A stretch of DNA of 64,000 nucleotides from Coemansia sp. RSA 922. Taxonomy: Eukaryota; Kickxellomycota; Kickxellomycetes; Kickxellales; Kickxellaceae. A program made the translations under genes and the position numbers. The stretch is from positions 25,351 to 89,350 of the forward strand of contig JANBQS010000004.1 in NCBI GenBank assembly GCA_027577415.1, written 5' to 3'. This document shows positions 1 through 64,000 of this stretch, one piece after another. The number at the start of each line of letters is the position of its first letter. The first letter of the stretch is position 1. The notes under the pieces are model-generated. The model worked only from the letters and a program-made list of their open reading frames with translations, was not told the origin of the DNA and did no database searches.

Positions 1-713
1 GTGTCCATTGTGGCGGTATAGGCGCTGTCGCCGTGCTTCTGCCTCATAAAGTCAGTGATGTCGTAGACGCTGCCACGCAGCGCCACATAGGAGCTTTTCT
101 CGGTGCTGTGGCCAGACACGTCGTCCAGCGTCCACACGTACTCTTTGGGACACAGGATAAGGCCCAGGCCGATGATGATAAACAGCAGGAAGAACCAGAG
201 AAAGACAATAATGACGCAAATGGCAACCTTCTCGCGCCACGCCATGCGCACATCGGGTCTTTGCATACGGCCGCACCAGCTCAAGAACGGCGAGGGAATC
301 CAGAACGTTAGTATCCAAGTGAACAGCACCCACATGCGGCGGGACTTTGTTGTCTCGAGATCTTCGACGTGCTCGTGGCTGCCCTTTGCGACGTTGCCCT
401 CGCCGCCCGTGCCGCCGCCAGCCACTGCCTTGGCCGACTGCTTTTGCGCGTACGCGTCCATGCGAGCCTCCTTCTCGTCGGCGCCCGCCCCAAAGCTGCC
501 AAAGCCCGCGCGCCGGTTGTGGCCAGTGTTGTGGTTATGGCGACTACCGTCCACTGCTGCTGCCGACGACTGATCGGCAAAGGGGTTGTCAAAGCCCGTT
601 CCTCGCGCAAACCCTGCTGGGTTGTTGTGAGCCCCAAAGTCGTCCATGCTGGATGCGTTGGTATCGGGTTTGGCTCCGTAGTAAGAGTACGGCGGCTGCT
701 GACGCCTGTCCAT
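1..713 (-). CDS. Chitin synthase (division 2), N-terminal part, cut by window edge
   Basis: Plasma-membrane glycosyltransferase that makes chitin from UDP-GlcNAc; only the first 237 codons are in the window. The frame opens at an ATG at 713 (MDRRQQPPYSYYG) and runs to base 1 without a stop. Seen: a Gly/Asn-rich disordered start with an NPFADQ motif near residue 45, a WIPSPFLSWCGRMQRPDVR segment, one long hydrophobic helix (about 155-180), then the start of a cytochrome-b5-like domain (LRGSVYDITDFM). The stretch from WIPSPFLS to the b5-like domain closely matches the complete chitin synthase at 6939-10595, so the two are paralogues on the same strand about 6 kb apart. The glycosyltransferase core lies outside the window. 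The disordered N-termini differ strongly between the two proteins. Confidence 0.88.
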   Translation of the reverse strand, partial: MDRRQQPPYSYYGAKPDTNASSMDDFGAHNNPAGFARGTGFDNPFADQSSAAAVDGSRHNHNTGHNRRAGFGSFGAGADEKEARMDAYAQKQSAKAVAGGGTGGEGNVAKGSHEHVEDLETTKSRRMWVLFTWILTFWIPSPFLSWCGRMQRPDVRMAWREKVAICVIIVFLWFFLLFIIIGLGLILCPKEYVWTLDDVSGHSTEKSSYVALRGSVYDITDFMRQKHGDSAYTATMD

Positions 714-1810
714 TTGTGCGTATCGACTAGCTCAAGCCTTGAGTAAAGCCAACCAGTGTCGCTATAGCCAAGGAGGAAAAAAAAAGATTATTAATATGTC
801 AAAGAGAATAGTTAGTATCAAAAAAGCACAGGGATGTATCGACAGACTATAGCTCAAAGGCAAAGTACAGCTCAGTGTAAGATAGTGAGCAAGCATTGTT
901 GACTGCCACACGAGCCTTGACAATGGACTGCAGGCGGTGGAAGAGAAGCCGGCGGTCACACAGTGAGCAAAAAAATAAAAATAAATCACAACAACAATAT
1001 TATCTCGCTGAATACAGGGAGCACATCCTGTCTCGGACAATGAACCTGCTTTGGTGAGCACAATAAGTGGCAATTTCTCGCCGAGCATGTCCATTTACAA
1101 GAGGCGGCTGTTTGGAGATTTTGCCTCCCTCTTCGCCGCCCATGCGCTCAAAAGCCTGTCACATATTCAAGGCTATATAGGTCACTTGGTTCGCTTGCTA
1201 AATGAAATGCAAGAGCCACGCTCAAGAGGAACATTCATAGCATATATCCAACCACCTCTATGACTTGTGCTCGTCAGCTGGGTACATGCAAGCAGTATTA
1301 GTATGTGGACTGATGACGCTATGTACCTTAATATAGAGGCCAAGTAAGAACGGCAAAGAAGTCAAGCCAGGCGTTGCCCTCCTAAAGATACTAACAAGAC
1401 CGAGTAAGTGTATAAAAGAAACAAAAAGAGGAAAAGGAGCTAAAGGACAAGAGGTGCAAGAAGCTGGTGGGTTAACTGGGTCTAATGCAAATGTCGTTCA
1501 AGTGGAGGAGGCGCGCGTATCAGTGCCTCGATCCGTAAGATTGGGCGGCGACTGAGCCAGGTGGTGGGAGAAACTCTTGCTTAGCGCTGGGACATCGAGG
1601 ATGCAACTGCAGAAAGAAGAAAAAAAAGATCATTGTTGTGGCGCTGTGAGAAAAAAAAAAATATGTTGCAGATGGCTCTGACATATGCGGGAGCTGGTCC
1701 TTTGTCCATGAGGTTCATTGTGCATCTCATCTGCCTTTATTGACCGAACACAGCGCAATAGTATTCCTTCCAACTCGAGCTGCCTGAATGAGCCGAGCCG
1801 AATCGCAGTG
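714..1810. other. Intergenic region, no gene seen
   Basis: Divergent spacer between the partial chitin synthase (minus) and PCNA (plus). It contains A-runs near 777-785 and 1650-1660. The open frames here are short and resemble nothing I know. It presumably holds the chitin synthase promoter and 5' leader near 714-1100 and the distal PCNA promoter. Confidence 0.5.
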
Positions 1811-1842
1811 ACGCGTACGCGTTGATCTCTATCAACGCGTAC
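1811..1842. promoter_or_regulatory. MCB (MluI cell-cycle box) cluster in a perfect palindrome upstream of PCNA
   Basis: Three ACGCGT hexamers at 1811-1816, 1817-1822 and 1835-1840. The last two lie in a perfect 12-bp inverted repeat (1815-1826 and 1831-1842, 4-nt spacer CTCT). The cluster starts about 197 bp and ends about 166 bp before the PCNA ATG. ACGCGT is the known binding site of MBF (Mbp1/Swi6, Cdc10/Res in fission yeast), which drives G1/S genes including PCNA in ascomycetes. Use of the site here is inferred from position and gene identity. Confidence 0.8.
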
Positions 1843-2007
1843 AATTTTTTTTGTACGCGGTTGTTGATTGTTTTTTTTCTCTTGAAAACCCGCCCTCTCG
1901 CTTTCTTTTGCCTTTCCATCATTTTTATTTATTTACTATTTTTCTCACTTAAATTAAAGCTTTGCTCGCTAATTGGAACTGCATTTCCAAACAGAAAAGA
2001 AACCATC

Positions 2008-2802
2008 ATGATCGAAGCTACTCTTCCCCAGGCGTCTCTACTCAAGAAGATTATCGAAGCTGTCAAGGAGCTTGTCGATGAGGCCAACTTTGACTTTTCC
2101 GAGACTGGCATCAGACTGCAGGCCATGGACAAGTCGCACGTTGCCCTCTCCTTCCTCCACTTGCGCGAGGAGGGCTTTAGCGAGTACCGCTGCGATCGCG
2201 CACAGACTCTGGGCATCGGTCTCGGGTCGCTGAGCAAGATTCTCAAGTGTGCTGCCAACGACGACCAAGTACAGATCAAGGCCTCGGACTCGGCAGAGAC
2301 CCTCGAGCTGGCGTTTGAGAGTTCTAGCAAGGACCGCGTGAGCGAGTTTAAGCTGAAGCTCATGGACATTGACACTGACTCGGTTGATGTTCCCGATATG
2401 GATTACCAGGCCACCGTGTCTATGAGCTCGCAGGAGTTTGCTCGTATTGTTCGTGACCTCCTCAGCATCGGCGACACTGTCAGCATTGACGCTACTAAGC
2501 AGGGCGTCAGGTTCTCTGCTTCCGGCGATGACGGTAAGGGCAGCATCTTGCTCAAGCACCAAAAGACTGTTGACGACGAGAAGAACACGCCCGCCAACAC
2601 CACCGTTCAGATCAACGAACCCGTGAGCCACTCGCTTGCCCTCAAGTACCTGTCCAACTTTGCCAAGGCCGCTCCCCTGGCTGAGCGCGTCACCATTAAC
2701 CTTATCGAGGACGCCCCTGTCATGTTCGAGTTCAAGATCTCCGATATCGGCCACATTCGCTTCTACCTCGCTCCTCAGATCGACGAGGACATGGATATCT
2801 AA
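2008..2802 (+). CDS. POL30: Proliferating cell nuclear antigen (DNA sliding clamp)
   Basis: Homotrimeric clamp that tethers DNA polymerases and repair factors to DNA in the nucleus. 264 aa, close to the usual 258-261. The start MIEATLPQASLLKKIIEAVK and the segment with DFSETGIRLQAMDKSHVALS are typical of PCNA. Lys164, the residue modified by ubiquitin or SUMO in yeast and human PCNA, is present at the same number (DATKQGV). The interdomain loop is around 120-135, and the C-terminus YLAPQIDED matches the conserved YLAPK end. The open frame extends upstream to 1822 without an ATG, so the ATG at 2008 is the start. No intron. The upstream MCB palindrome suggests G1/S-regulated transcription. Assignment is secure. 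Confidence 0.98.
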   Translation: MIEATLPQASLLKKIIEAVKELVDEANFDFSETGIRLQAMDKSHVALSFLHLREEGFSEYRCDRAQTLGIGLGSLSKILKCAANDDQVQIKASDSAETLELAFESSSKDRVSEFKLKLMDIDTDSVDVPDMDYQATVSMSSQEFARIVRDLLSIGDTVSIDATKQGVRFSASGDDGKGSILLKHQKTVDDEKNTPANTTVQINEPVSHSLALKYLSNFAKAAPLAERVTINLIEDAPVMFEFKISDIGHIRFYLAPQIDEDMDI

Positions 2803-3340
2803 GTCTTTTCTTCCTTTACGCTAGTTGTTCTTTTTTTTTCTTCTCCGGTTTGCTTTGAATTTCTAAATTCAACACTGTTATTTTTTTCTTTGCCGATGTT
2901 GTTGCCGAGCTTTTGTGCGGCACGTCGCTTGTGACTGCGGGATTGTCGCCAGTCTTTCTCTTCTTCGCTTTGTGCTTCGCCTAGTTTGCTTAGCATCCTC
3001 GTCCACAAATAACCAAGTCTCGGCTTTGTACACGCTTTTTTCCATGGAATGTTTTTTTTTTACCAAACGGCTTCTCCCGATAGTAAGGGCAACGGTGCTT
3101 ACCAATTCCTTCTGGAGCTGACACATCGCGTCTTTTCTCAAAGGGGCTTTCTTGGAAGCCTTCTTCGGAGCAACAAAGTCTCACTTATAGTGCTTTCCTT
3201 GTCCACAGCGTACACTATGTTGCTTTGGCGCTTCCCGTTAAAAAGAAAGCGCCTCAAAGTAACCACTATAGAAAGTCCACTTGAAGAAAAAAAGTGTTCT
3301 TTGAAGCCGGCTCCCTTATGCTTTGTTGGCTTCACAGAGG
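2803..3340. other. Intergenic region, no gene seen
   Basis: PCNA 3' end followed by T-rich and A-rich stretches up to the TATA box of the next gene. Short open frames on both strands look like chance frames. Confidence 0.5.
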
Positions 3341-3349
3341 TATAAAAAG
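3341..3349 (+). promoter_or_regulatory. TATA box of the small orphan gene at 3450
   Basis: TATAAAAAG 109 bp before the ATG. The same box, or a close variant, lies 79-125 bp upstream of most other small orphan genes in this window. I did not see one in front of the housekeeping genes. Confidence 0.65.
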
Positions 3350-3449
3350 CCAGGCAACCCCGCTGTAATTTCTCCAGTGCTTGATATACATTATCATTCA
3401 GCTTTCCAATTCTTAGCCATTAAAGTACACTTGAGCTAATACTACCACT

Positions 3450-3809
3450 ATGAGCAATAACAGCAACCCGAACTCTATCTTTTACATCCATGTTGGCGAT
3501 GGTGCAACTACCGGTGGATTTTTCCTTATTGATCGCACCCATGTCAAGAATGTTGATAACTTGGTTGAAGCAGAGAGAGTTGCTAGAACCATGCCTAATA
3601 TCACGTTTAACGATATAAATTCAGGTAATGGAGACACTCGCATTCAGCTGGATATTGGCTTTAGGAGGATTGGCGACTCTGGTGTAATTGAGTTTATGAT
3701 CGACCCTGCTTGCAAGTACATAATTGCTGGAAACAGTGCTAGTGTTGATGCCAGAATTGCAGACTTTAACATTTCTCAGTTCGATGCTATTCGTGCGAGC
3801 AATCCATAG
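3450..3809 (+). CDS. Small orphan protein, family A (solitary member)
   Basis: 119 aa, function unknown. No signal peptide or membrane segment. It begins with a beta-strand-like SIFYIHVGDGATT and has a C-terminal block DPACKYIIAGNSASVD. Both blocks match the four small proteins at 26.1-30.7 kb (IIYVLAKEDLTV near the start; DxxCKYIIAGKxSDI or DDACEIIVVGKEGDI near the end). The central IQLDIGFRRI also aligns with their IQVSRNYTYI. It is therefore a remote, plus-strand member of that family, about 22 kb away. A clear TATA box precedes it. The leader between TATA and ATG is short and has no upstream ATG. I do not recognise the family. Confidence 0.75.
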   Translation: MSNNSNPNSIFYIHVGDGATTGGFFLIDRTHVKNVDNLVEAERVARTMPNITFNDINSGNGDTRIQLDIGFRRIGDSGVIEFMIDPACKYIIAGNSASVDARIADFNISQFDAIRASNP

Positions 3810-4565
3810 GGATTTGACAGATAACGAGTCTGAGAACGTTAGGAATATCGCATACTTACGCGCTGCAAGTACTTGATATTAAACTTGAGATATTTGTAGC
3901 CTGGTTCATAGCTATGAGAGTTTTTGCTCAGACCCACTTATTTACTGCACATCTACGATTGCTTGGACTTATATCTAATTCATAGGCCAGGTAACAGTAA
4001 TCGTAGTCATAGTTTGGTTGTTTCAAGTTCTATTATAGTTTAATGACATTATACAATATTATAATACTTTTCAAAACCTGGAAATGCTCCAACTGCTTAT
4101 CGTTCTCTACTAAATGAATGTAGCACTCTTGTAAAGGAGTAGTTGATCCAAAGTCTAGCACTGCAAGCTGACTTGACTGTAATACCTTCAGTCGCATGGC
4201 GCTTTTCCTTCCAACAAAACGTACTTGTGTAAGAGGGCAATGTGCATTCATTATTGCAGGAAGAAAGGACGTGGTTGACGTTATGGTCGCCGACATGGAG
4301 AACAAAAACAAAGCGAATACAAAAAGTGAAATACAAAGCAAAGGATTAAGCGACGACGATGAGGTAGATATATCGCAGTAGCTGAATATCTAAAATTTAA
4401 TAGAGCTGGCAAAACCCTCAAACACATTATAGGCTACAATTGTCGAGCGCTATTTGACTTGAATAGTCGACTACTCGTTCATGACAAGTAATGTAAAGTT
4501 ATTGAGAATATGTTCCAATATTGATAAATAAATATATTGTTGCCGTGGATAGTAGTGAAGAGCAT
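3810..4565. other. Intergenic region, no gene seen
   Basis: AT-rich spacer between two convergent genes, the orphan gene at 3450 and the HSF-type gene. Minus-strand frames in 4033-4341 overlap each other and look like chance frames. Confidence 0.45.
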
Positions 4566-5526
4566 TTAGTTCTTGCGAGGAGGAGCGGTGCGTATAATGT
4601 CCTTGAGGAGCCCAGGTTCGTCGCGTATAAACTTGTCATGCTGCAGCACAGTCCACACAACGCCGTTCTCGTCGGGGATGCGGTGTCTGCCATCGGACAT
4701 CAGCTTAAAACCATGCGAGTAGAAATTTCTCATTGCTGATGTCCGCCCTGACATGCTGAATCCCATGTCGACAAGTGTGTCGACAAAAAATTCCCAATTG
4801 CCTATAAGCAATTGGTCTCCATCGTCGCTCCACTTGACCCAAGAGCTATAGTCATTATTGTTAACAATTCTAGAGCAAACAAATACAAAAACATATGTCA
4901 AATTTTCCAGTTAGAAATTAGCAGACAAGTCGCGGGCATTACTTACAAAAACACTAGCACAAGTGCTGCGGGTTTACTTACCTGTAAATGGCGTATTTGA
5001 AAGCCATGGCTGGTTTTTTTGGCTTATGGCGAGCAGTAGTGGCATAAGAGGAAAGGGATGGTAACGACAACGGGTGACCCTGTGTAGGTGCGGGTGTGAT
5101 AGGGTCCGCAGCCAATACAGGCGATGGTGTGGGCAAGTATTCTGGTACAAAAGGCTGAGCCACGGCTCTAGGCATGTTCACAACAATGTTGTTAAGGGTA
5201 GGTCGACTAACCACGTCGCTAATGGTCTCGTCGGCGCTATAAAGGCTTGGGTGGGATTCCGTAGCACCAGAGGAAGCCGGGTGACTGCTGTTGGAGGCTG
5301 GGTCGAGGCTAGCTTCAGCCGCGGGTAGGAGTAGGGCAAGAGGTTGTTCCGAACAGTTGCGGGTATGTTGGCTGGTGTTTTGAATGCTTGGCCTGCTTCG
5401 TGACCGAGTGCGGCTGCTAACACTCTCAGCGTTGCTGTCGGTGGCAAGAGAATCGTCGACTGTATTTTGGCGCCTCTTTTTGGCGCTTAGTTCAGCAGCA
5501 GTAAGTGTGTTCCGCTTGCGACTCAT
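4566..5526 (-). CDS. HSF-type DNA-binding domain protein, two exons
   Basis: Probable nuclear transcription regulator, 282 aa. Exon 1 is 5526-4982 and exon 2 is 4869-4566. The 112-nt intron (4981-4870) has a CAG|GTAAGT donor, a TTTCTAAC branch-like site and a CTCTAG acceptor. Splicing joins AFKYAIYR to IVNNNDYSSWVKWS in frame. The C-terminal 110 residues fit an HSF-type winged helix: W.KWSDDGDQLLI, then F...L...GFS...SAMRNFYSHGFK, W.VLQHDKFIRDEPGLL. This corresponds to the family's IxWSxxGxSF, NFxSFVRQLNxYGF and FxHPxFxRG/D elements. Residues 1-170 are Ser/Thr/Pro-rich with a basic KKRRQ near the start, so disordered and possibly carrying a nuclear signal. No trimerisation coiled coil is seen, so it is an HSF-like factor rather than canonical Hsf1. 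A second GTAAGT lies at 4946-4941 and could act as an alternative donor. Confidence 0.8.
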
Positions 5527-6938
5527 ATTTTTTTACTTGTAGGTCCGGCGTGCAGAGAATAAAACGTGTTCCTATAGCAAAAACTGAAAAGCGGGCAGGA
5601 AAAAGTACCTAAAAACAAGTGGTATTGGGCAATATTGAAATACGTATTAGCCAGAATAAGAGTGCAAGAGGGCAAAAATATTTTTTCGATTTTTATATAA
5701 GAAAAAAGTAGTCTTTTTTATTACTCTTGATGTGCGCGCATGGGGGGTGGGGGTTGCGGCGATCATGCCCTACGCCCTGGGCGACCAAACCTCTCGTTGA
5801 CAACTCGGAGAAAAATGCGCAAGCATTCTTTTTGACTTGTCATTTTTGCCAGCTCTTAATTTGCTCCCGCCAAAGCATGGGTTGATTTTTGGCCTATCAA
5901 TTACCAAGGTCTGACTACGCATTAAAGCCAGCACTCGGCCGTCAGGTGACAAGTAGGCGCCTGTATTCTATTGCCATACGTCGACGCCTGGCTCCAAAAC
6001 GCGAGAAAGCAGCCCGCCCCCTACGTATCCTCCACTAAGATTAAAGGCCTCGCATATCTTATCGTATCTCATCTGTTGCCATTTTGAACGCCGGCCAAGA
6101 AAAGGCTCTCTCATTCTCATGACCACGGGGGCTTAGGCGCCTGTGTCCTTCGCAGCGGCGAGAGGGTGTTCTCAACAGAAAAAAAATTGGACGTCATCTA
6201 AATGAAACGAATGGTACGTAGTGGCCAGTTACGACACCATGTTCTATTTTTGACATTCAACGATGTGCCGCACACATGGCAAACACGGCAGAAACAATGA
6301 CCCGCTCTCTCCTTGATTGTCCACCGCGCCCAATCGCCAAATTGGGCAAGCGGCTCCAAGGTTCACAATACGCCTGTCTCTCTCTTTTTCTTTTGGCACG
6401 GTTGGTTTATTTTTGCTGACAAAGAAATCAACGGCTAGTGTCTCAATTGCCGACTGTATTCACAAAAAGACGGTCAGTACCTACGTATCTATCAGCTGTA
6501 GAGCAATTTACGTGAGGTAAAATAATATCAAGGTAGCAGGACGCGTGAACGTAGCTCTGTCGGCATACAACAGCGCACATTGTTGCCACGATAAAGCCGA
6601 CTACAACTTTAAAAGTGCGCTTGACTAAACTGAGCGGAGGCAAAGGAACACAGAGAGAGAAGGGACTGGTGGAATTTTCTCTTTCTCATTCCCGAGTACA
6701 CTCACAATTACAGCTTTTACTCTACATGCCAACTTATGCATGCATGTCGGATACCCTGGGGTTGGGAGTCACATTACATAGATCAACTTGGAAACAGCGA
6801 TCGTCATGCATGCGGACCATGGCGCACTACCACTGGACAGTGCCAGGGGCGTCACCAATGACGTACGACAAAAAAGTGTATCACCAAGCTTCATCAGCAC
6901 TCCTATCACAGTGTAGGTTTATAATTTGACAACAGCTC
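5527..6938. other. Intergenic region, no gene seen
   Basis: 1.4 kb upstream of the HSF-type gene and downstream of the chitin synthase. Contains a G-rich run near 5741-5757 and a single ACGCGT at 6541. No RNA gene, repeat or protein match recognised. Confidence 0.45.
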
Positions 6939-9900
6939 CTAAATGGCGCCAGAAAGCATACGATCTATAACATCGCTAATAAAGTCCTTGCGACTACTCA
7001 GGTCGATGTTAAACTCTTGCGCCAACTGCTGCCGTATCTTCTTTTTGGTCATCGTAGTCAAGTCAGACGTAGCCAATATGCGACGCGTAGCCTCGATAAG
7101 TTGGCCATCTAGCGGCATCGTCTCAAGGTTCTGGCCATTGCTTTGGTCGTAGTAATCGACACCAGCTGGCGCGATATACGAGGACATGGGACGCTGTTGT
7201 TGCGGCGTTTCGGGAGTGCCGTTGGGCATAGTATAGTCGGGAATACCAGCTTGGCCCATATACCCGCCATTAAGCGGCGTAGTGGCAACTATTGTGTGCG
7301 GACGACTTGCACTCATGCTTGGCGGAGACGGCGAACGCGCACCAGGCATGGCTGCATAGATCGACTCGTGGCCTCCCATGGTGCGGTCCATGTGGCCAAC
7401 AGATACAGACGAGCGTGTGGTCGCCATGCCGTATGGCGACGCAAATGTGTTTTGCAGGTGGCCATTCACAGTGGCCATCGAGTAGCGATAGTCACCGTTG
7501 ACTGGCACTTGCATGGCCATAGTCGGTGTAGCCGCCCGAGACATCGTGTACTGCCCATTATGAGGAACTTGCGCAATAACCGAGGGCGCATTAGGATAGC
7601 CGTACATACTGCCAGTGCGCATATGATTCATGACCGCAGCGTTGGCAGCCGCCGACTGTCTACTATACAACGACATACGTTCATCGTCTCTACTCGATGA
7701 CCCAGCATGGGGGTTCATATTAGGAGGTGGTGCGTTGAGTACACCAGCGGCGGCCAACTCGACTTCATATTCAATCCACCGACGCTGCGGGATAGACGCT
7801 GGATCGAACGGCTTATCGTCCTTGATGATGATTTTGCGCTTGCCATCACCGACAACGACACGCGTGTTACCCCACGAAAAGTCGTCAAAGTGCCAGAATG
7901 AATAGATAGGCAGCACAAATGACCACAGCGGGTACGCCAAAAGGTAGATAAACATCCATCCGACATGTTGCCACTCGCGACGCAGAATAAAGATAATCGC
8001 CTGTACACCATAGATGGCTCCAATGAGGATAAGCGAGATGTAGCCGACATCAGCAAGGCCAGTCACAGCAACGTAGATAAGGTACGCAAAGTAGAAAAGC
8101 GTAGTTGGCATCGTGATGGTACCAAACAAATCAAGGAACACGACGAAGCGCATCGAGAAGCAACAGAACCCGCACATGTCAGGCAAGAACATGAGCTCAG
8201 CCAAGTTGTGGATAGTCGAGTTGATCCAGCGACGACGCTGCGACAGGAGCACGGCCCACTTTTCCGGCGCTATGGTCTTGCATTTGGCGTCCTGGATGAA
8301 TTTGAGCTTGTACTGCGGGAAGTGCTTCATCATCAGCGTCGTCAAGTAGCGGTCCTCGCCCAGAGACAGCAAGTTCTTCTTGTGCAGTGTGTCGACGTGT
8401 AGCTCCGAGTACGCATCCAGCACAGGTTTGGCAACAAGTAGGGGCTTGCCGTCGCTGCTACGTAGGCGATACATGCAGAAGCAGCCAGGAAGACAAGTGA
8501 CGGATCCGAACAGCGACTCGAAGGCCTTGGCCATATGATGCGAGATAAAGTACTCGTAGACCTGCATCATCGTCGTCCAGCTCTTGTTCTCGTTGCCCAG
8601 CATCGTTTCGCCACAGATACCGGCAATGCGCTGGTCGGACGAGCATGCGGCAATTAGGCGAGAAAGCGAGTCTGGCATGACTTCAGTATCAGCGTCGACC
8701 TGCAAGATGTACTCAAAGCTGCTTGGCTCGATACCGATAATATGGCGAATCTGGTGGTACATCTCGAGCTCCAACGGCGTCATGGGCAGGTCAAAGTGCA
8801 CCTTGTTGAAGAACGCCATGAGCAAGATCTGCGAGTCGCGCTTGCCACGGTTACCCGACCGATTGGACTCGTCGATAGTGCCGACCTTGACAACAACCAT
8901 GAACGGCACGACGTGTCCTTCGAACTCGTACAAGCCCGAGTACACCTTGCCGATGTTGTGACGGCGCGAGCCCTCAGCGATAGCCAGGTAGTCACGGCCA
9001 GGCGGATCATATTCAGGGTCGACACCCAGGATATCGAGTACGATGCGTGGCGTCGACCGGTCGTTACCAGAGCCGACGATGTTGCCGTCGCAGATAATAA
9101 ACATCAGCCTATGCTTATCGTCGTACTCAAGAGCAGCCAACGAATCGATAGTTTTAATCAAGCTCGCCTCGTCTTCCGTGTAGCAAGGAACTTGGCAAAT
9201 AACGAACTTGCTCGGAGTGATAGGCCGATTCTTGGCACCGAACTGTAACGCCGTAACGAATTTAACCAAAACAATGGTCATCAGAATGCAAGCAAATGCC
9301 AACAACATATAGTTAGTGAAGAGGCACCGCACGCTCTGACGGTCGTCGACTTTACCCACGTAGAAGAGGTTCTTCATACAGTTGTAGTTGGCTTGGTGCT
9401 CGCTGGGACTCCACTGGATACGATCCCACTCTTTGGTAATATCCGTCGTGCCGGCGCCCTTGTCGTCAAAGATATTCTCAATGTGGTTACTCAAGAACCG
9501 CCACTTGGAGTCAGTGTTGCCCGGATACTCGATAGTAGCAAAGTAGTCCTCGAGATTATAGACCTCCTTGTTGATGATACGCCAGTATTTGCCCTGGTCC
9601 TTGTGCATGCTGTTGACCCAGTCGTAGTCCCACACGACGTCGCCCTTTTTGAACAGGTTGAGCGTAGGCAACACGTATTTGACGTAAAAGCCCTGGTCGC
9701 TAAGCTCCTTCGAACTGGGCATAGACCCGACCTTGTGAGTAAAGGGGAAGGTCTGTAGAGCGGTAACATCGGCGACATTCAAATACATGGAGTAATTCGG
9801 GTCACTCTTTTTTGAGACTAGACCCGAGCACGCAGTTCTGATAGCGACCGGGAACGAGGCGTTGACGTCCAAACCGGCGTACATAACCATGAGATCCTTT

Positions 9901-10595
9901 GAGGCGACAAACGACGAGACGCCATGCTTCTGATTCAAATACTGTGTGACATCGTAGACATGGCCACGCATAGCGATGTAGGCATCTTTTTCCGAGTTGT
10001 GACCAGATACCTCGTCCATCGTCCACACGTACTCACGCGGACATAAGATCAGGCCCAGACCGATGATGACGAACAGGAGAATGCACCAGATAAAAAATAT
10101 GATAATGCAAATAGCGACCTTTTCGCGCCACGCCATACGCACATCGGGCCGCTTCATGCGGCCGCATAGACTGAGGAACGGCGAGGGAATCCACCAAGTC
10201 AGGGCCCACGTAATTGTTGACCATGTGCGGCGTGTTCGTGTGATCTCTACGTCCTCGATGGTCTCGTGGGCGGGAGACATGTCGCCGTGTTTCTCGGACG
10301 TAATGACACCCGTGTTGACGTTGTAGGCGGTTGTGCGGTCGCTGGGCGCCTTGGGTGGAGATCCACCAATACGACTGTACTCTTCGCTGGAGTAGTGACC
10401 AGGTCCCATGTATCTGTCATCGCCGGGCATGCCGTAGGTAGGCAGTGTACGTGTCGAAACGGCTGCAGGGGTAGCGGCGACCGAAGCAATATTGGTGAGA
10501 CGGCGTGCGCCTGGACCGTTGTTGTTGGTACTAGCCATTATATCGCCAGCATGGGATGTCGTACCCGTCCACTCCAGATCGTCCGTCGAGCCCAT
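6939..10595 (-). CDS. Chitin synthase, division 2, with cytochrome-b5-like and DEK_C domains
   Basis: Polymerises UDP-GlcNAc into chitin at the plasma membrane. 1218 aa from the first in-frame ATG at 10595 (the open frame extends upstream by three codons only). Order: disordered start; hydrophobic helix about 157-181; cytochrome-b5-like segment about 195-235; membrane segment near 430; glycosyltransferase core from about 470 (CQVPCYTEDE, ICDGNIVGSG), with QVDADTEV near 630, GEDRYLT near 745 and QRRRWINS near 782, the hallmark catalytic and binding motifs; a membrane cluster about 800-900; a long Ser/Pro/Met-rich tail; and a DEK_C-like domain (about 1161-1217, IRQQLAQEFNIDL). Domain order resembles class V/VII enzymes, but the N-terminal myosin motor is absent. 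A paralogue is cut by the left edge. No intron needed. Confidence 0.95.
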   Translation of the reverse strand: MGSTDDLEWTGTTSHAGDIMASTNNNGPGARRLTNIASVAATPAAVSTRTLPTYGMPGDDRYMGPGHYSSEEYSRIGGSPPKAPSDRTTAYNVNTGVITSEKHGDMSPAHETIEDVEITRTRRTWSTITWALTWWIPSPFLSLCGRMKRPDVRMAWREKVAICIIIFFIWCILLFVIIGLGLILCPREYVWTMDEVSGHNSEKDAYIAMRGHVYDVTQYLNQKHGVSSFVASKDLMVMYAGLDVNASFPVAIRTACSGLVSKKSDPNYSMYLNVADVTALQTFPFTHKVGSMPSSKELSDQGFYVKYVLPTLNLFKKGDVVWDYDWVNSMHKDQGKYWRIINKEVYNLEDYFATIEYPGNTDSKWRFLSNHIENIFDDKGAGTTDITKEWDRIQWSPSEHQANYNCMKNLFYVGKVDDRQSVRCLFTNYMLLAFACILMTIVLVKFVTALQFGAKNRPITPSKFVICQVPCYTEDEASLIKTIDSLAALEYDDKHRLMFIICDGNIVGSGNDRSTPRIVLDILGVDPEYDPPGRDYLAIAEGSRRHNIGKVYSGLYEFEGHVVPFMVVVKVGTIDESNRSGNRGKRDSQILLMAFFNKVHFDLPMTPLELEMYHQIRHIIGIEPSSFEYILQVDADTEVMPDSLSRLIAACSSDQRIAGICGETMLGNENKSWTTMMQVYEYFISHHMAKAFESLFGSVTCLPGCFCMYRLRSSDGKPLLVAKPVLDAYSELHVDTLHKKNLLSLGEDRYLTTLMMKHFPQYKLKFIQDAKCKTIAPEKWAVLLSQRRRWINSTIHNLAELMFLPDMCGFCCFSMRFVVFLDLFGTITMPTTLFYFAYLIYVAVTGLADVGYISLILIGAIYGVQAIIFILRREWQHVGWMFIYLLAYPLWSFVLPIYSFWHFDDFSWGNTRVVVGDGKRKIIIKDDKPFDPASIPQRRWIEYEVELAAAGVLNAPPPNMNPHAGSSSRDDERMSLYSRQSAAANAAVMNHMRTGSMYGYPNAPSVIAQVPHNGQYTMSRAATPTMAMQVPVNGDYRYSMATVNGHLQNTFASPYGMATTRSSVSVGHMDRTMGGHESIYAAMPGARSPSPPSMSASRPHTIVATTPLNGGYMGQAGIPDYTMPNGTPETPQQQRPMSSYIAPAGVDYYDQSNGQNLETMPLDGQLIEATRRILATSDLTTMTKKKIRQQLAQEFNIDLSSRKDFISDVIDRMLSGAI

Positions 10596-11517
10596 GTGGT
10601 ACAAGAATATCCGTCCCTAAAAAGAACAACTTGAATACAGAGTTTATTAATAATGTATCCTAATATTATTTGCTTGGACCGTCTTTAGATTATTTGTTTA
10701 TATGCGCTTACCTCGAGAGGTTACGTCAGAGTACTGGTAGTAAAAAAAAGCTACGCAGTTTAAATGTTTGAGAGAGAAAAAAAAAAGAAGAGAAAAAGTT
10801 AAAAAGGTGAAGTAATGGAGTTCCAGAGAAGAAGGACGAATATACTCTATGAGCCCGTGTGCGCGCTAAGACCAACTGAGGGGAGAGGGAGAAGTTGGAC
10901 AGCGTGTGAGAAACAGCAACATCGTTGGGATCAGACAATAGGTTCCTGCCATTTACAGCGCACACGCTGACTTGAGCTAAAAAAAAAAAAAAAAAAGGCG
11001 GCGTCAAACACATTTTTTTCCCACTCTGGACATAAAGGCAGTAAAAAAATATATACAAGAATGGGCATTGCCCCTTTTCAAGCTCAAAGTAAACAATAAC
11101 AAAAAAAATTACTCTCCACTCCCCCCTGTACTCATATTTTTTGGGAAAAAGGGGGAGGGATCTCGAGTGATTGTACACGCCTTGAGTATCTGTGTGTGGG
11201 GGAGAGAGAGAGAAAAATGAGAAGGTCTCCCAAGACTTTAACGACTACAGTGCATTGTTTAAAAAAGTTCTTGGCTCTTAATATAAATTCGCTGGCAGCA
11301 AAAAAAAAAAGAGGGTGGCGCTGGTGTTTTTTTTGAAGCAGTAGCCACTTTATCGTTGCAAGTGAGAAACGTTCGTGAGTAACAGCCACATCTGCCTCCC
11401 ATCCATTTTAGGAAATGTGCATATTCTAATAGTACACACCGAATAAGCCTCATGTCACAGCAAAAACGTTTCTCACAATTCCAACAAAGTAGTAAATAGG
11501 GAGAGAGAAAGAGAGAG
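10596..11517. other. Intergenic region, no gene seen
   Basis: Chitin synthase promoter and leader, then the DAM1 3' flank. It is marked by long A-runs (17 A at about 10980-10996), GA-rich tracts (11200-11215, 11500-11517) and T-runs. Open frames here are low-complexity translations of these tracts. Confidence 0.5.
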
Positions 11518-12201
11518 CTACTGAGGAAACTGCTCAGGGTCAAGAAAGAACAAGTGTCCCTTTTTATTGACACGCTTAACAGCGTCGGTCTGTACCAGGG
11601 CATTCATATAATCCGTACACTTGTTACGAGTCAATCCGCCACCGACATCCCGCAAAATCTCATGGGCGTAAAGTCCCTCGCGATTCATAGAAAGCTCTCT
11701 CAAGATCAGCTCAATAACACCCTTATGCGGCTGGTCCTTGAACCTCGACGGCAATAGATCAGTAATTCGCCGAGTCTGAAATACTGCCTTACGCCGCTTA
11801 ACACCAGTCTTTATCACTACGCGTTTCTTCTGCACCGCCTCCGCTTTCCGTGGTATCGCTGACCGTGCTCGCATTTGTTCTTCGCTTTGCAAATAGAGGT
11901 CATCGTCGTCCACGTTCATATCAGTGTCTTGCGCTGGCTCGAATGGTGGCGGAGTAACTGGTCGTTGTGCTAGGGCGTAGGAATCGGCATTGGGTGCTTC
12001 GAGAAACTCTAAGCACTCGCTGTTTAGTCGTAGGCCTTGTAGGAATACAGAAAAGTTCCGGTTAAACGTCAATAGACTGCTGTTTATATTGTCTAATTCC
12101 CGCAAATTCGTCGCTAGTCCAGAGAAATTCCGTTGTAGCTCACACAGGTTGTCCTCAAAGCTTTGGCTATTAGGATATATACTAAGTCTACGCGTCGTCA
12201 T
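11518..12201 (-). CDS. DAM1: DASH/Dam1 complex subunit Dam1, with a C-terminal winged-helix-like extension
   Basis: Subunit of the microtubule ring that couples kinetochores to spindle microtubules. 227 aa, start ATG at 12201. Residues about 15-65 carry the Dam1 signature: SFEDNLCELQRNFSGLATNL, LDNINSSLLTFNRNFSVFLQGLRLNSECLEF. An acidic linker (MNVDDDDLYL) and a basic stretch (KKRVVIKTGVKRRK) follow. Residues about 160-225 look like a small winged helix (GVIELILRELSMNREGLYAHEILRD then a recognition-helix-like segment and HLFFLD). I do not recall that domain in yeast Dam1. It shares a 206-bp divergent promoter with glyoxalase II. The N-terminal assignment rests on motif pattern; the C-terminal domain is inferred. 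Confidence 0.72.
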   Translation of the reverse strand: MTTRRLSIYPNSQSFEDNLCELQRNFSGLATNLRELDNINSSLLTFNRNFSVFLQGLRLNSECLEFLEAPNADSYALAQRPVTPPPFEPAQDTDMNVDDDDLYLQSEEQMRARSAIPRKAEAVQKKRVVIKTGVKRRKAVFQTRRITDLLPSRFKDQPHKGVIELILRELSMNREGLYAHEILRDVGGGLTRNKCTDYMNALVQTDAVKRVNKKGHLFFLDPEQFPQ

Positions 12202-12284
12202 TATGAATGATTAGTAGTGAAGAAATGAGGTGAGCTCAGAGAACAAGAGATGGCAAATTTCGAATTTCAAGTGTGTTTACTATT

Positions 12285-12322
12285 AGTGGTGATCTTCTGG
12301 ATCACCACTTCTGGATCACCAC
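12285..12322. promoter_or_regulatory. Palindrome plus direct repeat in the DAM1/glyoxalase II bidirectional promoter
   Basis: A 10-bp inverted repeat (12285-12294 and 12300-12309, 5-nt spacer) followed by a tandem duplication of TTCTGGATCACCAC (12295-12308 and 12309-12322). It lies in the 206-bp gap between the two divergent ATGs (12201 and 12408). Three GATCACCAC half-sites in 38 bp suggest a protein-binding site. No known factor is assigned. Confidence 0.5.
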
Positions 12323-12407
12323 ATCGAGGGCTAGGGGGGAGGGAAATAAGCCTAGCGCGTTGGCAATTTGTCAGCTTTCTTTGTCTCTACTTTTTCGAGA
12401 TAAAAAA

Positions 12408-13241
12408 ATGTCAATTTTTAAACACCTACTATCTACTTCTTTTAAGAATCCATCGGGTCGTCGCTTTTCTCTGTTAAACTCCCAGCTACTCAGTATGAAG
12501 GTCATCCCTGTTCCCTGTCTTTCCGACAACTACGCCTATGTTCTCGTCGACGAAGATGCGAACCAAGTCATAGCAATCGATCCCGTAGAGCCCAAAAAGG
12601 TCATGGCAGTAATCAAAGACACCAAGCTGACATTCAACACGGTGCTCACCACACATCACCACATGGACCACTCGGGCGGCAACAATCAGATCACAACCAT
12701 GGTTCCAGGGCTCCAAGTCTACGGCGGGGACTCGCGGATCCCCCAAATGACCCATCAGCTCAAAGACAGCGAGGAATTCACGCTGGGCAGTCTGCGAGTC
12801 CGCGCTATTCAAACCTTTGGACACACTACCAGCAGCATATGCTACTACATTAGGAGCAAAAATGAGAGAATAGTGTTTACTGGCGACACCCTGTTTGTAG
12901 GCGGTTGTGGAAGACTGTTTGAGGGCACGCCGGAGGATATGTACGAGTCGTTGATCGGTAAATTGGCTAAACTACCGGGAGACACTGAAGTTTATGCGGG
13001 ACACGAGTATACCAATAGTAATCTGAGGTTTGCGCGCAGTGTGGATCCTGATAACCTAGAATTGAAGCAAAAGGCAGAACGCTGCGCGGAGCTCTCATAT
13101 ACTATGCCTAGTACCATAGCTGAGGAGCTAGCGACCAATCCGTTTATGCGCGTGGACCAGCCTGCGCTCCAAATCGCATCTAGCAAAACTGATCCAATCG
13201 AAGTGTTGGGTGAGATTCGTCGTATGAAAGACAATTTTTAA
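12408..13241 (+). CDS. GLO2: Hydroxyacylglutathione hydrolase (glyoxalase II), probable mitochondrial and cytosolic forms
   Basis: Metallo-beta-lactamase-fold thioesterase that splits S-lactoylglutathione into D-lactate and glutathione, the second step of methylglyoxal detoxification. 277 aa. THHHMDH (82-88) is the dinuclear metal-binding motif; GHTTSSICYY, FTGDTLFVGGCGRLFEG and AGHEYTNSN supply the other ligands and the family signature. The first ATG (12408) gives a basic, Ser/Leu/Phe-rich presequence (MSIFKHLLSTSFKNPSGRRF) that looks mitochondrial. A second in-frame ATG at 12495 starts exactly at the conserved body (MKVIPVPCLSDNY, 248 aa). Dual localisation by alternative start is known for human HAGH and is inferred here. 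The stop is 11 bp from the stop of the convergent GT15 gene. Confidence 0.93.
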   Translation: MSIFKHLLSTSFKNPSGRRFSLLNSQLLSMKVIPVPCLSDNYAYVLVDEDANQVIAIDPVEPKKVMAVIKDTKLTFNTVLTTHHHMDHSGGNNQITTMVPGLQVYGGDSRIPQMTHQLKDSEEFTLGSLRVRAIQTFGHTTSSICYYIRSKNERIVFTGDTLFVGGCGRLFEGTPEDMYESLIGKLAKLPGDTEVYAGHEYTNSNLRFARSVDPDNLELKQKAERCAELSYTMPSTIAEELATNPFMRVDQPALQIASSKTDPIEVLGEIRRMKDNF

Positions 13242-13252
13242 TAATAATATAT

Positions 13253-14862
13253 TCATTCACCTGCAAATAAATCATACCACCTACGTCGTTCGGCAACATT
13301 AGCGCCCTCGTGCGAGATCAAGAACCGCTTCCTATCTCTAACCAGCCGTATAGCCTCCTTCGTATCCCTAGGTGACCAAGTACTAGGCTTATATGACTTG
13401 TATCGCGGTAGACAGCTTCCGGGGCTATTGTCGAAACTCTCTAGCTTGGGGCACTGGCATTTGATCGTATCCGAGCAATGAGCGAAATCCGCGTGCTTAT
13501 AGCCGATATCATCGAAAAAATGTACCTGATCGTAGTTCAGCAACATACCAGCCGCCAAAGAATGTACAGGCGCGTCGCCCCACCGTTCCATGAAAAAACC
13601 ACCAGCTCGATCAAGTGCCTGAAAAAACGAATCATACTCTGGGGACCTTAACCAGTTGAGTGAGGCGATTTCGAAATTAGACCAAAAGTGACATAAATTA
13701 TATCCGCCCGATTCAGTCACGAAATACGACATAAAATCAGACGTAATGTTGTTAACCAACATATACTCCAACATATGATCCCAAAGCGACGGAATAGTAA
13801 GCTCGAGTTCCTTCAATGCGATAACGAACGAATAAAGTTTACCATGGTCCTCCATATACCTAAATGGATCATAATCCAAATCACAGTAAAAATCGACTCC
13901 AGGCTCAACTCTCCAATACCAATCTTTTGATAGGAGAAGCGGATGTTTGTAAAAGAACCCGCTGTTAAACCGACACATATGCCGGTAACTTAGACTACCA
14001 CCGTAGATAACATTGTTTGCTGCCATTTGTTGTCGAGCCGCCAGCGCACGCGTATCGTCGATGAATTCGGGTACCGACCAGTGCTCCCTAGGAATCAAAG
14101 CAAATGTGACATTGCTCGTAGTGCTCGCAGATATTGTCTGCATAAACTCGTCGGTGAAGGGCTCGTCGTTCAGGAATAGATACGGGTAGTGATATTTGCC
14201 ATTAAATCGGTCTTCCAATTGTCGCATAGTAGCACGGAACTCGTCCATTTCGCGGTTACGTATCAGAACGACAAACGACGCGTTAACCCTTTCTTCGTAA
14301 TTGGGGAGTATCTTACGCCGCGCCATATCCCTTTGAGCCCCCGCCGCAACCACAGGATCACTAGACATGGCCAGCGACTGTAGTATATCGGCTTCTCCGC
14401 GGTGATGCCATACCCAGGGCGCGATTTCCGCCACATGTTTCTCCTCGTCGGTGGCCCACTCAGTATCCAAAACTTGTTGTCGGTATTGTGTCAAGTTCTC
14501 CGGAAACTCTGTAGGCCATCCATCGAGCCGCACTAGTGGTATCCTCATTGCGACTACGGTGTCTGACTCCCGTAATGGACCCATGGGTTTGGTGTCTGGG
14601 CGACGGTTCTTCCAATCAAACGTGGTATCTTCAACTGATGGTCGTCCATAGGTGAGTGTATCCTGGTTAAAGTACTTTTGGCGTGAGTGGATAGCACTTC
14701 TCGAGATTATAATAACGCAGAGGAAAAACGTACAGGCGATACCAAGGATTACCGTCGATGGAATAGCCAGTCGTTTAACAGCCTAAAAGTAGTTATATTT
14801 AGCTCTTGTGTATTACTCTTGTATCGAAAATAAAGGATGTTTTTACTTACAGTGGTCCTCAT
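13253..14862 (-). CDS. Alpha-1,2-mannosyltransferase, KTR/KRE2 family (GT15), two exons
   Basis: Type II Golgi enzyme that adds alpha-1,2-mannose from GDP-mannose to N- and O-linked glycans. Exon 1 (14862-14851) codes only for MRTT. A 68-nt intron (14850-14783, GTAAGT...TTTTAG) precedes exon 2 (14782-13253); total 513 aa. Without exon 1 the frame starts at an internal Met that lacks the signal anchor. With it, residues 9-31 form a clean membrane anchor (LAIPSTVILGIACTFFLCVI). Catalytic-domain marks: VEPGVDFYCDLDYDPF; YNLCHFWSNFEIASL near residue 370, which carries the Glu regarded as the nucleophile in Kre2; and FMERWGDAPVHSLA. Tail-to-tail with glyoxalase II. No paralogue in the window. Confidence 0.92.
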
Positions 14863-15097
14863 AGTATAGAAAATAATATAAATATGTGAAAAGAGTATAA
14901 AAAAAAATTTTGTTTTTGAGAAAGAAAAGAAAAAACATAATGAACAGTAATGCCCTCAAAATTGACAACAAAACAAAAAAAAAAGCGCCACATTGTCTAC
15001 AAAAAAAAGCAGTTTTTGCCAAAAAGTGAACAATGAAAAAAGCTTACAAACCATCAAATTCCCAAATACAAATATAAAAAAAAGGACTTGAAAATAT

Positions 15098-18000
15098 TTA
15101 GGCAGGTAAGCAGTATATAGTAGTTTGATCAAGTCTCTGGATTTCCTCATCATCGCTCTCCTGAGCACATTGCTCGTCATCGCTGTCTTCAAAGTCCGAT
15201 TCAGCACCACCCGCCGAGCCATAGACCAAGCACTGCGGAAGCACATCGATACATTGCTCAGCCAATCCAGGCGTCATCGGTCGCTGATCAATATCAACAC
15301 CCGCCAGCTCGGCAACAGTGCTCTGAGCACGGACCAAAGAATCATTCACATCAGAAGCGGCTGATCCAAGCTGAACAGCAGACGTCTCAGCCCTAGTAGG
15401 CGGCGGCGCACGCAACTGCTCGCTATGAGGCGAAGACACAGGCAAAACAACAGGCTTAATCTCCAACCTAGGCAACAAAACCCATCCACTACCAGTCTGG
15501 TTACCAGATTGGGTCTGGAACACAGCAAAACCCGGTGCAAACACAGTACCCAGAGGAGCAACAGCTGTTACCGGCAACAGACAAAACCTTAATATAGTAG
15601 CATGCCCCGGCATCACAGTAAGGGTTAAACGTCGGGGTCCCGCAAACACAAAGGCCTCGGTAGCGTGCATAGCAATATCCATAGTACGCGTCCTTCTCGT
15701 CGCATTAGTAATACGGTAGCTCAGTGGCAAAGCCTGACCGACACGCGCAGTACCACATATATTCTCGACTAGCAAGCGACGAGTAATCAGACGCATTGCC
15801 GGCATCCACATACGCGCAGTACAACGCGACTCGTCTCTCCGCCACTCGACATGCAAAATACCTGGACACACGTCGGCCGACACACGCACCAGATCGCTAG
15901 CCGTTATATCTATCCAGACCACGTGTTTCAGAGATCCACCCGCCACCAACGTCCCAGCAGCAAAAGTCGATCCCATCACAGTGACAGTCATAGGCGCAGC
16001 ACCCGCAGCACTCAGCGCCACGGCCAACGCGTCAGCAGATGGCGGGTGCAAGACCATATTATCTACGGTGATATCCCAGGGTCCAGCATTATGCAATGTT
16101 ACGAGTACAGGCCGTCTGAAACAAAACTCGCCAGCGCTATTAGCATTCAAACTAGGCGTCTCGGGAGCCGCCACATGCGACGGCAGTAATTCGGCGGCGG
16201 CATACAAGGGCCGCGATACAGGGATAGAGGCCTGTGCTAGAGCCTCAATAATATCTGAACCATTATTGTAACGCACAGAACAGTGTACCACGGACACATC
16301 AGTAGCCGTAGAGCGATTGGCACTGGATATCTGAGTAGCTGGAAAGTTCACAAACACAGTAATGGTTTGCGACTCTCCAGCCATCAGATCCTTAGTACCA
16401 GGCAATACCCCAAGCAGCTCGCTTCCGCCAGCCTCAGCACTAAGCCATGGCATATCGCTCGATGCTTTGTCACTACTCTCGACGTTCAGCTCGCTCATAG
16501 AGTCAGCCGCCGTGTCCAGCGCCGCCAACCGCACGCCGACTGAAATGTCCAAAGCAGACAGCCTCGTATGCTTATTATGAACGAGGATTTCCACAGCAAA
16601 GGCCTCGCCACGATACGCCGGTGCCAAGGCCCCGACCTTTGGCATACTAACCACCACGCCAGTCTCAGCCAGAGGCAATCCAAGGACACGGCATCTGCTG
16701 TACGCCGAGAACCCAGGCTCATCCTGAATATTCTGAGGAAGAAGCAAAAGTGGAGGATACCCCAGCTCCTTCCACTCAGTGCCAGCTACTAGCCAGCGCC
16801 GGTTCAGAGGGACGGCAGACGTGGGCCCGCAGACAGTCACTGCTCGTCTCAGTGCCACGTGCTCGGAGTACCTGGCCGCAGCAACATGAGATTTCGCCAT
16901 ACGAGTTTGGCGCAATGGGTCGTGGATACAGGCAACCGCAGCGCTGGCGGCCAGTAATGCCTCCATATGGCTGAATCCTTGCTCGCTGCCATCGCTCAAA
17001 GCAGCAGTCTGAGCAGAAGCCTGGGCGCAAGTAGGCCAATGAAGTCGCAGATTGGCCGAGCTCCCAACAACAGCCGATACGCCAACAAGTACCAGCGCAC
17101 TAGCCACAGCACACGCCTCAATCTCCACACATCCCTCAAGCACCAGAGTCGATCCAGGCCGCATCTCCAGGTTGCACTTGGCTCGGCCGCGTATGTCGCA
17201 GAACCTCACTTGCGGTATTTGATCCTCGTCGTGGCTCAGTCTCACAGAGTAACGGGGGTCGCTAAACTCCACACACAATTCGCTCAGCGTTAGCGGCTGT
17301 CCCAAATGCCGACAATCCAATTCCACCTGAAACTCCATCTTTCGCCCATCTACCGGCAGCCGCCAGTGTCGCCAGTGTGCATGGCAGGTAATCGGCGAGT
17401 AAATCTGCGTCATATCCACAAGTGCCATATCGCTAAAGTCAATATCTGTCGTCGAGTCCTGCTGAGACATAAGCTCAACGACAGCAGTAGCCATAGCCTG
17501 CTTATCGCTCACCGAAGACGCACAGCGAAATACCCACTGCAACGCGTGTCGAGTCAGTGTCTCCCATCCCTCGGCGCGGAACCGGCCAGCCAGCGATTGG
17601 AAAATGTTCAGTGCCTCCTGCTGACTCTCCTCAGACTCTGCATAAACCTCAGCCAGCTCGCTCGCCAGACACAAATGCTGATGACCATACGACTCTGCTA
17701 AACCCCGCACCAACGAGTCTACGCCCGACTCACCACCCACAACAGCTGACGGCTGGAGGCAGGCCAACGCAGCAGCAAGCAAGCCCGTGGTGGTAGCCAG
17801 CATGGCTCCAGGCTCATTGACCTGACGAGTGCGCTCGGCTGCAAGCCACACGCTGGCATAAGTGTTTTCAACACCAGGGTTTGCGCTAAACACACGCGTC
17901 TCATCCGATGGCTCTGAAACCAATGGCTGCTTACTAGAGTATGCCTTGTCCTCGGCAGCCAGCCGCCTATGCCGCTGCAAACTAGCAAACGACGCAGCCT

Positions 18001-20173
18001 GAAACAGCGCCGACGCCGTACGTGGCCACATCCACAATGGGAACAGACTGCCTCCAGTAGACACCGCCACATTATCACTGGGTTTGTCTTTAGGTCCAAC
18101 GACAGCGTAGATTCCGCCCAGCGTCTGGTCAAACGCAAACCCAGAAAATGCCGTACTAGGAGCTCTTGGCCTATTAACCGGCCTACTAGCAGGCTGAATA
18201 GCAACTACAGTACGCGGCCTGCGAAGCGTAGCAACAACCGAGTCAACCACCGACGACAACTGAGGCGTATCCAAACTATCGTCAAAGGCATGACCAAAGT
18301 CAACGCCATTCGCCGAGGCAACCACATACAAAGCAGCATGGTTAGTGTACTGGCGACCTACAGTAGCCCAGAAATAACTGCTGTCGCCGCCAAACCCCGC
18401 CCTTGTCAGCACCTGAGCCAGCGACACTACGTGCTGAGCACACTGGCGCGCAGCCAGCGTCAAATGCATGTCATACTGGTTAGTCTGCGGCAAATGCGAC
18501 GCCATAGCTCCAGCATCCAGCGAACTGTTAATAACCAATCCCAACCGACTAGCACCGTCAAACCCCGTAGGCCGTAAGCGCGATCCACTGCTGCTCCCTG
18601 AAAAATCAACAACAGCGTACTGCCCTCCCAACGGCCACCATCCACAGGTATCAGAGGACACTGGCTGCAATAGATCAACATCGGCTGTCTCCGATCCAAG
18701 CGCCAAATAATACATTGCGTCTTTGCCTTGGATTCGCCGCCTACCTCGCTCCATATCCATTAGTTGCTCGGTTGCCGCCGAGCACTCGCCAGCATGCACC
18801 GAGAATATCAGCGACTCCAATGACCCATTTCCACCAGCCACGAGCGACTCTGAAAACGACGCAGCAAGTGGACTGGTCGTAGTAGAATTAGTAGCTGGTG
18901 CCGCGCGTGGGCCAGACCGACTGATAGGAGTGATGGGCGGTTTGAGCTGAGTCTCCGCCGACGACCGTAGTGCAGCTGCATCCAAAGCCTGGTACAGCCA
19001 CCCGCGTACCACACGCACATGCACGGCATCAAGCAGGTCCACGGCCTCGTCCCATCTTGGCCCAAACATCCGCAGGCTACGAGCACGCGACCCATCGGCA
19101 TCGCCCCCATTAAGGTCCCACAGCCACCCGGGCTGCAGACCGTGGTCTGGACCATCAGCAATCGGCAAATAGGCTCCAGCGGCAATCTCACCAACATACG
19201 AAAGAAGATGGACATACGCCAGCCACATACACCTTTGAGCAGTATCGCGGTCACCTCCACATTCAGCAAAAACAGCCAGTTTGAAATGATACCGCACCAG
19301 CCACGCTCTAAGCGGCAGGAACCTTGAGTACCGAGACACTAGCCCAGGTTCCTTAAACACAGCCAGAGCTGCTGAACCGGCTCCCACGAGTCCCAGGGCT
19401 GTTGTGTCGCTGGGACGTGGAGGCAAAGGCAGCTGTGGAATAGCCACAAGCTTTGCCTGCGTACGCATAAAAGCTGCCGCATAAAACGCACACGCACGGG
19501 AGTATTGGCGTCGCTCCAAGTCACCCAAAAATAACTGGAACGCCTGCTGAGTACTGCCAGGCCGACAGACAAAAAACTGGCTAGCATCTAGCCCTCCACG
19601 CTGCATCAACCCGCTCAGACGCGCTTCAAGGGGCTCGTCAGCCTGAGCACGGCTAACAATAACTACTGCCGAGTATGTGAGCCCGTATGCTGCCAGACAC
19701 ACGCGATTACGAGCCATCTCCTCACCCATCGCCACATCATCTTCCGCTGGCAATGAGTGCAAAGACATGACTGTTGCTGGTCGTTGCTGCTGCTTGTCTA
19801 CCCATCGAGTCGTCAATAGACCTTCTCCACTTAGCTCACCGTGCTTGTTGCGTGGTGATAGGTCGTCCGCTGGGGCCTTTTGCTGGATGGCCTTGCGTCG
19901 TGGAATATCGTCTACTCTATCATAGCTCGAGGTTTGCCACCGTGGTACTCGCCCGGCTCCACCAGAGTCCCACCCACTGGGCCCTGTTGTCTCGCTGGGT
20001 CCGCCTCGGAAATACCGAATTATCGAACGTGCTACTTGGCGTCCGTACGGTGTTAGCGGCGATTTGTCCCCCGACGGCCCATTCAGTATACCGAGGACCG
20101 GGTAGTAGTGTCGAGTAAACGTTGTCGCTAAAACACTCACTGCCGGTCCGCCAAACACCGCCTCTGTCGTCAT
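15098..20173 (-). CDS. TRAPPC11-like TRAPP complex subunit (foie gras family)
   Basis: Large peripheral subunit of a TRAPP tethering complex acting in ER-Golgi traffic. 1691 aa from ATG 20173 (the open frame continues upstream without ATG). The foie-gras-like region is around residues 180-420: RRQYSRACAFYAAAFMRTQAKL, LRAWLVRYHFKLAVFAECGGDRDTAQ, FGPRWDEAVDLLDAVHVRVVRGWLY. Helical-repeat-like segments follow near 830-940 (SELAEVYAESEESQQEALNIFQSLAGRFRAEGW). The C-terminal half is beta-rich with several Ig-like stretches, as in Gryzun-type domains, and an acidic end. Animal and fungal homologues are usually near 1100-1200 aa, so this copy is long; Ser/Ala/Gly-rich insertions in the first 900 residues account for much of it. 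No frameshift is seen. Trs120/Trs130-type subunits are the alternative. Confidence 0.7.
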   Translation of the reverse strand: MTTEAVFGGPAVSVLATTFTRHYYPVLGILNGPSGDKSPLTPYGRQVARSIIRYFRGGPSETTGPSGWDSGGAGRVPRWQTSSYDRVDDIPRRKAIQQKAPADDLSPRNKHGELSGEGLLTTRWVDKQQQRPATVMSLHSLPAEDDVAMGEEMARNRVCLAAYGLTYSAVVIVSRAQADEPLEARLSGLMQRGGLDASQFFVCRPGSTQQAFQLFLGDLERRQYSRACAFYAAAFMRTQAKLVAIPQLPLPPRPSDTTALGLVGAGSAALAVFKEPGLVSRYSRFLPLRAWLVRYHFKLAVFAECGGDRDTAQRCMWLAYVHLLSYVGEIAAGAYLPIADGPDHGLQPGWLWDLNGGDADGSRARSLRMFGPRWDEAVDLLDAVHVRVVRGWLYQALDAAALRSSAETQLKPPITPISRSGPRAAPATNSTTTSPLAASFSESLVAGGNGSLESLIFSVHAGECSAATEQLMDMERGRRRIQGKDAMYYLALGSETADVDLLQPVSSDTCGWWPLGGQYAVVDFSGSSSGSRLRPTGFDGASRLGLVINSSLDAGAMASHLPQTNQYDMHLTLAARQCAQHVVSLAQVLTRAGFGGDSSYFWATVGRQYTNHAALYVVASANGVDFGHAFDDSLDTPQLSSVVDSVVATLRRPRTVVAIQPASRPVNRPRAPSTAFSGFAFDQTLGGIYAVVGPKDKPSDNVAVSTGGSLFPLWMWPRTASALFQAASFASLQRHRRLAAEDKAYSSKQPLVSEPSDETRVFSANPGVENTYASVWLAAERTRQVNEPGAMLATTTGLLAAALACLQPSAVVGGESGVDSLVRGLAESYGHQHLCLASELAEVYAESEESQQEALNIFQSLAGRFRAEGWETLTRHALQWVFRCASSVSDKQAMATAVVELMSQQDSTTDIDFSDMALVDMTQIYSPITCHAHWRHWRLPVDGRKMEFQVELDCRHLGQPLTLSELCVEFSDPRYSVRLSHDEDQIPQVRFCDIRGRAKCNLEMRPGSTLVLEGCVEIEACAVASALVLVGVSAVVGSSANLRLHWPTCAQASAQTAALSDGSEQGFSHMEALLAASAAVACIHDPLRQTRMAKSHVAAARYSEHVALRRAVTVCGPTSAVPLNRRWLVAGTEWKELGYPPLLLLPQNIQDEPGFSAYSRCRVLGLPLAETGVVVSMPKVGALAPAYRGEAFAVEILVHNKHTRLSALDISVGVRLAALDTAADSMSELNVESSDKASSDMPWLSAEAGGSELLGVLPGTKDLMAGESQTITVFVNFPATQISSANRSTATDVSVVHCSVRYNNGSDIIEALAQASIPVSRPLYAAAELLPSHVAAPETPSLNANSAGEFCFRRPVLVTLHNAGPWDITVDNMVLHPPSADALAVALSAAGAAPMTVTVMGSTFAAGTLVAGGSLKHVVWIDITASDLVRVSADVCPGILHVEWRRDESRCTARMWMPAMRLITRRLLVENICGTARVGQALPLSYRITNATRRTRTMDIAMHATEAFVFAGPRRLTLTVMPGHATILRFCLLPVTAVAPLGTVFAPGFAVFQTQSGNQTGSGWVLLPRLEIKPVVLPVSSPHSEQLRAPPPTRAETSAVQLGSAASDVNDSLVRAQSTVAELAGVDIDQRPMTPGLAEQCIDVLPQCLVYGSAGGAESDFEDSDDEQCAQESDDEEIQRLDQTTIYCLPA

Positions 20174-20341
20174 TGCTAATAATAATAAAAAGAGTTGGTC
20201 AGATGGAACAAGAAAAAAAAAATTATATAAATGTGAAGAGTAGGGCAAGGAGTTCAAACCCCTTTTTCCAGATCAGGTTTTTAATGCGACTAATGTTGAA
20301 TACAGAACAAAAAAAAATGGATGATTAAAATGGTATTGGAC

Positions 20342-21160
20342 CTATGTTCTTGACGAACTGGCAGTTGTCTCCTTTGCTCCAGACTGCGGAGTCTGTTCCT
20401 CGAGTACCGGGTTGACGATATTGTTAATCCTAGGATAACTAGCCTTTTCATCCAGCTGTTCCTGAGTCCACGCCAACAACTGCAACAACGCCGGCAGTTT
20501 AGGTTCCCTTGGCTGACTATGAGCCGCCAACAACGCGGCATTAAGTTCGTTAGCCGTCTTCTGCCTATGAGCAAAATCCAACAACTCAGCCAACGGTGAC
20601 CTAGCACTAGCGTCAAACGCCAATAACGCCATAGTCTTCTCCAACTCCCTCAACAGTTCAGGATGTTCCTCGCCGTGAGGCGCCAATTCGTCCTGCGCAA
20701 ACTCCAACGCCTCCTCAGCCTTCCCCTGTCTGATAAGCTCAATTAGGTGTTGCTGCTGTAGGTGAAAGTATAAACGTGGGTCGGTATCCAAAAGGTCAGG
20801 GTTTAGGTCGTTGACTCGCTCTATTGCTGTTTTGATATCGCCGTTTTGTACCGCTACTCGTATCTGCATTCGCTCATCTATCGAACCCAAGTCTACGCTA
20901 GAATGTAGGCCGCTCTCTTCGCTGAACTTTTCTGCTGCGTCCTTGTACCCCTCGATAATAAGATAGTTCATTATCAGTTGGTTCAAGTCACTACAGGGCA
21001 ACATATTTTTGTAGTTAGTTACGTGTACTTTTTAGAGAACACATAATTCTTCCTTTCTTTCTTTTTTATCTTACCTTTTGGCAATCGGCACCTCTGCCAT
21101 TTTTCCCTCCCATTCTTCGAGCGAGATATTTTGTTTCGCATTTGACGATGACGTAGTCAT
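20342..21160 (-). CDS. GID8: GID8 homologue, CTLH/GID ubiquitin ligase subunit, two exons
   Basis: Scaffold subunit of the GID/CTLH E3 ligase, which in yeast degrades gluconeogenic enzymes. Exon 1 is 21160-21075 (MTTSSSNAKQNISLEEWEGK...IAK), then an 84-nt intron (21074-20991; AAAAG|GTAAG donor, ACTAAC branch-like site, CTGTAG acceptor), then exon 2, 20990-20342. The spliced product is 244 aa against about 228 in human. The junction reads AKSDLNQLIMNYLIIEGYKDAAEKF, matching the LisH motif of GID8. LisH is about 29-60, then CTLH (SIDERMQIRVAVQNGDIKTAIE) and CRA (LYFHLQQQHLIELIRQGKAEEALEFAQ). Start choice is supported by the EEWEGK segment, which corresponds to DEWMEK in human GID8. Confidence 0.95.
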
Positions 21161-21294
21161 GTTATATAATATGATACTAATAATAATATTAATAATAATA
21201 CGAATTGGAATTTTAGCGAGGAGAGAAGAGGAGGAGGGGAAACGCACTTTAATCCTCAGAACCCCTACCAGAGAATGTAAAAGTGATCTCGTGA

Positions 21295-23073
21295 TTACAT
21301 GATCTGTGCCATTTCCCAAGTATTGCCGCTAATCAAGTTCAATCTCGACTCGCTTGCAACTCCGGTCCCGTCGTCTCTATATACATCCGCCAGGCCCTCG
21401 GGGATCTCGTCGGTGCTGCTTACGGGCAAAATATGGTGCAACGGAATGTTTCTAATGAACAGACAGATGATACATGCCAGCGCAGCAAACGGCACATCAA
21501 CGACAAACACCAAGTGTAGTGCCCTGACAATACCCTTGTATAGAGGCTCGGACATGGACTGAGGCAAAAGACTAATCAGTGGAGACAAACTTCCAATCGC
21601 CACTGTATCATGGCCCGCTCCACCTCCACCAGACATAAAATCAAGGAATGCCGAGAACGACTCGCGTACTGTAATCGCCAATCTCTCCTTCATAATGACT
21701 TCGCCGATAACCAGCCCAATCATTCCGCCCAATGTCCGTGCATAGTCGATTAGCGTAGTTACCGTGGATATCTCGTTAGCTGGTAGTCCCGCTTGGCTGG
21801 CAAGCAGAACCTGCTGCATGCAAAACCCAAGTCCCAGTCCAATTATTACTTGGAATCCAGCGTGCTTGGTAGATTCAGCAGGGTCGCGAGGCCACGTATA
21901 CATCAGTATATAGCCCACCGTCATCAGCGCAGTACCCGATACAGCCCATTCGCGGTAATAGACGCGTCCGCGGAAGCTTACTAGACCACCCGCAACAACA
22001 GCACCGATACAGCCGCCGAGCGTAAACCACAGAATATGTATCGAAGCCGGAAGTGGTTTCTGCGCAAGTACCATTTGATAGTACATTGGCACAAATATAA
22101 CCATGCCATACATACAGAGCCCGATGAAAAACGACGCGATAATAGTCAGCAATGTACGAGGTCTCGCCAGCAAGTGCAAGGGGATGATTGGCCATTTAGC
22201 GAATTTGCCCTCGATAGCTCCGAATATAGCCATTACCAAGAATCCAAACACAAACAGACATATGATTAGCACCGAGTCCCACGCATACTCATTGCCACCC
22301 CACGATAACGCCAACAAGATCATCGTACTGCCGCCCAGCCAGAAGAGTGTACCCAAATAATCAAATTCGCGCAGCTTACGCGCAGTCCGACCAGGAGGTG
22401 TTGGCAGATCGTGCAGAGTAAAATAGAGAATGGCCAACGCCAGCGCGCCAATAGGCAAGTTCATAAACCCGACCCAGCGCCAATTATTATTGGCAAAGAA
22501 CGCAGCCCCGATAACAGGACTAGTCCAAGTAGCCAGTATAATAACCGCGCCCAACATTCCCATGTAAAAGCCACGCTGGCCCGGCGTCAAAATATCGGTG
22601 AGAACAACTAGCGCCAGGGGCATCATCCCTGCGCCACCCACACCCTGTAGGGCTCGTCCCACGCACATGACAATCATGCTATTCGAGACTGCCACCATTG
22701 TCGAAAACGCCATGAATAGAAGAATGGAAAAGAAAAGGGGCCACTGGCGTCCGAGTTTTTCTGCCAGTTTCACCCAAATGGGCTGCAGCATAACGCAGGG
22801 CAAGAGAAACGAGACCGCCATCCACTGCGCAAATATTTCTGTGTTAAAGTCCTTTTTCAAGTCGTCCAGTATCAGGTTAAACATCGTCTCTGCCCCACAG
22901 ACCATGAACATCGCTAAGGAGAGGCCAAGAAACGTCAGTACTGCTTTCCATACCGGCCACTGCGCCTGACCCAAGAGATTGAAGCTCCGGTTTCGCTCAA
23001 AGTCCACCGCCTCGCTTCGAGATCTGAAGCGAACGAGCTTTGCCTGACCTGGTTGGAGCTCTGCTGCCGCCAT
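21295..23073 (-). CDS. Major facilitator transporter, 14-TM (DHA2-like), tandem copy 1
   Basis: Probable proton-coupled exporter or drug/siderophore-type transporter. 592 aa from ATG 23073 (MAAAELQPGQAKLV). The frame stays open upstream, but that part is low-complexity leader sequence. Fourteen hydrophobic segments are apparent. Motifs: AEKLGRQ (motif-A-like), GRALQGVGGAGMMPL, DILTPGQRGFYMGMLGAVIILATWTSPVIGAAF (motif-C region) and WRWVGFMNLPIGALAL, all typical of 14-TM drug:H+ antiporters. The substrate cannot be told from sequence. Two close paralogues follow on the same strand (23604-25349 and 31141-32874). All share a FNLLGQxQWPxWK-type cytoplasmic start and a GLPANEISTVTTLIDYARTLGGM loop. 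Confidence 0.93.
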   Translation of the reverse strand: MAAAELQPGQAKLVRFRSRSEAVDFERNRSFNLLGQAQWPVWKAVLTFLGLSLAMFMVCGAETMFNLILDDLKKDFNTEIFAQWMAVSFLLPCVMLQPIWVKLAEKLGRQWPLFFSILLFMAFSTMVAVSNSMIVMCVGRALQGVGGAGMMPLALVVLTDILTPGQRGFYMGMLGAVIILATWTSPVIGAAFFANNNWRWVGFMNLPIGALALAILYFTLHDLPTPPGRTARKLREFDYLGTLFWLGGSTMILLALSWGGNEYAWDSVLIICLFVFGFLVMAIFGAIEGKFAKWPIIPLHLLARPRTLLTIIASFFIGLCMYGMVIFVPMYYQMVLAQKPLPASIHILWFTLGGCIGAVVAGGLVSFRGRVYYREWAVSGTALMTVGYILMYTWPRDPAESTKHAGFQVIIGLGLGFCMQQVLLASQAGLPANEISTVTTLIDYARTLGGMIGLVIGEVIMKERLAITVRESFSAFLDFMSGGGGAGHDTVAIGSLSPLISLLPQSMSEPLYKGIVRALHLVFVVDVPFAALACIICLFIRNIPLHHILPVSSTDEIPEGLADVYRDDGTGVASESRLNLISGNTWEMAQIM

Positions 23074-23603
23074 AAATGTAGCTGTGTGTATGTCGTTCGT
23101 CGCCCACAACAGAAAATGGATAGAAAATAAGAAAATAAAAAGAAAAGATGGAAATGAAAAAGAGATGAGAGAAAGAAACATGTGTGTTTTGGTGCTGTGG
23201 CGAGGAAAGAGAAAAAAAGGTTTTTTTTTTTCTTATCCATTGTGCTAACTTAGTGGGAATATTTATGCACAGTAACTTTCTTCGTGTATTCACAAAAGCA
23301 GTCTCCCTGCCGCCATTGTCTCGTTTGCAACAAATAAACTCGCGCATTGGTTAGGCGACCTACTTCTAGAAGCAGTAACACACAGAATAGCATACAACGT
23401 TTTTAGAAAATGTGGAAAGAAATGCAGCCACTTTTATGATGTAAGCGGGTGTGGGAATACATATGCATATCTGCATGCAACAGTGGCCAACACAGAATTA
23501 AGGTTTGCCATGACCACCAACAGGTATGCTATAGATTGAATTAGTAAACATGGTCTGTTTAAGGGAATGCTAGTTTTAAAAAGAATGACTGATATAAAAA
23601 ATT
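23074..23603. other. Intergenic region between MFS copies 1 and 2, no gene seen
   Basis: Promoter and leader of MFS copy 1, with polypyrimidine (minus strand) tracts around 23110-23235. No further coding signal. Confidence 0.5.
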
Positions 23604-25349
23604 TTACGCGCTTGAAACGTCGGTTTCTTCTTTTCCGTGCAAGTCGACCAAGCCCTCGGGGACCTCTTCTGTGTTGTTAACGGGCAAAATGTGGTGCAAT
23701 GGAATGCTGCCAATAAATAGGCAAAGAAGACAAGCCATCGCAGCAAACGGCACATCAACGACAAAGACCAAACGCAGTGCCTTGACAATACCCTGGTACA
23801 AGGGCTCAGACATGGCTTGTGGCAACTTGCTAAGCATGGGCGCCATGGACTGTAGCGCAACCACGTCCTGCCCTTCAAGAGGTGCCGAACCGATAAAGAA
23901 GGAGAACGATTCACGAACCGTGGCAAACATCTTCTCCTTCAGGATGACTTCTCCGACAACGAGTCCAATCATACCGCCCAATGTGCGTGCATAGTCGATT
24001 AGCGTAGTTACCGTTGAGATTTCGTTAGCTGGTAGTCCTGCTTGACTGGCAAGCAGAACCTGCTGCATGCAAAAGCCTAGTCCGAGGCCAACGAGTACCT
24101 GGAATCCCGCATGTTTAGCGCTCTCCGTAGTGTCGCGAGGCCAAGTATGCATTAGGCCATACCCAATAGCCATGAGTCCAGCTCCTAAGACTGCCCACTC
24201 GCGATAGTAGACACGACCACGGAAGCTCACCAAGCTGCCAGCAACAACTGCACCGATACAGCCGCCTAACACGCACCAGAGGATGTACTTGGTCGAACCG
24301 TACGCTCCCTCAGCCATGACCATGACGTAGTAAATAGGCACAAACATAATCATGCCATACATGCAAAAGCCAATAAAGAACGACGCGACGATAGTCAACA
24401 GCACGCGGGGCTGTATAAGCAAGTGCAAGGGAATAATCGGCCATTTGGCATACCTGCCTTCAATAACGCCGAATATCAAGATAGCGACGAGTCCAAAAGC
24501 AAACATACACGCGATGAATGCCGAGCTCCAGGGATGCTCGTTACCGCCCCACGAGAGCGCCAGCAAGATCATCAGACTACCGCCCAGCCAGAAAAGTGTT
24601 CCCAGATAGTCGAACTCGCGCAGCTTCCGGCTGAGGCGACCCGGAGGCGTTGGTAGGTCGTGCAAAGTAAAATAAAGTATACTCAAGGCGACAGCGCCAA
24701 TAGGCAAGTTCATATACCCAACCCAGCGCCAAGTGGACCGCTCGAGAAACGCGGCACCTACAATCGGTCCAGTCCATTTGCCCAAGATAATAACAGCGCC
24801 TAGTAGTCCCATGTAAAAGCCGCGCTGTCCGGGAGTCAAGATGTCGGTAAGCACGACCAGGCTTAGTGGCATCATTCCGGCGCCACCCACGCCCTGGAAG
24901 GCGCGGCCCACGCACATGACGACCATGTCCTTGGAGGCAGCGACCATAATGGAGAATACCATGAATATGAGAGTAGATATAAAGAGCGGCCACTGGCGTC
25001 CAAACTTCTCGGCCAACTTTACCCAAATGGGCTGCACCATGACACACGTAAGCAAGAACGAGGCTGACATCCACTGAGCAAAGATTTGAGTACCAAACTC
25101 TTTCTTTATGTCGCCTATAATCTGGTTAAAGCTGGTCTCAGCGGCACAGACTATGTACATCACTAGCGACAGGCCCACAAACGTAAGGCTGCTCTTCCAT
25201 AGCGGCCACTGGGGCTGGCCGAGGAGGTTGTGTCCCTTGTTCCGCTCAAAGTCAATAGCCGTCCTGCCAAGCACAGGAGCTCTCGCGGGGTGCCCTTTGT
25301 CCGTTTGCGTGTCCTCCGCCGAAGCAGTGGTGTGCATATCGTCGGTCAT
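23604..25349 (-). CDS. Major facilitator transporter, 14-TM (DHA2-like), tandem copy 2
   Basis: 581 aa, start ATG 25349. Very similar to copy 1 along the whole length (for example GRAFQGVGGAGMMPLSLVVLTDILTPGQRGFYMG and the identical ASQAGLPANEISTVTTLIDYARTLGGMIGLV loop). Most differences are in the hydrophilic N-terminus and in the segment before the last membrane spans. Same 14-TM drug:H+ antiporter architecture and unknown substrate. The similarity points to a tandem duplication. An 800-bp upstream region leads into the small-gene array at 26 kb. Confidence 0.93.
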   Translation of the reverse strand: MTDDMHTTASAEDTQTDKGHPARAPVLGRTAIDFERNKGHNLLGQPQWPLWKSSLTFVGLSLVMYIVCAAETSFNQIIGDIKKEFGTQIFAQWMSASFLLTCVMVQPIWVKLAEKFGRQWPLFISTLIFMVFSIMVAASKDMVVMCVGRAFQGVGGAGMMPLSLVVLTDILTPGQRGFYMGLLGAVIILGKWTGPIVGAAFLERSTWRWVGYMNLPIGAVALSILYFTLHDLPTPPGRLSRKLREFDYLGTLFWLGGSLMILLALSWGGNEHPWSSAFIACMFAFGLVAILIFGVIEGRYAKWPIIPLHLLIQPRVLLTIVASFFIGFCMYGMIMFVPIYYVMVMAEGAYGSTKYILWCVLGGCIGAVVAGSLVSFRGRVYYREWAVLGAGLMAIGYGLMHTWPRDTTESAKHAGFQVLVGLGLGFCMQQVLLASQAGLPANEISTVTTLIDYARTLGGMIGLVVGEVILKEKMFATVRESFSFFIGSAPLEGQDVVALQSMAPMLSKLPQAMSEPLYQGIVKALRLVFVVDVPFAAMACLLCLFIGSIPLHHILPVNNTEEVPEGLVDLHGKEETDVSSA

Positions 25350-25803
25350 GGCTCAAAATAGTGCAAAAAATAATAAAAGTGCAAAAAAATAATAATAACA
25401 GGTAGGAGTGGGGAAGAAGTTGCATTGTTTTTTTTGGCGGCACGGCGTGCATCAAACACGTTCAATGTGGTTAGTTAGTTGCCACAACAATGCTACAAAG
25501 GAGCAGTAGCACCAGTGGTAAAGAAGGGCGAGGATCCCTCAACTCTCCCCCTTGATTTTTTTACATAGCCAGCCAGCCATACATGCACATGGTAAATCTC
25601 AACCTTTTTTCTAAACAGGTTTGATTTGCAATTAGAGACCACCGTATTGGTTGCACTGGTCTCAATAGGTAGTAAGGTAGGAATGGTGAGGTGCAGGGTG
25701 CTCCTTTTGTATCCCCCTGTCACATTGGCAAGAAGGTGTCACTTGCAGACCTGGCCCCTACTTTGGGAGAAGAGTGCTCCAGTGTCTGAATTGCTGTAGG
25801 ACA
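25350..25803. other. Upstream region of MFS copy 2, no gene seen
   Basis: Putative promoter and leader of the MFS gene; no coding signal beyond chance frames. Confidence 0.45.
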
Positions 25804-26041
25804 TGTTTGGTAAATCCAAAGGTGCTCGTGACTGCAAAAAAGGAGGGGCTTCTTTTACAATGCTGCATCTGACAAAAAATTGCAGTTTTTCTTTCAAGCT
25901 ACTAGTTTTTATTTCATTGAAAGTGTGTGTCTATAAAAACAGTACTCTTTGTAGCTTATTCTGGTAGCCACTATTCGGTGAGAACAAGCAGGTATTCAGA
26001 ATTAGTGCCAGAATTAGTGCCAGCGTCGATGGTCTAGCGAG
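25804..26041. repeat. Diverged copy of the family A array repeat (right part)
   Basis: GTTTGGTAAATCC...ACTGCAAAAAAGGAGGGGCTTC...TTTACAATGCTGCA resembles 27041-27110 (GTTTGGCCGAAAA...ACTGCAAAAGATAGGGGGGC...TTAACAATACTGCA). The end AGTGCCAGCGTCGATGGTCTAGCGAG recurs near 27230-27255, 28805-28830 and 30165-30195. It also holds its own small tandem repeat (AGAATTAGTGCCAG twice at about 25999-26024). Confidence 0.6.
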
Positions 26042-26152
26042 AACTTGAGCGCCTGGCTAGTAGGCAAACAGGAGCACGGCATGTGTTTTTGTAGTCAGGA
26101 ATCACTAGATTATTTTTTAAGTGTAGATGTACTTACCATCGGCAATATTCAT

Positions 26153-26494
26153 CTACACTTCACTCCTACACGCCCGGATAATATCACCAGGTGTATAGCA
26201 CATGAGCGCTATATCACTTGGTTTTCCAGCAATTATATACTTACATGTAATATCAACATCTGCGTTCTCCTTATTCAACTCCTTGATATACTCGTAATTG
26301 CTGTTTACCTGAATACGCCTAATTTGTACTAAATCACTCTGTACGAATGAAAGGTATGTATGAATATCACCAATTGTTTTCTCTTTTTCCAACACTTCGT
26401 CATATTTTGGATTGTCACTAAGTTTTAGTATAGAGGGTGTCACCGTAAGATCCTCTTTTGCAAGGACGTATATTATTTCACCTTCTTTTGGCAT
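26153..26494 (-). CDS. Small orphan protein, family A, array member 1
   Basis: 113 aa, function unknown, no signal peptide or membrane helix. Start ATG 26494; the open frame runs on upstream through the GA/CT-rich leader without adding conserved sequence. Predicted order: strand (EIIYVLAKEDLTV), charged helix (EVLEKEKTIGDIHTYLSFVQSDL), strand (IRRIQVNSNYEYI), then DITCKYIIAGKPSDIALM. About two thirds of residues are identical to array member 4 (30258-30635), whereas members 2 and 3 between them are more distant. An AATAAAAG box lies 104 bp upstream of the ATG, with a CT tract on the coding strand between box and ATG. Confidence 0.7.
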   Translation of the reverse strand: MPKEGEIIYVLAKEDLTVTPSILKLSDNPKYDEVLEKEKTIGDIHTYLSFVQSDLVQIRRIQVNSNYEYIKELNKENADVDITCKYIIAGKPSDIALMCYTPGDIIRACRSEV

Positions 26495-26562
26495 AGTAAT
26501 ACTCGTCTGTGTGGGAATGGCAAAATTTTGTAAAATAGGGGAAATGTTATGTTGAAGTGGAA

Positions 26563-26605
26563 AAGAGAGAGAAGAGAGAGAGGTGGGAGTGGAAGGGCTT
26601 TTATT
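26563..26605 (-). promoter_or_regulatory. Core promoter of array member 1: CT tract and TATA-like box
   Basis: On the minus strand an AATAAAAG box (26605-26598) is followed by a CT-rich tract (26582-26563) and then the ATG at 26494. The same order recurs in front of array member 2 and, with a weaker box, members 3 and 4. Confidence 0.5.
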
Positions 26606-26700
26606 CTTTTCAAGAGTTGGGGAAGCGCCCTGCAAGGTAGTTCCTCCCCAAAGGACATGAGCTACTTATCCAAAAGAAACACCCTATGTAAGAGGAAATG

Positions 26701-27168
26701 CAAAAAGGAGGCTTCACCTTTGCCATTACAAAAAGGCGTCCTTTTTGTAATAAGCACACCCCCAACCAAAGGTGAGTTTTTGGGGCATTTCTTGGAAGAG
26801 CAGTTGCAATGGCTGATGTAGTCCCCTTTAAAGCTGCGATTGATGCGCTCCTAAGTGCTGGCATGATAGGTAGGGGTGGTGAACCATTTTCCGCTGCAGA
26901 ATCCAGCTCAACAGTGCATCAAGTGAGGTAACAACACTACCAACAATGCTTGCACGCACTTCCAACCTTGCGAGCAAAACTTCCAATACATTTTTGGACA
27001 GGGCGCCCAAAGCAAGACTTTTCAGTTTGTAGGATGCTCCTGAACAGGTTTGGCCGAAAAGGGTGGTCGAAACTGCAAAAGATAGGGGGGCTTTTTTAAC
27101 AATACTGCAGCTGTCAAAAATTTCAACTTTCTTTTAAACTACTTGCATTCTCAACGTTGAAAGTATAT
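26701..27168. repeat. Array repeat, copy 1, near-identical to 28277-28744
   Basis: About 468 bp that align to 28277-28744 at a constant offset of 1576 nt with no indels and only about ten substitutions (for instance TTTCTTGG/TTACATGG, GACTTTT/GACCTTT, ACTTGCATT/ACTTTTATT). It lies between array members 1 and 2. It carries a perfect hairpin at 26725-26751. Chance frames of about 60 aa in it are identical in the two copies only because the DNA is. Confidence 0.9.
26725..26751. repeat. Perfect 12-bp inverted repeat with 3-nt loop
   Basis: ATTACAAAAAGG, loop CGT, then CCTTTTTGTAAT. Present unchanged in both close copies (here and 28301-28327). As RNA it would form a strong hairpin ending in a U-run on one strand. 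Confidence 0.85.
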
Positions 27169-27582
27169 TTTTTCAAGAAAAAAGTGCTACGCAAAACTCT
27201 GTTTAAAGAAAACATGCAGGTACTTGGTGCTAGTGCCAGTGTCGATGGTTAAGCAAGCCCTTAGATATGTGGCCTGTTTCCAAGCACGAGTGGTAAGTCT
27301 GAGTAGCACCACTTACGTTGTATGTTACCTCCAACTTTTGTCAAAAAAAGATATACTATTCATAACTATTGTTAAATATCTCTTTTGTCCCTCGGTACCA
27401 TTGTCATATGTCTTGACTCGGCTCAGTTCCGTTCTCACGGTTCACTGGTTTGTTTGGCACTTTGGATATAGTGCGTGTTTGACCGGTTAACCTCTTTCTT
27501 CTTTTTCTTTAACCTTTCCAATATTAATTTTATTGACACTTAAGCTTTTAATAAGCTACGCTAGTTCACTCCGCTCTAAAAT
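27169..27582. other. Right end of array repeat and 3' flank of member 2, no gene seen
   Basis: Includes the recurring AGTGCCAGTGTCGATGGTTAAGC motif (27231-27253), then pyrimidine-rich sequence up to the stop of array member 2. A plus-strand frame 27224-27490 is hydrophobic and unconserved, so probably chance. Confidence 0.4.
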
Positions 27583-27993
27583 CTAATAACTATAGAAGAT
27601 TTCTGATATATTGACTTTGCTACCCGCAGGTTCTGGAATAAAGGTAACATTTTCCTTTCCTCTACGACATTTTCCACTTAACTTTTCGGGACTCCAGCAC
27701 AAAACATTTATATCACCCTCTTTCCCAACAACTATGATCTCACATGCATCATCAATAGCCGAGACCTCATCATTCAAGTCCTTTATATAAGTGTAATTTC
27801 TGCTGACCTGGATATGCCTAATATTTAGGCCATATTCTCTGAGAATCTTATAATGTGCGACCATTTGAGTAAATCGGCTTTCTTGATTTAGTAAATCACC
27901 ATATGTTTTTACATGCTCGCGTGATATCAGAGCTGTTTCTACTGTGCAATCTTCCTTTGCGTGTATGTATAGTATTAAACCGTCCCTAATCAT
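27583..27993 (-). CDS. Small orphan protein, family A, array member 2
   Basis: 136 aa, function unknown. Start ATG 27993 (MIRDGLILYIHAKEDCTVETALIS). Same layout as the other members: an initial strand, a charged helix (LLNQESRFTQMVAHYKILREYG), IRHIQVSRNYTYIKDLND, then IDDACEIIVVGKEGDINVLCWSPEKLSGKC. Closest to member 3: identical first strand and identical HIQVSRNYTYI, but a diverged middle and a C-terminal extension of about 20 residues absent from member 3. A Cys at the start of the CEIIVVGK block and one after the SPEKL segment are shared with member 3. AATAAAAG lies 125 bp upstream of the ATG. Confidence 0.72.
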   Translation of the reverse strand: MIRDGLILYIHAKEDCTVETALISREHVKTYGDLLNQESRFTQMVAHYKILREYGLNIRHIQVSRNYTYIKDLNDEVSAIDDACEIIVVGKEGDINVLCWSPEKLSGKCRRGKENVTFIPEPAGSKVNISEIFYSY

Positions 27994-28087
27994 GCCGACG
28001 CTCGCTTATGTATAAATATCTGAATAGTACTTTCTATTAGGGAAAACAGGTATGTGGAGTAAAGAATATACTGAGCTGTAATAGTTA

Positions 28088-28125
28088 GAGAGAGAGAGAG
28101 AGAGGCGGGTGGGGGGCCTTTTATT
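28088..28125 (-). promoter_or_regulatory. Core promoter of array member 2: CT tract and TATA-like box
   Basis: AATAAAAG on the minus strand (28125-28118) followed by an uninterrupted CT repeat (28104-28088) and the ATG at 27993. Confidence 0.5.
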
Positions 28126-28276
28126 CTCCTCAAGAGTTGGAAAAGTGCTAGAATAATAAAGGGGTTGGAATAGGGCTAGGAAACTGTTGTAATTATTCGC
28201 TAAGATGTGACGTGCAATGAGGTTCCTCCCCAAAGAGCATGCATCACTCATTGAAAATCTGACGTAGGAGGAAGTG

Positions 28277-28744
28277 CAAAAAGGAGGCTTCACCTTTGCC
28301 ATTACAAAAAGGCGTCCTTTTTGTAATAAGCACACCCCCAACCAAAGGTGAGTTTTTGGGGCATTACATGGAAGAGCAGCTGCAATGGCTAATGTAGTCC
28401 CCTTTAAAGCTGCGATTGATGCGCTCCTAAGTGCTGGCATGATAGGTAGGGGTGGTGAACCATTTTCCGCTGCAGAATCCAGCTCAACAGTGCATCAAGT
28501 GAGGTAACAACACTACCAACAATGCTTGCACGCACTTCCAACCTTGCGAGCAAAACTTCCAATACATTTTTGGACAGGGCGCCCAAAGCAAGACCTTTCA
28601 GTTTGTAGGATGCTCCTGAACAGGTTTGGCCGAAAAGGGTGGTCGAAACTGCAAAAGATAGGGGGGCTTTTTTAACAATACTGCAGCTGTCAAAAATTTC
28701 AACTTTCTTTTAAACTACTTTTATTCTCAACGTTGAAAGTATAT
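28277..28744. repeat. Array repeat, copy 2, near-identical to 26701-27168
   Basis: Second copy of the indel-free 468-bp block, located between array members 2 and 3. It is much more similar to copy 1 (about 98%) than the adjoining genes are to each other at protein level. Carries the same hairpin at 28301-28327. Confidence 0.9.
28301..28327. repeat. Perfect 12-bp inverted repeat with 3-nt loop (second copy)
   Basis: Identical to the hairpin at 26725-26751. Confidence 0.85.
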
Positions 28745-28909
28745 TCTACAATAAAAAAGTGCCACGCAAAACTCTGTTTGAAGAAAGCATGCGATTATTC
28801 AGTGTTAGTGTCAACATCAATGGTTGAGAAGGTCCATAGGAGTGTGTTCAGTTGTCTAGCACCACAGCACAAGTGCCATGTTACCACTGGCCCTTGCTAA
28901 AGAGACGTA

Positions 28910-29275
28910 CTATTCTGGAGTATAGGTAACATTACCTACTCCCATAGTGCATTTCTCTAATAACTTTTTGGGACTCATAAACAATACATTTATATCGCCC
29001 CCTTTACCAACAACAATAATTGCACATGCATCATCAACAGCCGAGACCTTATCATTCAGCTCGCTAATATAAGTGTAATTTCTGCTGACCTGGATATGCC
29101 TCATCAGTTGGCCATGTTTTTCGAGAAAATCTTGATGCTCTGCTATTTGAGTATATTGTTTTTCCTGTTCTTTCATAGTAGCATAGGTTTTTATGAGTTC
29201 CCGTGATATCAGAGCTGTTTGGACTGTGCAATCTTCCTTTGCATAAATGTATAGTATCAAACCGTCCCTAATCAT
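28910..29275 (-). CDS. Small orphan protein, family A, array member 3
   Basis: 121 aa, function unknown. Start ATG 29275 (MIRDGLILYIYAKEDCTVQTALIS). Shares with member 2 the first 25 residues almost exactly, MRHIQVSRNYTYI, and VDDACAIIVVGKGGDINVLFMSPKKLLEKC. The central helix (EQEKQYTQIAEHQDFLEKHG) has diverged but keeps its length and charge. It ends soon after the shared NVT-Y/F-PE, before the extension seen in member 2. The leader carries a long GA/CT tract (29374-29392); the TATA-like box is weak or lost. Confidence 0.72.
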   Translation of the reverse strand: MIRDGLILYIYAKEDCTVQTALISRELIKTYATMKEQEKQYTQIAEHQDFLEKHGQLMRHIQVSRNYTYISELNDKVSAVDDACAIIVVGKGGDINVLFMSPKKLLEKCTMGVGNVTYTPE

Positions 29276-29373
29276 GCCGACGCTCGCTTATGTATAAATA
29301 TTTGAGTAGTACTTTCTATTATAGAGGGCAAGTATGTGGCAAAGAATATAATTGTAAAACAAGAAGAAAAGAA

Positions 29374-29392
29374 GAGAGAGAGAGAGAGAGAG
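29374..29392. repeat. GA/CT microsatellite in the leader of array member 3
   Basis: Nine to ten GA units at the same relative position, about 100 bp before the ATG, as the tracts at 26563, 28088 and 30690. Confidence 0.7.
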
Positions 29393-29525
29393 GTGAATGA
29401 AAAGGCAGTTTCTCAATTAAAAAGTGGGTGAAGCGTCCAGCAAAGTGGTTTTTTAAAAAAAACCCCTAGCCATGGAGACAATGCCAAAGGCCACTTTACC
29501 CTTTTCAGCGTAAAATGGCAGACTT

Positions 29526-29625
29526 TAAAAACAAGCACACCCCCAACCAAAGGTAGATTTTTGGGGGTATTCAATGGAAGAGCAGTTGCAAAGGCAGGCC
29601 TGTCCCCTTTTTAGGCTAAGCAAGT
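29526..29625. repeat. Diverged copy of the array repeat (left part)
   Basis: AAGCACACCCCCAACCAAAGGT followed by TTTTTGGGGGTATTCAATGGAAGAGCAGTTGCAA matches the start of the 26701 and 28277 blocks (CACACCCCCAACCAAAGGTGAG, GGAAGAGCAGTTGCAATGG), but the hairpin is destroyed and sequence beyond about 29625 no longer aligns. Confidence 0.65.
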
Positions 29626-29954
29626 GGAGGGTGTGCTGTAAAATTTTTATTGAAGTATCACAAATGTGCACAGCGTCAGCATTGCAACATATCCAAGTAA
29701 ATCATATTGAGGGTAGCGTTCTCGCCTCTCTACCAAACCCAGTGGCAGGCGGACTATGTGAGGCGCAAGGCAGCTCTGCTAATGATTGACTGGCTCAAGA
29801 GGCAAAACATATAGCACTCACCACTCTCACTGTACACGTTGACGGGTGCTACAATGCATGCACTCTTAGGTACCGACTCCATAGGCAAAAGTGATAGTAC
29901 AACTGCAGCTATAACAAGTTCAGCAGTGCATCACGTGCGACTTGGCCATTTTCA

Positions 29955-30200
29955 AAATGCTCCTGAACAGGTTTGGCCGAAAAGGGTGGTCGAGACAGCA
30001 AAAAAAGAAGGAGCTGTTTTTACAATACCGCAGCCAACAAAAGCTGCAGTTTTTGTATTTGAGCAAAGTGTACTATTTACCATTGAAATTATGTTCTACT
30101 GAAAAAGCACTGCATGAAGTTCAATTTGAAGGCCTTTATTTGATGAAAACATGTGGTTATTCCGTATTAGGGTCAGCATCGATGGTCTAGCGAGTCCCTG
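29955..30200. repeat. Diverged copy of the array repeat (right part)
   Basis: CTCCTGAACAGGTTTGGCCGAAAAGGGTGGTCGA is shared almost exactly with 27031-27068 and 28611-28647. The similarity continues through AAAACATG and GTCAGCATCGATGGTCTAGCGAG. The 330 bp between this and the left part (29526-29625) is unrelated. Confidence 0.7.
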
Positions 30201-30257
30201 GGCATGTGGCCAAATGTCGAGCATGAGCACCACATGTAATTTAGGTATTTGTCACCC

Positions 30258-30635
30258 TTAGCTCAAGTATATAATATTGGGATAACTTAACCACTTCTCA
30301 CACGCATAGGCTAAGTTGCCAGGTGTGCTGAGCAAGAGCTTTATGTCACTTTCTTTTCCAGCAATTATATACTTACAATTATCATCTACATCTGGGTTCT
30401 CCTCATTAAACTTAAAATACTCGTACTTCTTGTTTACCTGAATACGCATAATTTGTACTAAATCACTCTGTACAAATGAAAGGTATGTGTGAATATCATC
30501 AATTGTTTTCTCTTTTTCCAATACTTTGTTATATGTTGACTTCTTACCAAGTTTTAGTATAAATGGTGTCACTGTAAGATCCTCTTTTGCAAGGACGTAT
30601 ATTATTGCTCCCTTTTTCAGCTTATTGGCGCACAT
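30258..30635 (-). CDS. Small orphan protein, family A, array member 4
   Basis: 125 aa, function unknown. Start ATG 30635 (MCANKLKKGAIIYVLAKEDLTV); the frame is open upstream through a CT tract that encodes only low-complexity Ser/Leu. Closest to member 1: shares IIYVLAKEDLTVTP, the VLEKEKTI-DIHTYLSFVQSDLVQI block, RIQVN, CKYIIAGKxSDI and a TPG motif. It continues about ten residues further at the C-terminus (EKWLSYPNIIYLS). The order of subfamilies along the DNA is therefore 1-2-2-1, all on the minus strand. Confidence 0.7.
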   Translation of the reverse strand: MCANKLKKGAIIYVLAKEDLTVTPFILKLGKKSTYNKVLEKEKTIDDIHTYLSFVQSDLVQIMRIQVNKKYEYFKFNEENPDVDDNCKYIIAGKESDIKLLLSTPGNLAYACEKWLSYPNIIYLS

Positions 30636-30689
30636 TTGTGTAGGAATAAAAAATTTGCACAAAATAGAAAATATGTCTATTTGAAGTGG

Positions 30690-30719
30690 AAGAGAGAAGA
30701 GAGAGAGAGAGAGAGAGAG
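30690..30719. repeat. GA/CT microsatellite in the leader of array member 4
   Basis: Imperfect 30-nt GA tract, same relative position as in the other array members. Confidence 0.7.
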
Positions 30720-30885
30720 GTGATGGGACAGGGCATTTAGTATTCCCAAGTGCTGAGGAAGCGCCCTGCAAGGTAGGTTCTCTTCAAAGAACATGCGCTA
30801 CTCGTCTTTAAGAAATGCCCAACACAGGAAAAATGCCAAATGTGACTTTACCTCCTTTTCCGCTCAACTGAACATACTTTGACAG

Positions 30886-30975
30886 CAGCCTAAAAGGGGC
30901 CAAGTCTGCCTTTGAATGTTCTCTTCCATGGAATGCTCCCTAAAACTCACTTGGTTGGGGATGTACATGTTTTTA
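30886..30975. repeat. Inverted fragment of the array repeat
   Basis: Reverse complement of the repeat's left part: CTCTTCCATGGAATGCTCCC, AAAACTCAC and TTGGTTGGGGATGTAC match the complement of GGAAGAGC, GTGAGTTTTTGGGGCATT and CACACCCCCAACCAA. CAGCCTAAAAGGGGCCAAG also matches the complement of 29600-29622. A run of 16 A follows at about 30974-30990. The orientation is opposite to all other copies. Confidence 0.6.
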
Positions 30976-31140
30976 AAAAAAAAAAAAAAAGTGCTCCTTA
31001 TTGCTAAGGTAAAAGTGGAGACATTGTAGAGCAGGAAATTTTTCTTGCCCAATTTCCCTACTTCTCAAGTCTCTATTTTAATTAGATTCTAAAGTAGAAT
31101 TACTAAGGCAATTCTTACTAGCTGGCTTATTTCTATTGAT

Positions 31141-32874
31141 TTACATATTTCTATCATCTCTTTTGTTCAGTTCTGTCATGTCGTCCGAGGCCTCGTCAAT
31201 GCTACTTGTGGACAAAATGACATGAAGCGGGATATTGGATATCAGGAGGCAAAGAATACAAGCCAACACAGCAAATGGCACGTTGACGACAAAGACCAAG
31301 TGCAAGTCTTCGACAATACCCTTATACAGCTGCTCTGACAATGCCAGTGGCAAGGTCTTAAGCAACGGAGCCAATGATTCGAGCCAAACTGCATCTAGGC
31401 CCTTCAGAGACTCTGATCCGAATAGTATAGGAAACGACTGGTGAACAGTAGTAAACATCTTTTCTCTCATTATTATCCCACCAATAGCCAACCCAATCAT
31501 TCCGCCTAGTGTGCGAGCGTAATCAATCAGAGTAGTCACAGTGGATATTTCTCTAGCTGGCAGCCCGGCTTGACTAGCAAGTCGCACCTGCTCCATGGAA
31601 AATCCCAATCCCAGGCCAACTAGTACTTGGAATCCGGCATGTCTAAGGGTCGCAGTAGGACTGCGTGGCCAAGTGTACATCAATATATAACCTACTGACA
31701 TTAATGCTGTTCCGAGGACTGACCATTCGCGGTAATATACTCGGCTGCGAAAGGTCACTAGATAACCAGCGACAACCGCACCGATGAATCCACCAAGTGC
31801 GCACCACAAGATGTGCTTTGCAGCAGAAAGCGGACCTTCTACCTCGAGCATCAAGTAATATATAGGCACAAATGTAATGGTGCCGTACATGCACAGCCCA
31901 ATAAAGAATGAGGCGAGGAGAGTGAGCAATGTCCGCGGCTGTACAATGACTGATAGGGGAACTATAGGCCAACTCGAGTATCTGCCCTCAATAACCCCAA
32001 ATATGAGCATAGCCACTACTCCAATTATTAATGGAACAATTATAAAAGCAGAGCTCCATGGGTGCTCGTTACCGCCCCAAGTAAGTGCTAGCAGAATCAT
32101 TAGACTGCCTCCTAGCCAGAATATAGTTCCAATATAGTCAAAGTCGCACAAAGTTCGCGCAAGTTGTCCAGAAGGCTTTGGCAAGTCACGAAGTGTATAA
32201 TACAGAATTGATAGTGCCACTGCGCCAATTGGCAAGTTCATATATCCAGTCCAACGCCAGCTGAATTGTTCGAGAAGAACAGCGCCAATGATCGGACCAG
32301 TCCATTTGCCAAGAATAATAACGGCGCCAAACAAACCCATGTAAAACCCGCGCTGCCGTGGAGTCAAGATATCAGTTAACATAACAGATGCTAGTGGCAT
32401 CATCCCAGCGCCTCCAACGCCTTGTAATGCGCGACCCACACACATGACAATCATGCTACGTGACAGGGCAACCATGACAGAGAATGCCATGAATATGAGA
32501 ATAGAAAAGAGAAGCAGCCATGTTCGACTAAATCGCTCTGTCAGTACAACCCAGATGGGTTGTACAATGGTGCACGTTAAGAGAAATGATGCGCCCATCC
32601 ACTGAGAGAATATTTTGGTGTTAAACTCTTGCTTCAAATTACCTAAGCTCTGGTTGTAAACAGTTTCGGCAGCACATACCATATACGCGACCAACGATAA
32701 GCCCACAAATGCCAAGAGCGTTTTCTTTAGCGGCCACTGAGGTTGGCCCAGTAGATTGATATCCATGTTTTGCTCATAGTCGACCACTGGCCTGCCTAGT
32801 AAGTTGGTGTGAGCGAGTCTCTCTTTTCCTATATGCTGTGCTGCCATATCCGTGTCATTGTTGCTACTCATCAT
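31141..32874 (-). CDS. Major facilitator transporter, 14-TM (DHA2-like), tandem copy 3
   Basis: 577 aa; first ATG at 32874, with a second ATG directly after it. Clear paralogue of copies 1 and 2 (INLLGQPQWPLKK start, GRALQGVGGAGMMPLASVMLTDILTP, WRWTGYMNLPIGAVAL, ASQAGLPAREISTVTTLIDYARTLGGM), but the most diverged of the three. For example AEKFGRQ is replaced by TERFSRT in the motif-A loop, which loses the usual Gly-Arg pattern. It is separated from copy 2 by the 5-kb family A array. Substrate unknown. Confidence 0.93.
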   Translation of the reverse strand: MMSSNNDTDMAAQHIGKERLAHTNLLGRPVVDYEQNMDINLLGQPQWPLKKTLLAFVGLSLVAYMVCAAETVYNQSLGNLKQEFNTKIFSQWMGASFLLTCTIVQPIWVVLTERFSRTWLLLFSILIFMAFSVMVALSRSMIVMCVGRALQGVGGAGMMPLASVMLTDILTPRQRGFYMGLFGAVIILGKWTGPIIGAVLLEQFSWRWTGYMNLPIGAVALSILYYTLRDLPKPSGQLARTLCDFDYIGTIFWLGGSLMILLALTWGGNEHPWSSAFIIVPLIIGVVAMLIFGVIEGRYSSWPIVPLSVIVQPRTLLTLLASFFIGLCMYGTITFVPIYYLMLEVEGPLSAAKHILWCALGGFIGAVVAGYLVTFRSRVYYREWSVLGTALMSVGYILMYTWPRSPTATLRHAGFQVLVGLGLGFSMEQVRLASQAGLPAREISTVTTLIDYARTLGGMIGLAIGGIIMREKMFTTVHQSFPILFGSESLKGLDAVWLESLAPLLKTLPLALSEQLYKGIVEDLHLVFVVNVPFAVLACILCLLISNIPLHVILSTSSIDEASDDMTELNKRDDRNM

Positions 32875-33183
32875 CAACTATTGATACAAGTGAAAGACCA
32901 AAAAAAAAAAAAGAATAGGTGTAAAAAAAAAGTAACAAGATGGAAAATTCGGTATTGTATCACAGGAATCCTACTCAATCTGTCATGGATGGGCATATGA
33001 CCTGTTCATGGCGGAGCGCCACCAATTAGCAAATCACATAATCAGACTCCCAAATAGTGGCTCATGCAAATACGTGGTGATGGTAATAGTGATGTAGACT
33101 GGAAAAATTAGTATTAGTATAGCATAGATTGAAAAAGAGACAATAAAAATCGCATCATTTACACAAAGCGAAGGGATAAGAAT
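32875..33183. other. Intergenic region, no gene seen
   Basis: Leader of MFS copy 3 and 3' flank of the aquaglyceroporin; A-runs at about 32900-32930. Nothing else seen. Confidence 0.5.
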
Positions 33184-34161
33184 CTACTCCTTCTTGGACT
33201 TGGGCTCAGGCAGGATGAAGAACTGGTAGACAAAGATACCCAGGACAGCGCCAACAAAGGGCATAGTGAGAGGAACCCAGAAGTAGTGGCCGCCGAAAGT
33301 GAAGGGGTCGCTGCCGTAGAGAATAGTGGAGAAGACACGAGGTCCAAAGTCACGAGCAGGGTTGATAGCGTAGCCAGTGACCCATCCAGTACAATTGCCG
33401 ATGGCAAACACCAGCAGACCAATGGCAATAGGCAAATGGTGCTTGGCGGGTGTCAGACGGTCGTCGCCAATCGAGTAAATGACAAAGAGCAGGACGGCGG
33501 TGTTGACAATCTCCGAGAAGGCCGAGAAGAACTTGCCGTTACCAGGCTTGGCATACGTGCACCAGATACCACCAGTACCCTGAGGACCCATAAGCTGGCG
33601 GTTTCCACCGTCGAACTCGTCGAACTGATCCCTGAAGATGCCGTAGAGCGTAGCAGCGGCGACAAAGGCACCCAGGAACTGAGCGAGCATGTAGCCGGGG
33701 ACCTTGCGCCAAGAGAACTTGCCAAAGAGAGCATTGGCAAAAGTAACAGCCGGGTTCAAGTGTCCACCAGAGACACCCATGCAGCAGTAAAGAGCCATGG
33801 CGAGACCGATACCCCAGCCGAAAGTGATAGCCAGGTACGCGGAAGCAGCATTGGTAGTGTTGAAAGTCACCGTAGCAACGACACCGTCGCCAAAGAGGAT
33901 CAGAAGGAAGGTACCCCAGAACTCGGCAAAGTAGTCACGGAAGCGGTACCGCAGGTTGTACAGCGGCCAGTTGGTCGGGTCGTACATGGGGTGCATGGCG
34001 AGGACCTCAGGAAGCTCGTAGTCGGCGGCCTGTGGGATGGCTATCTCGTGCTCGGGCAGCATGACGACCTTGGGGTGCTCGTGGTACCTAGCGTTACCGT
34101 CTGGCCGCTCGCTCGCCACATAGTACTGGTCGGCGCGACCATGAGGTTCTGCCGAGGACAT
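33184..34161 (-). CDS. Aquaglyceroporin (major intrinsic protein family)
   Basis: Membrane channel for water, glycerol or other small neutral solutes. 325 aa, start ATG 34161. Six membrane helices and two half-helices carry the NPA motifs GGHLNPAVTFA (about 145) and GYAINPARDFGPR (about 268). The Asp after the second NPA (NPARD) and the long loop before helix 5 fit aquaglyceroporins rather than water-only channels. A hydrophilic N-terminus of about 75 residues includes a YNLRYRFRDYFAEFWGTF entry, as in fungal Fps1/Aqy-type proteins. A long opposite-strand open frame over the same DNA is an artefact of codon bias. Confidence 0.95.
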   Translation of the reverse strand: MSSAEPHGRADQYYVASERPDGNARYHEHPKVVMLPEHEIAIPQAADYELPEVLAMHPMYDPTNWPLYNLRYRFRDYFAEFWGTFLLILFGDGVVATVTFNTTNAASAYLAITFGWGIGLAMALYCCMGVSGGHLNPAVTFANALFGKFSWRKVPGYMLAQFLGAFVAAATLYGIFRDQFDEFDGGNRQLMGPQGTGGIWCTYAKPGNGKFFSAFSEIVNTAVLLFVIYSIGDDRLTPAKHHLPIAIGLLVFAIGNCTGWVTGYAINPARDFGPRVFSTILYGSDPFTFGGHYFWVPLTMPFVGAVLGIFVYQFFILPEPKSKKE

Positions 34162-36299
34162 GAGGAAGATAAAAAGAGATCGAACAACGAGCTAAGGGGG
34201 GAAAAAGAGGGAGGTGGCACACGCACAACAAAAATCTAAAAGAGACTTTTTTCGAGGAGTGGGGAGCCGTGTGTGTGGGGGGAGGGACCGAGTAGATGTT
34301 ATAATATGCGATCTAGGCCCTGAGTATGTGTGGGGAAGAGGAAGGAGCTAACCCGACAGAAACGAAATAAAGGCACGAGGAACCTCGGGACTGTGTATAA
34401 AGAAGAAAAGTTGGTGGATAGAGAAAAAAAGATAAGTGGAGCGTTCGTCTCGTGTCCTCGGCCAAAAAAATGCCTGCCTTTATATAGTTCTCTTTTCAGC
34501 TGGCCAAGGAGATGCCAGGTGGCGACCGACCCAGCAACCGGGGGTGGTTGTGCACAAATTCATTTTTCTCTCTTCGTGCTCCTTCGTACAAGGCTGAATG
34601 AGTGAGGTCGCACAGCGCCCCCCCTCTCCCAAGCACCAGCCCGCCTGACCAGCAAGAGTGGCTCGAGCACTTACCCACCCCCACGCCCGGACACAAGGCT
34701 AAGCGCATTATTTTTTTCTTTCCTCCGTGCACATGGGAATCGTCCAAAAGAGGGAAGGCGATACCCGCATAAGGTGTGTGTGCTGGGTAAATCGTCTGTC
34801 GCCGTGTCCCCCCCTCCTCCCTCTTTAGCAAGAGAGTAATGATTGTAAGCCAAACCTGGCGCTTGGGTGGCCTGTTCACATAAGCCTTGTCCAGATAATT
34901 TAGGATTCGCTTATACGGCCGATGCGTTTAGTGGAAAAAAAAAGAAGACGATTTCCCGCGGCGTTCTCTTCCCCTCCGTCCTCGTGAGTTTCTGTATCTG
35001 GCGTGTGCCCCCGAACCTGCTTTCATTTTTTTTTTTTGACAAAGGGGAGTGACAAAATGTCAGGCGGGCCATTATCAGCCATTGACAATCGCCCAGTCAT
35101 TTTTAGCACATAGTCGGATGGTTTTCTTTTTGGGCTTATCTTGCTCCCGCCTTTTATCCTCTTTTGAAATCCTTGCCTGCAGCCGAGGAAGCTGTGTGGC
35201 GGTCACGTCTCTTCCATTGTAGTGCATGCATCTTTGGCCGTTTTATTCACGTCATCTCTATTTTACTCTCTTGTCATCCCTCAGCGGGTGGGGGTGGGGA
35301 ATACGTATTTGGTTGTACTCAGCGCCACTGACAATTGGATGAGGTAGGTATTTTTTTGGGTAATTGGGATAGTCTTGTTCCACAACTCTTGGGATGGATG
35401 GTTGGACAGACAAGACCACAACAAAAAAAAAACTGGACTTGCGAATGAGAAAATCTTTCCTGTCGTACGTAGTACTTCCATTACGCAGAGAAAGAGATGA
35501 TCCTCTTAGGCTGTTAGGTTAGTCGCGTGTAAAAGGCGGACGACATCGTGCACATTATATTACTCCTCCGCGTTTTGTAGATCGGTTTAATGGAAGAGAA
35601 GCTGACCGCACGTGAAAATCTGACTAGCTTGTGGATTGGCTAGTGCGTGTCGATCTTTGTTGCACAAAGCATAGGCCCAGTTTTCTTTCCTCCCCTCCCG
35701 GCGCCGAGCAGCTCCCCGTGCTGTGGATTCATAGATGTGCATATTAAGTGCACAGTAGGCAGTACATTACATTTGCATTGCATATCTCACATGTCTCCCT
35801 AAGCTATCTTCAATAGCGCAATGTGGGAGAAAAGAAAAAAAAATTAAATGGCTCGGTATTTTTTTTTGTTTTTCAGTTGACCAAAAATATGCAGTGGAGC
35901 TCGTTTGACCAATTTCCCTTGAGGTCAGCTGCCAATGTGTTTATCGCGTGCCTTTTGGAATTCATCCTTTCTGATGTTCAGTTCGGTGCTTCTTTTTTTG
36001 CCTCTTCCATAAACACGTCCTTTTTTTGTGCACACTTGTCAATGCGCAAGAATGAAAATCTCAGTCATGTGCCAGGATCTACCATTCTATTATCGACATG
36101 TCAGCTGTTTGAACTGAGATCTAGTGCCAGGCTCGGACACCGAGCTATAGATTGCCCCCTTCACTCCGCTGACATCGCCGCTTTTCCACCAATGCCTTAA
36201 TTCTCGGGCTCTTTAAGTGCTTGATCTCCACAGGCGTGATCTAGGAGAAGGATAAGTCAAGGAGCTTAATTTATATATGATCAAGTTACAGCCCAGCTG
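34162..36299. other. Long gene-poor upstream region of the aquaglyceroporin
   Basis: 2.1 kb without a supported gene. GA- and GC-rich leader to about 34.5 kb, then mixed sequence. Open frames are short, overlap one another and resemble nothing known. A spliced gene with small exons cannot be excluded by eye. Confidence 0.4.
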
Positions 36300-38130
36300 G
36301 ACTTGTTACATTCCACCAGCCGCAATCAGCTCGCCAGAAGCAGCTGCCGTCGCAGAGCCAACAGTCGCACTCCCGCTGTCGCTCTGGGGCAAGGTTACGG
36401 ACCACAAAACCAAGAAATATCCTCGTCATCCCCACTTTTTATGGTAGACGACCGGTTACAAGTGTCTCATCGACTGCTACCTAGATGATCTGGTTCTCCC
36501 AGACATCTCGGTTCTCCGGTTCTCAATGGACGCAGTCTTGTTTTTTTTTGTGCACGACTATACTCACCACATGTCTCAAGGTGATTTTGCCAAGACAATG
36601 CGTCCTTTTCTTCTACAATCCCACGACCAACTCTGTCAGTATAAGTGGTAGACAAAGCCTGCGACATCGTTGAGCCACTTGCAGAAACTTGTATAGACTA
36701 GATAGTACACTCTGTCAGCTCCAAAAAAACTCAAAATGAGCTGATCTCCGTAGGCAATACCCGCCTAATCAGTCATGTCTTGCGCCCTTCAGCGTTACGG
36801 ATGGCAGAAAGGACGTGTTTTGCAAGCATGGGAATTGCAGAGCCAGATGCAGTGTATTGCCAAGCAGCTACTGTGGTGGTCTATGGCGTAGAACTTCTAT
36901 GACTGACGTGTGCACCTTCAAGAGCATGGTAGAGACGGGTAATACAGGCAAGCAATATTTTTGCCAAGCTATGTGCTATGTGCTAAGCTCACTGACACTC
37001 GCAATTGACACAGATGCGCTGTGGCTATGGGGCTCGTGAAGAGGACAATACTTGCGTGGACGAGTCAAGAGTGGTAGATGAGTCAGAATTGGAGCAGAAT
37101 TCTGGGAGAGTTGCTCCCATTCAGCGCATCATTCAACACATTGTACCAATGGTGTGTAGATATGGAGTGTGAGTCAACAGATGTAGTACAAGTGGGCGCA
37201 GCCATCCTTATTGCTGTGAACGCAGACAGCTGGAGACCTTGGGGCTGCAACAGCAGCAGCAGTTATGTGGTCGTGATACTGTGCAAGTGGTCGATTCTAC
37301 CCCCCAAGCACTTACTTTTACCCTGAGTTAACTAGCATCAGCGATGGACGACATGCTGGCAAAGGCATGTGGAATACTCCGGTTGTCGCTGCAGTTGCTA
37401 TGACATCGGATTCTAATAGTACGATGGGAGAAAGCACAGGTAAAACAGACTGTCCCCCAAGCGACTGGTATAGCAGCGGTTGCTGCTGTCCTCACTAGAC
37501 CTCGCTGATAGAGGCTACCAATGGAGCTTAGCGGTTGAAGTATCATTTGTGATGGCCTCTTGCGCCAGGGCCTCTCAGAACTGGCTGCTTCTGCGTACTT
37601 TAACCAATTAAGTAAAGACACCCTCAAACCCTCTAGTTACGCATGGAGCTATTGGACAAAATGGTGTGCAGATAATGGCATAGATCCGTGTATAACGTCC
37701 AACGTGGATTCAGAGACCTTTATTTCAAGGGAGAGAGGAGTCGGAGCCTAAGAAGAATATGAAAACACATCAGGTCATATTACCTTGGTCGATTATCGAA
37801 GGCTATCCACCGCTAAGAATTTGCAGCCATAGAGCAAGTAGTGCAAGAGCTGCCGAGAGTTTCTCCAATATGACATGATATATTTTAGAAACATACTAGT
37901 TGACATTCGTCGTGACTCTCTTGTTAAAGCTTGCACAGAGTGTACAGCAACGCATAGATCCAAATCCATCCCGCCAAAGATGGTTACTGCGGCTAAATCG
38001 TGGTGCTCGTGTTGCTTTATACGAACTACTAAGATCTGCTCTACCATGATGTTGCATTTCAATCCACCCAACGAAGACCGACAGCTGATCGACAGAGGAC
38101 TAGCATTTCCGAAATGCATGACTTGTACTT
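36300..38130 (+). mobile_element. Probable decayed tyrosine-recombinase (DIRS-type) retroelement
   Basis: Three fragments appear in the order expected for a DIRS-like element, in different frames and broken by stops. (1) A reverse-transcriptase-like CLIDCYLDDLVLP, with the YLDD box at 36478-36489. (2) An RNase-H-like LAIDTDALWLWGS at 36998-37036, comparable with the family's L.I.TDAS..GWGA. (3) An open frame at 37560-37751 (LSELAASAYFNQLSKDTL...SSYAWSYWTKWCADNGIDP) that looks like the N-terminal SAM-like domain of DIRS/Crypton tyrosine recombinases. The R-H-R-Y catalytic residues were not found, nor were terminal repeats. Boundaries are approximate. Each fragment is short, so the call is tentative. 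Confidence 0.4.
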
Positions 38131-38334
38131 GGTAGGCCTATGTAGGCCAATCATATCTGGTGATCACAAACGTTCTGGTACCTTCCACGTGGCCCCGTGA
38201 CTCACCTTGACAAGCAGCATGTATACATTTTTTTCTTCTAGCATAAACTCCTCCTCCTTTCGAAATTTTCGAAATTGAACAATTTACTACACCTACCCAA
38301 ATTTTCTGCCTTGCCAACCACTTTTCTTATTGAA

Positions 38335-39297
38335 ATGACTTCTATACGAATGAACACCGTTTCTTTTGCTACTCTTCTTAAGCTCGCCAACGAAAACACT
38401 GCGCTTGGCTTCTCTACCGAACATGACTTGAATTTGCAACTCGACCACGACATTGTCGATATTACTACTACTGGCTTTAGTGATGTGGACTCTATATCGG
38501 GTCACTCGAGTGACAACGCGGATGTCTGGGAGGCAGACGAAGAGGACGAGTGCGCTGCTGTCATGCCGATTCCCTCGCAGGCGATCGATATTCCAGGAGC
38601 CAAAAAAGAGGAGGAGCAGCAGTCCGCGCAAAAGCTCGAGCGACGTGTGTCGTTCAACCTTCGCGAAAACACGACTATGCAGTTCCCCAGCAATGCCACT
38701 ATTGGCAAAATCGCTCAGGCATGTAGTAAGCGCCGTGCTAGTCTGATAGAGTCTTGTTCCAATGGCGGGAAGAGCTACGAAGAACTAGCGCTGATCGCCG
38801 ACCGCAAGGCCCAGGCGCTGCTTCCGCGTGGTGCATCGAGCGAGCTATTCCGTGTGGATGATGGCTTTGCCATGACTGCGCTTTATGTTAAGCGCGGCCA
38901 TATCCGCCTGCTCGACCATGGCTGCCACGGTGGCAGTGTGATTGAGGACTCTACGCGATCTCAGCCGGTCAAAGGAGTGCTCAAACCATTCACTTTGTCT
39001 CCGACTGACAATGGCCCTTTGGTGGCTGCGGCTTGCTCTGCTCGCAGTAAACGACACGGAAGCCCCAGTGATGTCGATGTGCCTCTTCCTGCCTCTGATT
39101 CCGCCACTGCTACTACTAATATCACCCTCGGTGTCGCCGCCTCCGCCGCCGCCACTGCTACTGGCAATGCCAGCCGTAAGCAGGGAAAGAGCGGCAAAAA
39201 AAGAAAATCTCGATCAAAGTCGGGAGCTGGATCTGGCACTGGAGTAGATCTACCCAGCGCCTTGCCACTCCCGGTTTCAGTCGTCTCGCAAGTGTAA
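38335..39297 (+). CDS. Unknown protein with PP1-docking-like motifs
   Basis: 320 aa, largely disordered. The open frame extends 20 codons upstream without ATG, so the start is 38335; a second ATG follows five codons later. Features: a short N-terminal helix (NTVSFATLLKLANENTALGF), a Ser/Asp/Glu-rich stretch, LERRVSFNLREN (RVSF at 104-107, an RVxF-type PP1-docking consensus and also a PKA-like RRVS site), KRRASLIES (132-140, PKA-like), VKGVLKPFTLSP (GVLK at 214-217, close to the [GS]IL[KR] PP1 motif), an Ala/Thr-rich tract, and a basic C-terminal KQGKSGKKRKSRSK that could be a nuclear signal. I do not recognise the family. A role as a phosphatase-binding regulator is inference from short motifs only. 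Confidence 0.7.
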   Translation: MTSIRMNTVSFATLLKLANENTALGFSTEHDLNLQLDHDIVDITTTGFSDVDSISGHSSDNADVWEADEEDECAAVMPIPSQAIDIPGAKKEEEQQSAQKLERRVSFNLRENTTMQFPSNATIGKIAQACSKRRASLIESCSNGGKSYEELALIADRKAQALLPRGASSELFRVDDGFAMTALYVKRGHIRLLDHGCHGGSVIEDSTRSQPVKGVLKPFTLSPTDNGPLVAAACSARSKRHGSPSDVDVPLPASDSATATTNITLGVAASAAATATGNASRKQGKSGKKRKSRSKSGAGSGTGVDLPSALPLPVSVVSQV

Positions 39298-39357
39298 TTT
39301 TATGTGTTTCTAGCTATTTATTTTTTATTGGAGCTTTTATCGCTCTTCACAACAACG

Positions 39358-39603
39358 TCATTTATCGATTTTAAGGATCCAAGAATCTACAGACATGTCA
39401 TCCATCTCTAATTTGCCTCCAATTAAACTGCACTTGTTGGATCCCGATCCAATCATGCTATTTATAGCCTGATGCACAAGGCAATTTGCAGGAATCGGAT
39501 CCTGGAGTACGCATCGGGTATGCAAATTGCATGGATATAACCCGCATACATGACCCCCTTTTATGCACGAGGTATGCCGCTTGAGATCTGCACGGCGATG
39601 CAT
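39358..39603 (-). CDS. Doubtful small Cys-rich open frame
   Basis: 81 codons from ATG 39603. Five cysteines (GHVCGLYPCNLHTRCVL, NCLVHQ, NKCSLIG) could suggest a small Cys-rich protein, but there is no signal peptide and no known family match. It is convergent with the gene at 38335-39297, 60 bp away. It could be the last exon of a longer gene or a chance frame. Confidence 0.22.
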   Translation of the reverse strand: MHRRADLKRHTSCIKGGHVCGLYPCNLHTRCVLQDPIPANCLVHQAINSMIGSGSNKCSLIGGKLEMDDMSVDSWILKIDK

Positions 39604-40596
39604 GGTAGACGGAGAGGGGACAATGAAGTAAGGAATAATGAGAAGGGTTTGGGTGCGTGTGAAGAGTAAAGTGGCTTGGCGTGGACTTTACAAAAGAGGA
39701 AATATTTTTTGATATCTGTCAAAAAAAATCCACTTTGCTTGGACACAATGCCAACCAGAGCGAACAGAAGCCACGGAGCCAGCAAAAAAAACTCCCTCCC
39801 TCCCTAGTAATGGATACATTTTTTATCTACTCTTTTTGTTCTTATGCTCTAGCGTGGGACAAGAAAAGAGTAACAACTACCCTTTTTTGACCAAAAATAG
39901 TTGAATGGAGGGGTACCCTTTTCGTTATGTTTTTGAATGAACTTTTTCAAAAACTGATTGTTACAAGCTCGAGAGAGGGGGAGGAACATGGGACAGCACT
40001 TGACCCTGTCTTTGCAAAGACCCGAAATGGCGTATACCCACGGGGGCTACACTCTCTAGGCAAAAAGGAAATAGTAAACAAACTAAATGGGGAGGCGCAT
40101 GCGGGACCGCTTATATCATATCCCGCACAGGTCAATTTCTTTTATTGCCGTTGTGCATGCCGAGGGACGGAACACGAAAACGGCAGGCGATGATCATGAA
40201 TGAGCGATGGTTGCAGCAAGAAAAAATAATAATACTCTTGGGGGACGCCTCTTCTTTTCCCACATGGGCGATTTATTTTTTTTAGCTTGGGTTTGAGGCG
40301 CAATAAAATAAAAAAATTCATCGCACATGCGAGAAAACCCAAACGACACCAGGCTTACCACACTATTGCCATTATCTTCCATGCTTTTCCATCCTGGCAC
40401 TTCTACTGCTATCATTTTTTCATCGTTTTGCTTTTGCCGCTATCCACGGAATCATTTTTTATATATGTTTGTTTGACAAAAAAATAAGTAACTAAAAACA
40501 AGAGTGGTGGTGTGTTCTTTTATTCCTTTTTCTCTCCCTATTATTATTTCTTGTTATTATCCTCTCCCCTTTTATTGTTATTCATATCCTTCTGAC
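39604..40596. other. Intergenic region, upstream of the first arrestin-like gene
   Basis: Promoter and long pyrimidine-rich leader (40500-40596). No coding signal apart from short chance frames. Confidence 0.5.
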
Positions 40597-43122
40597 ATGT
40601 CGGAACCAGCCATATTTGAGATCTGCTTCCCCGCACACATCACTCGTGCCCCAGTGTGTCGGCCAGGTGAGACCATCGCCGGAGTCGTAGTGCTCAAGCT
40701 CAGCAGTCCACTAATGGCGTCTCACATGATGCTCAAGTTCTGCGGCATGGAGCGAGTAAGGCGTACGCCAGTGTCTCAACGGAGCGAGGCGGTCTCGGCC
40801 AAGAAGCAACAGCAACAACAACAGCAGCAGCAACAGTTGCAGCAGCAAACGAGCATGTCGCAGACGATGGTCATGGACAAGGAGTTTTTCCGCCGCGAAA
40901 TAATCCTCTGGGGGGAACCCAAAGTCAGCAGTCTGAGAAGCGTGCCCAGTGGTACTGTTCACCGGTTCCACTTTTCGTTCACCATGCCATATGTCAATAT
41001 GCCTACGCCGAGGCAGACCGCTGATGTCGAGATCTCTTACTCGCTCATGGCTAGTTTGTTTACCGAGGTCGTTGACTCTCAGCGTGGCGAGCGGTCCTTG
41101 CATGACTTTCACAAGACCACATCAAAGTGCTTCCACTTTGAGCCCGTTATCCAGCAGCGTATCAGCCACGGGGTAGCCGCCGCGGGACCACTAGAGTCGA
41201 TTGTTTCGCTCAAGGATGTGCCGGTTGTCTCGGGCTCCTCTGCCACGAGCACGTCTTCCTCCGAGGCCAAGCTGGCATCGGCACTGGCGTCGGCCTCTCT
41301 TATGCCATCGCAGTCAACAACGGGCAAGACTCTTATGAACCTGCACGTATTCCATCCTACTCCGGCCTACTTGCCTGGCGAGCTCGTGGAGTTGCTTATT
41401 CTGGCTCCTGCAGGCAAGAAGATAGTCAACGCTGCGTTCCAACTACGCGAAAATGTACGCTGCCGAAAGTCGTCAGCGCCTATTATCGATGAGTCCGATG
41501 TACCTCTATTGTGGAAGTACTCGGTTGACTTGACGCCGCCACAGGAGGTTACTTTTTCCAAGCTCTCCAAGGCCAACGTTACGCAAGATATTGGTATGCT
41601 CGGTCGTTACATGTTTACTAGCCACAATGCGTTCTCGGTCGGTAATAGCGAGGCTCGTAATGCTACTTCCATGGATAATGCTTCTCAGCATAAGGCGCCT
41701 CTTCACTCGGCGGCATTGTCTCCACCGCCGCAGACCAACAGCCCGCGCAGCACTAGCGATACGTCGACAGCCACATCGGTGGCCAGCGTCTATCGAAGCC
41801 TCTCGGGCAAAAGCGGATCCCGCAAGTTGCTAGGCCGAGGCGACAATGGCCTCGGTATCAGTACCTTGCCAGAGGACATTTCCAACGACGGCCAGCCGCA
41901 GCAACAATCTCGGGTGTCTATGCCGCTGTCACCGTTGGCCGAGTCGCAGGAGATTATGAGGTCGGCAAACAGCAGCAGCCAAACGCTAGACACGTCGGGA
42001 AGCGCACTAACTACCGATGGGTCACACCCGCCTCTGACCACTGTCCCGTCGGTGCGTGGTCGCACTGGTTCGCTGGGCGTCTTGCACCAGCCGTCTTCTT
42101 CTTCGCCACAGCTGTTTCAGCAAAGCTATGTGCCATCATCGGCATCTATTCTTTCGCCGCCACTGAGCAGACCACGCCAGCCATCGATTCCCGCTATTAC
42201 CCTGTCTGGCCAAGCATTGGGCAATCCCGGTAGTCGCTTGTCTCAGAGTATGAGCACCACGGGCGAGACTATTCTCGATGACAGTCGTAGCGATCGGAGC
42301 TCCATTTCGGACTCGATATCGAGCAGATATCACCCTAGTAGCTTTGGGAGCAAACTACTGTCTGGAAATTTCCCCTCGCTTAACCGTGGCGTATCGTCGT
42401 ATAACGCTGCTATGGCTGCTGCGGCGGTTACTGCGTCACTGTCAAAGTATAATCGGCTCTCGGTTACCCCAGTACCATTGGGCTCGCTAATGGCCAAGGG
42501 CTCGTATCGATTTGCCAAGATTCAGTTCACGTTGCCACCGATCACAGATATGTCGCCCGTGTCATCTGTGTTTTTGGATTTCGACTATACCGTGGATATT
42601 GCCATGACTCTTGGCGGTAACTTTGGTACGACAAAAAAGGCAGCGGGAAAGCTACCACTAAAGATCGTTACTATCCGCACGGCCGCCAAGGTTGGAGCTC
42701 CTACCGAGGGCACGCTGCGCGAGTCGGCCGTTATATCGGAACCGGTTGTAGTATCGAGTGCTGCTGCTGTCTCTACCGTTGCAGTATCTAATGAACGGCG
42801 TGGTAGTGGCAGCGAGGAGAGCACAGATAGTTTACGTGACAGCCTGTCATGCCTCAATATGTCGATTACCAGCTCGGACGACAACGCCATTGCTGGCATT
42901 TCGGCGGTTAATCGTAACGGATCGCCAGTAAACACCCTGAGCGATCTGCATTTTGATAGCAAACTGCCAGGCGTCGCCGCTGACGGCAACATATTGTGTA
43001 CCGGCGCTGAAAAGCTTTCTTTGGATGGGAGCTACCCGTGCTTGCGGTCATTTGTCCAGAACGGGGAAAAGGTTCCAATGCCAGAGCTGGAGATTATCAA
43101 GATTGGTACTGCGACAATCTAG
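40597..43122 (+). CDS. Arrestin-related protein, paralogue 1
   Basis: 841 aa from ATG 40597 (MSEPAIFEICFPAHITRAPVCRPGETIAGVVVL). Probable cytosolic adaptor; fungal arrestin-related proteins recruit Rsp5-type ubiquitin ligases to plasma-membrane transporters. Arrestin-N fold about 5-190 (VCRPGETIAGVVVLKLSSPL, FHFSFTMPYVNMP), interrupted by a polyglutamine tract (about 68-85). The arrestin-C part starts at about 247 (HPTPAYLPGELVELLILAPAGKKIVNAAFQLRE), breaks off near 350 and resumes near 615-690 (GSLMAKGSYRFAKIQFTLPP, VFLDFDYTVDIAM). The 265-residue Ser/Pro-rich segment between is predicted disordered. No clear PPxY is seen. The gene at 44335 is a diverged tandem paralogue (shared start, LWGEPK/LWGDSK, FHFSF/FHFSC). 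Confidence 0.82.
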   Translation: MSEPAIFEICFPAHITRAPVCRPGETIAGVVVLKLSSPLMASHMMLKFCGMERVRRTPVSQRSEAVSAKKQQQQQQQQQQLQQQTSMSQTMVMDKEFFRREIILWGEPKVSSLRSVPSGTVHRFHFSFTMPYVNMPTPRQTADVEISYSLMASLFTEVVDSQRGERSLHDFHKTTSKCFHFEPVIQQRISHGVAAAGPLESIVSLKDVPVVSGSSATSTSSSEAKLASALASASLMPSQSTTGKTLMNLHVFHPTPAYLPGELVELLILAPAGKKIVNAAFQLRENVRCRKSSAPIIDESDVPLLWKYSVDLTPPQEVTFSKLSKANVTQDIGMLGRYMFTSHNAFSVGNSEARNATSMDNASQHKAPLHSAALSPPPQTNSPRSTSDTSTATSVASVYRSLSGKSGSRKLLGRGDNGLGISTLPEDISNDGQPQQQSRVSMPLSPLAESQEIMRSANSSSQTLDTSGSALTTDGSHPPLTTVPSVRGRTGSLGVLHQPSSSSPQLFQQSYVPSSASILSPPLSRPRQPSIPAITLSGQALGNPGSRLSQSMSTTGETILDDSRSDRSSISDSISSRYHPSSFGSKLLSGNFPSLNRGVSSYNAAMAAAAVTASLSKYNRLSVTPVPLGSLMAKGSYRFAKIQFTLPPITDMSPVSSVFLDFDYTVDIAMTLGGNFGTTKKAAGKLPLKIVTIRTAAKVGAPTEGTLRESAVISEPVVVSSAAAVSTVAVSNERRGSGSEESTDSLRDSLSCLNMSITSSDDNAIAGISAVNRNGSPVNTLSDLHFDSKLPGVAADGNILCTGAEKLSLDGSYPCLRSFVQNGEKVPMPELEIIKIGTATI

Positions 43123-44334
43123 TAAGCTTAATTTTGGATATCAATTATCGTCAGCTTCTTGTACGCGCAATCTCTTAATCAATATTTACCTTTTTATTTA
43201 GCGCCAACTCTGTTATTGACACTATAATGAATGTCAAGCCATCGTGCATATAATAAACATCAAGTTTTTTTTTTCTTCTTACAAAGTTACCGTCGAAAGT
43301 GTCTGCGCTAAGAAAAAACGAGGTTTGTTGCTTTTTTTGATTTACTACAAGTGACCCTAGACAATAGACAAAAAAAGAAGCAGGTATTCTACTGCGCCGC
43401 AGCCTTGTCCTCAAATAAAGAGAATAAAGAGGGGGGTGTTCTTGAGCGCCTCATCACACTGCTTTCACTTTTGGAAAATAAAATATGTATTCTGGGATGG
43501 GGCTACCGCGTTTGGACATCACAGCGCCTCCCCTCCCTCCCTCATTTTGAAATGGTTCGACGGCCCATGCGCCATACATTTTGTTTTGTATAAAGGCATT
43601 CTTCACCTGACGTGCTAGAACGCTGAGCTACAAAGGGGGGACTAGGTGTAATCGTACTATTCACCCACTTTTGTTCTAGTGATCATTGTTTCCATTTACA
43701 TTGTGATATCTTGTTTTGGTTTTTTTTTTTTTCAGAGACCATTTGTGTCTATCAGATTTCAAATAACAATGAACTCTGAGATTGCACAAAATGTACCGCG
43801 TCCATCCTACCTACTGCCATTATTATACAAGAGTCCAAAAAGTCATGTTACAGAATATGATTTCTTTTTTCATCCGTATCACGAAAGGCAAAATAAGCCC
43901 CTTGGTGGAACATGCGTTCTTTGTTCTTGACCTAAAGAAGGTCGGAGCTTGACTGGGGGAGTGGAGTGAGGTCGTTTGACTGTAAAATACGTGTCATTTC
44001 TCCCCCAGTCCTGTATTTTCCTAAAGCGGAATGTGAGGAGAGGTTTTCTTTGCCAATTCAGAAGAATATGACCGAATGTGCATTATACAGACAATGAATA
44101 CTACGAAAATGCAATATCCCTATTCTGTTTCGTTTGTACTTCTTTTTTTTTTTTTTTGGTTCAATATTCGGGGAGGCTTGCTTATAACTAGCCGCTAAAG
44201 TCTTCAAACAAGAAAAAAAAAATAGAAAGAGAAAAAAGAATCTACTTTAACTATCTCTCTATTCTATTTATTTATTCTCTTGCATTTATTTTTCTACACT
44301 TTTTTGTATATTTTCATTTTTTTCTTATAGTACG
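43123..44334. other. Intergenic region between the two arrestin-like genes
   Basis: Contains several poly-T and poly-A runs (43264-43275, 43720-43733, 44142-44158). A short frame at 43769-43930 after a T-run plus CAG is unsupported. Otherwise promoter and leader of paralogue 2. Confidence 0.45.
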
Positions 44335-46764
44335 ATGAGCGCGCCAGTGTTCGAAGTACGCTTTCCGGCATACACGTCTGGGGGGCCTCCGCGTTGCACC
44401 CCAAAGTCGACGCTAGCTGGCGTAGTATACTTACATTTACTGACACCTCTACAGGCATCGTGTCTGTCAGTAAACTTTATCGGCACGGAGCGCATATCGC
44501 TAGCGCCACCATCGGCCAACAGCGGGCATTGGGAAGGAGTAGCGGCAGCAGTAGCAACAGCAACGGGCGGGACACTGCCAATGATGCATATGGCAAAGCA
44601 ACGATCGGTCAAAAAGGTATACTTTAACCAGTCTGCCGTTCTCTGGGGAGACTCGAAGTTGCGTACTAGTGACTGGCTGGCGGATGGCATCCACATGTTT
44701 CATTTTTCCTGCGAATTTCCGCGCGTAAACTATCCACAAAGCAAGCGTACACCAGAGTACGATATAAAATACGTCATACAGGCGAAATTACTAGGAACAC
44801 GCGATTTTGGTTCCCCCATTTTGTCAGCCGCCGCCCAGCCGATCATGTTTGTACCCGAGACAATCGCCCCACTACTTAGTAGGCTGGCCGATCCCCAGTG
44901 TGAGGTCATGGCGCGGTACCGGTTTTGCGACAACGCTGTTGACGTTGATGAGTCGAATCAGTGGGCGTTTCACTTGCAAGTAATGGGGCTTCAGCAGGCG
45001 TTTTGTCCTGGGGATACTGTCGATTTTCAGCTTCGACTCACTGGCGGTCAGCGTGCCTTGCGCAAGGCCCAGTTTACCGTGTATGAGCAAACCGATTGTT
45101 TCTACCCGATGATCCCCGATCCGCATGAGGAGCAGTTGGATTTGGGCCGTCGCCTGTGGTCGACGCAGCGCGTGCTGTCGAGTACTGTGGATCTGCCATT
45201 CGAGCGCGACTCTTGTGTTATGGTACCTGACCTATGTCCCGAGCATATGAATAGTAAACGCGGGCGTGGTGGAGCTACCTACTACGCACACTTGCACACT
45301 CGTCTGCCTCGCGATATTCTGGTTATGCACGAGACTGGGTTTATGCGTTTCACGTACTTTGCCGAGCTCACTCTTTACTCCAACTCGGCGTGGGGTGGTC
45401 AGATCAAGAGAGCTGTGGTCCGTATTCCCATTCCAGTAGCCACACGAGTATTACCCGAGAACCCGGTACCAATGTCTACAAAGCCCATGCCGGCGTCTAT
45501 TGTGGGCTCTCCGTCGCTCTACTCCCGAGGCTCAATGCTCGTGCCGTCGATCAGCGATCATTTGACTGGACGCAGCAACTCCAGTTATTCGCCCTCGTCT
45601 GCCTGCCACTATTACTCGGAGTACGCTCCCGGTTGTGGTAGCGTAAGGCAGGTATATAATCCGGACTGCGTTGATGCCGAGGATCCGGACAGTGAACTCT
45701 CGCATATGAAGCGTGGTCGGAGTATCGCCGATCTAGGCAGTCGCTTGCAGCAGCTGATTCCCCGTAAGCCGCCCGCCAGCATATACAGTCCTAGCAGAAG
45801 CGCAAGGTGTATCGAGTCCTCAGCATTGTCGACACCCAGACAGTCCTTTAGAGCAGTCTCACATGGTGGGTATATCGAGTCGCCGTCGTCATGGAGCGTT
45901 GTGGATTTGGTTCCGCCCTTACCCAAAGCATTTTACCAGGTCGAAACCCAGCAAGCGAGTCAGGCGTCGCAGATCTCGCTGTTTGGCCCCTCGGCCACTC
46001 GCACCGCACCGATTAACGATGAGGTCGTCGGTTGCAGTGGATTGTCATTAGTTGGCGCCAGCCCGCTTCGCACAGCTCGCCATTCGAGTAACCGCACGAC
46101 TAATCCGCAACCCACAGGTCTAGGTTTGGCGACAAGCAGAGGCCATGGCGGTGGGTTCTCGCTAACGTTCTTACTAGCCTTGCGTGAATTTTATCACGCT
46201 GAGGCTAACAGCCTGGCACTGGACGATTACATCAGTGGGCTTCCTTGCGAGACCAACAATTGCGTCATTCCGAGCGCTATTACCAGTCACAACGACAGTC
46301 ATTTGGGAAAGCCGCTTGGATTCAACACAATGGGCGCCAAGCAGTGGAACACTAGTGGCAGTATCCGGTCATCTATAATATCAGTGTCTGGCGTACTATC
46401 GGCAAACGAGCGTGCTAGACCAAAGTTGGGCCATGTTATGACGTCGTATAGGAATCCCAATACTAACCAGGTATCTACGTGGTCAGCGTTAAGCTCTTAC
46501 CCCATGAATGGTTGTCAGTCAATGACTCCGCAGCAGAAACCAGGTCAGATGCCTGTACATTTACGCGGAGGCGCGGTCGGTGGTGGGGGGAGATATCCTG
46601 GTAGCGCTCGTTGTCCTCCTTCTGCACGTCACTCGCAGCTCTCGGCAACATCCGTCTCGTCAAATGATACGGCTTGTGTGCCCAATGGTCAGCTGTCTCT
46701 AACCAAAGAGATGCCTCAAACTATACCAGCACTGCTTGGCGCAGTGATAAACGAGCTGCCATAG
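44335..46764 (+). CDS. Arrestin-related protein, paralogue 2
   Basis: 809 aa, start ATG 44335 (MSAPVFEVRFPAYTSGGPPRCTPKSTLAGVVYLHL). Same N-terminal arrestin pattern as paralogue 1 (FEVRFPA, KSTLAGVVYL, LWGDSKLR, HMFHFSCEFPRVNYP). An arrestin-C-like domain follows at about 205-370 (FCPGDTVDFQLRLTGGQRALRKAQFTVYEQ; MHETGFMRFTYFAELTLYSN). Here the C domain is continuous. The last 430 residues are Ser/Pro/Gly-rich and disordered. Probably also a trafficking adaptor. No polyglutamine and no clear PPxY seen. A T-rich leader precedes it. Confidence 0.8.
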   Translation: MSAPVFEVRFPAYTSGGPPRCTPKSTLAGVVYLHLLTPLQASCLSVNFIGTERISLAPPSANSGHWEGVAAAVATATGGTLPMMHMAKQRSVKKVYFNQSAVLWGDSKLRTSDWLADGIHMFHFSCEFPRVNYPQSKRTPEYDIKYVIQAKLLGTRDFGSPILSAAAQPIMFVPETIAPLLSRLADPQCEVMARYRFCDNAVDVDESNQWAFHLQVMGLQQAFCPGDTVDFQLRLTGGQRALRKAQFTVYEQTDCFYPMIPDPHEEQLDLGRRLWSTQRVLSSTVDLPFERDSCVMVPDLCPEHMNSKRGRGGATYYAHLHTRLPRDILVMHETGFMRFTYFAELTLYSNSAWGGQIKRAVVRIPIPVATRVLPENPVPMSTKPMPASIVGSPSLYSRGSMLVPSISDHLTGRSNSSYSPSSACHYYSEYAPGCGSVRQVYNPDCVDAEDPDSELSHMKRGRSIADLGSRLQQLIPRKPPASIYSPSRSARCIESSALSTPRQSFRAVSHGGYIESPSSWSVVDLVPPLPKAFYQVETQQASQASQISLFGPSATRTAPINDEVVGCSGLSLVGASPLRTARHSSNRTTNPQPTGLGLATSRGHGGGFSLTFLLALREFYHAEANSLALDDYISGLPCETNNCVIPSAITSHNDSHLGKPLGFNTMGAKQWNTSGSIRSSIISVSGVLSANERARPKLGHVMTSYRNPNTNQVSTWSALSSYPMNGCQSMTPQQKPGQMPVHLRGGAVGGGGRYPGSARCPPSARHSQLSATSVSSNDTACVPNGQLSLTKEMPQTIPALLGAVINELP

Positions 46765-47159
46765 GGTGTGGATTCAAATCCTAATATGGTCAACTGTTAA
46801 TTATAAATGTTATTCATTCTTTTTTGCGATATTTCTTTAGCGTTATACTCTACTTATTTGCATATATTCTATTCACCTGTAAACTCTTGTGACTACTAAA
46901 CTCATTGAATTTTAGATGGCATGCTCGAGTCTTTGCGGTTACTTGGATGAATGATTTACAAGCCATTATGCCCAGAAGAACCATCAGTAGACTATTGTTT
47001 TAAAGCTAGCTGTGACCAACATTGCGCACCACTTTATGCCAAGAAATAAAAGTATAGTAATGCATTAACAATATGACATAAAGAAATGCTATTTCCCAAA
47101 GAGCAAATAAAAAGCGTTCATCAGTGGCGATAAAGGTTACAGATCAAGCACACCCCAAT
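46765..47159. other. Intergenic region, no gene seen
   Basis: AT-rich 3' flanks of two convergent genes. Confidence 0.5.
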
Positions 47160-47591
47160 TTACCACCTGATTTCACTATTGATGCTGGCTAAGCTAAATC
47201 TTTTAGCAAAGTCTGCCATTCCTTGGAATCTTGGATTACCAACCATATGATAGTCAAAGAAATGCATATTCATTCCTGGCCAACTATAATTTCGAAGATT
47301 AATCTCACCCTTCATATCATCTTCCAAGTTGCTTAGCATTCCATGGCTGTAGCGAGCAACATAGATCTCAGATTCTTCTACATATCTGGCTTCAATGCCA
47401 AACTCGTTATCCCCATCTATAATGATATAGGCGGCTTCGTCTTGGGGGGTTAAAATAACCCACTCCCTATATAGCTCTACCGCCTCTTTGCTCAATCCAA
47501 TTATCACAAAAGCGTTGTCATGTAACGCTAGGATAAATGCATTGAGCTCCTCAACCGTCCTCAAAGTGGGTATTTCATTGAATAGGGTCAT
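47160..47591 (-). CDS. Small orphan protein, family B (thioredoxin-like fold suspected), member 1
   Basis: 143 aa, start ATG 47591. Function unknown. Opening TLRTVEELNAFILALHDNAFVIIGLSKEAVELY has the pattern of the redox-inactive thioredoxin-like b domains of protein disulfide isomerases (helix, then strand VIIGL, then helix). AAYIIIDGDNEFGIEA and SEIYVARY would be further strands. There is no CxxC motif and no cysteine at all. The same outline is found in the genes at 50886 and 52117 (LxxFI...AYVVYAL; TIVFVRI). Relationship among the three is inferred from pattern and length, not from high identity. A TATAAAAAG box lies 79 bp upstream of the ATG. Confidence 0.65.
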   Translation of the reverse strand: MTLFNEIPTLRTVEELNAFILALHDNAFVIIGLSKEAVELYREWVILTPQDEAAYIIIDGDNEFGIEARYVEESEIYVARYSHGMLSNLEDDMKGEINLRNYSWPGMNMHFFDYHMVGNPRFQGMADFAKRFSLASINSEIRW

Positions 47592-47669
47592 GGCTAATAT
47601 ATAGGCGAATAAGAAGTATTTGCAAAAATGGTTGTTGTTGGAAAAGATAAAATACTGGGAATTGTCGCT

Positions 47670-47678
47670 CTTTTTATA
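47670..47678 (-). promoter_or_regulatory. TATA box of family B member 1
   Basis: TATAAAAAG on the minus strand, 79 bp before the ATG at 47591. Confidence 0.6.
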
Positions 47679-48215
47679 ACAGACAAGAACAAGAAAAACT
47701 CATACTTCTTCTCGGGCTTGGAAGCAAAGTGCCAATGACTGGGAGTGGGAGCTTGACTTGAAAGTACATTGTCTTTGTGTATCTACAAAGGCGCTATGCC
47801 CTTATCACGCTGTGAGCAATGATTGGGAGGCGCGAGACTGTGGTGGGCTTTCCTGAGCGTTAGCAAAAAGGTGGTCGCTCTTGGTATCCCCCTTGATGAG
47901 AGAATAAGAAGGCCTGCTTTAGGCCTTACGGGCCTCTAGGCGTCAGCTCTTGAACAACAAAAAGTGGTATCAACTCTGAGTGGAGCTAACCAGATGATTA
48001 CTAGATGATCGTCCATCCGCATATGTCGATCTCTATGCAAATTGCTACATGACACTGGTAGTTTTGTTTACAAAAGATCCGCAGCAAGCGTAGGGAGCTG
48101 GCAGGCAAGTTAGGATAGCTAAAAAGAGTGGCGATGGATGTGCGCCATCTCCTTTCTTCCCTGTTTAAAAATCTTTACCACAAACTTCTTATTTGTATTG
48201 TTTTTTATTAGCGCA
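47679..48215. other. Divergent spacer to the DUF4246 gene, no gene seen
   Basis: The first 80 bp belong to the family B promoter. Includes a small inverted repeat around 47911-47940 (GGCCTGCTTTAGGCC, GGGCCT). The open frame of the next gene extends into 48138-48215, but that part is judged leader. Confidence 0.4.
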
Positions 48216-49931
48216 ATGTACGAGCGCCGCACTACCATTACCATTTCTCCTTCTGCGACTCTGGAGGAGCGCATCAAGGGCATCCTTCCGCCTTGCGCCA
48301 TATTCCACTGTGAGCCTGAACCGATGAACACTCTCTCCGAAAGGCGTATGCGTCATATGAGCAGAGACATACGTACCAAGCCCGACTGGATCGAGACGCT
48401 TAATGACGCAGAGACTCGCGCCGACTGGGCTGCCCAGGCCAAAGCTCATGAATTGACTGATGTCGAGTTTGAATACGTGCTGGATGAGCTGGCATACTAC
48501 TCGTCTCTACACCCGCCGGGCAGCAACGTCAGACTTAGTGCGGCAGATGGCGTGTGGTTCTGTGATGCACTTGTTGACGTCGAGACAACAGATGAGCTCA
48601 AGGACTATGTAGCTATTCTCGAGGGCGTGCCAGACTACCAGAAAGACTGGTACCCCGAAGGTCAGTCCTGCGTGCTCAATCTGATTGACCCATCACTATA
48701 TCCGCTGATCTACAGTCGTTTGTGGCGGTGTCGCCAGGCTAGTACGTCGCCACAGGTGGCGCTTACTCTAAATGCGCCGAGAGAGTTCCCTGTATCGCTT
48801 GCGAAGTGGCGTCAGGCTCTAGGCGGTACTGGCAATGGTGGGTCGGGCTACTATATTCCGACATTTAGGGGCTGTCTCGAAACATGTTATTCGGAGAAGT
48901 TCTGCTGGCTGCCGTCTGAGTTTCATGTTGACGATAATGGCACTGTCACTATTGAGTCTTACATCAACAACCTGCACCCTGTCAAGCACGCAGCGCTCTA
49001 CTCGATTATCGCCAATGTCTTTTCCAAGTTCCTCCCATTGCTGGAGCAGGTAGTCACCGATCTCGTATATCCGCGCCAGCCACGAGTTAAACCTGATGCG
49101 TCTAAATACTACAAGAGCGATGAGCCTAAGCCCGACATATACAGTGATGACTGCGATCGGTGGAAAGAGGAAGCAGAGTTTGTGCCCCCGCAGCCTGAGC
49201 CGTTTGTGGCACCTGCACGCCCTGTCAATCCCTACAGTCTTCGTGGCCGGCGTCTACAGACTATAGTCAGAATGTCTAACGTCGAGCTAGCTACAGAGAA
49301 CCCTGAGTACAGCGATAAGATCTGGAGGCTGGCGGGTTTGGCCAACGAGCGCATTGTTGCCACCTGCGTATACTTTTACGACGTTGCTAATATTTCTCCA
49401 GCCTGCCTGCGATTCCGTGAGGCCATTAGCTCTTGGGATTTCGAGGCCGATAACCATGATGTTAATTCGGTTGTCAAGGTGTACGGGTTGGACGAAAATC
49501 TAGTTCACGATGCATACTTTGTGTCACAAGAGGTTGGTGATGTCGACATTAAAGATGGGCGGTGCTTGGTGTTCCCCAACATCTACCAGCACAAGATGCC
49601 AGAGCTCAAGCTGGATGATTCGACTAAGCCCGGACATTGCAAGATGCTTACGTTTTACGTGGTTGATCCGAGTACGCGCATTCCGTCGACTGAGATTGTG
49701 CCACCTCAGCAGCAGGATTGGTGGAGCGAGGACTTGTTGTCATCTGAGCCGCTCGGGAGTTTGCCTCAACTAATCATGGGCGGTATCATGAACATGGTCG
49801 ATTATCCGATTTCTTTAAAGAATGTCAAGAGGCTCCGTCAGGATATGGCAAGTCAGTACGAATGTTTCGTTGGTGATATCTCGTATCATGATTATGAGCC
49901 GTGGTTCGACTATGGATGTACTATTTATTAG
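48216..49931 (+). CDS. DUF4246 family protein, probably catalytically altered
   Basis: 571 aa from ATG 48216 (MYERRTTITISPSATLEERI). An in-frame ATG at 48138 would add 26 hydrophobic residues that look like translated leader. Typical DUF4246 features: KPDWIETLNDAETRADWAAQA, LEGVPDYQKDWYPEGQSCVLNLIDPSLYPLIYSRLW, SYINNLHPVKHAALYSIIANV, and a C-terminal jelly-roll-like part (GRCLVFPNIYQHKMPELKLDDSTKPGHCKMLTFYVVDP, STEIVPPQQQDWW). From memory, family members carry WHVEG...NEH and PGHRK where this protein has WRLAG...NER and PGHCK. This would remove the proximal metal ligands and the putative 2-oxoglutarate-binding Arg. The reaction of the family is not established. Confidence 0.85.
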   Translation: MYERRTTITISPSATLEERIKGILPPCAIFHCEPEPMNTLSERRMRHMSRDIRTKPDWIETLNDAETRADWAAQAKAHELTDVEFEYVLDELAYYSSLHPPGSNVRLSAADGVWFCDALVDVETTDELKDYVAILEGVPDYQKDWYPEGQSCVLNLIDPSLYPLIYSRLWRCRQASTSPQVALTLNAPREFPVSLAKWRQALGGTGNGGSGYYIPTFRGCLETCYSEKFCWLPSEFHVDDNGTVTIESYINNLHPVKHAALYSIIANVFSKFLPLLEQVVTDLVYPRQPRVKPDASKYYKSDEPKPDIYSDDCDRWKEEAEFVPPQPEPFVAPARPVNPYSLRGRRLQTIVRMSNVELATENPEYSDKIWRLAGLANERIVATCVYFYDVANISPACLRFREAISSWDFEADNHDVNSVVKVYGLDENLVHDAYFVSQEVGDVDIKDGRCLVFPNIYQHKMPELKLDDSTKPGHCKMLTFYVVDPSTRIPSTEIVPPQQQDWWSEDLLSSEPLGSLPQLIMGGIMNMVDYPISLKNVKRLRQDMASQYECFVGDISYHDYEPWFDYGCTIY

Positions 49932-50524
49932 CGCCGTGGTTGTAGAGATTTGTTTTATTCTTGGAAATTGTTTAATGTATATGCTTGACTGCATTATTTT
50001 ACAAGTGAAATATATTTATAGTGTAGAGCACTAGTCTAGCTATAGGCCGCCACAGTTGACCTGTTATCCTGGGATACAGGTGTCAACAACTGGGTGCATA
50101 AATGTACGAACGTTTGGGGGCAGAAAACACCTTTGGTCGCTATTCTTTATAGGCCTACAAGACATTCAACATATTCGGAGGAGTAGCAAAGAAGCAAGCC
50201 AAAAAATTGAATGTGAGAAAGGGTTTTCCTCAATGTCCTTTTCCCTTCACCCTTCAAACTGAAAGAAAAAGTGAATAAAAAGTTGAAAGGTCACTCTTTT
50301 ATACCCTACAACCCCTAACAACCCCTCTAACGACCCGGTTTGAGAATGCGAATGGTTGATGGGCAATTGTAGATGTAGATTTGACAATACGATGTCATGT
50401 AAATTTTGTTCAAGGGCGTAACGTAGTTTATTGCAAGCTTTTGACAAATGCTTCCACAGCTGAGGCTTGTACATGAAGATAAATGAGCGGGGATAATTTC
50501 AATTTATTGTGGATTTTACAAAAT
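49932..50524. other. Intergenic region, isolated TATA-like box only
   Basis: Holds TATAAAAG on the minus strand at 50303-50296, like the boxes of the small orphan genes, but no conserved frame follows it. Possibly the remains of a lost family B gene. Confidence 0.3.
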
Positions 50525-50690
50525 GCGGATGACGACAAAGATCCTTTGTTGCTTCCACGCAAACAGAAAGAAGCGGAGGGGTGGACAAATTGTTGGGGCA
50601 AACCAAGCTCTTTGGGGATTTTCTTTCAAATATGCGAGACAAAGAAAAGAGGAATTTCTTTTTGGCAGATGGCAAAGGCTCTTTTCAATC
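50525..50690. repeat. Diverged repeat shared with 51655-51822
   Basis: GATGACGACAAAG...CTTTTG/CCTTTG..CAAACAGAA..., GGACAAATTGTTGGGGCAAACC..GCTCTTTGGGG, then ATATGCGAGACAAAGAAAAG and GGCAGATGGCAAAG match in order the other copy (GATGATGACAAAAG, CAAACAGAA, GGACAGGCTGTTG, CATCTTTGGGGG, AATGCGAAGCAAAGAAAG, GGCGGATGGCTAAA). Old duplication with indels. Confidence 0.55.
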
Positions 50691-50885
50691 TACATTTTCC
50701 CAATGGATGGACAGTGAAAACGGCATTTCCCAATTTCTGTCACCACCTCATTATTCAACCTTGAAGAAAATACTGCAGCAAAGGCACAGCATAACGTATT
50801 TTTTTATGAGACAACAGGTCAACAAGGAACACTCACGTGGTTGCAGGCCAACTGGCTGTAATACTCCCCCATTAAAGCTGCTTGT

Positions 50886-51302
50886 TCAAAGAATAACACA
50901 GGTTCGGGCTGGGATCTCCATTTTGGTATACATATTTTGATATTTCTTATATCCAATACTATTTGGGTGATCATAGCATAATGTGTGATTTGGATAGCAA
51001 GTGAATGCCCAATACAAGAAGTTTACTATACCGTTATCTGTGATAGGTACAGGGATGCCACTCACATGGGTAACAAAAACAATGTCTTTAGCTGTGATGA
51101 CGCCCTCTTCAAGAGGAGATGGACAGTCTTTTATATGGAATACACCTATCTCAATAGAAATTCCAGTGCAGAATAAAGTTTCTTCTAGATTGGCTAGCAC
51201 GCTATAGTCAAGGGAGTATACGACATACTTAGTTTCAGATGTATTGATGTAGTTTTGTAGATCATCATTGTTGTAGAGTGTCTTTTTAACAGGGCGATCC
51301 AT
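50886..51302 (-). CDS. Small orphan protein, family B, member 2
   Basis: 138 aa, start ATG 51302 (MDRPVKKTLYNNDDLQNYINTS). Function unknown. Pattern: NNDDLQNYINTSETKYVVYSLDYSVLANLEE (helix, strand, helix), ISIEIGVFHI, DIVFVTHVSGIPVPITD (strand followed by a Pro-rich turn as in thioredoxin folds), NGIVNFLYWAFTCYPNHTLCYDHPNSIGYKKYQNMY. The ending HTLCYDHPNSxGYKKYQNM strongly matches HKLCYAHPSSDGSNKYRKI of member 3, so these two are clearly homologous. No CxxC. A CATAAAAAG box lies 86 bp upstream. Confidence 0.7.
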   Translation of the reverse strand: MDRPVKKTLYNNDDLQNYINTSETKYVVYSLDYSVLANLEETLFCTGISIEIGVFHIKDCPSPLEEGVITAKDIVFVTHVSGIPVPITDNGIVNFLYWAFTCYPNHTLCYDHPNSIGYKKYQNMYTKMEIPARTCVIL

Positions 51303-51387
51303 TGTATAGTGGTCTGAAGCAAGTGGCAAGTGGAAGTGGATAAGATGTAATAACAATTGTTGGAAAAGAAGAAGAGCAAGAGTGGCA

Positions 51388-51396
51388 CTTTTTATG
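51388..51396 (-). promoter_or_regulatory. TATA-like box of family B member 2
   Basis: CATAAAAAG on the minus strand, 86 bp before the ATG at 51302. Confidence 0.5.
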
Positions 51397-51654
51397 TCGT
51401 GTTTACCAAGCCCTCTCTCAATTCAAATTAAAAAAAAGCGAGTAGTTGGGTAGAGAATGGAAAGCTGGAGAGGTAAGGGCTAAAATATTTTTCTCCCCTT
51501 ACAAAAGTGTTTGCATTCGGGAACATAATTTTGGGGCAAGAAAAAACGTTCAATCGAGCAAACTGTCAAAGCAAGCAAAGCTCTTTGGCCTACATCTCTA
51601 AAGAGGCAAAGGCGTCTCTTTGACAATGGGAAAAGCCTTTCCTTGAAGATGGTT

Positions 51655-51822
51655 GGGGATGATGACAAAAGCCCTTTTGTAAACCCTTCACAAACAGAAG
51701 GTTCTTTGAGGGTGGACAGGCTGTTGAAACAAGTAGGCATCTTTGGGGGCTTTTTTTAAAATGCGAAGCAAAGAAAGTAAAGAACACCCTTTGGCGGATG
51801 GCTAAAACCTTTGTTGGCCAAT
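51655..51822. repeat. Diverged repeat shared with 50525-50690
   Basis: Second copy of the old duplicated block; see the entry at 50525 for the matching segments. It lies upstream of family B member 2. The remaining sequence of 51397-52116 shows no gene. Confidence 0.55.
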
Positions 51823-52116
51823 TTTTAGTAAACTTTGAGCTACACTATCGTGTCTATAGAGCACTAGCATGCATTACAGAGGTTTGATTAACATGCTGTC
51901 TATTTTGTGCTTTTTCTTTACTAATAGTTATGATAATATTTATTAGTTTAAGCTATAAAGACCATCAATTTAACTTTATAGGGATATTATCATGGGAGGG
52001 CGGCTGTGGTAAGTATGCTTATGCCAGTTGCTAGGCTTATATTGGACTTGTATGCAGTTGCCGGTTAGCACACATAATTTCTCACTACCAAAGGTGCATG
52101 GTCAATGTAGGCAACA

Positions 52117-52524
52117 TCATGCTTGGGTCACCGTGCCCTCAGTTATTCTAGCTATTTTGCGATATTTATTACTTCCGTCACTACTGGGATGAGCATAGCA
52201 CAATTTGTGAAGGGGAAACTGCAGCTTGGCAGTTTTCAAAAATTCCAACAGTGTATCTGTGTCACTAATGTCTTCAGGCCCTTCATCACCAATGCGAACA
52301 AATACTATGGTATTTGATTTGACATTGTCTTTTTCTATATCATCTTTAAAATGATCCATATTAATTAAGCCTAATGTAATAGAGTCACCACTGTAATCAA
52401 CAAACTTTAGCTGTTTTAGTGATTCCATATCCAGGGCATATACTACATAGGCAGGTGTGTTGTTATTCATAAATTCATCTAGTGAGTTATCGTCTTCAAT
52501 TAAGACAGTAGAGATGGTGTTCAT
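52117..52524 (-). CDS. Small orphan protein, family B, member 3
   Basis: 135 aa, start ATG 52524 (MNTISTVLIEDDNSLDEFMNNN). Function unknown. DNSLDEFMNNNTPAYVVYALDMESLKQLKF, DSITLGLINMDHF, NTIVFVRIGDEGPEDISDTDTLLEFLKTAKL and HKLCYAHPSSDGSNKYRKI give the same strand/helix order as members 1 and 2. The Asp/Glu-rich composition gives a low pI. No CxxC and no signal peptide. The frame is open upstream to 52611 without a further ATG. TATAAAAAG lies 111 bp upstream of the start. Confidence 0.7.
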   Translation of the reverse strand: MNTISTVLIEDDNSLDEFMNNNTPAYVVYALDMESLKQLKFVDYSGDSITLGLINMDHFKDDIEKDNVKSNTIVFVRIGDEGPEDISDTDTLLEFLKTAKLQFPLHKLCYAHPSSDGSNKYRKIARITEGTVTQA

Positions 52525-52634
52525 TATATAGTATTCTGCTGAAACTGGTGCCGAACGTAAGTGGTGGGTAGTGAGTAGTAGGCGTGTTGGAGTAAAAAAA
52601 ATACAAACCAAAAAAGGGGAGCGGAAAGGGAGCT

Positions 52635-52643
52635 CTTTTTATA
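52635..52643 (-). promoter_or_regulatory. TATA box of family B member 3
   Basis: TATAAAAAG on the minus strand, 111 bp before the ATG at 52524. Confidence 0.6.
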
Positions 52644-54271
52644 CCAAAAAAGGTCTGAAAAAGTTCTCTATAAAACACACAAAATTCAAATAATTGGATT
52701 GAAAAAAAGTAGGTGAGAGGGAGGATTGGACTCGGACTTTATTGCATTACAATGCTTACAACCTCACCCTTACGTTGTTTTCTAGCAAGAATAACAAATA
52801 TTTGGATAATGTTAAAGTCAGTAGGCCTTCAAAGCAAGTCAAACCTTTTGGCACTTTTTTTTTTAAAGAAGCCAGGTTGTCATTATGACATCTGGACCAA
52901 TCCTTTTCTCAAAGGTGACGATATACATTTCTGATGTAAACATTATCTACTCCTGACGACGATGACAAAAGTATTTTAAAAGTCCTACATAACTAGAAAG
53001 GAGGTTGATTATAAAAGACCCTTTGGCTTTTCCTTGAAAAATGGCGACTATATTTTCAGCACATCGAAATGAAAAGCAAAAAGCGAGTGGGGAGTTCTTT
53101 AAGGCGGGATGGCCATCATCCTCGCCTCGTACTTAATGGCTCTCAATAAAATCCCAATTGCGTGTATTTGTTGCTCAACGTTAATACTTTTTAAATTGCT
53201 CAGCCCATGTACTGTCATTTAATCGCCCACACAGGTGATCAGGCGAACACGTTCTGAGATGGCTCGGAGAAAAGATGATTGCAACTGCTACTCAAAGTTT
53301 AGCACGCCTTACACGTATTGCGACAGCCCACGAATCGCCTCAAAGAATTGGCAGTCAAAGCGTGTGTCTTTTGCATTTTTTTGCGGTGCCTGAGCAGGAC
53401 CAATCTTGCATGACATAGGCTCGGTATTGATAAATAACTATTTGACTACTCTTGCTACCTACACCATTACTGTTCCAACGTTGTGCACTAGTTGGCCTTC
53501 AGGCTATTAAAGTGTTCAGTGCCAGCCCACTTTGACTCCCCCTCTGTAAATGGCATGCGCTTTTTCGATGATCACCTAGGAATAATGAAGAGTATTCGTT
53601 TTGAAATTCACATGCAAAATGAACCTATGTCATGCGTGGCGTGAGTCAATAGCCACGATAGTAGTCATTAGTGGAGTTGCCATACTTTTTTTTGGTGGGA
53701 AGGTGTGGCGTGTTCGTCTATGCACAATGTATATTGCGCTACTACTTTCAAGTGTGTTCCAGATATCATGCGCTTCACTGACAAGGCAATAAAAAAAGGG
53801 CGTAGTTTGGGAGGGAAAAAAAAGGTGTAGCGCCACTACGCAGTTGGAAAATTGCGCAGTCGCAGTATTGACGGCATTGGACGCATGTGCCTCCCTTATT
53901 CTTAGTGTCAAGAGTTGGTCAGAGAAATAAGTGTGCGGAAAAAAAAGCGCAATATTGGAATTACTAGCCATTATTTCCAGGTAGACCCTACTTTGTTCCA
54001 AATTCTAGTCCATTTTCTAGCAAGATATATTGGACACTACTGTCATATATCATGTTTTGTTACCATGATTATTTCCACGAAGGGTAGTTACACTGTGGAA
54101 GTGGTATGTTGGCTAACAGTTATCTTCTTTATCTTTCGTTTTTTATTATATTTTATTAATTTATTTTTCCGTCCCTTTTTGTTCTTCTTTTCCTTTTGTA
54201 TTTCAAGAGTTGTACATCTCTGCACAGCTAGAAATAATTTTATTTGTTAGATATTTATTTATTTAGTAAGC
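52644..54271. other. Long intergenic region upstream of the desaturase
   Basis: About 1.6 kb with no supported gene. GATGACAAAAG near 52963 recalls the diverged repeats at 50.5 and 51.7 kb. The stretch 54110-54271 is a T-rich leader of the desaturase. Frames at 53601-54250 are short and unconserved in appearance. Confidence 0.4.
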
Positions 54272-55609
54272 ATGTCTCTTTCTGCGATATCTTACTATAT
54301 CCCTACATGGACGGGATTTATTGAATATTTGGGTGAGCTCTTTCCAAAGGAGCTCATGCCTGTGGGTGAGCCTCCAGAAAAGTCAGCAGAGGAGGCCAAC
54401 GACGAAGTACTGAAAAAGCCAGTGTACAAGCCAAAGCCCGTACCAAAAATCAATGGCAAGTCCATCCACTCTAGGTGGTACTGGCCATTTGCCTTGGGAA
54501 TTCTGTCAGCCGAAGCTGTAGCTCTTTATGCAGTGTTGTTTGTCAAACTACAGAGGAGAACCGGTATCTTCATGATGCTCTACGGAATCCTGTCTGGGTT
54601 GTGCATTACTGCTGGGTATCACCGCCTGTGGGCTCACCGTGCCTACAAGGCGTCACGGTCACTGGAGGTGTTTTTGGCGGTGTTTGGCGCATCTAGTATC
54701 CAAGGGTCAATTATTTGGTGGGTGCAGAACCACCGGCTTCATCACAGGTACACTGACACCGAACGTGACCCTTACAATATCAAGCGTGGATTCTGGTATG
54801 CTCACCACGGATGGATCTTGTTCCGTCGCAAGGAAGATGACCTTGGTTACGCCGATATGACAGACTTGCACGCTAATCCAGTGGTTGTTTGGCAGTACAA
54901 GTATTACTTTTTCATCTGCGGATTTACGTCACTAGTCCTACCGACGCTTATTTGTGGATACTTTTTTAACGACTGGGCAGGCGGATTCTTCTGGGGCGCA
55001 GTGGCGCGTCTAGTGGGTGTGCAGCAGGTGACATTCTGTGTCAACTCTGTGGCACATACCTTTGGCACTCAGCCATATAGCGACGAGCAGACGCCACGCG
55101 ATAACTGGATCACAGGTATTATCACTTTGGGCGAAGGCTACCACAACTTCCACCACGCATTCCCTAACGACTACCGCAATGGAGTGCGTTGGTACGATGT
55201 GGATATCACCAAGTGGATGCTCTGGTCATTGGAGCAACTAGGATTGGCGACAAACCTTAAGCGCTTCCCGCGTAATGAGATTATGAAGGGTCGTGCGGCT
55301 ATGAAACTCAAGAATGCTGAAAAGTTTGCCAAGCGTATCCACTACGGAACTCCTATCGAGGAGCTGCCAATGTTTACGGCGTCGGAGTTTGTGGCTGAGG
55401 TCAGAGAGCATGGCAAAAAGTGGCTCGTCATCGAGGGCTTTATCTACAATATCGAAGAGTTTATCAAGATGCATCCTGGCGGACCCAAACTCATCATGAG
55501 CGGTATTGGCAAGGACATGACAAACGCTTTTAATGGCGGCGTATACAACCACCACTACTCGGCTCGTAATCTGATGAACTCCACCATGCGTGTGGGCAAG
55601 ATCATCTAA
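54272..55609 (+). CDS. OLE1: Stearoyl-CoA delta-9 desaturase with C-terminal cytochrome b5 domain
   Basis: ER-membrane di-iron enzyme that introduces the delta-9 double bond into palmitoyl- and stearoyl-CoA; electrons come through its own cytochrome b5 domain. 445 aa, start ATG 54272. Histidine boxes: HRLWAH (117-122), HRLHH (154-158), HNFHH (291-295), plus the conserved NSVAHTFG (258-265). Four membrane spans are seen around 70-145 and 205-260. The cytochrome b5 domain (about 368-445) has the haem-binding HPGG (401-404) and a second His in NHHYS. The fusion order is that of fungal Ole1. Intron-free. Confidence 0.97.
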   Translation: MSLSAISYYIPTWTGFIEYLGELFPKELMPVGEPPEKSAEEANDEVLKKPVYKPKPVPKINGKSIHSRWYWPFALGILSAEAVALYAVLFVKLQRRTGIFMMLYGILSGLCITAGYHRLWAHRAYKASRSLEVFLAVFGASSIQGSIIWWVQNHRLHHRYTDTERDPYNIKRGFWYAHHGWILFRRKEDDLGYADMTDLHANPVVVWQYKYYFFICGFTSLVLPTLICGYFFNDWAGGFFWGAVARLVGVQQVTFCVNSVAHTFGTQPYSDEQTPRDNWITGIITLGEGYHNFHHAFPNDYRNGVRWYDVDITKWMLWSLEQLGLATNLKRFPRNEIMKGRAAMKLKNAEKFAKRIHYGTPIEELPMFTASEFVAEVREHGKKWLVIEGFIYNIEEFIKMHPGGPKLIMSGIGKDMTNAFNGGVYNHHYSARNLMNSTMRVGKII

Positions 55610-55716
55610 GTGATCAACTTTAGCTCATTTTTTCAGAAGGGGTTTTTGAAGGAACACCCTTTATTATCTTCATTTTTTTTTCCGTACTTTTTTGCTTTCA
55701 AAATATTTTTTATCAA

Positions 55717-56127
55717 ATGAGCACTATTAACACTGATGACAATGACTCAAACACAGCGGTAGTAGCGCCGCCAACGCAAGCGTCAGCAACAGCCACCACA
55801 AACCAAAGCCAGAAGCAGCAAGAGGAAAAGTTTACTGGTGCCTTTGAGCGGCGACTGGATGGCCAACTTGACGCCTTGCAAAGTATGCTCAGTAGTCTAG
55901 CAGCAAAGGTAGAGGCCATTGAAGAAGACACAGAGGTCGGTCAGCTACAGCAAAACCAGCAGCAACAAGGAGCTGTAGCTGATGCTTACAAGGACATGGT
56001 CCAAGTAGAGCACGCCGTTGGACAGCTGGAACCACGCTTAGACCTGTTGCTTAGCAAACTCGACAGCTTACTTGAGGGCAACGACGATGAAGAAGAAAAG
56101 CAGGAACAAGAAAACCCAGCTACATAA
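55717..56127 (+). CDS. Small coiled-coil protein of unknown function
   Basis: 136 aa, start ATG 55717. Disordered Thr/Ala/Gln-rich N-terminus (1-35), then two helical heptad stretches (FERRLDGQLDALQSMLSSLAAKVEAIEED, about 42-70; VEHAVGQLEPRLDLLLSKLDSLLEG, about 96-120) around a Gln-rich linker, and an acidic end. Could be a subunit of a coiled-coil assembly such as a BLOC-1 or kinetochore complex, but nothing specific is recognised. Only 96 bp separate its stop from the next ATG on the same strand. Confidence 0.65.
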   Translation: MSTINTDDNDSNTAVVAPPTQASATATTNQSQKQQEEKFTGAFERRLDGQLDALQSMLSSLAAKVEAIEEDTEVGQLQQNQQQQGAVADAYKDMVQVEHAVGQLEPRLDLLLSKLDSLLEGNDDEEEKQEQENPAT

Positions 56128-56223
56128 AAAACAAGTAGTGTGCTTGGAGTTTTATCTTTTTCTCTCTTTTATTCTCATTTTTGTCTCATTTTTATAAATT
56201 AATTTCTTTTCACTACTCTTCTA

Positions 56224-57576
56224 ATGCCAGACTCTATCGTACTCGACAACCTCGACATTTTACTCGGACAGCTTGTTGCCGAACAGGATGAGATAGAAAA
56301 GGACATTGCATTACTTGGCAAATTCAGCGGAAGTCGTGAAGACCATCGCCAGTTCGCCGACTCTGTACGCAGCCAACAACGAGCAGCCGAACGCATTCAG
56401 CAACAACTATTAGCCGACATTGAAGACTGCGACAATGCTAAGCGACAGGCAGAACTCAAAGAGCCCCTAGAGCGAGAGGAAAAGCGATCCAGAGCCCTAC
56501 AACGCGCATTCCGTCTGGCCCTACTACAGTACCGACCAAATGCCGCCGGAGCGGCGAAGCAAGAGCGTGAGCTATTGCTAAGCGGTGCAACTACTCCTGC
56601 TGAACTTCGCAAGCGCAAAGTACGTGCTGGCAATGCCACGCTCAATGCCGCTGCCGACGTCACTACAGCACTACAAGAAACCGTGAGTATGATGGATGCC
56701 GAAATAGAAAAGAGCGCAGGCAATATTATCGCTATGCAAGAGTCTTCGGCCAAGTTGAAAAAGACCCAGGACGAGTATAGCACCTTGGATAGCGTTCTTA
56801 GAACCTCAAAGAGCTTGATCCAGTCCCTTGAGCAGGCCGATGCCCTTGACCGCTGGCTGATGCTCGGCGGTTTGGTTCTGTTCTCTTTGGTTGTCTTCAA
56901 TATTCTGCGCAAGCGTATTTGGATCCCAGGACTCTCCACCTTGTTTAGCTTGATTCGATACCTGGTACTCTCTGTGGTGAGTCGCATTGGCAAAGACTCT
57001 GTTGCGGCGGCTGTAAGCACCAATAGCCCGTTGGTGACACAGCAACTAGCGACTTCTGCGGCTGTATCTGAGCTGTCCACCGCTCTTGTGACGCCGCTAG
57101 TTGCATTGGTTTCAGAGTCGGTACTTGTCACGGAGACGGCGCAGGTTTATGCTGATTTGCAACCATCTACACTGGATACACTTAGCAGCACTCGACTAGT
57201 CGAAGAGGAGACGCCCTTGATTGAAGTACATTCTCAAGATGATGCTCTGGTTGACACATCCGATGATGATGCTCAGGAAGACAGTCCAGCCGAGGATAAC
57301 ACCCAGGAAGACCCTCAAGCCGACCATATTCCGAGAAACGACACAGTCCATGACACCCAGGAAGACGACCCAACAGATGATGCTCAAGAAGACAACAGCG
57401 CAGCCGATGATGACGTGATACAGCCAGAGGAACAAGCTGACGACGAACTTCCAATTGTGGTAGAAGAACCCGTTGTCTCAATGGATGAGGAGGAGCCAGA
57501 GGAGCCGCGACCTGTCATTGACCAACGCAAAATATATACACTGCCAGTAGAGCGACCCGTACGCGAAGAACTGTAA
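56224..57576 (+). CDS. SEC20: Sec20-type SNARE with long luminal tail ending REEL
   Basis: ER Q-SNARE for retrograde Golgi-to-ER vesicles. 450 aa, start ATG 56224. N-terminal helices about 1-100, then a Sec20 domain (about 150-210: LQETVSMMDAEIEKSAGNI, YSTLDSVLRTSKSLIQSLEQADALDR) directly before a membrane anchor (211-228, WLMLGGLVLFSLVVFNIL). The DRWLMLGG junction is typical of Sec20/BNIP1. About 220 residues follow the anchor, with Asp/Glu/Gln-rich repeats (DDAQEDSPAEDNTQED, DTQEDDPTDDAQEDN), ending in REEL. Yeast Sec20 ends in HDEL on the luminal side, so REEL is probably a retrieval-signal variant. BNIP1 of animals has a short tail. Confidence 0.85.
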   Translation: MPDSIVLDNLDILLGQLVAEQDEIEKDIALLGKFSGSREDHRQFADSVRSQQRAAERIQQQLLADIEDCDNAKRQAELKEPLEREEKRSRALQRAFRLALLQYRPNAAGAAKQERELLLSGATTPAELRKRKVRAGNATLNAAADVTTALQETVSMMDAEIEKSAGNIIAMQESSAKLKKTQDEYSTLDSVLRTSKSLIQSLEQADALDRWLMLGGLVLFSLVVFNILRKRIWIPGLSTLFSLIRYLVLSVVSRIGKDSVAAAVSTNSPLVTQQLATSAAVSELSTALVTPLVALVSESVLVTETAQVYADLQPSTLDTLSSTRLVEEETPLIEVHSQDDALVDTSDDDAQEDSPAEDNTQEDPQADHIPRNDTVHDTQEDDPTDDAQEDNSAADDDVIQPEEQADDELPIVVEEPVVSMDEEEPEEPRPVIDQRKIYTLPVERPVREEL

Positions 57577-57664
57577 GCACTACTACTATTACTATTACTT
57601 TTATTTTTTGTCATAATACAGCTCTACTCAAAAAAAAAAAAATAGTCTTATTAATGGATATTCA

Positions 57665-59365
57665 TCAGTCGAGCCCTGGATTCAGTTCAAATATCAGGCG
57701 ACGCAGGCGGGGCTCGTATTTCTTGAATGGATCTGAAACAATATTCTCCTCCATCTGCTTCATGAACCCCTTGCGCATGTTAGGCGGAGTGACGGCATAG
57801 TCAAAGTTTGGGCATGCCAGTGCCACCAGTAGCACACACATGACGGCCTCCGTATGGTCTCCAAAACTGTGGTAGATGAGATGCCAGCAACGGAATCGCT
57901 TGCCAGTCGAAGGGTAAGCTGCGTATAAATAGCCAGTAAGCTCGTCGTTGACAATGTACGAGGCAACTGAATCTAGTTTTGGATGCAGGGTGTGCAGATC
58001 TGACAAAAGCGGCAGGGATTGGATAAGCGTTATGACGTCCCAGACCTCCAGACTACCAAATACCAGCTTTAGCACTTGAATGTTGGTGTGCCTGCCGATC
58101 ATATCCAGGGCAATTTCCGGCTCATCGATAGGCGTGGCTCCAGAGACTTCACGCACAGGCGCTCCAGGTCCGATGCTAAGTGAGAACAGCACGCTTTCGT
58201 TAGCGGTGGCAAACGGGTCCGGCACTAGTCCATTGATGAATTTAATCTTGACGAACCGCAGCATTGGGTGACTATTCGGCGTAAAGACCCTATGCCTGCG
58301 AAGCATAGTAACCACTGAGTGGTCAAGTTGCAATACCAAGTGCTCCAGTGTCGCCGAATTGCCCCTGAAAAGAGTGTCGTCGCCAAACGGGCATAAAGCA
58401 GGCAAGCTTAGGCGCAATAGTATAGGAAAGGGCACAGCACCAGGAAAGACCGGCAGTAGCGACGCAGGGACATAAGCGTAGTGACGAATCTTCAGCGTGC
58501 GCAAGTGCGAGTAAATGACACAACTGCCGTCCGAGTTCTGCATAAGGTCTAAGACATTGATGCCATGTTCTGACTCGAGAGACAAATATTCCAATGTAGG
58601 TGCGTTCTGCCGCGCAAGCAATGTAAACTGATTGTCGCCTCTGTTAAAGTTGCACTCGATCCGAACCAAGTGGCGAATATTCTCCATCCGAAACTCGGTA
58701 GATACTGGCGTATAACCATAGTCACTATACTTAATGCGATCGACTAGCTGAATGATCCGCGGAACCAAGATACCAAAGTAGAGACCGGTGATTTCGGGTT
58801 GCTCCTCTGAGTTGTCAAGTTCGAACCGAATTTCGTTGACCAAGGGCGCCATTTCTTTGACTCTCTGCACGAATGCATCGATGTTAGCCTCAACCACTAG
58901 TGGGTCTGTCATAACATCGTCGTCTATCTCGCCTGGACTGTCCATGGCAACAAATAATGTAAGCTTGCGAACTAGCGGGAAAGCTCGTCCACAGTAAGGC
59001 GCTCGAGACAGCTCCTCCAAAGTTATTCCCAAGTATATGCTCTCCTCAGTCAGCGAGATAGTCAGGTCCTTTGCCAAATGGTGAGTGGGATATCCGAGGT
59101 CAAAGGGCCTTGGCTGCGAGACCTGATTTTCAGACTCATTGAATCTTATGCTGTATAGATCCATGTCATACATACTACAATAAAGTGGGCGAGCGACATT
59201 ACGAAAGCTGTGACAAACCCAGAGTAGTGGTCTCAGCAACATTATATACTCGTTCGGCTTGTTGCGGATTTCGGCAAATACCAGACGGCTGCTGCCAACT
59301 ACATGGTCGACAATAAGCTGAACAACGTGGAGCGGAAGAACCTGAAGCGGCGATACAGAGTGCAT
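57665..59365 (-). CDS. F-box-like/LRR-like protein, tandem paralogue 1
   Basis: 566 aa, start ATG 59365. The start PLQVLPLHVVQLIVDHVVGSSR and, about 50 residues on, LLRPLLWVCHSFRNVARPLYC form an F-box-like helical pair. The rest has irregular leucine-rich repeats (LEYLSLESEHGINVL; LRTLKIRHYAYVP; LLRLSLPAL). Conserved with its two neighbours: DDTLFRGNSATLEHLVLQLDH, HPMLRFVKI, and a C-terminal CVLLVALACPNFDYA. F-box proteins usually select substrates for SCF ubiquitin ligases; that role is inference. I associate this family with Kickxellales genomes, from memory. Members differ greatly in sequence, suggesting fast evolution. Confidence 0.75.
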   Translation of the reverse strand: MHSVSPLQVLPLHVVQLIVDHVVGSSRLVFAEIRNKPNEYIMLLRPLLWVCHSFRNVARPLYCSMYDMDLYSIRFNESENQVSQPRPFDLGYPTHHLAKDLTISLTEESIYLGITLEELSRAPYCGRAFPLVRKLTLFVAMDSPGEIDDDVMTDPLVVEANIDAFVQRVKEMAPLVNEIRFELDNSEEQPEITGLYFGILVPRIIQLVDRIKYSDYGYTPVSTEFRMENIRHLVRIECNFNRGDNQFTLLARQNAPTLEYLSLESEHGINVLDLMQNSDGSCVIYSHLRTLKIRHYAYVPASLLPVFPGAVPFPILLRLSLPALCPFGDDTLFRGNSATLEHLVLQLDHSVVTMLRRHRVFTPNSHPMLRFVKIKFINGLVPDPFATANESVLFSLSIGPGAPVREVSGATPIDEPEIALDMIGRHTNIQVLKLVFGSLEVWDVITLIQSLPLLSDLHTLHPKLDSVASYIVNDELTGYLYAAYPSTGKRFRCWHLIYHSFGDHTEAVMCVLLVALACPNFDYAVTPPNMRKGFMKQMEENIVSDPFKKYEPRLRRLIFELNPGLD

Positions 59366-59595
59366 TATTTCTTTTTACACAAATAATAAAGATGAAAAAA
59401 AAATATATATATAGAAGCAGAGAAAAAGAGCAACATGCATTCACTTTGTGGATTGTGAAGTGTAAGCTGCGGAAGGTGTCGATCATTTTAATCTGATGTA
59501 ATTAGAACGAGCCAAATCAAACTCAGGATCCACCATGTCGATTTGGACTTGTAGGTGAACGTCGGTTGTAATAAAGGAACATAGGTTTAGTATAT

Positions 59596-61323
59596 TTACA
59601 ATGTTGGTAAAAGTAAACGATTTAAGCGAGGCGCATGCTTTTTGAACCCTCTAGTGTTAATAGCCTCTTCCAGTCTCTCCCCGTAATCCTCCTGATCGAT
59701 TGGACATGGAACGGCATAGTCAAAGTTGGGGCACGCCAATGCCACCAAGAGCACACAGATCACAGGGTCAGAGCAGTCTCCATGCGCAAAAGTCTCAAAA
59801 CGCCAGCACCGGAACCGCTTGGCCATAGGCGAGTATCTCGAGATTACATAAGCCTGGAGGTTGGCATTCGTGATGCCAGTGGGCATTTCTCCGAGTGTTG
59901 GAACCAACGTGGTCAGGTCAGACAGAATCGGGAGTAGCTTAAGGAGAGCTAGTACTTCCCAGTGATCCATTGTCGTGCGCGGAAGCAATAAAACCTGGAT
60001 ACACTCGAGTCTACCATACGTCGGAGTCGCCTTAAGCATTATAATGCCAAAGTAGGGCATACCAAACCCTCGTACAGGCGCCTCCGGACCAACTCTAAAG
60101 GCAATACTGATGCACCAGGCAAACATACCAGGATCAAGAGTTGTGCGGCACTCCAATGAGTCGATAATAACGCAGTGTAGCTTTGGATGACTGGCAAGTG
60201 TAAAAACGTCGTGCGTCTTAAAAATGGTCATTAGTGGCAGATCCATCTCCATATCCAGATGCATGAGTGTGGCTGCATTGCCTCGGAAGACCACGTCGTC
60301 GCCAAATAGGTAGGGCAACCGTAGTGTCAGTTTCTGAAGATTAGGAAATGGTATTGCCCCAGGAAAGATCGGTCTCTCGTGTCCGGTGGGACCACTAAAC
60401 TTATACAGCTTCAGTGTGTGCAAGCACGGATACTCCAGGTAGTCGCCGACGCCTGTATTCTGGATAAGACCCGTAATGCCAGCAAGGCCGCCCACACTGA
60501 CAGCAAGGACTTGTAACGTCTGCGTGTTTCGACGCACCACCGGCACTACAACGTCAGTGTATCCGTCCAGTTCGATGTCAATACAAACCAGGCTACGAAG
60601 CGGCTCCAGATCCATATACTTGAGCAACGGAGCACCGCGGGAAGTAATCGCTGCCATAGCATCGGCAATACCAAAGAGCTGCCAAGCAAGTTCCATGTCG
60701 TTGGCGCTGCATCTTTCGATATGAACTCTGTGATGAGATTCAATAAAAACATCAACATCGACTTTGTTGATCCTTGGCGCCATCTGTTGAAGTCGCTGCA
60801 CAAACGCCGTCATGTTCGCCGCCGCTTCTAAGGGATAGTCTTTGGCGACCACAGGTATGTTCTCATCACCGTCATCTTTGGGTTTGATGTGAAGCTCAAC
60901 CAAAAGCTCGCGAACCTGCGGAAAAGGACAGCCCTCAAATGGCGCCATAGACAGCTGCCTAATTGCCTTGCCCGAGTAGACCGCCCGCGCGTCAAACCTC
61001 AACGTCAGCTCCTTGGCTATTTGGTGCGTAGGACTATCAAGATTCTGGTGGTGATAAAGCCAAAAGTCAGGCGCGCCATAGAATTTATCGTCACTGAAGC
61101 GGATATCTAGGTAGTATCTCTTGCAGAACCGCTCGTAGACAAAGGCACGAAAGTTGTGGCACACCCACAGCAGCGGAAGCTGTAGCTTCGAATATGTGTC
61201 ACTGCCCATGTCATCTTCGTCATCGAACTCGGCATACACCAGGCGACTGCTATATGCGACATGGTCGACTATCAGCTTGACAACATGGGGCGGAAGAAGC
61301 TGAAACGCCGATAAACGCGGCAT
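59596..61323 (-). CDS. F-box-like/LRR-like protein, tandem paralogue 2
   Basis: 575 aa from ATG 61323 (MPRLSAFQLLPPHVVKLIVDHVAYSSRLVYAEF). The open frame continues upstream through a leader that would encode Ser/Phe-rich low-complexity sequence and is not included. Same outline as paralogue 1: LLWVCHNFRAFVYERFC; leucine-rich segments; DDVVFRGNAATLMHLDMEMD; HPKLHCVII; CVLLVALACPNFDYAVPCP. Function inferred only from the F-box-like N-terminus. Confidence 0.75.
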   Translation of the reverse strand: MPRLSAFQLLPPHVVKLIVDHVAYSSRLVYAEFDDEDDMGSDTYSKLQLPLLWVCHNFRAFVYERFCKRYYLDIRFSDDKFYGAPDFWLYHHQNLDSPTHQIAKELTLRFDARAVYSGKAIRQLSMAPFEGCPFPQVRELLVELHIKPKDDGDENIPVVAKDYPLEAAANMTAFVQRLQQMAPRINKVDVDVFIESHHRVHIERCSANDMELAWQLFGIADAMAAITSRGAPLLKYMDLEPLRSLVCIDIELDGYTDVVVPVVRRNTQTLQVLAVSVGGLAGITGLIQNTGVGDYLEYPCLHTLKLYKFSGPTGHERPIFPGAIPFPNLQKLTLRLPYLFGDDVVFRGNAATLMHLDMEMDLPLMTIFKTHDVFTLASHPKLHCVIIDSLECRTTLDPGMFAWCISIAFRVGPEAPVRGFGMPYFGIIMLKATPTYGRLECIQVLLLPRTTMDHWEVLALLKLLPILSDLTTLVPTLGEMPTGITNANLQAYVISRYSPMAKRFRCWRFETFAHGDCSDPVICVLLVALACPNFDYAVPCPIDQEDYGERLEEAINTRGFKKHAPRLNRLLLPTL

Positions 61324-61683
61324 TGCCAGCGAATTGCCTACGAGCCAAGGATAAAATAAATAAAAAATACGATAAACTAAAGCTGAAGAGGAAGAGAAAG
61401 AGAAAGAGAGCAACTATGCAAACATTGAGCTGGAGACCGCAGATCTGAAAATCAGAAAGGGGTAGTAGGATGATCGGGTTCACCTCACATGGCGCGATCC
61501 ATCCTCGTAAGGTCTTGAAGTTACGAGAGCCACAATGCTTCAAAACACCATGCATTTTGCAGTATGCCGTAGTGCACCAAGCGAGTAATACAGATCAATT
61601 GTTTATCCGCAAGATATGAAAAGGAGCATCAACTATTGTACACCAGTCTCAAAGTGAGCTAGTCCTGATTACCATTCTACCCA
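61324..61683. other. Intergenic region, no gene seen
   Basis: Promoter and leader of paralogue 2 and 3' flank of paralogue 3; GA-rich near 61385-61412. Confidence 0.5.
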
Positions 61684-63552
61684 TTAAAAAAGCAAGCGCC
61701 GCAAGCGAGGAGAATATTCCTCAAAGACGTCGGTATCGATAGTTTCCTCCATCATCTTAGCGAACTTATCACGTTCGGCAGCGAGTGGAATGGCATAATC
61801 GAAATTTGGACATATCAAAGCAAGCAACAGTACAGACCTCACGACCTCATCGCCAACTCCAGTCTGCATAAATGACCAACTACGGAACCTCTCACTCAAT
61901 GGAGCATAAACATCAGTCAAGTACTCTGGAAGCTCATCATCCGTAATGTCCTCAGGAAGTAGCCGGAGTTGCGTAGGCGAGGTCGTCAGATCCGTAAGAA
62001 GTGGAAGGCACTCGATCAGCTCGATGATATCCATTAGCTCTAGCCAACGAAGACCTGGTAGAGACAGAACTCGGATACACGAGTAATCTTCGAATAGGTA
62101 CAGGGCTGATGCTAGCTCATTATCGTCCACGTATCCTTTGATAGTTCGCACCGATGCTTCCGAGCCGATGCTCAGCACATACTCTAGATAGTCAACAGTA
62201 TCGGCATCTGGATCAGGCATTACATCCTCAGAGAGCGTAACATCGACGCACCACAACTTCGGATGGCTACCAGGCGAAAATACATTATACTCGTAAAGAA
62301 CGGGGCACGAGTGATGATCCAGCTCCATATTCAGGTACTCGAGAGTAGCCGAGTTTCCCCTAAACAACGTATCGTCGCTAAACGGGTAACAAATTTCCAT
62401 ATACAAGTGCCGAAGATTGGGAAACGGCACAGCTCCTGGAAAGGCCGGATACTCTCCCTCCCTGATACTATGCATTCCTAGTAGCTTTAGAGTAAGCAAG
62501 CGAGGGTATACCAAGTAGCCGCCACCAGGTTCTACGAAAAAGTCGTTGGGATAAACGTAAGAGTTATAACCAACTATCAGCGACTGCAACGTCAATGCGC
62601 TACGTTGCGACAGCTGTACGAACGGGTTTAGCTCAACATCAATATCAATATCAATATCAAAGCTGATATGGGCCAATTCGCAGATATGATTCGGCTGCAA
62701 AGTCACCGGAACCGAAGTCGACATGTCGCCGTAAGTAATACGCTTAGCAAGCTGGAAGAGCTGTGTGACCAGGCTGCCGAAAAGATGCCTAGGCTCTTGG
62801 CTATAATCAAGCGGCCTTGGCATTACCTCGATATCGTCAACCCGGGGCGCCATTTGCTCGATACGCTGTACGAAAGCGCTAATATTAGCCTCGAGTACTG
62901 ATGGATCGGTTGTCTTGTCAACATTTGGCCTAATAGCGTCGTCCCCATCGGACGAATACGAATCATATATCCCGATTGAGGGACTTGTCTGGCTCATCAT
63001 ACGCCTCTTGTAGATCTGGTTTCTTAGGTGGTTCTCGTAGTCCTTGTCGGTCACATCCATAAAAATAAGGAATGTAATCTTGCGAACGAGTGGAAACGCG
63101 CAGCCTTCGTAGGGCGCATTCGTTAGCATCCGCAGCGCCTCGCCCGAGTATATGTCTCTCTCGTCCAACTCGATCATCAGCTCCCTCACTAGATGGTGCG
63201 TGGGATGGCCTAAATCGTCAAGTATGCGATACCCAAACTCGCGAGGATCTGAACTCCCTTCATAGGACTCATTTCTGGCAACACATATACTGGTCCTCTT
63301 AGATTCAGAAGAGTGGAATTCCTTAAAAGTGTACGAAGTGGCAAACTCCAACTTGCAGAAGCCACAGTAGTGTGCGAGAGCAATAGCGCGAAATCCGTGA
63401 CAGACCGATAGCAGCGGCCTTAGCAGTGTTCTGTACTCGTTCGAGTGAGGCCAAACGCCGTCAGGTAACACGCGACTCCTACCCACTACATGGTCGACGA
63501 TACGCTCGATAGTGTGGTTAGGAAGAAGCTGAAACGCTGAAAAGGTACGCAT
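61684..63552 (-). CDS. F-box-like/LRR-like protein, tandem paralogue 3
   Basis: 622 aa, start ATG 63552 (MRTFSAFQLLPNHTIERIVDHVVGRSRVLPDG). Same order: LLRPLLSVCHGFRAIALAHYC; an inserted charged segment (about 155-220) not seen in the other two; VLEANISAFVQRIEQMAPRVDDIEV; DDTLFRGNSATLEYLNMELDHH; HPKLWCVDV; and VLLLALICPNFDYAIPLA. A run of acidic alternating residues (FDIDIDIDVELN, encoded by a small ATATCA repeat near 62639-62662) is a local simple repeat. Confidence 0.75.
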   Translation of the reverse strand: MRTFSAFQLLPNHTIERIVDHVVGRSRVLPDGVWPHSNEYRTLLRPLLSVCHGFRAIALAHYCGFCKLEFATSYTFKEFHSSESKRTSICVARNESYEGSSDPREFGYRILDDLGHPTHHLVRELMIELDERDIYSGEALRMLTNAPYEGCAFPLVRKITFLIFMDVTDKDYENHLRNQIYKRRMMSQTSPSIGIYDSYSSDGDDAIRPNVDKTTDPSVLEANISAFVQRIEQMAPRVDDIEVMPRPLDYSQEPRHLFGSLVTQLFQLAKRITYGDMSTSVPVTLQPNHICELAHISFDIDIDIDVELNPFVQLSQRSALTLQSLIVGYNSYVYPNDFFVEPGGGYLVYPRLLTLKLLGMHSIREGEYPAFPGAVPFPNLRHLYMEICYPFSDDTLFRGNSATLEYLNMELDHHSCPVLYEYNVFSPGSHPKLWCVDVTLSEDVMPDPDADTVDYLEYVLSIGSEASVRTIKGYVDDNELASALYLFEDYSCIRVLSLPGLRWLELMDIIELIECLPLLTDLTTSPTQLRLLPEDITDDELPEYLTDVYAPLSERFRSWSFMQTGVGDEVVRSVLLLALICPNFDYAIPLAAERDKFAKMMEETIDTDVFEEYSPRLRRLLF

Positions 63553-63595
63553 TGCCCGTGAATTTAAAAGTCAAGAACAAAAAATAAATAATAAA

Positions 63596-64000
63596 ATGGA
63601 CTTGGGAGGCGAAAGAGCGTGGCGGCGATTGGGTATTGATGAATAAAGACATCGCGGCTCATGCTTGGTGATCAGGGATCAGAGCAAACTTTACTGCTGT
63701 TTGAAAACCGTTTCTTGAAATGCTGACGTACTACATGGCCTGGCAGTCTGGGAGATTTTCCGCGCTAGAGCAGAGCTGTCACTGGACGGCAAAAGGCTCG
63801 ACGGTTTGGCCATGTTCCTCCGCTGGAAATCTGCCGTCATCTCGCGTATTCTACACGACTTCTACTATTCCTACTCCATGATCAAGGCCCCACACATTTT
63901 CAAAAAGCGCTGGTTAACGGTGTCTAACCGGTGGTACCATTTTGATCCCGGCGACGACGAGCTTGATGGGAAGATCTCATTTAGAAACGAATCGCAACAA
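63596..64000 (+). CDS. Probable spliced gene of unknown function, cut by window edge
   Basis: A frame open from 63719 to 64000 reads like real protein (WEIFRARAELSLDGKRLDG, FLRWKSAVISRILHDFYYSYSMIK, FKKRWLTVSNRWYHFDPG) but has no suitable ATG at its start. A possible exon 1 is 63596-63632 (MDLGGERAWRRL) with donor GTATTG, an intron of 114 nt with TGCTGAC as branch site and GGCAG acceptor, and exon 2 from 63747. The phase fits, giving 97 codons to the edge. Against it: the donor is weak and only 43 bp separate this ATG from that of the divergent F-box-like gene. A decayed gene is the alternative. Family not recognised. Confidence 0.35.

Follow-up and report, generated by a model that had tools for sequence, protein, structure and literature searches.

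Why should two spacers in a gene array be nearly identical when the genes beside them are not? This question arises from four small genes in a 64,000-nucleotide stretch of the Coemansia sp. RSA 922 assembly, hereafter the window. The original prediction described four homologous minus-strand orphan genes, in the subfamily order 1-2-2-1, alternating with spacers far better conserved than the genes. Our analysis confirmed the array itself. Four homologous open reading frames lie on the minus strand in this order (Table 1), and all were found by an independent family HMM built from 29 genomic copies outside the window, with no window member included. This model recovered g1 to g4 and a fifth family member in the window with E-values from 3.7e-15 to 3.5e-7, the next match standing at 0.31. 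Over aligned codons, protein identity was 33% for g1/g2, 66% for g2/g3 and 69% for g1/g4; therefore, the order 1-2-2-1 is right. The full g4 frame spans 30258-30794 (178 aa), its extension to 30794 being a CT-repeat 5' region upstream of the ATG where the conserved protein begins.

Table 1 Features of the array and of the fifth family member (window positions).
Feature	Position	Strand	Description	Evidence
g1	26153..26494	-	subfamily 1, 113 aa	ORF; family HMM E 4.1e-9
g2	27583..27993	-	subfamily 2, 136 aa	ORF; family HMM E 3.5e-7
g3	28910..29275	-	subfamily 2, 121 aa	ORF; family HMM E 8.8e-8; structure model mec2e1f28eadf
g4	30258..30635	-	subfamily 1, 125 aa from ATG at 30635	ORF; HMM E 4e-8
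Fifth family member	3450..3809	+	119 aa, same window	HMM E 3.7e-15; structure model m59be9f0fd720
TATA box	3341..3347	+	about 109 bp upstream of fifth member	
High-identity spacer tract, copy 1	26701..27168	.	about 200-670 bp upstream of g1	461/468 identical to copy 2; sharp edges
High-identity spacer tract, copy 2	28277..28744	.	about 280-750 bp upstream of g2	
Diverged spacer 3 copy	29530..30042	.	unlike sequence between the matching ends	29530-29610 (83%) and 29957-30042 (84%) match spacer 1
Piece of spacer upstream of g4	30885..30981	.	about 100 bp	inverted homologue of 26742-26837, 75%
Diverged spacer-tail copy downstream of g1	25818..26084	.		67% like spacer 3 (272 columns)

The two 468-bp spacer blocks were as similar as predicted (98.5% identity, without an indel). 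When 26631-27287 was aligned with 28213-28862, the best segment contained 5 differing columns among its 446, against 59 among the 211 columns around it, a clustering of differences matched by none of 10000 shuffles. Beyond the tract, the alignable sequence of spacers 1 and 2 shows a similarity of about 72%. In 60-column windows across the tract, spacer 3 resembles both at 44-83%, and shorter stretches of the spacer-tail copy downstream of g1 match spacers 2 and 1 at 74-77%. Thus, the claim of spacers much more conserved than genes holds for spacers 1 and 2 inside the tract, but not elsewhere. The abrupt edges of the tract, set against the similarity of about 72% in the surrounding sequence, support gene conversion, one of the explanations first offered. 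The tract looks like the product of recent copy-and-paste repair and not like a conserved working part; the spacer puzzle itself is probably an ordinary gene-conversion tract.

Could the block instead be a regulatory region or a non-coding RNA held by selection? It makes up the sequence upstream of g1 and g2, contains a hairpin (12-bp arms, near 26725-26751), and includes a 66-100 bp segment that every one of the four upstream spacers retains at 75-86%, in reverse orientation before g4. However, the rest of the tract is poorly kept in spacer 3 and the other spacers retain only pieces of it, the identity of spacers 1 and 2 ends sharply on both sides, and the Rfam scan of the window returned no match at gathering score. 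We therefore regard a functional element as unlikely, because the other array spacers are not conserved. The alternative that the spacer is a dispersed mobile element also found no support: a DNA search of the assembly, which skips very common words, placed the 468-bp block at four sites, all within the array. The idea that dispersed family copies sit in array-type spacers was likewise dropped, as the array was the only place where this search located spacer sequence.

The units run head-to-tail, each carrying a gene and a spacer, which speaks for unit duplication at some time. A recent duplication of the whole unit, with the genes then diverging fast, is nevertheless highly improbable. The g1/g2 pair has a dS of about 1.2, yet the tract differs by 1.5%; therefore, the divergence of synonymous sites would need to have run at about 80 times the rate of the spacer. 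This synonymous divergence largely refutes recent unit duplication. An assembly artefact in the gene order or in the spacers seems exceedingly unlikely. The assembly is in 960 contigs, and short reads cope badly with two near-identical blocks at a distance of 1576 bp, but the two copies differ at 7 places and their flanks differ on both sides.

Positive selection on the array genes, which had been proposed to explain their divergence, left no sign in overall dN/dS, the only measure used: the ratio was 0.68 for g1/g4 and 0.52 for g2/g3. Among 21 recent pairs of dispersed members, which share genes and so are not independent, 19 fell below 1, one (C31/C66) reached 1.15 and one had no synonymous change; 17 of the 20 defined ratios were below 0.5.

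The genes are not orphans. The array is a local branch of an undescribed multigene family that is present at about 49 places across the 20.4 Mb of the assembly and has relatives in Coemansia. When a large protein collection was searched with g2 alone, none of the 7 candidates scored E 1 or below, so family alignments were needed; these returned 2 of 473 and 4 of 480 candidates at E up to 0.1. The members recognized in Coemansia are the hypothetical proteins LPJ71_000231, LPJ71_000019, GGI09_000410/LPJ71_000110, GGH94_005915 and GGF41_005838, to which their sources give neither name nor function. The fifth window member has relatives in other Coemansia records at 93% and 68%, and g3 is 60% identical to, and as long as, P0006, a protein from another source. 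In our tree the array genes group with P0006; the join of the array with the fifth member is weak, the tree does not place the family root, and its bootstrap had not converged. Pfam gave nothing above cut-off for the four array genes or for sets of 12 and 22 family members, and at E up to 1 no family scored better than E 0.05 for the 22 diverse members. The proposal of an undescribed system therefore stands for the protein family, of which literature searches found no description.

What do these proteins do? Their stop-to-stop frames measure 60-225 aa, and judging by these open frames they apparently lack introns. A C-K-[YF]-I-x-[VI]-G region holds a Cys that does not vary in any of the 22 aligned rows, g1, g2, g3 and the fifth member among them, and that g4 also keeps; the K that follows it is absent in g2 and g3. 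Two predicted models, for g3 and the fifth member, had pLDDT values of 76-78 and middling structure matches among the matches listed. They suggest, with moderate confidence, a single beta-grasp (ubiquitin/PB1-like) domain, a superfold characterised by a beta-beta-alpha-beta-beta-beta order of elements. Sequence identity to the PB1/ubiquitin superfold (ARF7 PB1, PDB 4nj6; PI3K adaptor-binding domain) was 1-16% among the matches listed, and the family proteins differ in being free-standing, with two C-terminal helices and with the invariant Cys placed around the last strand. Searching solved structures by sequence yielded 7 chance-level rows for alignment A1 (best E 0.084) and none for A2. Most probably these are beta-grasp protein-interaction modules that act inside the cell, and this is the function that we favour.

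In a direct flank test covering 34 of the 49 places, the other 15, including the window members, lying outside it, F-box-like genes flanked 23 of 34 loci. At least 15 of the 49 places lie within 5 kb of an F-box-like gene, with 77 of 670 candidates scored; the association rests on the direct flank test and an upper-bound density. A functional link to F-box-like proteins is weakly suggested, and if this neighbourhood is functional, it would point to an unstudied ubiquitin-linked system in Kickxellales.

Two known types of system resemble the family. The Pfam collection includes a model of the Crinkler header. We considered whether the family represents translocated Crinkler (CRN)-type effectors reduced to such a header. 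The predicted fold is ubiquitin-like, FunK1 kinases (PF17667) flank 4 of 34 family loci, and one member adjoins a ubiquitin-like frame (L042:2586-2966; Pfam ubiquitin E 0.016, below cut-off), while one published account describes CRN headers as ubiquitin-like (PMC5289972). However, the Pfam scan of 22 members, taken to E 1, listed no Crinkler family, and a C-terminal toxin domain is absent, the frames being too short for one in nearly all members. This makes a CRN origin quite unlikely. More broadly, nothing in our sequence, domain, structure and neighbourhood analyses pointed to the toxin-antitoxin or effector-like locus originally envisaged.

The second comparison is with the wtf genes of Schizosaccharomyces, a large, fast-evolving fungal family whose non-allelic gene conversion takes in promoters and other upstream regions, and which are multi-exon and include some poison/antidote drivers, according to one report (PMC6526906). 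A selfish family, such as spore killers, with conversion among dispersed copies, would fit the many dispersed and tandem paralogues and the converted non-coding tract. It is very unlikely, however, given the low dN/dS of most recent dispersed pairs and the other gene families found in the flanks examined. Unlike wtf, the Coemansia genes are single open frames.

The dispersed members carry a feature of their own. A 21-bp core promoter, GGYGGGTATAWAAAGCCCACT, lies upstream of 30 of the 49 members (up to 3 mismatches), and no match was found in the rest of the assembly outside these 30 dispersed members. Its 17-bp core has no match in the window, so that the array and the fifth member are without it, and the promoter characterises only some of the dispersed members.

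We consider it probable that the array represents one tandem offshoot of a family belonging to the Coemansia lineage, with later spacer conversion, and that its products are beta-grasp modules. In our model, small single-domain proteins would form a family evolving by duplication and divergence, and gene-plus-upstream units would have been duplicated long ago; if the tree is right, the g2/g3 duplication precedes the split from the source of P0006. The 468-bp identity of spacers 1 and 2 would be a much later non-allelic gene-conversion tract. Because 30 members share an exclusive promoter and many adjoin F-box-like genes, we hypothesize that the dispersed promoter-bearing members may be regulated together and act as partners, ligands or adaptors within a network of the SCF-like or recognition type. 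A more elaborate proposal, which we put forward only as a long shot, is a so far unnamed recognition network of the fungus: dozens of diverse ubiquitin-like modules, mostly switched on together by one exclusive promoter, would serve as matching ligands or adaptors for a co-expanded F-box-like family, and array-type branches would make variants by duplication and conversion.

If the exclusivity of the promoter reflects one regulator, the family could be recognisable as a regulon. The puzzling local array also becomes an accessible example of a lineage-specific gene family, from a fungus that diverged early, with a core promoter that varies less than the genes themselves. Across 13 representatives, mean identity was 77% for the 21-bp promoter, 53% for coding DNA and 35% for protein, a comparison to be read knowing that the 21 bp were chosen as the best-conserved part.

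The four minus-strand frames of the array (g1-g4) were found where they had been predicted, and their subfamily order 1-2-2-1 is right because g1 pairs closely with g4 and g2 with g3, at 69% and 66% protein identity (aligned codons), whereas the four cross-pairs share 31-34%. The original prediction had also called them orphan genes, which did not hold. When the window's own assembly (20.4 Mb, 960 contigs) was searched, g1 gave weak matches elsewhere that were later shown to be family members, and two dispersed members used as queries returned 46 and 50 rows with an E no higher than 0.1. After merging, the family occupies at least 49 places, 5 of them in the window, a lower bound that includes a few copies with in-frame stops inside the match. 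A family HMM trained on 29 dispersed members, all from outside the window, gave the fifth window gene an E of 3.7e-15 and g1, g4, g3 and g2 values of 4.1e-9 to 3.5e-7, against 0.31 for the next window ORF and 0.74 for the best reversed ORF. The array forms a tandem branch of this protein family, which is new and specific to the lineage; no description of such a family was found in the titles and abstract openings of the papers listed for Coemansia, Kickxellales or Kickxellomycotina. This family, with its exclusive promoter and F-box-like neighbours, is of greater interest than the spacer.

Features of the window and their positions
Feature	Position	Strand	Details
g1	26153-26494	-	subfamily 1
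g2	27583-27993	-	subfamily 2
g3	28910-29275	-	subfamily 2
g4	30258-30635	-	subfamily 1
Fifth member	3450-3809	+	119 aa
Spacer block 1	26701-27168		upstream of g1
Spacer block 2	28277-28744		upstream of g2
Inverted spacer piece	30885-30981		~100 bp
MFS-transporter-like genes (three)	21295-25349 and 31141-32874		single orientation
DUF4246 gene	48138-49931		PF14033, E 8.8e-103
Low-G+C region	50001-54000		G+C 0.39-0.40
Three tandem F-box-like genes	57665-63552		566-622 aa; nothing in Pfam above cut-off

A search of other Kickxellales had been proposed for the proteins. Beyond the own genome, two alignment searches returned 2 and 4 proteins, five from Coemansia records and one (P0006) from a 988-bp contig. 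Coemansia sp. S17 belongs to Kickxellales, which agrees with the group named in the original prediction. In the tree, P0006 joins g3 after the g2/g3 split (support 96/83, bootstrap not settled), which makes the g2/g3 duplication probably older than the divergence from the source of P0006.

It had been proposed that the genes may diverge under positive selection. The NG86 estimate of dN/dS was 0.68 in the pair g1/g4 (p 0.10, one-sided Fisher test), 0.52 in g2/g3 (p 0.011) and below 1 in 19 of the 20 recent dispersed pairs with a defined ratio (21 pairs in all, which overlap and hence are not independent). The comparisons give no sign of overall positive selection, contrary to that proposal. In random walks with an equal number of substitutions, the frame stayed open in 5% (g3) and 9% (g1) of trials. 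By the ratios and the low open-frame rate together, the genes are probably protein-coding, under relaxed purifying selection.

As predicted, the two spacer blocks are nearly identical (461/468, no indel). The third spacer, the spacer upstream of g4 and that downstream of g1 match piecewise only, at 66-86% when short CT-repeat matches are disregarded, and the piece at the array's outer end, adjoining a run of A, is inverted; the claim that the spacers are better conserved than the genes therefore stands for blocks 1 and 2 and not for the others. The alignment of 26631-27287 with 28213-28862 contains 64 differences, 5 in the 446 columns of its best segment and 59 in the other 211. A segment as strong as this tract arose in 0 of 10000 shuffles of the same alignment, and spacer 3 is 44-83% like the tract in 60-column windows. 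The spacer had been suggested to be a mobile or a functional element, but when the assembly was searched, the block turned up in the array only, and function alone leaves the sharp edges of the tract and the single favoured spacer pair unaccounted for. Duplication of the whole gene and spacer unit, also suggested, would not by itself explain the pair, since the spacers differ by 1.5% yet the adjoining genes have a dS of ~1.2. Most simply, the pattern points to homogenisation by non-allelic gene conversion, as the original prediction allowed, which would account for all three observations. Gene conversion that takes in upstream regions has been described in the wtf family of fission yeast (PMC6526906).

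The TATA box of the dispersed members mostly lies 94-167 bp before the ATG, and TATAWA occurs within the last 150 bp in 29 of 30 non-array members (shuffles: mean 3.9, maximum 11, n=1000). When up to 2 mismatches are allowed, the 21-bp pattern around it, GGYGGGTATAWAAAGCCCACT, matches the genome at 24 sites, each of which lies 92-325 bp upstream of a different family member and on the same strand. Allowing up to 3 raises the count to 30. The six sites gained, assigned by hand comparison with the family search rows, are again on the same strand, upstream of members on contigs C8 and C33 (96 bp each) and C22, C173, C543 and C944 (424-470 bp). The reversed pattern had 0 genomic matches at either threshold. 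Since the family itself supplied the pattern, its presence there is expected; its absence everywhere else is the informative part. The element is present in 30 of 49 members, and the 19 without it include the array and the fifth member; the 17-bp core has 0 matches in the window. Among 13 representatives, chosen because their TATA box falls within the expected range, mean identity was 77% for the 21 bp, 53% for coding DNA and 35% for proteins; three of 16 were excluded for lacking one there (C27, C350, C199), and C27 carries the element slightly further upstream.

Among 34 loci surveyed with flanks up to 1.5 kb, 23 include a portion of a gene from the same F-box-like family as the tandem genes of the window, 7 a paralogue of the window's DUF4246 gene and 4 a FunK1 kinase. 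Chance expectation for the F-box-like adjacency is ~15%, assuming that all 670 first-look candidates are genuine; by our own grouping of related loci, 10 of 13 groups have such a neighbour. Part of this adjacency is joint duplication of blocks: a FunK1 kinase - small gene - DUF4246 block exists in four copies (C31, C5, C66 and C26; loci L063-L066), 88-98% identical in DNA, and an F-box-like gene lies at a distance of 3.3-3.9 kb. The name F-box-like is our reading of these genes, which have no F-box match in Pfam; at least 82 rows belong to their family in the genome, from 77 scored among the 670 candidates. Within the window, the nearest one is 27 kb from the array. At one locus, a separate ORF (L042:2586-2966) with a weak Pfam ubiquitin-family match (E 0.016, below cut-off) adjoins both a member of the small-gene family and a DUF4246 gene.

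In the low-G+C region of the window no ORF reaches 150 aa. The array itself sits between the second and third of three related MFS-transporter-like genes (one assigned via Pfam, the other two via DNA repeats), splitting an apparent tandem cluster. Elsewhere, the contig pairs C28/C884 and C836/C626 (L052, L053, L055, L056) carry the same small clusters, of three and two members with 88-95% protein identity, and are either segmental duplicates or diverged haplotypes.
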